64,000 nucleotides of DNA from Nicotiana tabacum. Taxonomy: Eukaryota; Streptophyta; Magnoliopsida; Solanales; Solanaceae. This document shows positions 1 to 64,000 of this stretch, in pieces (the stretch's first letter is position 1; the number at the start of each line of letters is the position of its first letter). The stretch covers positions 107,024,001-107,088,000 of the forward strand of contig NC_134102.1 of NCBI RefSeq assembly GCF_000715075.1, written 5' to 3'. The translations under genes and the position numbers were made by a program. The notes under the pieces are model-generated. The model was not told the origin of the DNA, ran no database searches, and saw only the letters and a program-made list of their open reading frames with translations.

Positions 1-1
1 A

Positions 2-1000
2 TATTGCGACAAACATGTATGAGTGGGCAAGAATGAACAAATCCGCATGAAACTGTTCATCCAAAGCCTCACAAGAGATGCCTTGTCTTGGTTTATTAGT
101 CAAAACCCAAAAAAGTGGGTTAATTGGGTGAGTATGGCATCAGATTTCATGGATAGATTCAGGTTCAATACAAAAAATGCACCATACGTTTTCTATATTC
201 AAAACCTAAAGAAGAAGCCGACAGAAACCTTCCACGAGTATGCTACTCGTTGAAGATCAGAGGCCGCAAAGTTAAGGCCGGCACATGAAGAAGAACAAAC
301 GAACAAGTTCTTTGTTAGAGCTCAAGATCCGCAGTATTACCAAAGGTTGATGGTCATTGAAAATCACAAGTTCTACGACATCATCAAGCTAGGAGAAAGA
401 ATAGAATAAGGAATTAAGAATGGGATGGTGACCAATTTCGAGGCACTGCAGGTCACGAATAAAGCTTTGCAATCAGGTGGCATTTCGAAGAATAAAGAAG
501 TGGGTGACGTGATGGTAGCCTAGGGCCCTAAGTCTCCCGTCACATACTAAGCACCTCCATCCACATATCAACCCTCATCCCCACGATACCAACACCATGC
601 TACCACCTACCTTACCTATAATACTCAACCTGCATATTACCATTCACCTCCACCCGCCTGCCAAAACTACCCGAATCCACGTCCAAATTTTGACCGCAGA
701 CCTTCTAGACAATACACCCCAATTGCTGAACCCATAGACCAATTGTATGAGATATTAAAAGCCGCTGGTTATGTTACTCTTATTCCTATTGTTGTTGTGG
801 AAAATCCCTCCCAATTTATCAACCCTAACAAAACATGTGTTTATCATTCAGGCATGAAGGGTCATACCATTGAGGAGTATCGCACGCTGAAAGACAAGAT
901 TCAGACGTTGATCGACACTAAGGTCATACAGGCAAAGGAAGCTATACCAAATGTTCGTAACAACCCTCTCACAAATCAGACAGGTTAGGGAGTGAATGTG
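2..1000 (+). pseudogene. Tat gag remnant (capsid and broken zinc knuckle)
   Basis: Gag would form the particle that packages the element RNA. Reading in one frame from base 2, capsid-like sequence runs through internal stops at about 254 and 407 (SLTRDALSWF, then YYQRLMVIENHKF and a GIKNG block) to about 529. A proline-rich linker follows, and a zinc-knuckle-like segment lies at about 830-900 (CVYHSGMKGH...EEY). The last metal ligand reads Tyr where the Tat family normally has Cys. The start lies upstream of the window. No function is expected. Confidence 0.75.
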
Positions 1001-1261
1001 ATAGAATCTGACGAAGAATGTGATCAAGAGGGGTCCATTTGACTCATTCGAGAGGCAGACGGTCCTAAAACTTCTCCGGTCACCCTCACGCCAGTTGTGG
1101 TACAAACCCAGGTGCCATTTGAAGTCGAGGTAACTACACCCTTCAATGTCATGGTAGCTCCCACACCATCTTATAAGTCTGATGTTGTCTCATAGGATTA
1201 TGTTGCGGAGGCAAGAAGAAAGGGAAAAGAAAAAATAGAGGAAATAGGTACCGCGCAAGGT

Positions 1262-2090
1262 ATGACTAGAACTGGCAGAGTTTATACACCTGAGAATCTG
1301 GGAGGAATAAGAAAGGAAGCTGCACCTAAGCCACCTATTGTCAAGATTGGTACTGCCGATCTTTGGAGGAAGATACAAGCAAGGGAGTACTTTGTTGTTA
1401 ACCGCTTAAACAAAACTCCTGCTCAGATATCCATCTTATCACTACTGCAAAACTCAAACGCGCACAGGAATGCTTTGATGAAGGTGTTAAGTGAAGCTTA
1501 TATACCCACTGGCATCACTAGTGGAGAGATGGCTAACATGGTCGGACAACTATTGGAGAGCCACAAAATTACTTTTCACGAAGATGAATTACCACCAGAA
1601 GGACTGAGTCACAACAAGGCATTGCACATCACGGTGCAATTTAAAGATAAGTTCATCGACAGGGTCTTGATAGATGGAGGTTCAAATCTCAACATATGTT
1701 CATTGACCACTCTAAAGAGACTAGGTAAATTCTTGCACAAGATACGAATGGGAAGCATGTATTTGAAGGCGTTTGATGGAACTTAGAGAGCCATCATTGG
1801 AGAAATCAACCTCAATTTACAAATGGGTCCGACTTGGTTTGATGTCGAGTTCTAAGTGCTAGACATATCTGCTATTTACAATCTATTGTTGGGACGACCA
1901 TGGATACATGCCGCCAGGGCAGTGGCTTCAACTATGCACAAAGCTGTGAAGTTTGAGTGGAATCATCATGAGGTGATAATCCATGGAGATGGAAGCAACC
2001 CCATCTATACAAACCAGACTGTTCCGGTCATCAAAAACAGAAGGAAGTGTTTGGGTATAAACCCGGCAAGGGTCTCAGCAAAATGATTCA
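1262..2090 (+). pseudogene. Tat aspartic protease region
   Basis: Retroviral-type aspartic protease that would cut Gag-Pol. The active-site motif LIDGGSNLNI is readable at about 1666-1700. A stop at 1784 and another near 1853 split the reading frame. After the second stop the Tat-typical stretch LLGRPWIHAARAV follows, ending near 2085. The region is continuous with gag upstream and RT downstream, as in a single gag-pol polyprotein. Inactive because of the stops. Confidence 0.75.
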
Positions 2091-2515
2091 AGGGATCACC
2101 AACCCCGTACAACCACAGTACTATGGTATGACTTTTGGACTCGGATATGAGTATACATGGCAATAATACCAGGATTAGACGCCACCATGGCGTGCTCCTT
2201 ATTATCCATCGGAACAACCCGTTCCACCTCTGCACCAAACATTCTATCAGGCTGACATGATGTGAGGATCTGAGGAAGATGAGGTTTTGGTTGGCATGAG
2301 AAAGATGTTCCTAGATAAAGAGGAAATGGACTGCAGTGCAATTATTGAAGAGGGAGAGGAGGAAGATCTTACCATTCAAACCATGGAAGAAGAAGTTGCT
2401 CTCAAGAACTGGACCGCTATACCATATCGGGTCCGTCGAGTTCCTGGCATAATTATTACATATCATGATGAACCTACGACTGTGACATGTAATAAAACAA
2501 CTCAACATAAGGACA

Positions 2516-3420
2516 GTGATTCGGAGGAACTGGAAAAATGATATAATACCTGAGGAAATCGTCAGAGAAGTAGAGAACTTTGAAAACAAACCAAAGTCTA
2601 ATTTGGAGGAAACTGAGGCCGTTAACATAGGGGATTCTGAAACGGTCAAGGAAACGCATATAAGCATTCATCTATCACCGTCGGAGAAGGAGGAGTATAT
2701 CAGATTCCTAAAAGAATATGAAGACATCTTTGCATGGTCCTACGACAATATGACTGGTTTAAGCACATCTATAGTAGCTCACAAAATACCCACCAATTAT
2801 ATATGTCCACCAGTAAAGCAGAAGCTTAGAAAGTTCAAGAAGGATATGAGTTTGAAGATAAAAGAGGAGGCCACCAAGAAAATCAAAGCCAAGGTTCTCC
2901 GAGTGGTCAAAGACCCGACTTAGTTAGCCAACATTGTGCCAGTTCCGAAGAAAGATGGGAAAGTTAGAGTATCTATAGATTACCGAGACCTAAATAGGGA
3001 AAGTCCTAAGGACGATTTCTCGATTCCCAACATACACATACTGATTGACAACTATGCCAAGTATGAGATCCAATCCTTTGTGGATTGCTTCGTAGGATAC
3101 CATCAGATCTGGATGGATAAAGACGATGCCGAAAAGACAGCCTTTATCACACCATGGGGAATATACTGCTACAAAATGATGCTGTTTGGTTTGAAGAATT
3201 CTAGAGCCACCTACATGAGAGCCATGAAGAATATCTTCCACGACATGATAAACAAGGAAATAGAGGTGTATCTAAAAGGAACTCAGATCACATAGCAGAC
3301 TTGAAGAAATTTTTTGACCGGCTTCGAAAATACAATTTGAAATTGAATCCTGCAAAATGTGCCTACGGAGTCCCTGCTGGAAAGTTGTTAGGATTCATCG
3401 TCAGTCACTGAGGGGTCGAG
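2516..3420 (+). pseudogene. Tat reverse transcriptase, catalytic box deleted
   Basis: RT would copy element RNA into cDNA. Readable motifs are DIFAWSYDNM near 2720, then after a stop at about 2920 VPVPKKDGKVRVSIDYRDLN, SPKDDFSIPNI, the first catalytic block (SFVDCFVGYHQI), and ITPWGIYCYKMMLFGLKN. At about 3259-3280 the sequence passes from EIEVY directly to LKG, so the two catalytic aspartates of the family Y-x-D-D box are missing. This looks like a small deletion, because flanking codons still align. A stop follows at about 3294. Dead enzyme. Confidence 0.85.
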
Positions 3421-4020
3421 TTATACCCATCAAAAGTCAAAGCTATCTAGGACTTACCGCCTTCGAAGAATAAGAAAGATGTGATGAGTTTTTTAGGGTG
3501 CCTCAATTACATCAGCCACTTCATAGCACAATCGACCGTGATATGTGAGCCAATCTTCAAAATGCTGAGGAAAGATGCGACAACAAGATGGACTGAAGAA
3601 TTCCAGAAAGCTTTCGACAAAATCAAGGAGTATTTATCTAAACCGCCCGTGTTAGTCCCACCAGAACCAATAACACCTCTGATTCTTTATTTGTCCATGT
3701 TAGATGGGTCTTTTGGTTGCATTCTGGGATAACATGATGAAACTGGAAGAAAGAAGTAGGAGATATATTATCTGAGAAAGAAGTCCACACCTTATGAAGC
3801 CTGTTATTCTTTGTTGGAACGCACCTTCTGTGCTTTGACATGGATAGATCAAAAGTTGAGACATTATTTTTGTGCATACACTACGTATCTCATTTCAATT
3901 AGATCCGCTAAAATACATCTTTCAGAAACCCATGCCTACGGGTAAGTTAGCGTAGTGGTAAATATTGTTAAGCGAGTTCGACATAGTCTATGTAACTCAG
4001 AAGGCACTCAAAGGACAAGC
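3421..4020 (+). pseudogene. Tat RT-linked RNase H remnant
   Basis: RNase H degrades RNA in RNA:DNA hybrids during reverse transcription. The RT connection domain is visible from 3481 (MSFLGCLNYISHFIAQ) with the FDKIKEYLSKPPVLVPP block, followed by ILYLSMLDGSFGCILG, where the family usually has an acidic residue in LYLS. After a stop at 3730, YEACYSLLERTFCALTWIDQKLRHYF is recognisable in the same frame. Several stops; inactive. Confidence 0.75.
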
Positions 4021-4049
4021 ATTGGCAGATCACTTGGCATAAAATCCCG

Positions 4050-4545
4050 TAGACGGAGAATACAAACCATTGAAAGCGTATTTTCCCTATGAGGAGGTAT
4101 CATTTGTAGGAGAAGATATTACCGAGGCATACGATGGTTGGAGGATGTTCTTCGATGGAACATCAAACTTCAAAGAAGTAGGTATCAGAGTTGTCTTAGT
4201 ATCAGAAATTGGACAACACTATTAGGTTTCCGCAAAACTCAAGTTTCCATGCACCAACAATATGGCAGAATATGAGGCCTACATCCTGGGACTTAGATTG
4301 GCCATTGACATGAACATTCAGGAACTGCTGGTAATCGTAGATTCAGATCTTTTAGTGCACCAGGTTCTAGGGGAATAGGCTATGAAGAACACCAAAATAT
4401 TGTAAAATTTGCACTGTGTACAAGAGCTGATCAAGAGGTTCACAAAGATAGAATTCAAAAATGTTCCAAGGATTCAGAATGAGTTCGCAGATGGATTAGC
4501 CACTTTTTCTTCCATGATACAATACCCAGACAAGAATTTCATCGA
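4050..4545 (+). pseudogene. Second (archaeal-type) RNase H of Tat element
   Basis: Tat elements carry an additional RNase H domain between the RT-linked RNase H and integrase. Here it reads WRMFFDGTSN, NNMAEYEAYILGLRLA, LLVIVDSDLLVHQV and NEFADGLATF, so all four acidic positions expected of an active DEDD site are still visible. Stops interrupt it at about 4224, 4377 and 4403. The final part lies in the same open stretch as integrase. It is the clearest evidence for the Tat assignment. Confidence 0.8.
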
Positions 4546-4582
4546 TCCTATCCCAATAGGAATTCATAAGAAACCAACTTAT

Positions 4583-5596
4583 TGTGCTCATGTTGAAGAA
4601 GAGATTGACGGAAATCCGTGGTTCCACAACATCAAAGAGTATTTGGAAAAGGGAGAATACACAGAGAGTGCTACCCATACTAAAAAATGCACGCTTCACA
4701 AATTAGCCAACCATTTCTTTCAAAGTGGAGGAATTCTGTATAAAAGGACTCCTGACCTGGGATTACTGTGGTGTGTCGATGCCAAGGAGGCATCCAGATT
4801 GCTCGAGGAAATACATGCCGGAACTTGCAGACCGCATATGAATGGTTTCGTTTTGGCCAAGAAAATATTAAGAATAGGGTATTTCTGGATTACTATGGAA
4901 ACAGATTGCATCAAGTATGTTCAAAAGTGTCACCAACGCCAGACACATGCTAACATGATACGAGTACTACCCAACGAACTTAATGCAACAAGTTCTCCCT
5001 GGCCTTTCTCCGCTTGGGGTATGGATGTCATCGGACCAATCGAACCCACTGCTTCAAAGGAACATAGGTTCATTCTGGTGGCCATAGACTACTTCACAAA
5101 ATGGGTTGAAGCCACATCTTATAAAGCTGTAACTAAGAAGGTTGTAGCAGATTTTGTTCGAGACCGTATCATTTGTCGATTTAGGGTACCATAGTCAATC
5201 ATTACTGACAATGCCGCCAATCTCAACAGCGATTTGATGAAAGTCATATGTGAAACATTCAAGATCAAGCACCGGAACTCTACAGCATACAGGTCGCAAA
5301 TGAACAGAGCCATAGAAGCCGCCAACAAGAACATCAAGAAGATATTGAGGAAAATGGTAGACAATTACAAACAATGGCATGAGAAGCTACCATTTGCTTT
5401 ACTCAGGTATCGTACCATAGTTCGTACATCAATTGGGGAAACTCCCTATCTACTAGTTTATGCTACTGAAGATGTTATTCCCACCGAAGTGGAAAACCCT
5501 TCCTTAAGAATCATACAAGAAATAGAGCTCAGCGATGCGGAATGGGTTCGGTCACATCATAATAAAATCTTCATTTTCCCTATGGTCAGAAATTGA
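4583..5596 (+). pseudogene. Tat integrase, DDE triad visible but interrupted
   Basis: Integrase would insert the cDNA. The HHCC zinc-binding region spans about 4815-4950 (HAGTCRPH...CIKYVQKCHQRQ); the last Cys of the family pattern reads Arg. Catalytic Asp in WGMDVIGP is near 5025, the second in SIITDN near 5205, the Glu in RAIEAANKN near 5310. A TAG at 5192 separates the first from the second and third. The core then continues open to a TGA at about 5594, where similarity fades. Confidence 0.85.
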
Positions 5597-6111
5597 GGCA
5601 GAGTCTCGGGTTTGCCCGATCTCATCACGTTTGGAACCGCCAAGGAATGTGTTTCCAGAAGTATGCATTTAAATTGGGGTAGAATTTTGAGGAGGTTCCT
5701 CAAAATTTCGAAGCAATGAGGTTACAACATCTCAAACCACGTCATAGTCACCAGTTCATCAAAATTATTTGATCTCGTACATTATCACATATTTCAAACA
5801 ACTGCATTTCTACAAATAATTTGTCAAATGCATGCATGTTCTTCAAAAATTTCATTTCTATGGCAGCCAGATGTTACCCAGGGTGACTCAAGCAGGGCCT
5901 CAAGACAAGAGTAAAGGCGAAACAAGGAATCAAGAGCACGAGCCAACCTTTCCCCTGTAAAACTCCCGATTTTTCTTTGGATGCAGGCACAATAAGCATA
6001 ACAGGAACGTCCAGAAATACATACACACAACAGGATCACTATCTTCATAATGACAAAAGTCGCCAAACACAAGCACATCAAGCTAAGAAATGCTTTATCC
6101 TCTCGCATTTA
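5597..6111 (+). other. Tat 3' untranslated region, non-repetitive part
   Basis: No coding sequence is supported between the end of integrase and the first tandem array. The stretch is AT-rich with scattered stops in all frames. I see no recognisable motif. Confidence 0.5.
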
Positions 6112-6790
6112 GTCATTTCTTTTATTGCATAGGGCTAAGCACTTCCCTCATCATTGCGTAAGGCTAAGCATTGCCTTTATTTGCATGAGACTAAACATTG
6201 TCTCCACTTCTTGCATAGGGCTAAACACTGCCCTCACCCTTGCATAAGGCTAATTATTGCCTTTCCTTGCATGAGGCTAAGCATAGCCTTCATTATTGCA
6301 CTTCTTCCATTATTGCATAAGGCTAAGCACTTCCTTTCCTTCATGAGACTAAGCATTGTCTCCACTCCTTGCATAGGGCTAAACATTACTCTCACCATTG
6401 CATAAGTCTAAGCATTGCCTTTCCTCGCATGAGGCTAAGCACTGCCTCCATTATTGCATAAGGCTAAGCATTGCCTTTCCCGCATGAGACTAAGCATTGT
6501 CTCCACTCCTTGCATAGGGCTAAACACTGCCCTCACCATTGCATAAGGCTAAGAATTGCCTCTCCTTGCATGAGACTAAACACTGTCTACATTCCTTGCA
6601 TGAGGCTAAGCATTGCCTCCATTATTGCATGAGGCTAAGCATTGTCTTCCCTTGCATGTGACTAAACACTATCTCCGCTACGTTGCATAAGACTAAGCAC
6701 TATCTCCCTTCTTCACATAGGACCAAGATTTTCCCTCATCTCATACAAGACTAAGCCTTGTCTTGTCTTATCCTCACATATGATTAAGCA
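6112..6790 (+). repeat. Tandem array of covarying mini-hairpins (Tat 3'UTR)
   Basis: About 19 units with a 26-31 bp period. Each has a core of stem, loop, stem: AGGC-TAAGCATT-GCCT, AGAC-TAAACATT-GTCT or AGGGC-TAAACACT-GCCCT, separated by spacers such as ccattattgcat. The two arms change together while the loop stays TAARCAYT. The last member near 6776-6796 has a completely different stem, CATATGAT/ATCATATG, around TAAGC. Tandem arrays between integrase and the 3' LTR are known for Tat/Ogre elements. The compensatory stems are read directly here. Confidence 0.9.
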
Positions 6791-6839
6791 TCATATGTTT
6801 CCTCTATTAAATGATCGATATCAACACATCTTTGCATTT

Positions 6840-7115
6840 TATGGGCTGAAACATTTCCACATTGTCCGAAGGCATCATAGTCTGAAGGCACCATCCTCAT
6901 AGCTTGAAGACATTATTCCATGGCCTGAGGATCTCTTGAAACTGCACATCATCATTCAAAGGCGTCATAGTCTAGAGGCTCCATCCTCATAGCCCGAGGA
7001 TACCATTTCATGGAATACGAATCCCTTATCATACGCTTCATGCCCCAGGACGTCATGGTCTAAGGACATCATCCTCATTATCCGAAGACAATATTCATGG
7101 TCCGAAGGGAATTTG
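6840..7115 (+). repeat. Second, degenerate tandem array (Tat 3'UTR)
   Basis: Diverged short repeats built on phrases such as CCTCATAGCCCGAGG, CATAGTCTGAAGGC and CATGGTCTAAGGAC, with a longer period of roughly 100 bp. Some copies can pair (TCCTC/GAGGA around ATAGCCC), but the pairing is less regular than in the array just upstream. Confidence 0.7.
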
Positions 7116-7647
7116 CATCATGTTTAAATTTTTGCAATAACCTATATATATTTGCGTGCATCGTGTTTTAAGTTTTTGCAGGTAATGGGAAGCAACCGTT
7201 CTACAAATAGGAGCAATTTTCTCTCCGGTTTCCATTCACAACGTTCACATCCCTGACTATCTCGAACATAACCGATGGCCATTAATTAATTGCCCTTTTT
7301 GTCCCATAACCGCTCAAATACTCGCCTTATATATCCATAACATTCAAAATCGCATACATGGCTCCACCTAAAATGATTTGTTACCTGCGACACTACCCTG
7401 CCCAAAAAAGAACCTTTTGAAACATACAACAACTCTTATAATAACTCCATCAGTTTCATTTTTCGTTGGATCCAGAACTATAGACAACCTGATTCTCGTA
7501 TTACTATGGATATGTAGGCAACTCAAGAACTAAGGTTCGGCCTCAGTTTTTCAAAAATACATCATTCCTCACTCAATTCGGACAAAATTGATCATCATTT
7601 TCTTTATCCGACAACTCTTTCATCATTCCCGGGTAAAGAGGGGCAGC
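7116..7647 (+). other. Tat 3'UTR end and polypurine tract
   Basis: Non-coding sequence leading to the polypurine tract AAAGAGGGGCAGC (about 7635-7647), which primes plus-strand DNA synthesis. It abuts the LTR start TGTTTATACCC. A block at 7478-7545 (cctgattctc, atatgtaggc, aaggttcggcctc) recurs in reverse orientation at 58625-58680, which identifies the second Tat element there. Confidence 0.75.
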
Positions 7648-10190
7648 TGTTTATACCCAATTTTGCCCTCGTATTTTTCAAATAGTATATATACTTTCAA
7701 AATATTAATTTTGATCATTACATAATTTACAAGAGTTATACAACTATTTTCTATAATTTTCCATAATTGTTAGAGCTTTAAAAATTGATTTCTTTGCATT
7801 TAAATTACATGATTATTTATTAATTATCCCTTTAAATTATTTTGAGATAATTTAATCATCTAAATTTATTTTTTTGTATCCACATATAGGTTTCATAATA
7901 TTTTAACTCATTTTACATAATTATATTAGTATTTTTAGGCTATTTACATAATTTTGCAATAATAGCCTATGTGCTACGCATAGTTGCATGTTTTCACATT
8001 AGTTTATGCCAAATAGCATTTTTATATTTTTGTAGTGTTAAGTTATTATTTTCAATCACTTTTTGCAAAATTTATATTTTATTATCTATTAAATAGTTTT
8101 ACAAATTATTTTATTAATAGTTTTCGTGTATTTTAATTTGTAGCCCAATTTTAAGTTACTTTCGGACCAAAATCAAGGCCCAAACACCTGACCCAATACC
8201 CCAAGATCCCCTGGCCCAAACCAAACAACCCTTTTTATTCCAACCAAGTTGGCATCCATTTACTTGACCCGTCCCACTTCCCTTTAATCACGGTCGTTGA
8301 TCTCAGATGATCAACGACCCATAACAATTCCTACCCTTTCCTTATATTCCTTTACTCTGAAACCCTAACCCATTTCCCTAACCCATTTCCCTCACCCAAC
8401 CTCCCTTGCATTCTCTCATCTCCACTCTCACACTAAACCCTAGCCGACCATGGAGATCCCTTCTTATTCTTTCCTTATATGCGTCCATACGCGGCTTTAC
8501 TTATCTTTTCTTGCTATTATTACTCATTTTATGGTAACTTTCGTTACCATTTCACTTATGGCAAGCCATATTCTCACAAATCCGGCTTTGATTCTATGGT
8601 TTTGGGTGCTATTGTGGTTCTATGCACTGGAGAAGAGAAAATATTTCTCGTATATGGTATATCCCTGTTGATTCTGCCATGATTGGGGCTTGTAAATGAT
8701 TTGCCCTAAGTTTGATTCCAACTAGGGTTTGGATTCCGATTTTTTTTATTGGTTCTATTACATATTGCATGCGATATTTTCTTTTCTGATTTAAGTTTAA
8801 TTGATTATTTTCCTTCTTTGTCCGTCTTAATTTGAACACTATATAAACCCCTCCCCAATTTTCCCTTGGGAGACTGGAGACTGAAATTAACTATTGCTAC
8901 TCTCTTATTCTCTCATTTTATATACTATTTTGAAATTTGAGACCTTGGCTAACTAAAACCCAAGGCCACCGGAAATTCGATTGTTGTTTTTTTTCAGTGC
9001 GAGCACTGTCCGGGGTTCACTTGAAACCCTTGGGAACTCTGACGCACTGAGATTTTGGGGTGTTGTTGTTCTTTTGCTATTGACGATTAAAGTAGAGATG
9101 GAAAGTGTTCTTCTTACTAACTTGTCCGTTAATTTGTTACTTGTAAGTACCTTGACTCTTGCAATTCTATTTTTAGTTGTGATCATGACCTGAGTACTAT
9201 GTTTGTTCGAATTTTTCTGAACCTCTGTGATTACAATATGTTGTTGGCTTGTTTGCAATCCTATCTATTTCAAAGCTAGCCTATAGTCTTGTATTCTTTA
9301 GCATCTAAAAATGTTAAAATCCTACACTTGGATATCTGCCCACTGTATACATTTTTCGACCATCTTGAACCTACTTAGTCCACCATGTTTATGCACACAT
9401 GAGTTTCCTATGTATGTTGCTTGCTCATATTCATGTATTGTTCTGAACTTTTGTATTTAAACTTTGGGGTACTTACTCATGTCCAAAATTTGCTCGACTG
9501 TACTTCTCTATGCTAAGTCATTTAAGCATAACTTGCTACTTGATCATGTATGTATTCTAAACCCTTCAGACAAAGCATACTACTTGTGGATCTCAGTCCT
9601 CATTATGGTTGCTTACTTTACTACCATCATGTTCTGTACACCCATATATGCTATTGCTAGGATTGCTCAAGTTTAATGCCTAGGGAATCTTTGATGTGCA
9701 AAACTGAACTTGCTATATGTGATCAATTTGTATTAAACACTTGTTTGCTGACTAATTGTGGTGTTGAGTTTGTGATAATGTTGACCCTGAGCTTCTGTAT
9801 TAGGTTTCTTTAGTAACACCTCTACTTGTCCTGAATTGGTCTACAACTCTTAGTTATGCCCTTCCTCAGCTCCTTGCTTTGTGGATTCATGTTTCCTATA
9901 ACTACTCTGGTGCATCCTGAGAAATCCATGCTTTGAACTTATTTGCCTCACATGTGTGCTCATTGTAAGGTCTTTGTACATGTGTGTCATTTTACCTGTT
10001 AGTTGTCACCCCTAAGGTGACACTTAGAAAACATTGCTGCTGATGATTTTAACAGTGGGAATCCATGTGTCTTTGCGTAAACCCTGAGCTATTTGAATGA
10101 TGTACCTTAGATCCCCATGTTCCTGTTATTCGCTAATAGATCAACAAGGCAATTGTTTTCATGTTTGGGGCCTCGTATTCTCACTCATCG
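7648..10190 (+). mobile_element. Tat 3' LTR, 3'-truncated
   Basis: It starts with TGTTTATACCCAATTTTGCC right after the polypurine tract. It is AT-rich for the first 1.2 kb and then carries a core promoter. Short open frames here (8450-8670, 8980-9190, 9464-9676) show no recognisable protein and are not called. The 3' end is missing: near 10190 the sequence changes to a minus-strand LTR of another family, so the boundary is approximate. Confidence 0.7.
8839..8852 (+). promoter_or_regulatory. Putative TATA box of the Tat LTR
   Basis: CTATATAAACCCC about 1.19 kb into the LTR, followed by a pyrimidine-rich run, is a good plant TATA box in the position expected for the U3/R boundary. No transcript evidence is available. 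Confidence 0.5.
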
Positions 10191-12264
10191 TGCTCAATAC
10201 TTAGTGCACTCAGTAACTCAGTACTATACAGGGCAGATCCAGCCCTAACATAATAACTGCTAGCAACTGCGCTCACTGGGGTATGTGTGGACTCTAGTGG
10301 AGCTCCATCAACCCAAGCCCTATAATCCGCACGGACAACTCACGTGCTATAGTATCAATATCTAGATCCACATGGACAACTTACATGCTATAGTATTAAT
10401 ATTTGGATCTGCACGGACAACTCACGTGCTATAGTATCAATATCTAGATCCGCACGGACAACTCACGTGTTGCACGGACAACTCACGTGCTATAGTATCA
10501 ATATTTGGATCCGCACGGACAAATCACGTGATATAGTATCAATATCTAGATCTGCACAGATAACTCACGTGCTATAGTATTAGTATCCTCACAATCATGC
10601 CATCGACCTCACTCAGTCATCAATTTGTCCAGTCTCTTGGGCTCACAAAACTCATGTTAAGCAGTCCAAATAAAAGATGTGAGATGTGAAAATACATAAT
10701 AACAGAGACTGGGATATGATATGTAATGATGAATTCGACTGAGTACATAACTGCAATTAAACAAATAACTCAACAGCAAGGAACGACCACTGTGGGTCGC
10801 AATGATACCAACATATAGCCTAAACATGTTTTCTAGCATAAATCACCACTCAAGTGCTCTAACACATAGTGTACAGTACAAGTATTCAGATAAGACAGCT
10901 ACAAAGTTCCATGGAATCGACTAAATCACCATTTCAACAGTGCACGCCCATCACCTAGCATGCGCGTCACCTCAACATCAATCACATAATATGTAAGTTA
11001 GGGTTTTATACCCCCAGCACTAAGTTTAGAAGTGTTACTTACCTCTAACAAGCCAAACAATGCTCTAAAATTTCCATCTCACACGTACTGACCTGCAGAC
11101 GACTCGAAACCCGAGGAATTTCTTGAAAAACCCACAAAATATCGACACAAACCAAGCTCTCAAAGTACAAAAATGAAATAATACTCTAGCCCTCATTTAT
11201 AAAGTACAAATTTTGTTCTCCCAATGTGCTGACCACACATGTTTTTTGTGGTACGCACATTCCAGGTTCCGCGGCCGCAATCCAAATTGTGCGGTCGCAC
11301 TTCAGTAGTGACTACACTACTAGGTTTTAGTAAATTGGCCATAGCTTTAGGTACAAATGTCCCAATGATGAATAGTTTACCTTTCTGAAAACTATACTCA
11401 AAAGGATACAACTTTCGTTTTTGGATTATCTCCAAATTCCTTGTATATTAAAAGATATAAGTTTCCGAAGTCAGAGCATCAACCTGCAGATTCTCCTTTC
11501 TTTGGCTGCAAAGAGCATTTCCTATGCGGTCCGCACATTTCCTCTGCAGTCCGCACATGAGGCTTTGCCTCAGCACTCCAAAATGTGCCCTCCGCACTTT
11601 ACTCGCTCCAGAACTTCATCAAAGTGCTAAAATGCCCAAACTTGTTCAAAACTCATCTGAAACACACCCAGGATCACATTGTGGACTTACTCAAAGACTC
11701 AAATCACAATAACAATATCGAAACGATGAATCACAATCAAATCGAATTTAATGAACTTTGAATCTTCAACTTCCAAAACTCGCGCTGAAACAAATCATAT
11801 CAACCTGGAATGAACTCAAATTTGGCACATAATTCCCAAGTGACATAACGAATCTATTCCAATTTCCGGAACCACAATTTGAATCTGATATCATCAAAGT
11901 CATCTCTCGGTCAAACTTATAAACTTTCCAAACCTTCAAATTTCTAACTTTCGCCAATTAGCGTCGAAACCTTCTAGAAACATCCAAATACAAATTCCGG
12001 CATACATCCTAGTCCAAAATCACTATTTGGACCTAACAGAGCCATCAAAACTCCAATCTGAGATAGAATACTAAAAAGTCAAACTTGGTCAACTCTTCCA
12101 ACTTAAAGCTTCAATCATGAAATTCATCCTTCCAAATCAATTCTGAATAACCTGAACCAAAACGGATTATTCACACAAGTCATAATACATCATACATAGC
12201 TACTCATGCCCTCAAACTATCAAGCAAAATGCAAGTGCTTAAAACGACCGATCGGGTCGTTACA
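10190..12264 (-). mobile_element. LTR fragment, family D (minus strand)
   Basis: The right edge ends ...GGGTCGTTACA, which on the minus strand is an intact LTR start (TGTAACGACCCGATC). The left edge lacks the expected TGTCACG end and begins inside the LTR near 10190. It matches the organisation of the solo LTR at 54832-57791: a tandem CACGTG block, a conserved splice-donor-like GAG|GTAAGTA (minus, at 11042), and a GC-rich block near 11225-11605. It directly abuts a 5'-truncated LTR at 12265. Confidence 0.75.
10327..10587 (-). repeat. Tandem block with CACGTG hairpins in LTR
   Basis: About six units near 41 bp (some partial) built on GCACGGACAACTCACGTGC plus a TATAGTATCAATATC spacer. Each unit contains the palindrome CACGTG and can fold as GCACG-N9-CGTGC. 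The same block is at 55568-55728 in the related solo LTR. Confidence 0.8.
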
Positions 12265-13930
12265 AGTATTTTGTGGCACGAGATTTCTGTCGTGCGGTTG
12301 TTATTGTGGCACGAAGTTTCTGCCGTACGGTTGTTATTATGGAATGAGGTTTTTGATGCACAGTTGTTATTGTGGCATGAGGTTTCTGTAGTACGGTTGG
12401 TATTGTGGCACGAGGTTATTGTCATGCGATTGTTATTGTGGCACGAAGTTTCTATCATGCGGTTGTTATTGTGGCACGAGGTTTTTAATGTGTAGTTGTT
12501 ATTGTACAAGAGGTGTCTGTCGTGCGGTTGTTATTGTGGTACCAGGTTTTTGTCATATGGTTGTTATTGTGGCATGAGGTTTCTGTCGTGCGGTTGTTAT
12601 TGTAGCACCAGGTTTCTACTAGGCGGTGGTTATTGTGGCACGAGGTTTATGTCGTGCGGTTGTTATTGTTTGCACGAGGTTTCTGTCGTGCCATTAATTC
12701 ATTTTATGATTTGAAACTATGATGCGGTACCTCGGGAGGGCTCTGTTATCATTTCCCCTTTTTCTGTGCACTTGTCTTTGATTGTTGTTTTCCTTAGCAC
12801 ACTGCTAATTGTTTTACTTCGTGTTGCTCTATTGCTTAGTTATATGTAGCAAAGCTTGTTGTGCTTGTCGTTACATCCACTTAATTGTTGTCTTATTTAC
12901 ACTGTATATTTATTGGTGATCATTTCTTATGTACGATTCCTTAACTCCACTCTTAATTGTGGACTTGAATTGTGGTAGAACACTTGCACAAGCATACCCG
13001 TGGATGAATCAACCATAGCGGTTTAAGGAGATGAGTCCTGATGTTATTGACCATCAAATGTTCTCTTGTCTACTTGCCTTCTGTATGAGAGTTGTCCTCT
13101 TGGCACGTGAGTCGTCCGTGCGGTTATGGATTGAAATGTGGGCACAAGGTGCCAAGTGATTAGGGTTCAATAATTGGGACCTGTGAGTCATAATTATAAG
13201 GTTTGGTACCTCGTAGAAATTCTTTAACAAATATGGTATGAGAGTGGTTGTTCTTATTGAGTTATTGCTGGTTTTATTGTATTTAGTTTCATTTACTTAG
13301 ACTGTGTTCTGTTTACTCTACAATATTATTACTCGACTGCTTCCTATTAAATATTGTTGTTATTAGTGTATCATTGCAAGTATTAATCCGTGTTCCTTAC
13401 CATGCTTAACTTTATATTAATATGGTTTCCTCTGTTAGTTCACCTTCACACTTGTGCAGGTTGTTTAGTCCGGCAGGTGTCTTGACTATCCCTCGTCACT
13501 ACTCACTGAGGATAGTCTTGATACTTACTGGGTACCATTGTGGTGTACTTATACTACGCTTTTGCACATTTTGTGCAGATCGAGGTGTCACGGTTGTTGT
13601 TGATTATTAGATAGCTGGTCGAGCTGTGCAGACTCAATGTAGACCTGTCATCACATTCGCAGGCCTAGGAGTCACCCTCTAATTTTGTATTTGTACTATT
13701 TAACTTCCATTCCAAACAGTTGTATTTAGGGATTTTCCAAGTAAACTCAGTAGAGCTTATGACTTGTACTACCGGTTGTGGGAATTGTAAGTTGTGTAAT
13801 AAGGTTTCTATTTCATATTTATCAATTATTGGTTAAATGCTTTTATTAATTTGGTAAGTGTTAGGCTTACCTAGTCTTAGAGACTAGGTGTTGTCACCAT
13901 ATTCTACGGGGGAAATTTTGGTTCGTGACA
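12265..13930 (+). repeat. 5' LTR of the pol-less element, 5'-truncated
   Basis: It begins inside a tandem block and ends at TTCGTGACA next to the PBS. It aligns along its length with the last 1.5 kb of the LTR at 16630-20328, so about 2.2 kb of its start is missing. It contains the conserved LTR region with the acceptor-like hairpin TTGCACATTTTGTGCAG ending at 13578. Confidence 0.82.
12270..12695 (+). repeat. 33-bp tandem block in 5' LTR
   Basis: About twelve diverged units of a 33-bp repeat built on GTGCGGTTGTTATTGTGGCA and CGAGGTTTCTGTC. The better copies fold as GCACGA-N8-TCGTGC. The 3' LTR has about six cleaner copies at 18872-19080. Because 33 is a multiple of 3 the block is open in several frames; these frames are not genes. 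Confidence 0.85.
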
Positions 13931-13933
13931 AGT

Positions 13934-13945
13934 TAGTATCAGAGC
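13934..13945 (+). promoter_or_regulatory. Primer-binding site (initiator tRNA-Met)
   Basis: TAGTATCAGAGC three bases after the LTR end. It differs by one base from TGGTATCAGAGC, which is complementary to the 3' end of plant initiator tRNA-Met and appears intact at 41957-41968. Confidence 0.8.
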
Positions 13946-14129
13946 TCTAGGTTCATAGGTGCTACTAGTCATAAGCGAGTTTAGTAAAGTCTTGTGGATC
14001 TGTACGGAGACGTATGTACTTAGTTTCTAGAGGCTACGGAACTATTAGGATAGTTTCACTTCCTTCATTCCTATCGTGCGAGTTTATTGATCTCGAAGTT
14101 TGAACTTGCGTCATTCTATTCTTTCACAA

Positions 14130-15420
14130 ATGGTGAGGACATGCATTGCAGTTACCGACTATGATGCCCCAAAGCGGGTGTTGCTATGGACCGGGGTAGA
14201 GGCAGAGGCCGAGGAGGAGAACGTGCTACAGCTAAAGCATCTATCAGAGAAATAGTTTAGGAGCCTCCAGTAGCTCCTGTTATGGAGACAGGTACCAGAG
14301 GCGCCTGTTGTTACCCCAGGACTTTAGAAGACTTTAGCACGATTTTGAGAATGTTTGGAATATTGGCTCAGGTAGGGGTTGCATCAACTACCTCACGGAT
14401 CGAGGGATGAGCTCAGTCTCCCGCCACCCATACTCCAGAGCAGTGATTCCACGTTGGTCAGGTTCCAGGTGTCATGCCGACATAGACGGTTGCACCAGCT
14501 TAGCCTATGGTTAGACCAATAACATATGAGGAAGAGCAGCTTAGACTTGCGAGGTTCAAGAAGTAATACCCTCCTGCTTTCAGTGGTTTGGCTTCAGAGG
14601 ATATACATGGGTTCCTAAGGGAGTTCTACCATATTCTCCGCACTATGGGTATTGTGGAGACAAGTGGGGTTTCTTTTACTACAATCCAGCTTAAGGGAGC
14701 AGCATATCAGTGGTGGCGAGCGTATGAGTTGGGTAGTCCGGCCGATGCAACTTCACTTTCATGGGTTCAGTTTTCATAGGTGCTATTGAGAGAGTTTGTT
14801 TCCCCAGACCTTTCGGAATGCATGGCTCGCAGAGTTTGAGCAACTGCGCTAGGGCAATATGTCAATGTCGAAGTATGCCATTATATTAAATGAATTGTCT
14901 AGACAAGCACCTCCTTTGGTTTCTAAGTTAGAGAGCGAGGCCGTAGGTTCATTGGGGGACTCAGTCATGATATCCGGCTCAGCAGGGATCATGAGTTGGA
15001 GTTGTATGTTCTATTTCAGCAAGTGGTGGAGATCGCTCGCCGATTAGAGGGCATGGAGGCTAAGAGGCCTCATAGATCAGAAAGACTTTTTAGTTTCTAT
15101 TTTGAAGGCAGGGTACGGTATGGTAGAGGTTTTTGTGGGTCAACCATCTTAGTTTGCACTTCTGGTTTCGCATGATATTTAAGGTACCCATGGGTCTCAG
15201 GGTACCCGTACTGGACAGCTTCCACAGCCACGTCAACGGAGAGATTGCTTTGAGTGAGTATATACCATCCGCATGGTGAGAGATTGTTCTAGACTCCGGA
15301 CAGATGTGTCACAGCGGGGTATTCAGGCTATAAGTTCTGCTCCAGTTGCTAATATCCTTGCACCGCCAGCTTGGGGTACAGGTCAGGTGAATAAAGGGCG
15401 CCTAAGAAGGGGAGGCCCGA
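14130..15420 (+). pseudogene. Tekay/Del-like gag remnant
   Basis: Start chosen at ATGGTGAGGAC because the same MVRT start follows the PBS in the elements at 42155 and 52045. The glycine/arginine-rich N-terminus is broken by stops. The capsid core is readable at 14588-14776 (GVSFTTIQLKGAAYQWWRAY) and continues in pieces. The zinc knuckle near 15252-15290 reads CFE then a stop, with Arg where His is expected and a final DC. Structural protein remnant, not functional. Confidence 0.75.
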
Positions 15421-16612
15421 CCCGTTGATGTTCTTTCTATAGTAGGGTTGTGTCCATTGCAATAGATGATGTCATACAGTTATGGTTTCAATTTGTTATA
15501 GAGGAGCATCATTCGTGTCTGGTTATGATTCTGTTTATTAGGGTGAGTCCTTCTATTTTACTTCATATATGGGTAAATTTCATGATCTTGTACTCTGCTT
15601 ATGTGTTTACCTCTGTCGGTAGATTCTATAGTGGTAGCCCGTGTCTATCATTTTGTTTTATTCATTATTGAGAGTTATGAGACTATAAATGACCTTTTGT
15701 TACTCATTTCGATAGTTCTGATGATATTTCTGGGTGATAGGTTATGATTTGCGATTTAGATGCTCTGTCGGTATGGGAGTTCAGTATGTGTTCCAATTTT
15801 GTTGGCGGAATTGAATTAGTGGAAGGTTTCGATTGGTATGATATGTATTGTACTTGCGATTTAGAGTTGAGGGTGAGAACCTCACGGTGTCATGTATTTC
15901 AATGTGTTTGAATCAGGTTGTGTGCCGCGGTAGAGTTAGATCAGGATAAAATACTTGCGATTTGTTCATATGTTTTTATTCTCACTTGTGTAATTGGTTC
16001 GTCGTATGGTAATGATAGGGGTGAGGCCTGTCAGTCTTGTTTGATAGTTCCTTCATGTGTTTCCTTGTATATTCAGTCATATTTGTGTTGTGCATATTGC
16101 GTTCTAGTTTGCAAGGTGTGTGCCCTGATGGCGTTAGATGTGACTTGTTGATTCAGATGAATAGTTATGAGGTCTTTATGTTTCTTGCATCGTTGTCAGT
16201 GTTATAAAAGTTTTAAACAAGGTTCTAACGATTATGAGGCTAATTATCGGTGTTGAATATGATTATGGGCAACTACTGTGGCTAGAGATGTGGTTATGGG
16301 CATATATGTGACATGTTACGTCATGTGGTTGCTCTTTGCGGGTGTAGGCATAAGTTGTTGCAGTTGGTTGTGGTTGATAACGGGTGTAGATGTAGGAATC
16401 AAGTCTTTTGGAGATGATCGGATGGTGAGAAATATTGTTCTAAGGCCAATTAGTGGGGGGGGGGGGGGAAGGAATAATGTTCATCGGAGATGGTGTTTTC
16501 GGGCCTATGTGGATTGGGTGATGTAAGGTCACCTGCGGGTGTATGCATGGTGGTTCACTCAGTGATTTGATGACTTCATAATGGTTCTTGGTACGTTCAA
16601 GGACGAACGTTT
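15421..16612 (+). other. Internal filler of pol-less element, protease trace
   Basis: From about 15440 to 15640 the DNA still aligns with the protease start of the element at 38875 (positions 43660-43860), but with stops and changes throughout. From about 15670 to 16600 I find no pol-like sequence: it is GT-rich, with a run of 14 G at 16455-16468 and no long open frame that looks like a protein. It ends in ggacgaacgtttatttaag, the usual sequence before the polypurine tract in this group. Confidence 0.6.
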
Positions 16613-16629
16613 ATTTAAGAGGGGGAGAA
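16613..16629 (+). promoter_or_regulatory. Polypurine tract of pol-less element
   Basis: Purine run AAGAGGGGGAGAA immediately before the LTR start TGTAATGACCC. It would prime plus-strand synthesis. Confidence 0.8.
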
Positions 16630-18260
16630 TGTAATGACCCGACTAGTCGTTTTGAGAATTAATGTCTCGTTCGGCGGCATAGGGTCTCGAGCATCTTTGT
16701 ATTATGTGTTATGACTTGCGTGTATGGCTAAGTTCAGTTTTCGGATGATTTGGGATCAATTAGGAGGAAGGATTCTTGTTTTAGATGGTTAGGCGATGAG
16801 AGTTGACCAGAGTTTTGACTTTTGTGTATACGACATCGAAATGGCATTTTGGTGATTCCAATAGCTTCGTATGATAATTTTGAACTTGGGCGTGCGCCCG
16901 GATTTGGATTTGGAGGTCCGTAGGGTAATTTGAAGCATTCGGCGAAAACATTGGAAAGTTGAAGTTTTGGAAGATTGAGAGGTTTGACCGAGCGTTGACT
17001 TTGTGATATTGGACTCGGATTGCGGTTCCAAGAGTTGAATTAGCTCATTTATGTCATTTGGGACTTGCATGAAAAATTTGGCGTTATTCTGAGTTGATTT
17101 AATATGTTTCGGCGCGAGTTTTAGAAGTTAGAAGACTTGGAAATTCATAAGTTCGATTCGTGGTGCGATTCGTAGTTTTGACGTTGTTTTATATGATTTG
17201 ACGTCTCGAGTAGGTCTGTTTTACGTTATGAGACTTATTGGTATATTCGGGCGAGGTCCCAAGTGGCTCAGATGAGTTTCGGACGGAGTTCGAATCGTTG
17301 GCATTGTTTGGGGCTGCTGGAACTTTCTGTTAACTATTGTCTTCGCACCTACGCGTGAGGGTCCACAGGTGCGTGTATGTAGAAGCGTGAAATGGTCGCA
17401 AAAGAGAAATGGGCAGGTCTGGGAAGTTGCCGCATGTGCGAAGAATATTCCGCACCCGCGTGATCGCATAAGCGGACGAGAAAGGAGCAGGAGCGAAGAG
17501 GCAGCGCAGAAGCGCAACACTGGTCGCACTTGCATTAGCGCAGAAGCGGGGCTTTCTCCGCAGGTGCAATACGTGGCCTCTAGTGATTCTCCTCAAAAGC
17601 AGATGTTTTGTCGCAAATGCGACGCCCCAAAAGCGGCCAATGCGTCGCAAGTGTGATCGTGCATGGACAGAATTATATAAGTCGAGGGTTTGGCCATTTT
17701 CAACATATTTTGAGTTGTAGACCTCGGCTTTGAGAGATGTTTCTTGGGTTTTTCAAGCAAATAATTGGGGGTAAGTGTTCTTCACCTAGAATTTATTATA
17801 TTCCATGATCCTATCTTCTTTTTTTATCTTATAATTAGTGTTTTGAGTTGAGGAAAATGGAATTTTTTTAGGAAATCTTTCAAAATGTAAAATGATAATT
17901 TGAAGAACGAATTGATGTCGGAAATTGATAATTTTGGTATGGTTGAACTCGTATCGGAATAAGCATTCAGGTTTTGTAAATCTTATCGGGTTCCGAGGAG
18001 CGGGTCCGGAGTTCGACTTTTGGGTTGACTTTTAGTTCTTATTAAAAGATTGAAGCTTTATTACCCGAAATTATTTTCTATGAGTTTAATTTATAAATTG
18101 AAGTTATTTTGACTAGATTTGAGCCGTCCGGAGGTTGTTTCACTCGAGAAGGTCATTTTAGAGTAACGGTCTAGCTTCTTTGAGGTAAGAATCTTACTTA
18201 ACTTTGTGTGGGGGAACTACCCCTTAGGATTTGAGTCTTTGGTGCTAATTGTGTCATGTG

Positions 18261-18300
18261 AAGCCCGTGTACGCGAGGTGACGAGTACGTACTCGGGCTT
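18261..18300 (+). other. Conserved LTR stem-loop, long-stem version
   Basis: Arms AAGCCCGTGTACGC and ACGTACTCGGGCTT pair at 12 of 14 positions. They enclose the GAGGTGACGAGT loop shared by the LTRs at 28303, 32377, 40583, 48903 and 50688. The function is unknown. The loop also contains TGACG, a core recognised by TGA-type bZIP factors, so a DNA role is possible. Confidence 0.65.
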
Positions 18301-18871
18301 ATTTGTGGAGATTTGACCGTTTAGGGCTCTTAGCTTCTTATGTTCATTAGATATGAAGTTGTCTTGTTATGTTAAATCCTCCATTTATGAAATTTACCCT
18401 TACGTGTCTTAATTGGAATTAATTGCTCCATATTTTACCCTTATTGCCGATTAAACTCTTATGTGCCTTAACTGAAGTTGTTGCTTCTTTTATTGCTATG
18501 TTATCCTTTTCGTAATTGCTTATCCTTGATTGAAGTTATTATTATCTTTCCCATAATCCGCTTATTTTTAATTGCGGTTGTTGAATCTCTTCCGTAATTA
18601 CTCAACCCTAATTGATGTTTTGTTATCCCTTATTATTCTTGACTTACCCTTAATTGGAGTCATTGATTCACGTTATCCCTCTTATCATAGAATTATACTT
18701 ATGTGGAATCATTGCTACACAATATCTCTTTCTTGTTGAGCTATCGTTATGTTGTACCATTATTTCATGTTGTGTCTTTCCTTGTGAACTCGTTTTTCCG
18801 TCTCTTTGTGTTCTGGAGTTCTTGAGTTGATTTACTTGTCATATTCTTCTGTATTGTTGATGTTATATTCA

Positions 18872-19080
18872 GTCTGTCGTGCGGTTGTTATTGTGGCACG
18901 AGGTTTCTGTCGTGCGGTTGTTATTGTGGCACGAGGTTTCTATCGTGCGGTTGTTATTATGGCACGAGATTTTTGTCGTGCGGTTGTTATTGTGGCACGA
19001 GGATTCTGTCATGCGGTTGTTATTGTTGTACGAGATTTCTGCCGTACGGTTGTTATTTTTTTTTTCACGAGGTTTCTGTC
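18872..19080 (+). repeat. 33-bp tandem block in 3' LTR
   Basis: About six copies of the repeat at 12270-12695, better preserved. Consensus hairpin GCACGA-N8-TCGTGC in each unit. Confidence 0.88.
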
Positions 19081-20378
19081 GTGCCGTTATGATTCATTTT
19101 ATGATTTGAGACTACAAGGCGGTATCTCGGGATGACTCTGTTGTCATTTCCCTTTTATTTGTGCACTTGTCTTTGATTGTTGTTTTATTTAGCATACTAC
19201 TAATTGTTTTACTTCGTGTTGCTCTTTTGCTTAGTTCTATGTAGCTAAGCTTGTTGTGTTTGTCGTTACGTCCACTTCATTGTTGTCTTATTTACACTGT
19301 ATATTTATTGGTGATCATTTCTTATGTGCGATTCCTTATCTCCACTCTTAATTGTGGACTTGAATTATGGTACAATACTTGCACAAGCATACACGTGGAT
19401 GAATCAACCATAGCGGTTTAAGGAGATAAGTCCTGATGTTATTGACCATCACATGTACTCTTGTCTACTTGCCTTCTGTGTGAGAGTTGTCCTCTTGGCA
19501 CGTGAGTCATCCGTGCGGTTATGGATTGAAATGTGAGCACAAGGTGCCAAGTGATTAGGGTTAAAGAATTGGGACTCGTGAGTCGTAATTATGAGGTTCG
19601 GTACCTCGTGAAAATGCTTGAACAAATCTGGTGTAAGAGCGGTTGTTCTTATTGAGTTGTTGCTGGTTTTTGTTTTATTTAGTTTCACTGACTTAGATTG
19701 TGTTCAGTTTACTATACAACATTATTACTTGACTGCTTCCTATTAAATATTGTTGTTATTAGTATATCATTGCAAGTATTAATCTGTGTTCCTTACCCTG
19801 CTTAGCTTTATATTAATATTGTTTCCTCTGTTAGTTCACATTCACACTTGTGCAGGTTGTTTAGTCTTGTAGGTGTATTGATTGTCCCTCGTCACTACTT
19901 CACCGAGGTTAGTCTTGATACTTACTAGGTACCGCTGTGGTGTACCTATACTACGCTTCTGCATATTTTTGTGCAGATCGAGGTGCCACGGTTGTTGTTG
20001 ATTATTAGCTGGTTGGTCGAGCTGTGGAGACTCAATGTAAACCTGTTGTCGCATTCGCATGCCTCGGAGTCACCCTCGGATTCTGTATTTATACTGTTTA
20101 ACTTCAATTCCAAATAGTTTTATTTAGGGATTTTTCTAGTAAACTGAGTGGAGCTTATGACTTGTACTACCGGTTTTGGGAATTGTAAGTTGTGTAATAA
20201 GGTTTCTATTTCTTATTTATCAATTGTTGGTTAAATTCTTCTATTAATTCAATAAGTGTTAGACTTACCTAGTCTTAAAGACTAAGTGCCGTCACGATAT
20301 CCTACGGAGGAAAATTTGGATCGTGACACGACATCCTTTAGTTGAGCGATCAGTAACTTGCCTGTGAAGTTCTAAATT

Positions 20379-21043
20379 ATGTGTATCATGTTAAGGATCC
20401 AGATATTGCTCCAGTCCTGTCGTGGTGAATTACATTCCCTGCATGGCATGTTAGGCGTGTACCATGTAGCAAAGCACATTAAGATATTCTGTCAAGTATG
20501 ACATTGGTGTGATAGGCGCATTCAAGCAATATTTTAACATTGTTGTCCTTGTTTATATGGTATTGGTGTTAGACAGGGTCATCGGAAATAATCTCTCTAC
20601 CTTTACAAGATAGGGGTAAGGTCTGTGTAAATATTATTTTTCCCACACTTCAGTTGTGAGATTACACTAGGTTTGTTGGATTTGTTGTACTACTCCCGTG
20701 AAGTTCTAAATTATCCTATATCATTGCCTCTTTAACACAACAACAACAAACCTAGTGTAATCTCACAACTGAAGTCTGGGGAAAATAATATTTACACAGA
20801 CCTTACTCCTATCTTGTAAAGGTAAAGAGATTGTTTCCGATGACCCTGTCTAACACCAATACCATATAAACAAGGACAACAATGTTAAAATATTGCTTGA
20901 ATGCGCCTATCACACCAATGTCATACTTGACAGAATATCTTAATGTGCTTTGCTACATGGTACACGCCTAACATGCCATGCAGGGAATGTAATTCACCAC
21001 GACAGGACTGGAGCAATATCTGGATCCTTAACATGATACACAT
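20379..21043. repeat. Long inverted repeat (about 302-bp arms, 61-bp loop)
   Basis: Left arm 20379-20680 and right arm 20742-21043 are reverse complements. The outer 208 bp or so match without a difference that I can find. The inner 95 bp, which is the 3' part of a SINE, shows about five differences. A 17-base direct repeat (gtgaagttctaaattat) occurs at the left edge (20364-20380) and in the loop (20698-20714). A transcript would form a long hairpin. It lies about 520 bp past the stop codon of the polygalacturonase gene. Confidence 0.92.
20587..20690 (+). mobile_element. SINE 3' part (TS/SolS-like), with inverted copy at 20733-20840
   Basis: The phrases ctctctacctttacaag, ggggtaaggtctgtgtaaat and gagattacactaggtttgtt followed by TTG-type repeats match the tail of the Solanaceae SINEs I know. 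The promoter half is not recognisable. The same tail appears inverted in the right arm of the long hairpin. Confidence 0.6.
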
Positions 21044-21565
21044 AGAAGGTTTTTTCCAAAATGACCCGCACCATTAAAGCTTATTGACAACGAATTCATC
21101 GGAGAGGTGTGCTACTATGATTGGCTAGCAAATGTGGTGGTGAATTACAATTGCCATGTATGCACAAATTTTATTGATTTGAATAAGGGTATCGCTACAC
21201 CTAATATGTAGGGGTATCCAATATTGGATTTTGTTAGCACGTTCAACAACAACATAGGAGCTCAATATGACATTTTTGGTACCCAAGTTTGATGGTATAT
21301 TAGGTCTTGAATTCCACAGCAAACTTGATTTTGGTCAATCTCGAAATAAAGTAAAACGATATGACTAAAATATCTATTCCAAGTGATTTTCATGTAATAG
21401 CAAGCACCAATACAATGACTCAAAGTTAGTAGATAATTCAAGTAAAACAGAACTTATATTAGCTTAAACTCATGAACATGCGTCCAACTCCAAATACTAT
21501 ACTGCTAAACAAAAAGTGGTGATCCTCCAATTGTTATATAAATAAATGGGAAATTTTCTTTTTAA
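21044..21565. other. Intergenic / 3' flank of polygalacturonase
   Basis: No gene is recognised. The part near 21440-21565 is the probable 3'UTR on the minus strand, but no canonical AATAAA is seen in it. Confidence 0.4.
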
Positions 21566-24558
21566 TTATGTTAACAAGCATGTTATTGGGGGTAAAGTTG
21601 AATTGGCTTGTCCATGAGCATTATTACAAGATACAAGAGTTTGTTTTTCAGGCAAAACTGAGGTTATATTAATTTGCTCAAACACTAAGTTGGTGCAAGC
21701 TGTGCAGTTGTCACTGCAATTCAGATTTATAGCTATTTTGCTTGGTGTTGTCCCAAATATATCCTTGTATGTTACATTACTCACTTGGACTGCATTTGGC
21801 TGCACAAAAAAATAATATGGATTAATTATCATTTGAAAATATAATAAGTTCCCTTTTATTTAGAATCGAGGGTTTTTAAATTTCTTTATGTTTACCTCAA
21901 TTCCACAATTATGAGCACCATTGCAATAGAATTGGTCGATAATGATGGGATTACGAACATTTGTGAGGTTGATATTCTCAAAATTTATAAATCTGGCATA
22001 GCCCATACCACCCTGAAAAGGAATCAGAAGACATTTTTCAAATCATCCACAAATAAATAAATAAAAAATAAGAACCTTCTATTTACCTGCCATGTTTTGA
22101 TTCTTACACCATTTTGTGTTCCTTGGAAGGTACAATTTGTTACATTTATATTCTCCACAGCAGCAAAAGTCTCATTAATTCCTAGGCTTCCTACACTGCC
22201 AAAACAAAAAAGGAGTGCAAGAAGGATTTCATTAAAAAAAAATTATACTGAATAAAAATCGCCTAATTCAGAGGATCCCAATCTATTCCGTCAAAAACAA
22301 AACAAAAACAAAAAGAGAAATTTCGGTCAACTTTTACCTTATACCATGTCCTGGTCCACATGAAATACCAGTAATATTTATATCAGAACATCCCGTATTG
22401 ATGGAAATGCAATCATCACCTATTTGTATCAATATTTTTTTTTTACGAAAATTAATTAATCAACTTAAATCTTATCGAAAGAATTAAAAAATTTACAACC
22501 TTAAGACATTTCTAATAGTACATTAAAATTGTAGTTACCTGTTTGAAAAGTGGAATTCAGAATTTGAACTTGAGTGGTAGACATAGAGAGATCAATACCA
22601 TCAGTGTTGGGGCTATCTTCAGGTGCAGTTTTAGTGATATTGGAGATATTTACCCCTGTGCTAAAAGTAATGCTTATATGGTTTCTTGAACTATTAACAA
22701 GGTTCAGTCCACTCAATTCAAGATCATTACAAAAATTAAAGTGCATAGTCTGCAAAATAAAAACAATTAGTAGGCGTTTGGATATTATTTTTGTTTGAAG
22801 TTTATAAAGATAAAAAGAGTGTTTGAAACAGAAACTAAAGTTGAAAAATATATATTTAAAAGTTGTGTTTGCCTAGACATGAATTTCGTACTTGCAAAAC
22901 CAGTTTGGATATCTATCAATGAAAATAATTATTTAACTTAAAATACCATCTTAAACAAAAAAATTATATTTCTCCAGTATTTTAAATACTGAAATATTAT
23001 CTACGAAAAAATAACATAAAAATATTGAATGAAACGTTAAGAATTAGGTTCATTACAGAAATATTTACTAGAACTTAGCTATATTAAGTGAACACTCCAT
23101 AATCAATAATTACAAAAGGGTTTAATCAATTCAGCGACCATCATAACCACAGTATAACCTTAACACTTAAAAAAATACAAATTGTCTTACCGTTGGCTTG
23201 TGGCAAGTCCCATTGACCTAGCAAAAAAAAGAGAAAAAAGACTTCGTCAAATTCCTTAATATTATTGACTCATAATTTTTTAAAACTCTCTTTTTCTTCG
23301 AATAATTAATTAACAAGATAAGTAAAAAATGCAATTCAACATCAAAAATCGAGAGACATAAAGAATTCAAACTCTTAATGTTTTAGATTAAATTGTAACC
23401 TCTTAATATTTCGAGTGCGAGCTCTAAACATACCTTTTGAGCGGGACCAGAAATGTTCCACCAGGCAGCGCCTTGACCATTAATTTGACCAGTGCCATTG
23501 ATGATGAGACCAGATATCCCAGTGAAATAAAGCCAACTATCATTTTCACACCCTACCCATTCTCTTAAATTTTGGGGTGCCGTGATATTCCCTAAAACCT
23601 GGTAAAACTCAAAACAACATTATAATATTTAGTTTCGAAATTAATCTCTCTCCAATAACCTGGAAATTATCTTTATAGAATCCGCTAATTATTTTAAGGA
23701 AACCCCTTTATCCCTTTTTGTTTTTTCTTACACACACACTTAAAAAATAAATTCATGAGAAGAAAGACACGTTAGATAGTTGCTATTTCTCAAAAAGTGT
23801 CCAAAGACATTTCTCAAACAAGAGATTTTCCCAGAATTTTATCTATAATCTTTTAAAACATTTCATAGTAAAACAAATCAAATGAAACATATATTTAATT
23901 AGTAAGTGAAATTTAAATTCTAACAAATATTTCTGGGCTATATAACTCCTAATTAAAGAATACATCGTGCATATTTTATTTGGAGTTAATCAGAGATGAC
24001 GAATATAAAACAAACTTGCAAAGTGTAGCATTTTACCTGTATATTAATAGTGGTAGAATTGCAAGGGCCTTGAAATAATATAGGGCTCAACAAGAATGTT
24101 GGATTTTCACAATCATAGCATACATCTAGCCAAGCTTGTTGAAAAGCCTTCAAAATGGAGATTAATCATAATACAAGAACAATACACAATTAATCAAATT
24201 GTTTTAATTTCTTCTATTCATTGAATTTTTTTTCTTGATAAGATGTGAAAACTAATTATAAAAAAAATATTTTACTTGAGAATCATCAGTTACTCCATCT
24301 CCGATAGCACCATAAGTTGTGACATCAAAAATAGCAGCTAGACCTTGGTGAAGAATAAATGAAGTAACAAAAACTAGAAAGTTGGAAACTCTGTCCTGCA
24401 AAAATGTTTATGCACAAAAAGAAATAGCTAGAATCAATCATTTTTCTTTCTTTTGTGGATTTATGATTAATATAAGAAAATTTTCAGAAAAGTATTGTTA
24501 CAATAATAACTTGATAGAAAAATAAAAATAAACAATGAAACCCATGTTAACTCACCAT
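21566..24558 (-). CDS. Polygalacturonase (glycoside hydrolase family 28)
   Basis: Secreted pectin hydrolase cutting alpha-1,4 links of polygalacturonan in the cell wall. Coding exons (minus strand): 24558-24556, 24395-24276, 24147-24037, 23598-23434, 23217-23191, 22749-22539, 22419-22338, 22195-22087, 22012-21896, 21799-21566. All nine introns are GT-AG and all junctions stay in frame, giving 392 residues. Residues 1-22 ([21 protein letters not shown]) form a signal peptide, then [12 protein letters not shown]. All four family motifs are present: SPNTDG (Asp192), GDDC (Asp214, Asp215), GPGHG (His237) and RIK (Arg271, Lys273). Length is usual for the family. The first coding exon is only the ATG, directly followed by GTGAGT; a 5'UTR exon presumably extends it. 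Endo or exo action cannot be told from sequence. It is the only intact host gene seen. Confidence 0.9.
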
Positions 24559-24618
24559 GACAAACTTAAAGTGGTATGGTCAAATGGATGATTAATATTT
24601 TTTGCCTTCTTATGCTTT

Positions 24619-24632
24619 TTATATATATAGGT
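24619..24632 (-). promoter_or_regulatory. TATA box of polygalacturonase
   Basis: On the minus strand CTATATATATAAAA lies about 60-75 bp upstream of the ATG, a usual distance for a plant TATA box with a short leader. Confidence 0.6.
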
Positions 24633-24766
24633 AAATTAATTCTTTACTTTAAACATAATCTATTTGACTATTTACAGTATCCTCTGTAAATTTCGGCAGA
24701 TATAAGAGAATCAAGTGGATCTCTTACTTTTATAGAAAACAAAGATCCAGAAAGTAGAGAAAGTAA

Positions 24767-25005
24767 ATAAATTGCCAAAGGTTTGTTTCATCAACATATT
24801 TTCTTTTATAATTCCGTTAAGTAAAGTTCATAATTCCGATATGGTAAACAATAAAGAGTTACCAACATGTCTTGCATAATAAATTGCCAATGGTTTGTTT
24901 CATAAAGGGATTTTCTTTTATAAGTTCGTTGCAAAGTAAAGTTTATAATCCCGATATGTTAAATAACTAATGAAAAATAACGAGTTACCAACATGTCTTG
25001 CATAT
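24767..25005. repeat. Tandem duplication upstream of polygalacturonase
   Basis: Copy 1 (24767-24880) and copy 2 (24881-25005) share aaattgcca, ggtttgtttcat, gattttcttttata-type text, gagttaccaacatg and tcttgcat. They differ by substitutions and small insertions. Located about 0.2-0.45 kb upstream of the start codon, so it may double promoter elements. Confidence 0.85.
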
Positions 25006-25750
25006 CAATTTTAAAACACTCTTGTCTATCCAAATAAAGATGGATGCACTAAGAGACATGTATTAATTATATATTAATAAAAGAAGAATTAACTTAAATA
25101 GCCAATCACTTAATTGCTTAAATTAAAAATAATCGATGGATATATAATATATGTATAATATAACGACAATAGAATTTCTCTAACTTTAAATGACTCTTGA
25201 TGAATGACTGGTTCTATTTATATTATCACTAGTAATTTCGAATGAACATTTAAGTTATTTCTTAACGTGCAGTTAATTATTTTTATTTTAATGAGTTTAT
25301 GTGTGAATAAGATGTACAGATATAGAATAAAAGTACGATACAATCAAATTTCTCAATAAAAACATTGTTTGTTTCAATATTTTTTTTTTCATACAATGGT
25401 TGCTATACACCTACAACAACATTTGATGTTTGAATATTTTTTGAGTGTTTTGGATAAAAATTAACCAAAAATCAATTTATTTTGTTTTTAATGTTACGTA
25501 TAAAAAAACTATTCAAATTTAAAATCTCAAAAGATATGCATATTTCACTAATTAAATACGAGAGAAAGCATATTTTTAATGGATTTAAATAAAATCTTTA
25601 ATTATGAAATTATGTACTAGCATAATATTTCTAATTATAAGTGGTGCATTAAATTTTGAAAATATTTAGTCAAAATCTTTAGACTTATTATTGGTAATAT
25701 TGGAGTTTTTTTTGGCTACTATAAAGAGATAATTTTATAAAGAGTGTACT
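25006..25750. other. AT-rich intergenic sequence
   Basis: Far upstream region of the polygalacturonase gene. Very AT-rich; no gene or repeat family recognised. It ends at an LTR start at 25751. Confidence 0.45.
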
Positions 25751-26931
25751 TCTGACGACCCCATAGGTCATTTTGAGTACTAGCCTTTTTTCCGTATTTT
25801 GAAATCTCCGGTAGCTTTATTTGATATTTTTTTGTGAGCGTGCGTGGTCCGTGTTGCTTTTCAAAAAGTTTTTATATGAAATTTTGATGAAAATAGAAAT
25901 TTTGACTAAAAATAAGGATAGAGTTGACCACGGTCAACATTTTGGGTAAATGATCCCTGATCGGTGTTTTGACGATTCCGGTATTCTCGAAATTGAAATC
26001 GGAGGTTCCTAGGTTGATTTGACTTATTTTTTCGAAAGTTAACAATTTGAAAGTTTAAAAATATTCTAGATTTGACCGTAGGATGACTTTATAGATATCA
26101 GATTCGGATTTTGGTCCATTTTATTATTTGAAACTTGTCTGCAAAATTTGGTACAAAACGGAGTTGGTTTGATAGGAATCGGACGCTTAGTTGTGATTTT
26201 AGATGTTCTTGACTTTTCCTTTAAAATTTCATTCGTTTTGATGTTCAATTTATAGTTTTAGATATTATTTTGGTATTTTGTTCGCGCGAGCAAGTTCGTA
26301 TGTTGTTATTACACTTGTATGCATGTTTAGTTTGGAACCCGAGGGGCTAGGGTGAGTTTCAGACGCGTTTCGGGTGAGATTGGATAGTTTGAGGAATGCT
26401 GGTACACTGCTATTTCTAGTGTTTGTCTGCAGATTTCGCATTTGCGAGGTCTGGCTCGCATTTGCGAGCCTTGCTTTTGCAAACAATAGTTGGCATTCGC
26501 GAGCATGGGTTGGGGGCTGGGACTTCGCATTTTCGACGAAGGGGTCACATTTGTGATGGATGCTGTATCCGCATTTGCAACTCTGGCATCGCAATTGCAA
26601 TGCAATGCTAAATTGGGGTATCTTCGCAATTGCGAAGAAGTTGGCCGCTTTTGCGAAGGTGGGCAGTTCACATTTGCTAATATTTTGTCGCATTTGCGAC
26701 ATTTGAGCTTCTGATATAAGGTTTGAATTTGCGACCTTTGTTTTGCATTTGTGATGTTTGTAATTGCGAAAAAGAGCTCGCAATTGCGACACCTGTAGGT
26801 GGGTAAAAGATTGAAAAATCGGGACTTAGCTCATTTTACACCATTTCTCAACCCTAGGCACTCTAGAGGCGACTTTCCAAGAGATTTTTCTTCCCAAATT
26901 CATTGGTAAGGAACTTCAATTTATTTATTTT
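25751..26931 (+). mobile_element. LTR fragment, family C (5' part only)
   Basis: Starts TCTGACGACCCCATAGGTCA, close to the family C start TGTGATAACCCAATAGGTCA at 61365, and follows the same order. The CG-rich block near 26420-26800 is built on CGCATTTGCGA-type words. Just after the donor-like TTGGTAAGGAAC (26904-26915) it is cut by a minus-strand LTR at 26932. Confidence 0.75.
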
Positions 26932-28302
26932 TGCCACGACTCCAAATTCCCTCCGTAGGATGTCGTTATGGCACCTAGTCTCTAAGACTAGGTAAGCCTA
27001 TTAATGTGGAATAACTAAATATAAACTGAAATTTAATCCTTAACAGTCGAATAAATAAGAACTGTAAATTTAAAATTATAACTCCCAGAACCCGGTAGGA
27101 ATAAGTCAGAAGTTTCTAAGATTTTATTCTAAGTGTCTCTATACATTAGGGTCTAAAGAGAAAAAGGAAAATAATATAATAAGGATAGAAGGGGACTTCG
27201 AGGTCTGCGGATGCTGGCAGATATACCTTGAAGTCTCTGCGTACGGCTAGTTCATTGATGCCTGGTCAGATAGGAAGTGCATGGATCTGCACAAAAGGAT
27301 GTGCAGAAGCGTAGGATGAGTACACCACAACGGTACCCAATAAGTGCCAAGCCTAACCTCGGTAGAGTAGTGACGAGGTCAGGTCAGGCCCTACTGGAAT
27401 AATAAAAGACAGGGTGAAAAGTTTAACAATATAATAATAATAAAAATGACAATGAGAATAAATCAAGTAAGTAGTATGTCGCAATTTAACTACATAAAAT
27501 AAGGGCAAACAATACCTCGCAGAAGGAAAACAGAAATTTACAACTTTAAGGAAATCACCAAAATAACCAAAGGCAAATGCAGTCATAAAGAAATATCAAC
27601 AAGAGCACTCCCGAGGTACCGCCTTGTAGTCCTAAATCATAAATAAATTCACAATATCTCATTTTCTTATATCACCGCGGGAGCCTTCACATTTAATTTT
27701 AAAGAAAATATTTTTTCCGAAACAGTATCCCGCGTTTTAGCCACCCGTATCACACCGCATCACTTCTAGTAGTTCTCCTACTAGCCACGCATATCAGGCC
27801 ACCCTTATCTCACCGCATGTGATTCAACACCCAGGCCTTATACTACCGCATGCGTATCAATATCACAATATATCATAATTTGCACCTCAAGTGCCCAAAT
27901 ATTTCAACTTGCCAAAATAAATCAACAACAAGAATATTTTCCACAATAAGGAGCTCACGGCTCAATCACAATGAGTACAAAATCTCACAAAATATTCAGG
28001 AATGAATAACTCAGCAAAAATAATATTTCACAAATTAAACACCTTACCTTAATATCAAAATTTTAAACGTAAAATACTTTATTTTAATAATATTTAAATT
28101 AGGAAATCCAACCTTCAAATAATGTACAGAACAAAAGAAACAGAGTTTCAACTAAACAGGTAAAACACTTAGCAGGAACAGGTTACACAAATTTAAAATA
28201 CGAAAATATATTAATGATCATGAATATAACAGAATAAAATAATTTAATTAATATGCAACAATGATCCACACAATTTAAAGACACAATCTTCCACATTTAG
28301 CC

Positions 28303-28332
28303 CGTGTACACACTCGTCACCTTGTGTACACG
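28303..28332 (-). other. Conserved LTR stem-loop
   Basis: Perfect 9-bp stem CGTGTACAC/GTGTACACG around the 12-nt loop AAGGTGACGAGT (minus strand). Confidence 0.8.
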
Positions 28333-29289
28333 ATTTTCAATACATCAAAATTTTTATATCAATACCTATCCTAAGGGAAATCCCCCCCTCCCCCCACCCA
28401 AGGTTAGACAAGTCACTTACCTCAAACCACGCTCAATCAGTCAAGTAGTATGCCTTTTCCTCGATTTTCCGACTCCGATCGGCTCGAATCTAGTCATAAT
28501 TAATTCGATTCAATCAATACAAATTATAGGAATAATTTTCATATAAATTTTCTAATAAAATCCGAAATTTATCCCATAAATCGCTCGTGGGGCCCACATC
28601 TCGGAACCCGACAAAAGTTATAAAATACGAACGCCCATTTAACCACGAGTCCAACCATACAACTTTTACTAAAATACGACATCAACTCGACCCTCAAATC
28701 TTCAATTTAAACCAAGAGGGTTTTCTAAATCTTCCAACTTAAATCCTCAATTAAATATTAAAAACAACCATGGATTCAGGTAATTTGACCAATATTGAGT
28801 TAAGAACACTTGTCCCGTTGTTTTCCTTGAAAATCTCTTGAACATCGCGTCTTTCGGAGCTTCAATTTGTCAAAAATAGGTTCGTCCCATTTTCAGAACT
28901 TAAAGTTTCTGCCCAGGGATTTCTTCTTCGGGAATGCGACCCTTGCCTCGCGTTTGCGAAGAACAAAATGTGCTGCCCAAGCTTTCCTCTTTGCGAACGT
29001 GATGACCATGGGTCTCATGCCTTCGCGAACGCGACGCCTCATGCGCGAAGGCGTAGGCTAACGCATGAAGTCCACCCCAACCCTCACTCTTCTTCACGAA
29101 CGCATGGTCTCTCTCGTGTTCGCGATGCACACTGGCCCTCACCCTTCGCGAATGCATCCCTTACTTCACGAATGCGAAGAACAAAATCTCGCCTGCCCCA
29201 GTTCCCTTTCATGAACGCGAGACCTCTCTCGCGAACGCAAAGAAGGAAACCAGAGCTGGACACCAAAAATTCTCCAGTTGTTCTCCAAG

Positions 29290-30742
29290 TCCAAAATTGA
29301 TCCCAAGCACCCCCAAAATCCATCAAACATGCACAGAGCATATCCTCCAATATCTAAATAGTGTGCTCGGACTGCCCGTCTGTGTGAGCGTGAAATGTTG
29401 TACTCAACTTCACATGAGTACCCAACTCACACTATACGGCTCTCCAGAACCGTGACGTAAATTGCGTACCTCGGTTAGAGATGATGGATACCGGTATGCC
29501 ATGAAGCCTGACAATATCGCGGATGTAAATCTGAGCCAGCTGCTCCGAAGAGTAGGTGGTAACCATAGGAATGAAATGAGCTGACTTGGTCAATCTATCC
29601 ACAGTCACCCAAACCGCATCGAAATTCCTCTGAGTCTGTGGAAGTCCAACAACAAAATCCATATTGATCTGCTCCCATTCCCATTCTGGAATCTCTAATT
29701 ACTGAAGCAATCCACCCGGTCGTCGATGCTCATACTTCACATGCTTACAATTTAGGCACCGAACTACATATTCCACTATGTCTTTCTTCATCCGCCTCAA
29801 CCAATAGTGTTGTCTCAAGTCCTGATATTCCTTCGCGGCACCTGGATGAATGGAGTACCGCGAACTGTGAGCCTCCTGGAGAATCAACTCACGCAAACCA
29901 TCTACATTAGGCACACATAGCCTGCCTTGTATATGTAATACACCGTCATCTCCAATAGTGACTTCTTTGGCATCGACGTGCTGAACTGTGTCCTTAAGGA
30001 CAAGCAAATAGGGGCCATCATACCGACGCTCTCTGATACGATCATAAAGAGAAGACTGAGAAACCACACAAGCCAATACTCGGCTCGGCTCGGAAACATC
30101 CAACCTAACAAACTGGTTGCCTAAGTCCTAAATATCCAAGGTTAAAGTTCTCTCTGCTATCGGTAAGTATGCTAAGCTGCCCAAACTTTCCGCCTTACGA
30201 CTCAAGGAATCAACCACCACATTGGCCTTCCTGGGGTGATAGAGAATGGTGATATCATAATCCTTAAGCAACTCCAACCACTAGCGCTGCCGCAAATTAA
30301 GATCCTTTCTATTTAAACAGATGTTTTAGACTCTGGTGATCATTATAAACCTCACAATGGACACCACACAAATAATGCCGTCAAATCTTCAAGGCATAAA
30401 CAATAGTTGCTAGCTCAATGTCGTGGACCGGATAATTCTTCTCATGTACCTTTAATTGTTTGGATGCATAGGCAATCACCCTACCGTCTTGCATCAACAC
30501 TACACCGAGACCAATGCACGACGCATCATAATACACAGTATAAGACCATGTACCTATAGGCAACACCAATACTGGGGCTATAGTCAAAGTTGTCTTGAGC
30601 TTTTGAAAGCTCTCCTCACATTTCTTGGTCCACCTGAACGGAGCACCCTTCTGGGTCAATTTGGTCATAGGTGCAACAATAGAAGAGAAACCCTCTACAA
30701 TTTGGCGATAATACCCCGCCAAGCCAAGAAAACTCCAGATCA
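29290..30742 (-). pseudogene. Tekay/Del-like pol fragment (RNase H to integrase core)
   Basis: On the minus strand, 30740-30381 holds the end of RT and RNase H ([50 protein letters not shown]). 30103-29699 holds the integrase zinc region (ILQEAHSSRYSIHPG, CLNCKHVKYEH). 29662-29360 holds the catalytic core (MDFVVGLP, SIISNRGTQF, with Asn at the second catalytic Asp; Glu codon GAG at 29368-29366). Stops and frame breaks are frequent. The reading passes at about 29295 into LTR sequence (AWDQ then FWTWRTT). Confidence 0.8.
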
Positions 30743-33700
30743 TGTAACGACCGGGCCGATCGTTTTGAGAGTTGTAGCCCCATTCCCCCATTTACTGCTC
30801 ATTCTGTACTTTATAGCTATATTATAACTTGCCGAGGTAGTCAGTTTGAGTCAGAGAGATTTCAGAATGAATTGAGACATTTAGTCTCAAGGTTGAAAAC
30901 TTAAGTTGAAAAGGTTGACCAGATATTGTCTTATGTATAAATGATCCCGGAATAGAGTTTTAATGATTCCACTAGCTCCGTATGGTAATTTTGGACTTAG
31001 GAGCGTGTCCGTAAAATTATTTGGAAGTCCGTAGCTAAATTAGGCTTGAAATGGCTAAAAAAAAATTTAAGTTTGGAAGTTTGAACGGGGAGTTGACCTT
31101 TTGATATCGGAGTCGTAATCCAGTTCCAAAAATTTTCATAGCTCTTTTATGTCATTTATGACTTGTGTACAAAATTTGAGGTCAATCGGACTTGATTTGA
31201 TAGGTTTCGGCATCGAATGTAGAAATTGGAAATTCTTAAGTTCCTTAAGCTTGAATTGGGGTATGATTCATGGTTTTAGAGTTGTTTGATGTGATTTGAG
31301 GATTCTACTAAGTTTGTATGCTGTTGTAGGACTTGTTGGTATATTTGGTTGAAGTCCCGGGGGCCTCGGCTGCATTTTGGAAGGTTAACGGAAATTTGGA
31401 CTTGGAGAACAGCTGAAGAATTTCTGGTGTTCCACTCTGGTTTCCTCTTTCGCGTTCGCGAGAGAGGTCTCGCGTTCGCGAAGGAGAACTGGGGAAGGTG
31501 AGAGTTTGTTCTTCGCGTTCGCAAAGGGTGAGGACCAGTGTGCATCGCGAACGCGAAAGAGGCCACTCGTTCGCGAAGAAGAGTGAGGGCTGGGGTGGAC
31601 TTCACGTGTTAGCCTACACGTTCGCGAGTGAGGCGTCGCGTTCATGAAGGCATGGGACCCGTGGCCATCGCGTTCGTGAGAGGACCCTCGTGTTCACGAA
31701 GAGAAATTTTGGGCAGCATATTTTGTGCTTCGCTAACGCGAGGAAAGGGTCGAGTTCGCAAAGAAGAAATCTCTGGGCAGAAACTTTAAGTTCTGAAAAT
31801 GGGACTTCGTCCCATTTTCTATTTTTGACAAATTGAAGCTCGGAAAGACGCGATGTTCAAGAGATTTTCAAGGAAAATAACGGGACAAGTGTTCTTAACT
31901 CAGTGTTGGTCAAATTACCCGAATCCATGGTTGTTTTTAACATTTAATTGAGGATTTAAGTTGGAAGATTTAGAAAACCCTCTTGGTTTAAATTGAAGAT
32001 TTGAGGGTCGCGTTGATGTCGGATTTTAGTAAAAATTATATGGTTGGACTCGTGGTTGAATGGGCGTTCACATTATATAACTTATTTTGGGTTTCGAGAT
32101 GTGGGCCCATGGGCGATTTTTGGGACAAGTTTCAGATTTTGTTAGAAAATTTATATTTTCATATGAAAATCATTCCTATAATTTGTATTGATTGAATCGA
32201 ATTAATTATGACTAGATTCAAGCCGAACAGATTGAAAAATCAAGGAAAAGGCATACTACTTGACTGATTGAGCGTGGTTTGAGGTGAGTGACTTGTCTAA
32301 CCTTGTGTGGGGAGGGGGGAGGGAGGAATTCCCCTTAGGATAGGTATTAATATGAAAAGTTTGATGTGTTGAAAGTCGTGTACACAAGGTGACGAGTGTG
32401 TACACGGGCTAAATGTGGAAGATTTGTATCTTTAAATTGTGTGGATCACTGTTGCATATTAATTAAATTATTTTATTCTGTTATATTCATGATCATTAAT
32501 ATATTTTCGTATTTTAAATTTGCTTGACCTGTTCCTGGTAAGTGTTTTACCTATATAGTTGAAACTCTGTTTTTTTTTGTGCTGTGCATTATTTGAAGGT
32601 TGGATTTCTTAATTTAAATATTATTAAGATGAAGTATTTTACATTTAAAAATTTGATATTAAGGCAAGATGTTTAATTTGTGAAATATTATTTTTGCTGA
32701 GTTATTTATTCCTGAATATTTTGTGAGATTTTGTACTCATTGTGATTGAGCCATAAGCTCTTTATTATTGAAAAATATTGTTGTTGATTTTTTTGGTGAA
32801 AAAATTGAAATATTGGGCACTTGAGGTGCAAATTGTGATATATTGTGATATTGATACGCATGCGGTGGTATAAGATCTGGGTGTTGAAACGCATGCGGTG
32901 AGATAAGGGTGGCTTGATACGCGTGGCTATTAGGGGAACTACTAGAAGTCATGCGGTGTGATAAGGGTGGCTAAAATGCGTTATGCTATTTCGGAAAAAA
33001 TATTTTCTTTAAAATTAAATGTGAAGGCTCTCGCGGTGATATAAGGAAATGAGATATTGTGAATTTATTTATGATTTGGGACTACGAGGCGGTACCTCGG
33101 GAGTGCCCTTGTTGATATTTCTTTATAGCTGCATTTGCCTTTGGTTATTTTGGTGATTTTATTAAAGTTGTAAACTTATGTTTTCCTTCCGCGAGGTATT
33201 GTTTACCCTTATTCTGTGTAGTTAAATTGTGACATATTACTTACTTGATTTATTCTCATTGCCTTTTTTATTATTATATTGTTAAACTTTCCATCTTGTC
33301 TTTTATTATTCAAGTAGGGACTGACCTCACCTCGTCACTACTCTACCGAGGTTAAGCTTGGCACTTACTGGGTACCGTTATGGTGTACTCATACTACGCT
33401 TCTGCACATCTTTTTGTACAGATCTATGTACTTCCTATCAGACCAGGCATCAGTGAACTAGCCGTACGCGGAGTCTTCAAGGTATATTTGCCAGCGTCCG
33501 CAGACTTCGGAGTCCCCTTCTATCCTTATTATGTTGTTTTCCTTATTCTCTTTAGACCCCAATGTATAAAGACACTTAGAATAAAATCTTAGAAGCTTGT
33601 GACTTATTCCTACCGGGTTTTGGGAGTTGTAATTGTTAAATTTGCAGTTCTTATTTATTCAACTATTAAGGATTAAATTTTAGGTTATATTCAGTTATCC

Positions 33701-33777
33701 CGCATTGATAGGCTTACCTAATCTTAGAGACTAGGTTCCATCACGACATCCTATAGAGGGAATTTGGGGTCGTGACA
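30743..33777 (+). mobile_element. Complete solo LTR (3.0 kb), chromoviral
   Basis: Starts TGTAACGACCGGGCC and ends GGGGTCGTGACA. No PBS or polypurine tract flanks it. It contains a CG-rich palindromic block (31440-31760), G-runs (32309-32326), a donor GAG|GTGAGTG at 32284, a perfect stem-loop (32377-32406), a CGCATGCGG tandem region (32855-32990) and an acceptor hairpin ending at 33421. Flanks (gatca on the left, agaca on the right) do not form a 5-bp duplication, so later rearrangement is likely. Confidence 0.8.
32377..32406 (+). other. Conserved LTR stem-loop
   Basis: Perfect 9-bp stem CGTGTACAC/GTGTACACG around loop AAGGTGACGAGT, identical to the copy at 28303-28332. Confidence 0.8.
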
Positions 33778-35427
33778 AGACACCGCATGACTTCTAGTAG
33801 TTTCCCTACTAGCCACGCGTATCAAGACACCTTTATCTCACCGCATGCGCTTCAACAGCCAGACCTTATACTACCGCATGCGTATCAATATCACAATATA
33901 TCACAATTTGCACCTCAAGTGCCCAAATATTTCAACTTGCCAAAATAAATCAACAACAACAATATTTTCCACAATAAGGAGCTCCGAAATCCTCGTATCT
34001 AGTCAATTAAATCGATTTATTCAATACAAATTATTGGAAATTAATTCCATATGAAAATACTAATTTTCCAACAAAATCTGAAATTTAACTTAAAAATCGC
34101 CAGTGGGGCCCACGTCTCGTAACCCAACAAAAGTTACAAAATATGAACGTCCATTCAACCATGAGTCCATCCATGTCAAAATCACTAAATTTCGACATCA
34201 ATTCGACCCTCAAATCTTCAATCTAAACTTAGGTATTTTCAATATTTTTCCAACTTAATCCACCAATTAAATGTTAAAAACTACCATAGATTCGGGTACT
34301 TTGATAAAAAATGAGTTAATAACACTTACCCCGATATTTTCCTTGAAAAATCTCCCGAACATTGCCTCTCCCTGAGCTCCAAATCGGGAAAAATGGAAAA
34401 TGGGACGAAGTCCCATATTCAGAACTAAAACTCTCTTTCCAGACATTCCTTCTTCGTGAACGCGACAGCTCCCTCGCATTCTTGAAGCACATTTTTGTGC
34501 TGCCCAGATTTCCTCGTTCGCGAACGCGAGCCCGGTCTCGCGAACGCGAAGACCAATTTTCCCCCAGGCCAGTTTTCCCTTTTGCGAACGTGAGGTCTCG
34601 ATCGCGAATGCGCAGCCTTGCCCCTCGATCCTTCGTGAAAGCGTGCCCTCGGTCGCGAACGCCAAGCACAAAATGGCCAGTCCGAATTTCCTCTTCGCGA
34701 ATGCGAGACTCCCCTCGCAAACGCCATGAAGGAAACAGATACAGGCATCAAAAAATTCCAGCAGCTGTTTAAATCCAAAATTGATCCATTAACCTTCCAA
34801 AACTCACCTGAGGCCCCCGGGACATCAACCAAATACATTAACAAGTCCTACAACAGCATACGAACTTAGTCGAAACCTCAAATCACATCAAACAATGCTA
34901 AAACCATGAATCATTCCCCAATTCAAGCTTAAGGTACTTAAGAATTTCCAACTTCTACATTCGATGCCGAAACCTATCAAATCAAGTCCGATTGACCTTA
35001 AATTTTGCACACAAGTCACAAATGACATAACAGAGCTATGAAAATTTTCAGAACTGGATTCTGACTCCGATATCAAAAAGTCAACTCCCCGGTCAAACTT
35101 CCAAACTTAAATTTCTATTTTTATCCATTTCAAGCCTAATTTAGCTACGGACTTCCAAATAATTTTTCGGACACGCTCCTAAGTCCAAAATGACCATACG
35201 GAGCTATTGGAATCATTAAAACTCTATTTCGGAGTCGTTTACACATACGGTCAACCTTTTCAACTTAAGTTTTCAACCTTGAGACTAAGTGTCTTAATTC
35301 ATTCCGAAATCTCTCCGGACTTGAACGGACTACCCCAGCAAGTCACAATACAACTATAAAGTACAGAATGAGTAGTAAATGGGGGAATGAGGCTACAACT
35401 TTCAAAACGACCAGCCGAGTCGTTACA
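33778..35427 (-). mobile_element. Minus-strand 3' LTR fragment, internally deleted
   Basis: The right edge is an intact LTR start on the minus strand (TGTAACGACTCGG) with its polypurine tract at 35428-35443 (TTTAAGAGGGGAAGGA on the minus strand). The left edge starts inside the LTR. Around 33985 it jumps from the tandem region to the equivalent of 28480 in the related LTR, deleting the donor and stem-loop. CG-rich block at 34440-34730. Confidence 0.72.
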
Positions 35428-35443
35428 TCCTTCCCCTCTTAAA

Positions 35444-36588
35444 CAAATGTTCGTCCTCGAACGAGTTTAGAATTATACCTGGAGTGGTGAAAAGATGAGG
35501 ATAGCGGCTACGCATATCATGCTTAGTATCCCAAATTGCCTCTTCTACCGACTTGATGAACTGCAGAGGGACTAGGTGGTAGTGCAAGTCTGTAAGACAC
35601 CTCTCCAATTCTTTCAAAAATCTTTAAAAGGTCTGATATACCTAGGGCTCAACTTGCACTTCTTCCCGAATCTCATAACACCTTTCATGGGCGAAACTCG
35701 GAGCAAGACCTGCTTACCAACCATGAATGCAACATCACGAACCTTCTGATCCGCATAACTCTTCTCTCTAGATTGAGCTGTACGAAGTCGATCCTGAATC
35801 AATTTAACCTTTTTCCAAAGCATCCTGAACCAGGTCTGTACCCAATAGTCTAGCCTAACCCGGTTCGAACCAACCTAATAGAGACCGGAACCGCCTACCA
35901 TATAAGGCCTCATATGGCGCCATCTGAATGCTCGACTGATAATTGTTATTGTAAGAAAACTCCATAAGTGGCAAAAGTTGATCCCAAGCACCCCCAAAAT
36001 CTATCACACATGCATGAAGCATGTCCACCAGTATCTGAATAGTGTGCTTGGGCTACCCGTCCGTCTGAGGGTGAAATGCTGCACTCAACTCTATTCGAGT
36101 ACCCAACTCTCGCTGTACGGCCCTCCAGAACCGTGATGTGAACTGCGTACCCTAGATAGAGATGATAGATACCGGTATGCCATGAAGCCTGACAATCTTG
36201 CGAATGTAAACCTGAGCCAGCTGCTCCGAAGAGTAAGTAGTAAACACAGGAATGAAATGAGCTGACCTTGTCAATCTATCCATAATTACCCAAACTTCAT
36301 CGAACTTCCTCTGAGTCCATGGGATCCCAACAGCGAAATCCATAGTGATCCGCTCCCATTTCCATTGTGGAATATCTAACATCTGAAACAATCCACCAGG
36401 TTGCTGATGCTCATATTTCACCTGTTGACAATTTAGGCACCGAGCTACATACTCCACTATGTGTTTCTTCATCCGCCTCTACCAATAGTGTTGTCTCAAG
36501 TCCTGATACATCTTTGCAGCACCCGGATGAATGGAGTACCGCAAACTGTGAGCCTCCTGGAGAATCAACTCACACAAACCATCTACAT
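35444..36588 (-). pseudogene. Minus-strand pol 3' fragment (integrase and C-terminus)
   Basis: On the minus strand: integrase zinc region (EAHSLRYSIHPG, CLNCQQVKYEH, 36709-36400), catalytic Asp in TMDFAVGIP, the region of the catalytic Glu (Lys codon AAG at 36049-36047), then the C-terminal part (KVRDVAFMVGKQVLL, KLSPRYIRPF) and a last chromodomain-like piece (EEAIWDTKHDMRSRYPHLF) up to the polypurine tract. Sequence between RPF and EEAIW, which includes most of the chromodomain-like region, is deleted. Confidence 0.78.
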
Positions 36589-38797
36589 TGAGAGATGTTA
36601 GTATTGATACTCCTACCGTGGAGTCAGTTCCTGTAGTAAGGGATTTTCCTGATGTATTTCCATCGGATCTTCCGGGTATGCCACCCGACGGGGATATTGA
36701 CTTTGACATTGATTTGTTACCAGGTACTCAGCCCATTTCTATTCCAGCATATCGTATGGCCCCAGCAGAATAGAAGGAATTAAAGGAGGAGTTATATGAG
36801 CTACTTGATAAGGGTTTTGTTTGGCCCAGTGTATCGCCTTGGGGTGCTCCTGTCTTATTTGTGAAGAAGAAGGATGTTTCAATGCGGATGTGTATTGATT
36901 ACCGCCAGTTGAACAAGGTTACAATAAAGAATAGGTATCCATTGCCACATATTGATGACCTATTTGATCAGCTTCAGGGTGCCAGAGTGTTCTCTAAGAT
37001 CAACTTACGTTCAGGCTATCATCAGTTGAAGATTCGGGAGCCATATATCCCGAAGACTGCCTTCAGGACTCGGTATGGTTATTATGAGTTCCTTGTAATG
37101 TCATTTGGGTTGACCAACACCCCAGCTGCATTTATGCACTTAATGAACAGTGTATTTCGGCCCTATCTTGACAACATTCATCATTGTGTTTATTGATGAC
37201 ATTCTAGTGTATTCCCGGAGCCGGGGGGATCATGAACAACACTTGAGGACTGTGCTTTAGACTTTGAGAGAAAAGAAGTTTTATGCAAAAATTTTAAAGT
37301 GTGAAATCTGGCTTGATTCAGTAGGATTTTTGGGTAATGTGGTAACGAACAAGGGGATCCAGGTAGATCCGTAGAAAATTGAAATAATGCAGAGTTGGCC
37401 CAGACCGTCATCAGCTACTGAGATCCGGAGTTTTCTTGGCTTGGCAAGGTATTATCACAGATTTGTAGAGGGTTTTTCTTCTATTACTGCACCTATGACC
37501 AAATTGACCCAGAAGGGTGCTCCATTCAGGTGGGATCGAGGACTGTGAGGAGAGCTTTCAAAAGCTCAAGACAGCTTTGACTACAACGGTAGTATTGGTA
37601 TTGCATACAGGTTCATGGTTTTATACTGTGTATTGTGATGCGTCGCGAATTGGTCTCGGCGTAGTGTTGATGCAAGACGATAGGGTGATTGCCTATGTGT
37701 CCAGATAGTTAAAGGTACATGAGAAGAATTATCCGGTCCACGACCTTGAGCTAGAAGCAATTGTTCATGACATGACGATTTGGCAACATTATTTGTACGG
37801 TGTCCATTGTGAGGTTTATACTGATCACCAGAGTCTAAAACATCTATTTAAATAGAAGGATCTTAATTGGTGGCAGCAGAGGTGGTTGGAGTTGCTTAAG
37901 GATTATGATATCACCATTCTCTATCACTTCGGTAGCAGAGAGGCCTTTAGCCCTTTATGTTCAGGCATTGGCCAACCAGTTTGTTAGGTTGGATGTTTCT
38001 GAGCCGAGCCGAGTTTTGGCTTGTGTGGTTTCTCAGTCTTCTCTTTATGATCGTATCAGGGAGCGTCAGTACGATGACCCCCATCTTCTTGTCCTTAAGG
38101 ATACAATTCAGCACGGTGACACCAAGGAAGTCATTATTAGAGATGACAGTGTATTACGGATGCAGGGTAAGCTATGTGTGCCTAATATAGATGGTTTGCA
38201 TAAGTTGATTCTCTAGGAGGATCACAGTTCGCGGTACTCCATTCATCCAGGTACCGCGAAGATGTATCAGGACTTGAGATAACACTATTGGTGGAGGCGG
38301 ATGAAGAAACACATAGTGGAGTATGTTTCTCGGTGCCTAAATTGTCAACAGGTGAAATATGAGCATGAGCGACCGGGTGGATTGCTTCAGAAGTTAGAGA
38401 TTCCAGAATGGAAATGGGAGCAGATCACTATGGATTTTGTTGTTTGACTCCCACGGACTCAGAGGAAGTTTGATTTGGTTTGGGTAATTGTGGATAGATT
38501 GACCAAGTTAGCTCATTTAATTCCTGTGGTTACTACCAATTCTTCGGAGCAGCTGGCTCAAATTTTCATCCGCGAGATTGTCAGGCTTCATGGCGTAACA
38601 ATATCCATCATCTATGACCGTGGTACACAATTTATGTCACGGTTCGGGAGAGCCGTACAACGTGAGTTGGGTACTCATGCGGAGTTGAGTGCAACATTTC
38701 ACCCTCACACAGACGGACAGTTCAAGCGCACTATTCAGATATTTGAGGATATGCTTCATGCGTGTGTGATGGATTTTGGGGTTGCTTGGGATCAATT
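36589..38797 (+). pseudogene. Plus-strand Tekay/Del-like pol fragment
   Basis: Begins abruptly at RDVSIDTPTVE (linker before RT). RT reads [15 protein letters not shown], a TAG at 36771, [19 protein letters not shown] and [20 protein letters not shown] one-base insertion near 37178 throws the frame just before the catalytic IDD. RNase H (37517-37850) and integrase (37905-38797) follow with further breaks. At the catalytic Glu position of integrase the codon is Lys (AAG, 38724-38726). At about 38797 the reading passes into LTR sequence, as on the minus strand at 29295. Confidence 0.8.
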
Positions 38798-38874
38798 TTG
38801 GATTTGGAGAAAAGTTGAAGAATTTTTGGTGTCCAACTCTCGTTTTCGTCTTCACGTTCGTGAGAGAAGTCTTG
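38798..38874 (+). mobile_element. LTR U3 stub fused to pol
   Basis: Seventy-seven bases matching the LTR at about 31390-31465 (ttggacttggagaac-type text through the start of its CG-rich block). It is cut off by the next LTR at 38875. Confidence 0.65.
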
Positions 38875-39769
38875 TGATGACCCAAAATATCATCTTTAAA
38901 GTTAATAATTAATTTTGTGTTCTAAGACCTCGAAAAGCACTATTTATCATTACTCGACTTGCGTGCGCAGTCCGTAAAATTTTCCGAAAAGCTTTTATGT
39001 GAAAAATGGATTAAAATGTGAATTAGAGCTTTAAAACTCAACTGAGTTGACTTTGGTCAACATTTTGAGCAAACGGACTCAGATCAGTGTTTTGATAGTT
39101 TCGGTAGGTCTGTATCGTGATTTGGGACCTGGGGGTATGCCCGGAATCAAATTCCGAGGTCTCTAGCCCGCGATATGAAATTTTGATGAAACATTAAAGG
39201 TTTTAAAAGCTTAAGTCAAATAGTGACCGGATGTTGAATCATGTGCAAACGACCCCAGAATAGTATTTTGATGATTCCAACAGCTCCGTATGGTGATGTT
39301 GGACTTAGTAGCGTGATCGAAATTTTATTTGGAAGTTCGTAGTGAAATTAGGCTTGAAATGGCTAAAATAGGAATTTAAGTTTGGAAGTTTGACCGGGGA
39401 GTTGACTTTTTGATATCGGGGTCGGAATCCAGTTCTAAATAGTTTCATAGCTGCGTTATGTCATATATGACTTGTGTTCAAATTTGTGGTCAATCGGACT
39501 TGATTTGATAGGTTTCGACATCTAATGTAGAAGTTGGAAATTCTAAGTTTCATTAAGCTTGAATTGGAGTATGATTTGTGATTTTAGCGTCGTTTTATGT
39601 GATTTGAGGTTTCAAATATGTTCGTATGATGTTTTGGGACTTGTTGGTATATTTGGTTGAGGCCCTGAAGGCCTCGGGTGAGTTTTGGATGGTTGACGGA
39701 TAAAAAATTGGACTTAAAAGGCTGCTGCAATTTTTCTCTTCTGTTGGATATTCTGGGATGTGATCGAGC

Positions 39770-39985
39770 CCAAGATTGAGCCCATATATCGAGCCTAGGG
39801 TCAAAGCCTGAGACGAGGCTCAGGATCGATGCCATGATCGAAGGCCCGGGCTCGATGCCATGATCGAAGGCCCAGGCTTGATTCCATAATCGAGGCCATG
39901 ACCAAGGTCCAGGCTCGAGCCTATGATCGAGGCCTAGGCTCGAGGGCCATGATTGACACCACGATCGAGGCCCAGTTCCGAAGGC
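39770..39985 (+). repeat. GATCGAGG-type tandem block in U3
   Basis: Repeats of GATCGAGGCCCAGGCTCGAT-like text with AT-GCC-ATGATCGA variants. Units can fold as ATCGAG-GCCCAGG-CTCGAT. The block lies directly upstream of the TATA box. The same block in the 3' LTR is at 47990-48305 and is longer. Confidence 0.8.
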
Positions 39986-39997
39986 TGCATGGGCAGA

Positions 39998-40007
39998 TTT
40001 ATAAAAG
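39998..40007 (+). promoter_or_regulatory. TATA box of the chromovirus LTR
   Basis: TTTATAAAAG immediately after the repeat block; the 3' LTR has TTATAAAA at 48323-48330 in the same place. Confidence 0.65.
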
Positions 40008-40582
40008 AGGGCATTCGTCCCATTCGCCATTTTTAACAAATCGGAGCTTGAGCAGAGGCAATGTTTGATAGATTTTCAAGGAAAGACATTGGGGTAAGTG
40101 ATTCTAACTCGGATTTGGTCTATATACACAAATATATCATTGTTTTCACCATTTAATTAGTGTTTTGAGATTGAAATTTGAGAAATTTTTGAAATCTCAT
40201 AGAAACGAATTTTCGAGATTTCGGTATCGATTCGGAGTCATATTTGAGTGAAACAGGTATGGTTGGACTCGTAATTGAATGCGTTGTCGGATTTTGTGAG
40301 TTTTGCCGGATTTCGAGATGTGGGCCCCACAGGCGATTTTTGAGCTAATTTCGGATTTTATTGAAAAATGTATTTTATTATGAAATTGATTCCTATAATT
40401 TTTGTTGACTGCATCGAATTAATCATGACTAGATTCGAGTCGATCGAAGTTGGAAAATCGAGGAAAAATCATACTACTTGGTTATATTGGAGCAACTCGA
40501 GGTAAGTGACTTGTCTAACCTTGTGTGGGGAAATCTCCCCTAGGATTGGTATTGAAGTGATAAATTGTAATGTGTTGAAAGT

Positions 40583-40612
40583 CGTGTATACGAGGTGATG
40601 AGTGTGTACACG
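40583..40612 (+). other. Conserved LTR stem-loop, one wobble
   Basis: CGTGTATAC/GTGTACACG around GAGGTGATGAGT. The only non-Watson-Crick pair would be a G-U in RNA. Confidence 0.7.
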
Positions 40613-41956
40613 GGCTAAATGTGAAAGATTATATTTTTAAATTGTATAGATCATTATTACACATTAATTAAAGTTACTTGACCTTTTTCCTGCTAATTGT
40701 TTACCTGTTTAGTTGAAACTTGGTTTCTTTTATTATGTGCATTATTTGAAGTTGATTTTCTTTAAATTAAATATTATTAATATGAAGTATTTGACATTTT
40801 TAAATTTGGTATTAAAGGAACGCATTACAGATTTTAAAATATTATTTTGCTGAATTATTTATTGCTGAATATTTTTGTAAGATTTTCATACTAATTGTGA
40901 TGCAGCCGTGAGCTCTTTATTGTGAAAAAAATATCATTGATGATTTATGTTGGCATGAGTCGTGAGCTCTTTATTGTGGAAAAAATATTGTTGTTGAAGT
41001 ATTTTGGTAAGTTAAATTATTTGAGCACTTGAGGTGTAAATTGTAATATATTGTAATGTTGATACGCATGCGGTGGTATAAGGTCTGGGTATTGAAATGC
41101 ATGCGGTGAGATAAGGGTGGCTTGATATGCGTGGCTAGTAGGGGGAACTACTAGAAGTCATGCGGTGTGATAAGGATGGTTAAACTCGGAATGCTATTTC
41201 GGGAAAAATATTTTCTTTAAAATAAATTGTGAAGGCTCCAACGGTGAGATGAGGAAATGAGATATTGTGAATTTATTTATGATTTGGGACTACGAGGCGG
41301 TACCTCGGGAGTGCCCTTGTTGATATTGATTTATGGCCGCAGTTGCCTTTGATTATTTGTTGTGATTTTCTTAAAGTTGAAAGGAATTCTGTTTTGATTC
41401 CACGAGATATTATTTGCCATTATTTTGTGTAATTAAATAGTGACATGCTACTTGATCCATTTCCATTGTTATTTTATTTTATTATATTGTTAAATATTTT
41501 ACCATGCCATTATTTATTTTCCAGCAGGGCCTGACCTGACCTCGTCACTACTCTACCGAGGTTAGGCTTGGTACTTACTGGGTACCGCTGTGGTGTACTC
41601 ATACTATGCTTCTGCACATCTTTTTGTGCAGATCCATGTATATTTTACCAGCCCAGACGTCAGTAAGTTACCTGCACACGGAGACTTCGAGGTATACTGC
41701 CAGCGTCCGCAGACTCCGGAGTCCCCTTCAATCATTTTATGTTGCTTCCTTATATTTTATTTAGACCTTGATATATATAGCGACATTGAGGATAAAATTC
41801 CTAGAAGCTTGTGACTTATTTCTACTAGGTTTTGGGAGTTGCAATTATTTGAAGTTTCAGATTTCTATTTTTATTCCGCATTGATAGGCTTACCTAGTCT
41901 TAGAGAAAAGGTGCCATCATGATATCCTACAGAGGGAATTTGGGGTCGTGAGAAGT

Positions 41957-41968
41957 TGGTATCAGAGC
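41957..41968 (+). promoter_or_regulatory. Primer-binding site (initiator tRNA-Met)
   Basis: TGGTATCAGAGC three bases after the LTR end; exact complement of the 3' end of plant initiator tRNA-Met. Confidence 0.9.
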
Positions 41969-42154
41969 TCTAGGTTCATAGGTATTATGAGTCACAAGCA
42001 GGTTTAGTAGAGTCTTGCGGATCGGTACGGAGACGTCTGTACTTATCTTCGAGAGGCTATAGAATTGTTAGGACATATTCACTTCTTTGATTCCTTATCG
42101 TGCGTAATTGTTGACTTCAAAATTTTAAATCATTGCCTTTCTATTCTCTCACAA

Positions 42155-43440
42155 ATGGTGAGGACACGCACAATTGGATCCGATGATCAGACATCTGCGC
42201 CCCCTGTTGGAGCAGCAAGAGGCCGGGGTCAGGGCAGAGGCCGAGCCAAAGGCCAAGGAAGATCACGTGGTGCAGCCAGAGCACCTGCACGAGCTACTGA
42301 ACTAGAGCCACCAGTAGCTCCAGTTGGAGAGCAGGCATCTGAGACGCTTGTTACTACTCCTGCACTTCAGGAGATCCTTGCCCAATTTTTGAGCATGTTT
42401 GGCACTTTAGCTCAGGCAGGGTTAATTCCATTTGCTCTTGCCGCATCTCAAGCCGGGGAAGGAGCACAGACTCCCACCGCCCGTACTCCAGAACCACGGG
42501 CCCAAGTTGACCATGCCCCAAAGGTTATACCAGTGCAGCCAGTTGTCCCAGTTCGGCCTGAGATTAGGACAGCAGTTTCAGAGGGGGAGAAGCTGAGGCT
42601 CGAGAGGTACAAAAAGTACCACCCTCCCACTTTCAGTGACTTAGCTTCAGAGGATGCTCGGGGTTTTCTGGAGGAATGTCACTGTATCCTTCATACTATG
42701 GGTATTGTGGATTCTAGTGGGGTTTCTTTCACGGTATTCTAGTTTAGAGGATCAGCCTACTAGTGGTGGCGGGCATATGGGTTGGATAGTCCCGCTGAGG
42801 CATCTTCACTCACTTGGACTCAATTTTCAGATATGTTCTTAAGGGAGTATGTTCCTCAGAGTCTTAGAGATGCATGTCGCACAGAGTTTGAGTAGCTGCG
42901 CTAGGGTTCTATGACCGTGTCAGAGTATGTGGTCCGATTCAGTGATTTGGCGAGGCATGCACCATCCTTGGTTACTACTGTTCGAGAGCGGGTTCGCAGA
43001 TTTATTGAGGGTCTCCACCCTAATATCACATACAGTATGGCCCGAGAGCTAGAGATAGACATCACATACCAACAGGTGGTGTCAATTGCTAGGAGATTGG
43101 AAGGTATGTGGATCCGGGAGAGGGAAGAGAGGGAAGCTAAGAGACCTCAAGATTCTGGCACATATAATAATTCCCATGCCCTAGTTGCAGCCTGTCATGG
43201 TAGAGGTTATGTGAGCCGTCCTATTCATTCAGCACTTCCAGCTTCAAGTTTTATTCCGGCTACTCCCAGACCTCAGGTTCCATATTATGCATCGCCAGTG
43301 TCTACTGTACCTCCTGTAAGGGGTGCTTTCAGCGGGAAGTCTAGTCGATCAGGCCCGAGCCAGTCCCAGCAGCCACGTCCTCCGAGGGGCTTGTTTTGAG
43401 TGTGGTGACACTCGTCATATTATGAGAGATTCCCCCAGAT
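42155..43440 (+). pseudogene. Chromovirus gag
   Basis: Start at ATGGTGAGGACACGC, shared with the other gag copies; an upstream in-frame ATG at 42065 lies before it and is not conserved. Glycine/arginine-rich N-terminus (GRGQGRGRAKGQGRSRGAAR), then KYHPPTFSDLASEDARGFLEEC and the capsid core. TAG stops occur near 42740, 42761, 42895 and 42903, then the frame is open from 42911 to 43399 (MTVSEYVVRFSDLARHAPSLV). A frame break leads into a zinc knuckle near 43384-43430, CFECGDTRHIMRDS, whose last Cys is Ser. Confidence 0.85.
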
Positions 43441-43601
43441 TTAGGAGGGGTGCACCTCCATAGATTTCTCAGGCCCCACCTATTCCACAGGGGCCTCAGG
43501 CTTCTTAGGCCATGATTACTACACCAGTTGCCACTCCACCCGCACACCCATCTAAAGGTGGAGGTCGGGCAGGTAGAGGTCGCCCTAGAGGGGGAGGCTA
43601 G

Positions 43602-45344
43602 GCCAAATATTATGCCCTTCCTGCTAGGATAGAGGCTGTTGCATCCAATTCTGTTATCACAGGTATTATTCGGGTCTGTCATAGAGATGCATCAATCTTA
43701 TTTGATTCAGGCTCCACTTATTCTTATGTGTCATCTTATTTTGCCCCGTATTTTGGCGTATCACGTGATTCTTTGGGTTTTTCTGTTTACGTATCTACAC
43801 CCGTGGGTGAATCTGTTATTGTAGACCACGTGTATTGGTCGTGTTTAATTGTTATCAGTGGTTTTGAGACCAGAGCTAATTTATTATTGCTCAGTATGGT
43901 GGATTTCGATATTATTTTGGGCATCGACTGGTTGTCGCCCTATCACGCTATTCTTGATTGCTCCACCAAGATGGTGACATTGGCTATGCCAGGTCTACCG
44001 TGGTTAGAGTGGAGAGGTACCTCGGATCATGTTCCTAGCAGGGTTGTTTTATTTCTTAAAGCTCAACGAATGATTGAGAAGGGGAGTGATGCGTATCTGG
44101 CCTATGTGAGAGATGTTAGTGTTGATACTCCTACTGTGGAGTTAGTTCCTGTAGTAAGAGATTTTCCTGATGTATTTCTAGTGGATCTTCCGGGTATGCC
44201 ACCCGACAGGGATATTGACTTTGGCATTGATTTGTTATTGGGCACTCAGCCCATTTCTATTCCACCATATCGCATGGCCCCAATAGAGTTGAAAGAATTA
44301 AAAGAACAGTTACATGAATTGCTTGATAAGGGCTTCATTCGGCCCAGTGTATCACCTTGGGGTGCTCATGTCTTATTTGTGAAGAAGAAAGATGGTTCTA
44401 TGCAGATGTGTATTGATTACCGCCAGCTGAACAAGGTTACAGTGAAGAACAAGTATCCATTGCCACGTATTGATGACCTATTTGATCAGCTTCAGAGCGC
44501 CAGAGTAATTTCTATGATCGACTTGCGTTTAAGCTATCATCAGTTTAAGATTCGGGAGCCAGATATCCCGAAGACTTCTTTTAGGACTCGGTATGGTCAT
44601 TATGAGTTCCTTGTAATGTCATTTGGGCTAACCAACGCCCCAGCATCATTTATGCACTTAATGAATAGTGTATTTCAGCCCTATCTTGATTCTTTCGTCA
44701 TTGTATTTATTGATGACATTCTGGTGTATTCTCGGAGTCGGGAAGATCATGAGCAGCACCTGAGGACTGTGCTTCAGACTTTGAGAGAAAAGAAGTTATA
44801 TGTAAAATTTTCAAAGTGTGAAATCTGGCTTGATTTAGTAGGAGGTTTGGGTCATATAGTTTCGTGCGAGGGAATCAAGGTAGATCCAAAGAAGATTGAA
44901 GCAGTGCAGAATTGGTCCAGACCGTCCTTAGTTACGAAAATCCGGAGTTTCCTTTTGGCAGGGTATTATCGCCGATTTGTAAAGGGTTTCTCTTTTATTG
45001 CTGCATCTATGACCAAATTGACCCAGAAGGGTGCTCCGTTCAGGTGGACCGAGGAATGTGAGGAGAGCTTCCAAATGCTCAAGATAGCTTTGACTACAGC
45101 CCCAATATTGGTATTACCTACAGGTTCAGGTTCTTATACTGTGTATTGTGACAGGTCGCGTATTGGTCTCAGTGCAGTGTTGATGCAAGATGGTAAGGTG
45201 ATTGCCTACGCGTCCAGACAGTTAAAGGTACATGAGAAAAATTATCCGGTCCATGACTATGAGTTAGCAGCTATTGTTTATGCCTCGAAGATTTGGCGGC
45301 ATTATTTGTACGGTGTCCATTGTGAGGTCTACACCGATCACTAG
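43602..45344 (+). pseudogene. Chromovirus protease, RT and RNase H (open part of pol)
   Basis: Open from after a TAG at 43599 to a TAG at 45342, about 580 residues. Protease active site [15 protein letters not shown] near 43701; an [15 protein letters not shown] block follows near 43920. RT has [19 protein letters not shown], catalytic Asp in [11 protein letters not shown] and the IDD box in [12 protein letters not shown] (about 44703), all readable. RNase H reads [23 protein letters not shown] and EVYTDH, keeping its acidic residues. The longest uninterrupted enzyme region in the window, but it lacks an intact gag upstream and integrase downstream. Confidence 0.88.
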
Positions 45345-47113
45345 AGTCTACAACATCTGCATAAACAGAAGGATCTTAATTTGCGGCAGCGGAGATGGTT
45401 GGATTTGCTTAAGGATTATGATATCACCATTCTCTATCATCCTGGGAAGGCCAATGGAGTGGTCGATGCCTTGAGTCGTAAGGCGGAGAGTTTTGGGCAG
45501 CTTAGCATATTTACCGGTAGCAGAGAGGCCTTTAGCCTTGGATGTTCAGGCCTTGGCCAACCAGTTTGTTAGATTGGATGTTTTCGAGCCGAGCCGAGTT
45601 TTGGCTTGTGTGGTTTCTCAGTCTTCTCTTTATGATCATATCAGGGAGCGTCAGTACGATGACCCCCATCTTCTTGTCCTTAAGGATACAATTCAGCACG
45701 GTGACACCAAAGAAGTCATTATTAGAGATGACAGTGTATTACGGATGCAGGGCAAGCTATGTGTGCCTAATGTAGATGGTTTGCGTGAGTTGATTCTCCA
45801 AGAGGCTCAAAGTTTGCGGTACTCCATTCATCCGGGTGATACAAAGATGTATCACGACCTGAGACAGCACTATTGGTGGAGGCGGATGAAGAAAGACATA
45901 GTGGAATATGTAGCTCGATGCCTAAATTGCCAACAAGTGAAATATGAGCATCAACGACCGGGTGGCTTGCTTCAGAAGTAAGAGATTCCAGAATGGAAAT
46001 GGGAGCGGATCACTATGGATTTCATTGTTGGACTTCCACGAACTCAGCGGAAGTTTGATGCAGTTTGGGTGATTGTGGATAGGTTGATCAAGTCAGCTCA
46101 TTTCGTTTTTATGATGACTACCTACTCTTCCGAGCAGTTGGCTCGAATCTATATTCGCGAGATTTGAAGACTTCATGGCGTACCGGAATCTATCATATCT
46201 GACCAGGGTACACAGTTTACCTCACGGTTTTGGAGGACTGTACAGCGAGAGTTGGGTACTCGTGTGGAGTTGAGTACAACATTTCACCCTCAGACAGACG
46301 GACAGTCCAAACGCACTATTCAGATACTGGAGGATATGCTTCGTGCATGTGTGATAGATTTTGGGGGTGCTTGGGATCCGTTCTTACCACTTGCGGAGTT
46401 TACTTACAACAACAGTTATTAGTCGAGCATTCAGATGGCTCCGTATGAAGCCTTGTATGGTAGGCGGTGCCGGTCTCCAGTGGGTTGGTTCGAACCGGGC
46501 GAGGCTAGGCTATTGGGTGCAGACTTGGTTCAGGATGCCCTGGAAAAGGTTAAGTTTATTCAGGATCCACTTCGTACAGCCCAATCTAGACAGAAGCGTT
46601 ATACGGATCGGAAGGTTCGTGATGTTGCATTCATGGTTGGTGAGCGGGTCCTGCTCTGGGTTTCGCCTATGAAGGGGATGATGAGGTTCGAGAAGAAGGG
46701 CAAGTTGAGCCCTACGTATATTGGACCTTTTGAGATTCTTGAGAGAGTTGGAGAGGTGGCTTACAGACTTGCACTACCACCTAGTCTCTCTGTAGTTCAT
46801 CCGGTATTCCATGTTTCTATGCTTCGAAAATATCACGGCGATCTGTCTCATGTGCTAGACTTTAGTTCGGTTCAGTTGGACAAGGATCTATCTTATGTTG
46901 AGGAACCAGTGGCTATTTTAGATAGGCAGGTTCGAAAGCTGAGGTCAAAGAACATTGCTTCCATGAAGGTTCGGTGGAGGGGTCATCCGGTCAAGGAGGA
47001 GACTTGGGAGACCGAGCGTGATATGCGCAGCTATTATCCACAGTTATTTACCAGCTCAGGTACTTTTTCTACCTCCGTTCGAGGACAAACGTTTGTTTTA
47101 GAGGTGGAGAATA
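45345..47113 (+). pseudogene. Chromovirus integrase with chromodomain-like end
   Basis: After the stop and a frame break, the zinc region is open at 45493-45981 (EAQSLRYSIHPG, CLNCQQVKYEHQ; the first His of the usual HHCC reads Gln). TAA at 45979 and TGA at 46165 interrupt the core. Catalytic Asp in ITMDFIVGLP and in [10 protein letters not shown] are present. Exactly 35 residues later the position of the catalytic Glu is Lys (AAA, 46309-46311, in DGQSKRTIQ). From 46435 the frame is open to the LTR: GPF/Y-type core (KLSPTYIGPFEIL) and chromodomain-like segment (YVEEPVAILDRQVRKLRS...WRGHPVKEETWETE). Confidence 0.85.
47093..47113 (+). promoter_or_regulatory. Polypurine tract of the chromovirus
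   Basis: TTTTAGAGGTGGAGAATA just before the 3' LTR start TAATGACCC. It overlaps the end of the pol frame. Confidence 0.75.
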
Positions 47114-50100
47114 TAATGACCCAAAATATCATCTTTAAAGTTAATAATTAATTATGTGTTCTAAGACCTCGAAAAGCACTTATTTATCATTACTCGACTT
47201 GCGTGCACAGTCCGTAAAATTTTCTGGAAAGCTTTTATGTGAAAAATGGATTAAAATGTGAATTAGAACTTTAAAACTCAACTGAGTTATCTTTGGTCAA
47301 CATTTTGAGCAAACAGACTCAGATCAGGGTTTTGACAGTTTCAATAGGTCCGTATTGTGATTTGGGACTTGGGCGTATGCCCGGAATCAAATTCCGAGGT
47401 CCCTAGCCCGAGATATGGAATTTTGATAAAAAAATTAAAGGTTTTAAAAGCTTAAGTCAAATAGTGACCGGATGTCGAATTATGTGCAAATGACCCCGAA
47501 ATAGAATTTTGACGATTCCAACAGTTCTGTATAGTGATTTTGGACTTAGGAGCGTGATCGGAATTTTATTTGGAAGTCGGTAGTGAAATTAGGCTTGAAA
47601 TGGCTAAAATAGAAATTTAAGTTTGGAAGTTTGACCGGGTAGTTGACTTTTTGATATCGGGGTCAGAATCCAGTTCCAAAAATTTTCATAGCTCCGTTAT
47701 GTCATTTATGACTTGTATGCAAATTTGTGGTCAATCAAACTTGATTTTATAGGTTTCAGCATCGAATGTAGAAGTTGAAATTTCTTAGTTTCATTAAGCT
47801 TGAATTGGGGTATGATTCTTGTTTTTAGTGTTGTTTGATATGATTAGCATCGACTAAGTTCGTATGATGTTTTAGGACTTATTGGTATATTTGGCTGAGG
47901 TCCCGAGAGCCTCGGGTGAGTTTCGGATGGTTGACGGATAAAACATTGGACTTAAAAAGCTACCGCAATTTTTCTCTTCTGCTGGATATTCTGGGCTATG
48001 ATCGAGCCCAAGATCGAGCCCATATATAGAGCCCAGGGTCGACGGCCAGGGTCAAAGCCATAGACGAGGCTCAGGATTGATGCTATGATCGATACCATGG
48101 TCGAAGGCCCAGGCTCGATGCCATGATTGAGGCTATGATCGAAGGCCCAGGCTTGATGCCAGGATCGAGGCCATGATCGAAGGACCAGGCTCGATGCCAT
48201 AATCGAGGCCATGACCGAGGTCCAGGCTCGAGCCTGTGATCGAAGCGACGATCGAGGCTTAGGCTCGAGGGCCATGATCGGCGCCACGATCGAGGCCCAG
48301 TTCTGAAGGCTGCCTGGGCAGATTATAAAAGAGGGCATTCGTCCCATTCGACATTTTTAACAAACTGGAGCTTGAGCAGAGGCAATGTTTGATAGATTTT
48401 CAAGGAAAGACATTGGGGTAAGTGATTCTAACTCGGATTTGGTCTATATACACAAATATATCATTGTTTTCACCATTTAATTAGTGTTTTGAGATTGAAA
48501 TTCGAGAAATTTTTGAAATCTCATAGAAATGATTTTTGGAGATTTCAGTATCTATTCAGAGTCGGATTTGAGTGAAACTGGTATGGTTGACTCGTAATTA
48601 AATGGGTTGTCAGATTTTATGAGTTTCGCCGGATTCCGAGATGTGGGCCCCACGGGCGATATTTGAGCTAATTTCGAATTTTATTGAAAGTATTTTCTTA
48701 TGAAATTTATTCCTATAATTTTTGTTGACGGTATCGAATTGTTTATGACTAGATACGAGTCGATCGGAATCGAAAAATCGAGGAAAAAGCATACTACTTG
48801 GTTAAATTGGAGCAAGTCGAGGTAAGTGACTTGTCTAACCTTGTGTGGAGGAAATTTCCCCTAGAATTGATATTAATGTGATTATTGAAATGTGTTGAAA
48901 GTCGTGTAAATGAGGTGACGAGTGTGTATACGGGCTAAATGTGAAAGATTATATTTTTAAATTGTGTAGATCACTATTGCGCATTAATTAAACTATTTTA
49001 TTCTGATATATTCTTCATCATTGATTTAATATTTATATTTTAAAGTTACTTGACCTTTTCCTGCTAATTGTTTTACCTGTTTAGTTAAAACTTGGTTTCT
49101 TTTATTCTGTGCATTATTTGAAGTTGACATTTTTAAATTTGGTATTGAAGCAACGTATTAAAGATTTTAAAATATTATTTTGCTGAATTATTTATTCCTG
49201 AATATTTTTATAAGATTTTCGTACTCATTGTGATGGAGCCGTGAGCTCTTTATTGTTTAAAAATATTATTGGTGATTTATGTTGGCATGAGCCATGAGCT
49301 CTTTATTGTAAAAAAATATTGTTGTTGAAGTATTTTGGCAAGTTAAATTATTTGAGCACTTGAGGTGCAAATTGTGATATATTGTGATGTTGATACGCAT
49401 ATAGTGGCATAAGGTCTGGGTATTGAAACGCATGCGGTGAGATAAGGGTAGCTTGATATGCGTGGCTAGTAGGGGGAACTACTAGAAGTCATGCGGTGTG
49501 ATAAGGATGGCTAAAACGCGGGATGCTATTTCGAAAAAAATATTTTCTTTAAAATAAATTGTGAAGGCTCCCGCGGTAAGATAAGGAAATAAATTGATTT
49601 ATGGCCGCAGTTGCCTTTGATTATTTGTTGTGATTTTCTTAAAGTTGAAAGAAATTCTGTTTTGATTCCATGAGATATTATTTGCCATTATTTTGTGTAA
49701 TTATATGCTGACATGCTACTTGATCCATTTCTATTGTCATTTTATTTTATTATATTGTTAATTATTTTACCATGCAATTATTATTTTCCAGTAAGGCCTG
49801 ACCTGACCTCGTTATTACTCTACCAAAGTTAGGCTTGTCACTTACTGGGTACCGCCGTGGTGTACTCATACTACGCTTCTGCACATCTTTTTGTGCAGAT
49901 TCAGGTACTTCCTATCAGACCAGGCATCAGTGAACTAGCCGTACGCGGAGACTTCAAGGTATATCTGCCAGCGTCTGTAGACCTCAGAGTCCCCTTCTAT
50001 CCTTATTATGTTGTTTTCCTTATTTCCTTTAGATTCCGATGTATAGAGACACTTAGAATAAAATCCTAGAAGCTTGTGACTTATTTCTACCGGGTTCTGG

Positions 50101-50227
50101 GAGTTGTAATTGTTAAATTTGCAGCTCTTTTTTATTCGACTGTTAAGGATTAAATTTTAGTTTATATTAAGTTATTCTGCATTGATAGGCTTACCTAGTC
50201 TTAAAGACTAGTTGCCATCACGACATC
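47114..50227 (+). repeat. 3' LTR of the chromovirus, last bases missing
   Basis: Aligns with the 5' LTR from its first bases. It has a longer GATCGAGG block (47990-48305), TATA (48323-48330), donor (48822), a stem-loop (48903-48932) and an acceptor (49898). Relative to the 5' LTR about 80 bp is missing near 49590. At about 50227 it passes into another LTR before reaching the GTCGTGA end, so no target duplication can be read. Confidence 0.85.
48903..48932 (+). other. Conserved LTR stem-loop, diverged
   Basis: CGTGTAAAT/GTGTATACG around GAGGTGACGAGT: six Watson-Crick pairs, two possible G-U pairs and one mismatch. Confidence 0.6.
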
Positions 50228-50687
50228 CCAATTACCCATTTCTTTTCATGTGTTTTCAACATCAAATCTTTGATTTTCATGGTAGAAATTAGGAATTTAA
50301 GTAGAAATTGAGGATTTTGAGAAATTGATATTTAGACCTCAAATTGATGTCGGATTTCGAAATAAAATACATAACGGGTCTCAGGAGTGAATGGGTAATT
50401 CAATTTTGGTCTGAATCTCAGGTTTTGACCAAGCGAGCTCGGGTTGACTTTTTCCCAATTCATCAAAGATTAAATCTTTTTCAACTCGTGGGTAGTTTCT
50501 AAGGTCTATTTTGAAGTATTTGAACTATATTTGGCTAGATTTGATTGGTATGGAAGCTAATTCTAAAGAAAAAGCTGCAGTTGAGCATTGATTTGGTTGC
50601 GGAGTGAGGTAAGTGTCGTGGTTTACTTTGATTTGAGGGATTAAGACTTGTTGGTCTATTTGTTATATGAATTATGTGCGAGGATGG

Positions 50688-50717
50688 CGTATATATAAGG
50701 TGACGAGTATATATACG
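50688..50717 (+). other. Conserved LTR stem-loop, compensated stem
   Basis: Perfect 9-bp stem CGTATATAT/ATATATACG around AAGGTGACGAGT. Compared with 28303 and 32377 the loop is identical while three base pairs have changed on both sides. Confidence 0.8.
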
Positions 50718-52044
50718 TTGTTATTGGGTTAAACCATGCGGGTGGTAATTGTTTTATTATATTATGTTGTTTCCATGGCTATGTTTCTCATACCGTAGTT
50801 AGATTATTACTTCTTTAATTGTTCTCTTTCATATCTATTGATTATTTTGGAGTTGTTAGAATTTTGAAAGTTGAGATGAATTATCATTACATTAAGATTG
50901 AAGTGATATAGCTTCCCACCTTGTTTTGCTATTTTGAATTAATGTCGTAGCTTGGTGAGGAAGAGTGAAAAGTACGAAGGGTGTTGTCGTGTCTTATTTG
51001 CATGCACTTTTATTTATTGAGAGTTTGTGAGGTTTAAAGCACGAAGGGTGATGTCATGGATTCAATTGCTTATTATCAATTATCACATCATGTGAGGTTG
51101 AGAGTAAAAGCACGAAGGGTGATGCCGTTCCATTGTTGATTTATTTGCTTTACTTGGATATCAGATTGATGAATTACTTGGTTGAATTATTATTATTTCC
51201 TTCGCAGAAAGGTTATTCGGTGATTTTGTACTTGCTGTTCTTTGGTACTCCCCTTTCTACATGTCCCCTCCCAGTTAATACTTTAATGGTTCTACTTGTT
51301 ATTTTGTTGTTTTATATATATACTCGTATAGGATTTACGTAGATGTCTTGTCATAGCCCCGTCACTACCTCATCGGGGTTAGGCTCGACACTTATGGAGT
51401 ACATTGTGTCTCTTGTACTCATAATACACTTCTACACTTCTTGTGCAGATACTGGTATTGGTCCCAGAGGCATTTAATGTTGTCTTTGTTCGGATTCAGC
51501 TGCATCAGAGACTTGAGGTATAGCTGCACGACATCTGCAGACCTGAAGTCCCCTTCTTTATCAGTTTACTATTTGTTTAGTTTCAAACAGTTGTATCTTT
51601 GTTCAGACATTATCAGTAGTACTCTAGTCGCTCTGTATTTGTGACACCAGATTTCTAGGATATGTTTAGTTACGCCACATGTTACTTATTATATCTAATT
51701 CAGACCATTGTACTCTATTTATATTAATAATTTGATTCGAATTATTAAAAACTGATTAAGTAATCTAACTAACGTTGGCTTGCCTAGCAAGTGAAATGTT
51801 AGGCGCCATCACGGTCCCGACGGTGGGATTTCGGGTCGTGATAAGTTGGTGTTAGAGCATTAAGTTGCTTAGGTCTCACGAGTCATGACCAAGCTTAGTA
51901 TAGTCTGGAGGATCAGTACGGAGACGTCTGTACTTTTCTTCTAGAGGCTATAAGGTTTTAGAAAAAAATCACTTCTTTCTTCTTTATCGTGCGATTTTAT
52001 TCTATCACTAAAGTTTGAATCACTCCATTCTTGTTCTCGCACAG

Positions 52045-52849
52045 ATGGTGAGGACACACACAACATCCATGATGGGTCAGGAGTCGGAGCCCCAGGTTGT
52101 TGTCACTACTAGGGGTAGAGGCTGAGGCCAAGGTCGAGCCAGAGGCAGAGCTCAGCATAGAGCACGTGAAGGAGCACTTATTCCGGAGCCTCAGATCGAG
52201 CCAGAGGAGGAGGAGGTTCCTGTTCAGGTCGTGCCAGTAGGACTGGCTCAGGTCCGAAGAGGTTTATTGCTATCCCGGTACTTCAGAACACTCTAGTCCG
52301 CTTGATGGGCCTTATGGAGAGCGTGGCCCAGACTAGTGCATTTCTGGTGGAACCAGTCGTCTCTCGACCTGGGGGAGGATCATAGACTCCCGCTACTCAT
52401 ACACTGGAGCAAATGGCTCACGGATATCAGACTCCGATAGTTCCACCAGTTGGACTGGCTCAGTCTATTGTTTCTACACAGACCAACGAGATGCCCGTGA
52501 TGTCTTTTGAGGGATTGACGAGATTGGACAAGTTCACAAAGTTATTTTCTATTCACTTCGATGGCACACCTTCTGAGGACCCACATGATTTCATTGACCG
52601 TTTCCACAAGGTGCTACGCAATACGGGTATTGTGGAGTTCAATGGAGTCGACTTTACTGTACTTCAGATGACCGGTTCTGCCAAGAGGTGGTGGCAGGAT
52701 TTTGTGCGAGGTAAAAAGGTGGTTTATCGCCATTCACTTGGGATCAGTTTTCGCAGCTATTTTTGGAGAAGTTCATTCCTTTTACTTTGAGAGAGGAGTA
52801 CAACATGCAGTTTGAGCGCCTTCAGTAAGGTAGCATGATTATTACCCAG
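52045..52849 (+). pseudogene. Family C gag, truncated by insertion
   Basis: ATGGTGAGGACACAC start, then MVRTHTTSM and a glycine/arginine-rich stretch with a TGA near 52120. After a frame change the capsid region is open from 52413 to 52787 (PVMSFEGLTRLDKFTKLF, GTPSEDPHDFIDRFHKVLR, SAKRWWQDF). The sequence runs on to ...gcatgattattaccca and is then replaced by TGTCACACC at 52850. Confidence 0.8.
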
Positions 52850-54831
52850 TGTCACACCTTTTTTTTTCTTCACGCAGCCCTATTATGAGGTTGAGTTAGA
52901 AGAGTTATTTCTAATTAAAGTGACGTTTTGAAAATGGGTTATTTATTATTTGGAGTCACCACTTGGAATTGAGTTTTGGTGCTCCAAGTCATCTTTTATT
53001 TCAATCCCTTATCAAACAGAAGGTTTGACTCCTTATTTATGGTCTACGAAAATAGAAGACCGAGTAAGGAATTCTGTTGACCGAGGAGAAGGTGTGAGGC
53101 ATCCCTCGAGTCCCGTGGTTCTAGCACGGTCGCTTTATTGACTCATGTTCGGCTTAAATCAATTCTTGGCTATTCTTGTATTTTATTAGTTATCACTTGT
53201 CTATTACCACTTCACTAAATTTTTATATTTTTTATTAATTGTTTTGACCTAGATGCGGTACGCATACAAGGTATTTCTTTGAAAGTAGATGTTAAACTAA
53301 GGTACGGAATGTACACATGGTTAAAATATAATTATTTTAAATTTAAAGGTATCGAGATGCAGTTATGCGTACATGATCCATTTATTACTTAAGCATATCA
53401 ATCCAAGGTTCGGGTATTAACATATGGGCTAATATTTAAAGTACACCTAAAGTTTTTCTAGCATTTTAGAATATTTCAATTACTTTTGTTTCTTTTAGAT
53501 TCGAGATATATATTTGTACATTATTATTATTTATTTTTCTTTTACTTATTGGAACAAGTCTTGAATTAGTTCATGGCTCATTTTGCTCCCTCACAATTAT
53601 TTTGTTTTTTATAACGGGTTTTGAATTAATTCGCAACCCTTATCTCTCATTTATAATTATAATTATATATATATGAAATGTGTCTAGGCTCAATGAATTG
53701 TATTCTCCCATAAACCCACTCTATCAGCATCATTATCAACAAACTAACTACAGAATGCATATCTAGCAACTCCAAATCAAAATCCAAACATGCTAAAATA
53801 AAAGAATATTAAAACTAATAAATCAAATCACAAATCAAACCAAATAAAGATATTCACTATTAATCACATTAAAAGAAAGATCAACATAAAACTAAGAAGA
53901 AGAAAAAAAATAATCAATGGAAACCCACTTCTCTCGTAAGTTACAAAATAAAAAAAAATATTCCAAACAACACATAAATCAAGATTCAAATAAAATCTAA
54001 ATCCAAAACATGATACAAGGATCTTACATAAATTTTTGAAGGGAAGTGAAACTATCTTTTTGAAAGGTGATACTGCCGTAAATTAATGGTCATTAAAGAA
54101 CTCATGATTAACTTGATTTTATGCCTCAGAAACTATTTATTAATGAATAACACAATATCATACATAATTTTATGGACTAAATACTCTTACTTATTTAGCA
54201 ATAACTTCATTTTAACACCCAAACGAAAACTAGGAAAAGAATATTTTAGCCTCGCAACAGTGAATAGGAAATGCTAAAGATTTAGAAAAATAATATTTTT
54301 AAACACACAACAGGGATTAAGAGATAAAACTCAAATACTCAGATAATAAATGAAATATAAGTTAGTGCAACACAACAACTTCATAATAGATCTTAATTCT
54401 TCTTAAATAGTTATCTACAGTTTACATTCCAACAAATACATTAAAATATATTAAGCAAAACATTAGAAGAAAACCTGTAGAGTGAGGCTTCTTTAATAAG
54501 AATAAAAACTGGTACAAACTTTAGCTTCGAAAATTCCAAGTGAAAATGACAAGCAACAAAAGGAAATAGGATGTATGTGACTAGAACCAAAATCACCGAG
54601 CATAACCGGAACCAAGTAGTAACCAAACATCTACTCGTATCTTCACTCTTTGAACTCCATATTTTTAAGCTTCTTTAAAGAAGATGAAGAAGTCAAATAT
54701 TTTCTAAACTCTTAATTCAAGAATCGTTTTTTCTTCTTCTTCCCCCTTTTATTTGTGAAGTGTGTTAATTATATATAGATGTATGTGTGTTGTATAATTG
54801 ATGTGAGGAAGTAGTGAGATGAGTGGGTGTT

Positions 54832-57791
54832 TGTCACGACCCAAACTAACCCTGTCGTGATGGCGCCTATCGTGGTACTAGGCAAGCCGACATTTCCAAG
54901 ACTCTTTCAAAATTTAACATAAGTGAATTAAGACATTTAAAATATCCGGAGTTTTTCACAAATACGAGGTAAAGGCCAAATAAGCCCGACATCGGGGTGT
55001 CACTAAGTCATGAGCATCTAGATAACCAAACTAATATAACCAGTGTCTAAGTATCAATTCAAGACAGAAAGAAATATATAGAAGGAGAGACAAGGCCCTG
55101 CGGACGCTGGCAGCTACCTCGTAGTCTCCGGTACTCGATCCTCCCGAACTCAACGACCTCCGTAATCAAATACACCTGGATCTGCACATGAAGTGCAGAG
55201 TGCAGCATGAGTACAACCAACTCAGCAAGTAACAGAAATAAATAAGGAACTGAGAAAAAATGACGAGCTATACAGTACAATTCATTTTAAAAGTTTTCAG
55301 CAAAGAGTGAGCGTGCTTTCAAATCCTGTGGTATAAGTCAAAACAGTTCGCGCTCATGTAAGACAGATAAGAATCTTTCATAAATTTTACAACAACAACA
55401 GATAACAACCAAGTGCAACAATAAATAAAGCAGGTACAGCCTCTCAAGGCAGCAGTCACTCAACCCATCTCAACCTCACACTCTCGGCTCTCAGCCCTCA
55501 ATACACACTCTCAATAGGTACCTGTGCTCACTGGGGGTGTTTAGACTCATGAGGTGCTCCAACAGCCCAAGCGCTATAAGCACGGATAACTCACGTGTTG
55601 CACAGATAACTCACATGCTAAAATATCATATCTGGATCCGCACAAATAACTCACGTGATGCACGGACAACTCACGTGCCATAGTATAAATATAAGGATCC
55701 GTACGGACAACTCACGTGCCATAGAACAATACCTCACAACCAGGCCTTCGGCCTTACTCAGTCATGAACCTCTCTAGTCTCATAGCTCTCAATAAAGAAA
55801 GAAAAAGCAACCCAAATCAAAGTGTTACAGTATATCATCAGGGAAAAACAAATAAAAGAGACTGAGGTAAACATGTACAAGAATCACTATGACTGAGTAT
55901 AACTACCATGAACGGAATATAGCCTAAGAATGACTTCTAACATGAAAGGCAGTCAAGTTCTAATAAAACTAAGAATGCATATAAACACAAATAAAGGCTA
56001 TTAGACTTCACAGTCTCCCGGGACGGACAAAGTCTCAATCCCCCACGGTGTACAGCCACACGCCCGTTACCTAGCATGGGTGCCACCTCCAAACAGTCAT
56101 ATTATACCAAACTCCGGGTTTCATATACTCAAGACCAGATTTAAAAATGTTACTTACCTTAACAGCGTAAAAATCATACTCCGGAATGCTCTTACCCCTC
56201 GATTCGGCCTCCAAATATTCTGAATCTATTCACAATCAGTACAATACCATCAGTATACGCTAATGGAATGAATTACACAAGAAAAACTATCAAATTAGCC
56301 CTAAACCCGAAATTGGCTCAACCCGACCCCCGGGCCCACGTCTCAAAATCTGACAAAATTTACAAAACTAGGAAGCTCATTTACTCACGAGTCCATACAT
56401 ACAAAATTTATCAAAATCCGACATCGTTTGATCCCTCAAATCCTTAAATTAAACTCTCCAAAATCGCAAGCCCTAACCCCTCATTTTCACTAATTACATG
56501 ATTAAACAACGAAAAATCATCATACATACGAGTATTAGGGCTCAAGCAACTTACCTCACTGATAGCCCTTGAATCACCCTTCAAAAATCACTCCAAAAGC
56601 TCCAAAACCCGACTTGAAAATGGTGGAAATGAATTAAATTCGCGAAGGGTTCTATTTATGGTTTCTGCCCAGGCTTCTCGCTCCTGCGGACAATTTCTCG
56701 CTTCTGCGCCACCGCACTTGCAGTCCAAATAATCGCACCTGCGTAAGTCACTTAAATGCCCAGACTCCGCACCTGCGCTCTATTTCCGCATCTGCGACCA
56801 CGCAGGTGCGGAAAATACCTCGCACCTGCGGCCACTGCCTAACTTCCTCACTTCCGCTTCTACGTTACCTATCCGCATCTGCGGACTCGCAGATGCGACC
56901 TATCCTACGCACCTGCGGACCCAGCCTACCTCGACATTGTCCGCACCTGCGACCTCTTGTGCGCTTCTACGGCCTCACAGGTGCGGGAACTTCATCGCAC
57001 CTGTGCCTTCTGCCCAGCTCCTCTAACCTCGCATCTGTGACATCCCGCTCGCTTTTGCTTTCTCGCACCTACGATGAGACATTCGCATGTGCTATTATGA
57101 CAGCTGAGTTCCAACTTCAGCAATCCTCCAATATCCAAACGTGCTCCGTTAATCACGCGAAATTACCCCGAGGCCCTTGGGACTTCGACCAAAAATACCA
57201 ACAAGTCATATATCAACATACAAACTTAATCGAACCTTTGAATCACTCAAAACAACATCAAATTACCAAATTACTCTCGGATTCAATCCTAAGAACTTCT
57301 AAACTTTCAAATTCGACATCCGATGCCGAAACCAACCAAACCACGTCCGAATGGCCTCAAATGTTATACACACGTCACAAATGACACTACGAACCTACTC
57401 CAACTTCCGAAATTGCATTCCGACCCCGATATCAATTTTTCCACTGCCTACCAAAAATTTGCCAAATTTTCAATTTCGACAATTCAAGCCTAATTCTACC
57501 CCGCACCTCCAAATCACATTCCGGACGCGCTCCTAAGTCCAAAATTAACTAACGAAGCTAATGGAACCATCAGAATTAGATTCCGAGATCATTTACACAT
57601 AGGTCAAAATACGATTGACTTTTCAACTTAAGCTTCTACTTTAGAGACTAAGTGTCTCATTCCACTCCGAAACCACTCCGGACCCGAACCAACTAACCCG
57701 GTATATCATAATATAGCTTAAAATTATAAAAAAAAATAGAAATGGGAGAAACGGGGCTATAACTCCCGAAACGACCGACCGGGTCGTTACA
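54832..57791 (-). mobile_element. Solo LTR, family D (complete, 2.96 kb)
   Basis: Plus-strand edges TGTCACGACCC and GGGTCGTTACA are intact LTR ends. Flanks GTGTT (54827-54831) and GTATT (57792-57796) look like a 5-bp duplication with one change. It sits at the junction of an older tandem repeat of about 40 bp. Inside (minus strand): a CGCACCTGCGG block (56690-57075), a TATA-like CATAAATAGA (56660-56651), donor at 56554, the CACGTG tandem block (55568-55728) and an acceptor hairpin CTGCACTTCATGTGCAG (55198-55182). Solo LTRs form by recombination between the two LTRs of an element. Confidence 0.88.
55568..55728 (-). repeat. CACGTG hairpin tandem block in solo LTR
   Basis: Three to five irregular units of the repeat seen at 10327-10587, with GCACGGACAACTCACGTGC cores and CACGTG palindromes. 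Confidence 0.75.
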
Positions 57792-58179
57792 GTATTGTAT
57801 AATTAATGTGAGGAAGTAGTGAGATGAGTGGGGGAAGCGGGAAAAAGGACGTGAGGGAGTTAGGATTGTGGGGAGAGGAGACGTGAGGGAGAGGGGAGTT
57901 TAGCAAAAAAAAATAGGAAAGTTAGGGGATTGGGGTCGTTCATCTTTGTTTTGGTGAGAATCAGACATTTTTTTTGTTTTACCAAACTTTATTAATTGTT
58001 TACGCAAGTTTCGTTCATTTTGTTTTCTTCTTCTTTTTATCTTTTTTTGTATTTTATTTTAAAAGATAAATTTAATTATGAAGATAATAAGATTAACTAA
58101 CATTTCTTACAATATAGGAGAACTCTATATTTGCATGTACTTTAAACGATACTAAGAAAGATTCTATAGCTTACTTATT

Positions 58180-58344
<165 letters not shown>

Positions 58345-59269
58345 ATTACTACTCTAAGAATATGAGTATTTTTGTGCTTTCTTTTAAATATAAAACTTAT
58401 TAAGAGTAAGATAAAAGTTTAAATATTAAGATTAAATCTAAAAGAAATATTTACACTAAAATAGTATAGAATTTGGGTGGAGTCAAAAATTAGTTGTTCA
58501 CAGCATGTCTCTCTTTGCTTGGAAATATAAAGAGTTTTCAGGCAAAGAAAATGAACAAGGTTACTAATTTTTGACCTCATTATTGTTTAAAAAGGAAAAA
58601 AAAGATAAAAGAAAACGATGTGACCGAGCCTTGGTTTTAGGCAGCCTACATATCTCGGGTCATAAGGGAATCAGGTCACGTGTAGTTCAAGAGGAAAAAG
58701 AGTGATGGAGTATGCTTAGATGGAGAGTCCATTGAAGTTCTGTCGAGGTTCTGATCCGTGGTTCCTACTATTACATCAAAATGAAAAGAAGATTACATAC
58801 TCTTGAAATCTAAGAGTTACAAAATTCCTATCTTAATGCCATTTGAAGTCTTGTCTTGATTCTTGACTTGCTTCCCCCATTGACTTTAGACTGTAACTTG
58901 ATCCTCTCGATGCAACAGACTATGAAATATTCTCACAGCTTGTTCCTTGATCAGATGATAAGAGGAAGGATTTTGAGACTCTATGTCTCTGCATGCATAT
59001 ATTTTGTCAAAGCTGGTTGCGGCTGGTATTTGAGATCAGACGTTCCACTTTCTATGGCGAGAGCTTGAATCTTATTTTTGCACATCCAATCTGTACTTTG
59101 CAGAAAAACCTGCAAGCCATCAGAAACAAACAAAGCGAACAAAATTTTTCTGCCCCAGTTTGCACTAGAAAATTTTTGTGAGTTATTGAAAATACATTAA
59201 ACTATCTTTGCTATTGCAGACTAAAGAATTGAAAAATACACGAGTTTCTTCTTCTTTTTTTTAAATAAT

Positions 59270-60190
59270 AGGGAATGTCGTACCCTATGTTAACAAGAAG
59301 GAAGGCAACCAAGAGATGTAGTACCATGTGTTGACAAAAAGATGAGGCTCGTGGCACTCTGAGTTACTACTAGGGAATGTCGTACCTTATGTTGGCAGAA
59401 AGTAATACAGACAAGGGATGTAGTACCCTGTATTGGCAATAAGGTGAGGCTCTTGGCACTCTAGGATGCTACTAGGGAATTGTCGGACCCTATGTTGGCA
59501 GAGAGTAATGCAGCCAGGGGATGTAGTACCCTGTGTTGGCAGTAAGATGAGGCTCATGGCGTTCTGAGATGCTACTAGGGAATGTCGTACCATATGTTGG
59601 TAATAAAAATGAGGCTCGTGGAATTCCAGGATGCTACTAGGGAATGTCGTACCCTATGTTGGTAGAAAGTAATGCAGCTAGGGGATGTAGTACCCTGTGT
59701 TGTCAATAAGATGAGGCTCATGGCACTCTGGGATGCTACTAGGGAATGTCGTACCCTAGTTGGCAATAAAATGAGGCTCGTGGCGCTATGAGATGCTACT
59801 AGGGAATGCCGTACCCTATGTTGGCAATAAAAAATGTAACTTGGGGATGTAGTACCCTGTGTTGGCAATACGTGAGGCTCTTGGCACTCTAAGATTCTAC
59901 TAGGGATTGTCGTACCCTATGTTTGCAACAAGAAATGCAACCAGGGGATGTAGTACCCTGTGTTGGAAATAAGATGAGGCTCGAGGCACTCTGGGGTGCT
60001 ACTAGGGAATGTCATACCCTATGTTTGCAACAAGAAATGCAACCAGGGGATGTAGTACCCTGTGTTGGCAATAAGGTGAGACTCTTGGCACTCTGGGATG
60101 CTACTAGGGAATGTCGTACCCTATGTTTGCAACAAGAAATGCAACCAGGGGATGTAGTACCCTGTATTGGAAATAAGGTGAGACTCTTGG
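59270..60190 (-). repeat. Tandem array with two hairpins per unit (Tat 3'UTR)
   Basis: About eight units, most near 113-118 bp, some shortened. Each full unit carries TAGGG-N9-CCCTA and CAGGG-N9-CCCTG (plus-strand text) with related loops AATGTCGTA and GATGTAGTA, plus a gaggctcgtggcactctg segment. The outer pair differs T-A against C-G, so pairing is kept. It lies at the same place in its Tat element as the array at 6112-6790 but has unrelated sequence. Confidence 0.85.
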
Positions 60191-60191
60191 C

Positions 60192-61364
60192 TTTCACAAC
60201 CCGAAATTTTTACCTTCGGAACCGTGATGGCACCTAATATTTCACTTGCTAGGCAAGCCAACGTTAGAATATAATTAGCCATTTTAACAAAATTTTAAAC
60301 TAATTATTACCAAGGAAACAAATGCGAAAATAATGTCTGAAACAATCCATAATAATCGCGATATGTAAATACAATCCCAGAACTGGAGTCACAAGTGCGA
60401 GCTTCTCGAATGATATAAATTAGGGTCTGAATAAAATAAAACTCTCTGAAAGCAAACACATAGCTAAAATAAAGTAGACGGGGACTTCAGAACTGTGGAC
60501 GCTGTGCAGTTATACCTCAAGTCTCCTCTAGGTAACTGAAATCCGAGCAAGTCTATGGTACGCCGCTGGGACCAACTCCGAAATCTGCACAAGAAGTGCA
60601 GAGTGTAGTATCAGTACAACCGACCCCATGTACTGGTAAGTGCCAAGCCGAACCTCGACAAAGTAGTGACGAGGCTAAGGTAGGTCACTTACATTAATCT
60701 GTATGCAATAATAATAATAACAACAATAATAGAAATAAAATAGGTATCTCTTTTCAACAATTGAAGCCAACTCGGCAATCATAACCAATTATTATTTCAA
60801 TCAGTTTTCGTTGTGGCGTGCAACCCGATCCTCCAATATATTTATTTCAATTAATTTTGTTGTGGCGTGCAATCCGCCCCAACAATATAATTCCTCAATA
60901 AATTTCTGTTGCGGTGTGCAACCCGCTCCAACAATATAAACTTTAAATAAATCTGTTGCGGCGTGCAACCCAATCCCTCAATATAAATATTTGAACAATT
61001 CTGTTGCGGCGTGCAACCCAATCCCCCAATATATTTATTTTCATTTCCGTTGCGGCGTGCAACCCCATCCCCCATATATTTTACACAACTCTTAGATGTA
61101 ATAAAAATACTCCAATAAATACCATATTCAATGAGAAACTATTAAGCATCAAGGCATACTATAATTATAATTCATTTATGAAACAAAATATGACAAGTAG
61201 CAATTAATTGTGGAAATCAGGGAGAAAATAGGCAGTGTAATATTTAACATGCTAAATGTCAAGTAGTAATTAAGACACATAAATCAAATAAGAATGTGAC
61301 AATTATTACAGGAATTCAAGAATTAATATTTGACAAGGAATAGGAGAGAAATAATTATTATAAC
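60192..61364 (-). mobile_element. LTR fragment, family C-like (minus strand)
   Basis: Left edge TTTCACAACCCGAAA resembles an LTR end read on the minus strand. It keeps the acceptor hairpin CTGCACTTCTTGTGCAG (60601-60585) and the conserved region gcacttaccagtacatgggg near 60630 (minus). The U3 part is missing; at 61365 a plus-strand LTR of the same group begins. Confidence 0.7.
60805..61075 (-). repeat. Tandem block with GTTGC hairpins in LTR
   Basis: Six units of about 45-55 bp with the core GTTGCGGCGTGCAAC, which pairs as GTTGC-N5-GCAAC, followed by ccaatccctcaatata-type spacers. It occupies the place of the hypervariable block in other LTRs. Confidence 0.82.
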
Positions 61365-64000
61365 TGTGATAACCCAATAGGTCATCTTATGTTTTAGAAC
61401 TCGAATCTGCGCTCTTAAGCCTTAAAAATCTCTTTTTACCCTCCTCGATTTGCATGCGCAGTCCGGACAGGTTTCTGGAAAGCTTTTATGTTGAAAACTA
61501 ATGAAAATAAGAATTTTTGCCTTAAAAGTTAATTTTAGTTGACTTTTGTCAACATTTTTGGTAAATGGACCCGGATCCATGCTTTGACGGTCCGGGTAGG
61601 TCCGTATCGAATTATGGAACCTGGGCGTATGCCCGGAATTGGAGGTCCCTAGCTTGAATTATGAATTTTTGATAAAAATTAAAAGTTTGGAAATTATTTG
61701 TTTTTAAGAATTGATTGATATTTGGCAATGTTAGTATCGGGTCCGTATTTTGGTTCCGGAGCCCGGTACAGGTTCATTATGATATTTAAGACTTATCCGT
61801 GAAACTTGGTGAGAAACGGAGTTGATTTGATGTGATTCGGACGTCCAGTTGAGAAAATAGAAATTTTAAAGTGTTCTTGAGAATTTCATTTGAATTGATG
61901 CTAAATTTAGAGTTCTAGGAGTCATTTTGGCGATTTGATCACGCGAGCAGGTCCGTATGATATTTTTAGACTTGTGCGCATGTTTGGTTTGGAGCCTCGA
62001 GGGCTCGGGTGAGTTTCGGATAGGCCACGGGATGCTTTGGACTTGGGAAAAATCTAATTTTCTGCAGATTCTGGTGTCAGTCATATCGTTCTTCGCGTTC
62101 GAGAAGGTCCTCTCGCTAACGCGAAGAGTAACCTGATGAGGCTGAGACTTCTTCTTCGCGAACGCGAAGGCCTGGTCGCGAACGCGAAGTGATGGGGGAT
62201 TTACCCTTCGCGAACGCGCCTGGCTCAACCCGAAGGCGAAGCATGTGGGGACCTGGGGGAGGTTTTGGTCGTTCCTTCATCGCGAACGCGAGCAACTTCT
62301 CGCGAACGCGAAGGCCAGGGGGGAGTAACCATCGCGAACGCGAAGGCTTGGCAGTCAGTACCCTTCGCGAACACGACAGTGGCCTTGCGAACGCGATGCA
62401 CACTGTCGCCCAGTGCATAAAACAGAATCAAACACGAGTTTAAGCCATTTCTTCAACATTTTTCAAGAACCAAACGGGTAGAGGCGATTTTCAAGAATTA
62501 TTTTCTTCCCCAAAGTGTTGGTAAGTGATTCTAAACCATTTTCTTTCAATTACCTATTACTTTCTTTGAATTATCAAGCGAAAATCTAGAGTTTTCATGG
62601 TAGAATTAGGGGTTAGGGTAGAAACTAGGAATTTCGAAAATTCGGGGATTTAGACCTCGATTTGAGGTCGGATTACAAAACTAATTACATATTCGGGCTC
62701 GGGGGTGAATGTGTAAAAGGATTTTGGTCCGAACCTCGGGTTTTGACCGAGCGGGCCCGGGGTCGATTTTTCGACTTTTTGGAGGAAAATTTGGGAAATT
62801 TAATTTATGCAATATAATTGATTCCTTTAGCAATATTTGATATTATTGAGTCATTTTTTAATAGATACGAGTGGTTTGGAGGTGAATTCCAAAGAAAAAG
62901 TTGTGATTGAGAATTAAGTGGCCCTCGGAGCGAGGTAAGTGTTGTTTCTAACCCTGACTTGAGGGAATTAGCAACCTTAGATTATTTGCTAAGTGAAATT
63001 CATGTGAACAGTGTATATTTGAGGTGACGAGTACTTATGCGCCGCCAATTTACCTGTTTTTCCATGTTTCTCTATTTTTCTGATATTGTCTCATTCCTAT
63101 GCCAAATTGCTACGTGTTATACTAGTGTTGTCCAAATTATCGTTCTTATCATGTTTACAGAAGTTTCTAGTGATAATTGAGTTTTTATTTCAAAGTTAAG
63201 ATTGATATTATGGAACCAAATGTTGAAGTAAGGTCTGTACTTTTTATTCTATCTCCCTGTTGTTATTTATGCATTACATTATGGTAATGGAGAGTGTTAA
63301 TGCACGAAGGGTGATGCCGTGCCATATTGTGAGTGTTAATGCACGAAGGGTGATGTCGTGCCGTATTATGAGTATTAATGCACGAAGGGTGATGTCGTGC
63401 CATATTGTGAGTGTTAATGCACGAAGGGTGATGCTATGCCATATTGTGAGTGTTAATGCATGAAGGATGATGACGTGCCATATTGTGTGTGTTAATGCAC
63501 GAAGGGTGATGTCGTTCCATGATATGAGAGTAAAAGCACGAAAGATGATGTCGTGCCGTTTCTATTAATTTTATGGTGAGATTGAGAGTAAGAGCACGAA
63601 GGGTGATACCGTGCATTCTTCTTTACTGTATTCACTATTCCTGTTGATCCATGGTATATTGACTGCTCCGGTGATCATTCTGTTGTAGTTCTTTATCTTG
63701 TATTCCCCTCAGTATGTCTCCCCTCCCGACATTTCCTGTTTAGTTCTTCATTCCTGTTATTTGCGTATACACTGTTAAATTGTACAAGTTGATTGTAGGT
63801 GCCTTGCCTTAGCCTCGTCACTACTTCATCGAGGTTAGGCTCGACACTTACCAGTACATGGGGTCGGTTGTACTGATGGTGTAATCTGAACTTTCTGTGC
63901 AGATTTTGATACCAGCTCAGGTTGATCGAGATTTGTTATTGGTCCACTGTCCGGAGACTTAAGGTAGATCTGTCGGCGTGCACAGACCTTGAAGTCCCCG
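61365..64000 (+). mobile_element. Family C LTR, runs off the window
   Basis: Starts TGTGATAACCCAATAGGTCA. In order: a TTCGCGAACGCGA-rich block (62085-62405), donor-like TTGGTAAGTGATTC (62519-62532), the second donor GAG|GTAAGTG at 62935, a poorly paired copy of the stem-loop (63011-63042), a 39-bp tandem block (63290-63615) and the acceptor GTGCAG|AT at 63902. The end lies beyond base 64000. Confidence 0.82.
63290..63615 (+). repeat. 39-bp tandem block in LTR
   Basis: About eight units of GTGTTAATGCACGAAGGGTG plus ATGTCGTGCCATATTGTGA. The core folds as GCACGA-N9-TCGTGC. Related GCACGAAGGGTGATG units occur at 50975-51130. Confidence 0.85.

Follow-up and report, generated by a model that had tools for sequence, protein, structure and literature searches.

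Paired differences between block-copied hairpin-forming units in a tandem array of a Tat-like Ty3/gypsy retrotransposon of tobacco

Tandem arrays between pol and the 3' LTR have been described for retrotransposons of the Tat lineage, such as Ogre and Retand (accessible portions of PMC11963269, PMC7004042 and PMC6317226), and a reading of the present locus from its sequence alone (the sequence-only reading) was correct in treating such arrays as known; Macas et al. 2009 is cited in the parts of this literature available to us. Like the array analyzed here, those in the accessible texts lie downstream of pol, are built of short, family-specific units and vary in copy number. The words hairpin, stem, inverted and secondary structure are absent from the available text of PMC11963269, as are hairpin, palindrom, dyad and secondary structure from that of PMC7004042, and covarying hairpins in Tat arrays were not found in the titles and abstracts of a literature lying mostly outside subscription journals. 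Arrays of this type are known, and the feature by which the present array goes beyond them, hairpin-forming units that differ by paired changes in their arms, was not found described.

Several other systems offer points of comparison. The array resembles higher-order satellites and minisatellites in its alternating blocks of unit types, with periods of 86, 141 and 158 bp in the window copy (Tandem Repeats Finder), and its family shows a local expansion on one chromosome, as satellite repeats do; unlike ordinary higher-order repeats, the hairpin part of its units differs between types at paired positions. Template switching both makes and keeps hairpins (PMC8794818, in its accessible part), and the hairpins described there share with this array the occurrence of paired changes and, in one terminal unit, what looks like a perfect repair, whereas the 40 arrays of sample 1 contain no inverted loops and the type differences are single transitions. 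The units are also like structured RNAs of Rfam in forming a stable small stem-loop with a constant loop, but identity with an Rfam family was rejected, as none reaches its gathering score in positions 5400-9000.

The array lies in a window of 64,000 nucleotides of Nicotiana tabacum (contig NC_134102.1, positions 107,024,001 to 107,088,000, forward strand), to which the positions given here refer. Upstream of it, a plus-strand pol frame at 4409-5194 contains an RNase H-like (RVT_3) tail (24.3 bits, cut-off 21.6; residues 4-33) followed in the same frame by an integrase zinc-binding (H2C2) domain (residues 123-180) whose 22.7 bits lie below the cut-off of 25.5, and frames resembling reverse transcriptase and RNase H, recognized by their similarity to those of a chromovirus elsewhere in the window, lie further upstream. 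A chromovirus-like element at 42065-47151 has protease, reverse transcriptase, RNase H, integrase and chromodomain frames. In the Tat lineage (Ogre/Retand), a second RNase H (aRH) is located between RH and integrase (PMC6317226, in its accessible part); the RVT_3 match would correspond to this aRH and, with a putative second RNase H in that place, the pol appears to fit the Tat lineage of Ty3/gypsy elements. The array starts ~0.5 kb past the last long pol frame (5593) and belongs to a plus-strand stretch at 5000-8400 that is common, by similarity, to most of 39 other genomic copies, with similarity picking up again at 8700-9200. Retand elements carry an antisense frame with a Transposase_28 domain downstream of pol. 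Between 5591 and 9300 of the window the stop-to-stop pieces are short, the longest antisense one being 103 codons. A coding repeat was rejected on the grounds that the 86-bp block period is not a multiple of three and that frames are only short. Viral relatives were also rejected: none of five pattern matches in viral contigs was confirmed, a further search gave none, and no relatives of the array were found in phages.

By dyad list, unit scan and type assignment, the main array occupies 6131-6766 on the plus strand and contains 22 hairpin-forming units by a position-weight scan; with one further, terminal unit it extends to 6798. The array itself was correctly perceived from sequence alone, and the count of about 19 units made then was too low. 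The units were also described then as 26-31 bp long with short arms around a TAARCAYT loop, and this agrees with the observed spacing of 26-31 bp, except for a single 46-bp gap near 6300 that corresponds to a damaged unit. Dyads with stems of 4-9 bp are found from 6131 to 6798, mostly flanking TAARCAYT, and all five pairs of a 5-bp stem around this motif are present in 11 of the 22 units, as counted by eye. If the stems AAGGC/GCCTT, GAGAC/GTCTC, AGGGC/GCCCT, GAGGC/GCCTC and AAGAC/GTCTT are called types A, B, C, D and E, respectively, 21 of the 22 units can be typed, in the order C A B C A A A B C A D A B C A B D B B B E. The dyad list and a comparison of copies place the next-to-last unit, with a 7-bp stem (ACAAGAC TAAGCCTT GTCTTGT), at 6745-6766 and the terminal unit, with a 9-bp stem (ACATATGAT/ATCATATGT) and a 5-nt loop, at 6776-6798, both on the plus strand. 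Degenerate, CATCCTCATAGCYYGARGA-like repeats visible in the sequence downstream (6810-7130, plus strand) contain a single 6-bp dyad, at 6983-7001, and show no array-wide hairpin.

Copies of the array were sought in 3,996,098,646 bases of genome sequence on 700 contigs. The array as query gave 69 matching stretches among the best 40 scored of 4,446 candidates, and sample 1 comprises 40 places from these best-scored candidates, including the window copy, with 1,068 units; in the remaining 142 kb of sample 1 sequence the unit scan gave 8 matches. Sample 2 was obtained with a 1.5-kb flank downstream of the array in one copy, not with the array itself, and consists of 20 places picked, from 40 scored of 8,496, for a match start near the array end and for spread. 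The array was present in all 20, with 11-27 units each and 424 in total. Units scoring <12 were left out of the covariation test with a phylogenetic null, and units scoring <15 were left out of the analyses of r2 and type order, doubles at pairs 1 and 3, the column shuffle, doubles beyond types and the sample 2 ranking; type counts after the score cut-off refer to 1,021 units of sample 1 and 404 of sample 2.

The genome search also gave observations on relatives of the array with other arrangements. On contig C4, 20 exact copies of the unit variant GAGCCTAAGCATTGTCTC lie at 33,548,877-33,586,332, at spacings that recur at roughly 515, 830-860 and 1,260-1,375 bp, with two more copies 170-180 kb before; this appears to be the element's array grown into a satellite block. 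Among the matches listed, GAGAC/GTCTC units recur every 62-64 bp at C1:13,128,419-13,128,622 and C1:19,238,916-19,239,432, apparently a different block order of the same family.

Watson-Crick combinations among the 1,068 units of 40 copies exceed those expected for independent arms at pair 2 (888 vs 528), pair 4 (964 vs 804) and pair 5 (837 vs 501), with no excess at pairs 1 (821 vs 816) and 3 (983 vs 980) and none or barely any at pairs 6-8. These same three combinations (-2/+2, -4/+4 and -5/+5) are the strongest of 325 column pairs in sample 1, and the top three are identical in sample 2, where 404 units were ranked without a null and the order is 2, 5, 4. The r2 values within pairs 2, 4 and 5 are 0.61, 0.64 and 0.46, whereas loop positions L4 and L7, which lie between the paired sites and are at least as variable, do not exceed an r2 of 0.04 with any tested column. 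The coordinated changes of the arms reported by the sequence-only reading is therefore real and goes beyond linkage. That reading had also suggested a comparison with a phylogeny-aware null, for which the changes of each column were scattered over the unit tree in 60 replicates. Pairs 2, 4 and 5 of sample 1 score 304, 190 and 159 against null means of their own that are near zero, with SD near 50, but the largest null value averages 330, so none of the stem pairs is significant family-wise. In addition, a single dyad per unit is not rare by chance, since two unit strings of the array gave p values of 0.36 and 0.96 against shuffles.

The origin of this signal is evident from the stems themselves. 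Of the perfect stems, 504 of 522 (sample 1) and 194 of 196 (sample 2) belong to types A to D; new paired stems beyond them number 18 in 1,021 units and 2 in 404 units, respectively, and consist of AAGAC/GTCTT, the type of the next-to-last unit (14 cases, sample 1), plus six further stems with one case each. Neighbouring units are of like type in 129 of 981 cases, compared with 273 expected, indicating that type order is non-random and alternating. Unit types are thus repeated in blocks, as in a higher-order minisatellite, and nearly all of the covariation rests on four old unit types copied in alternating blocks. Arms that vary between units and stay complementary, as first described, do reflect real paired differences, and the variants prove to be four types plus decay; the situation named at that time as one that would refute the reading, block copying of a small set of ancestral unit types, largely describes the data.

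What distinguishes the types is nevertheless informative. In the majority units of the four types, the left flank GCAT is identical and the loop is identical except for L7, and when types are assigned by one arm all remaining differences up to +5 fall in pairs 2, 4 and 5 with pairing kept, a rule that holds in each type's majority unit whichever arm assigns the type. Five paired columns with three variable pairs were reached in 0 of 100,000 column shuffles, in a test that is not blind to the choice of the four types from the commonest arm pairs; still, about three compensated changes appear to have separated the types by the time the family spread. These changes, at pairs 2, 4 and 5, are all A-U/G-C exchanges, which would readily be given by stepwise change under selection on the stem, and which hairpin-templated repair or luck can also give.

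Changes that arose after the types were formed present a different picture. Same-branch double changes on the unit tree number 0 or 1 per stem pair, where 1.2-3.7 are expected. At pairs 1 and 3, which were tested within types because no type changes them, doubles show no excess (10 vs 9.5 and 2 vs 1.3 expected), although Watson-Crick pairing is seen in 9 of the 10 pair 1 doubles. Beyond the types, with units resembling the next-to-last unit left out, 6 of 98 doubles are compensated, compared with 3.8 expected; as doubles of all kinds are themselves more frequent than expected (98 vs 47.6), the share of compensated ones shows no increase. Compensation that goes on in independent copies is thus not supported. 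Stem and loop columns change about equally often on the unit tree (means of ~39 and ~40 changes per column), so the sampled copies give no sign of constraint on the stem. One-sided G.U states have no advantage over A.C (59 vs 60 at pair 2, 56 vs 109 at pair 5); changes from paired states at pairs 2-5 yield 35 G.U, 22 A.C and 19 other states on internal branches and 42, 42 and 65 at the tips, and repeated transitions could also produce the lean towards G.U on internal branches.

Decay is also seen at the end of the array, alongside some observations that point the other way. Four terminal units were compared in 36 copies, 4 of 40 with >40% gaps having been left out, and their one-sided changes break a pair in 89 cases, restore one in 37 and do neither in 14, with doubles that are paired-to-paired in 4 cases and other in 6. 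At pair 1 of one of these units the 36 copies include 20 with C-G, 8 with C.A and 7 with T-A, of which T-A is a compensated state reached through C.A. The pattern GAGRC-TAARCAYT-GYCTC occurs 17,070 times genome-wide (reversed control, 0). Pair 2 transversions on the 5' side only number 229 genome-wide, those on the 3' side are estimated at ~208 from 4 of 329 units in 60 copies, and both sides are changed in 8 cases (5 T-A, 1 C-G, 1 T.G and 1 C.A; 6 paired), compared with ~2.8 in an expectation that uses the estimated 3'-side count. Block copying does not call for such an excess, which may hint at compensation. Together with the pair 1 doubles within types and the paired-to-paired doubles of the terminal units, these paired transversions are small signs against a negative reading, and copies since insertion mostly decay, with no detectable upkeep of their stems.

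The ends of the array behave differently from its body. The end stem CATATGAT/ATCATATG singled out by the sequence-only reading does form nine pairs at 6776-6798, but it is complete in the window copy alone, 1 of 40 in sample 1, where one copy was unscorable and the next best state is seven pairs in 2 copies; none of the 17 copies of sample 2 that could be scored has it in full. The commonest state of the terminal unit in the family has two adjacent mismatches mid-stem, and every change that separates the window unit from this state raises pairing, including the conversion of both mismatches to pairs. The 9-bp stem reads like hairpin-templated repair, a local event and not a conserved feature. 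The 7-bp stem of the next-to-last unit is kept more widely, with seven pairs in 16 and six pairs in 14 of 40 copies.

In folding predictions, sense RNA of the array outperforms 20 of 20 shuffles (z -3.6) and antisense RNA 19 of 20 (z -1.8). Predicted energies for single hairpins of the four types are -5.7 to -8.2 kcal/mol for sense RNA and lie between -2.0 and -3.8 kcal/mol for DNA. The arms of a unit pair fully with each other (5/5) in 51% of 1,021 units, whereas a 3' arm pairs fully with the 5' arm of the next unit in 6.9% of 943 cases; the alternation of types therefore favours local folding, perhaps only as an incidental effect of the block repeat. A tentative and rather doubtful proposal is that the array is, or was, an RNA platform in the active element, with many hairpins that display one constant loop, stems that change only in pairs, and unlike types placed side by side so that units fold on themselves.

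Taken with the block structure, these properties are best explained by a higher-order minisatellite downstream of pol in a Tat-like Ty3/gypsy retrotransposon, built from four unit types of old origin, all capable of folding into a 5-bp hairpin with TAARCAYT as its constant loop, which were multiplied in alternating blocks before the element carried the array to thousands of places. About three compensated changes, all between A-U and G-C, would have preceded the spread of the family, most likely because selection acting on RNA of the element, active at that time, maintained the hairpin; copies would decay after insertion. A block-copy history combined with real compensation between types is considered probable, if well short of assured, and the fact that three compensated events are few counts against it. 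As to how the types arose, stem selection is given a little less than an even chance; copying plus luck, or a cause at the level of DNA, is a lesser possibility, and hairpin-templated repair a slightly slimmer one. A folded form that is selected or otherwise preserved, as first suggested, is thus partly supported, by the compensation between types, and is not supported as regards renewal in the sampled copies.

Paired changes can also arise without any RNA function if, during DNA replication or reverse transcription, a nascent strand folds back and one arm is copied from the other so that mismatches are repaired. The pairing-raising changes of the window's terminal unit have the multi-mismatch footprint described in the accessible part of PMC8794818, and six of eight pair 2 transversion doubles are paired, five of them as T-A. 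However, 40 arrays contain 736 forward loops and no inverted ones, so the interstrand footprint is absent; moreover, the three differences between types are single-pair transitions and not multi-base repairs, doubles show no excess at pairs 1 and 3, and one repaired-looking unit in 40 copies is a weak basis, which together make template switching an unlikely source of the pattern as a whole.

The window contains other arrays with dyads. At 59260-60200, units of 60 or 102 bp carry AGGG(9)CCCT dyads (191 units from 11 copies) and fall into two types with a T-A/C-G difference at pair 5; these types pass the column shuffle (123/30,000), but columns that do not pair show covariation at least as strong, and the array was rejected as a replicate of the covariation. 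GCACG(A)...(T)CGTGC dyads with loops of 8-9 nt occur at 12271-12691, 18873-19057, 63292-63557, 10325-10587 and 55580-55718 in units of 33, 39, 41 and 60 bp, and GTACG/CGTAC, in one unit at 19028, is a paired change relative to them. Units of 49 bp at 60784-61081 have gttgc GGCGT gcaac dyads in four places, and a (TA)79 microsatellite lies at 58185-58342. A general excess of hairpins in tandem arrays was rejected for the clusters analyzed, a small and biased material in which p is <0.05 in 4 of 16.

These arrays bear on the proposal that structure was never selected, and that a lucky ancestral dyad acquired three lucky or neutral matching changes and was then duplicated in blocks. Units of this length often contain a dyad of this size, the changes most to be expected as a plant element decays are transitions on both sides of a pair, and the array at 59260-60200 also has one paired type difference together with non-pairing columns that covary more. 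Copying plus chance is nevertheless improbable, a shade more so than template switching, as no column shuffle reached the pairing seen between the types and as stem pairs outrank every non-pairing column in two samples. Selection that still acts, with the hairpins serving now as an RNA platform for packaging, export, stability or protein binding and covariation being renewed, would be consistent with the good predicted folding of the sense strand, the constant loop, an alternation of types that keeps arms off the next unit, and the small excesses of paired doubles in terminal units and among pair 2 transversions; the scarcity of new paired stems and the lack of excess double changes on the unit tree make it quite unlikely, although dead copies are uninformative on present selection in either direction. 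Least probable is a double-stranded DNA site read by a dimeric protein of host or element, with some 13 bp between its half-sites, since these half-sites vary by type around a constant TAARCAYT spacer, the reverse of what a half-site reader needs, even though dyads with 8-9-nt loops occur in several arrays of the window that are unrelated and the best dyad has p <0.05 in 4 of 16 array clusters, one of these four being AT-rich.

For the preferred reading, of block copying with compensation between types, the analysis illustrates that a four-type block repeat can mimic rich covariation if its units are counted singly. In addition, the origin and use of hypervariable Tat arrays, which are seeds of plant satellites, are called unknown in the accessible part of PMC11963269, and the paired differences between types provide a testable handle on whether such arrays began as structured RNA or whether hairpins help to make and reshape them.
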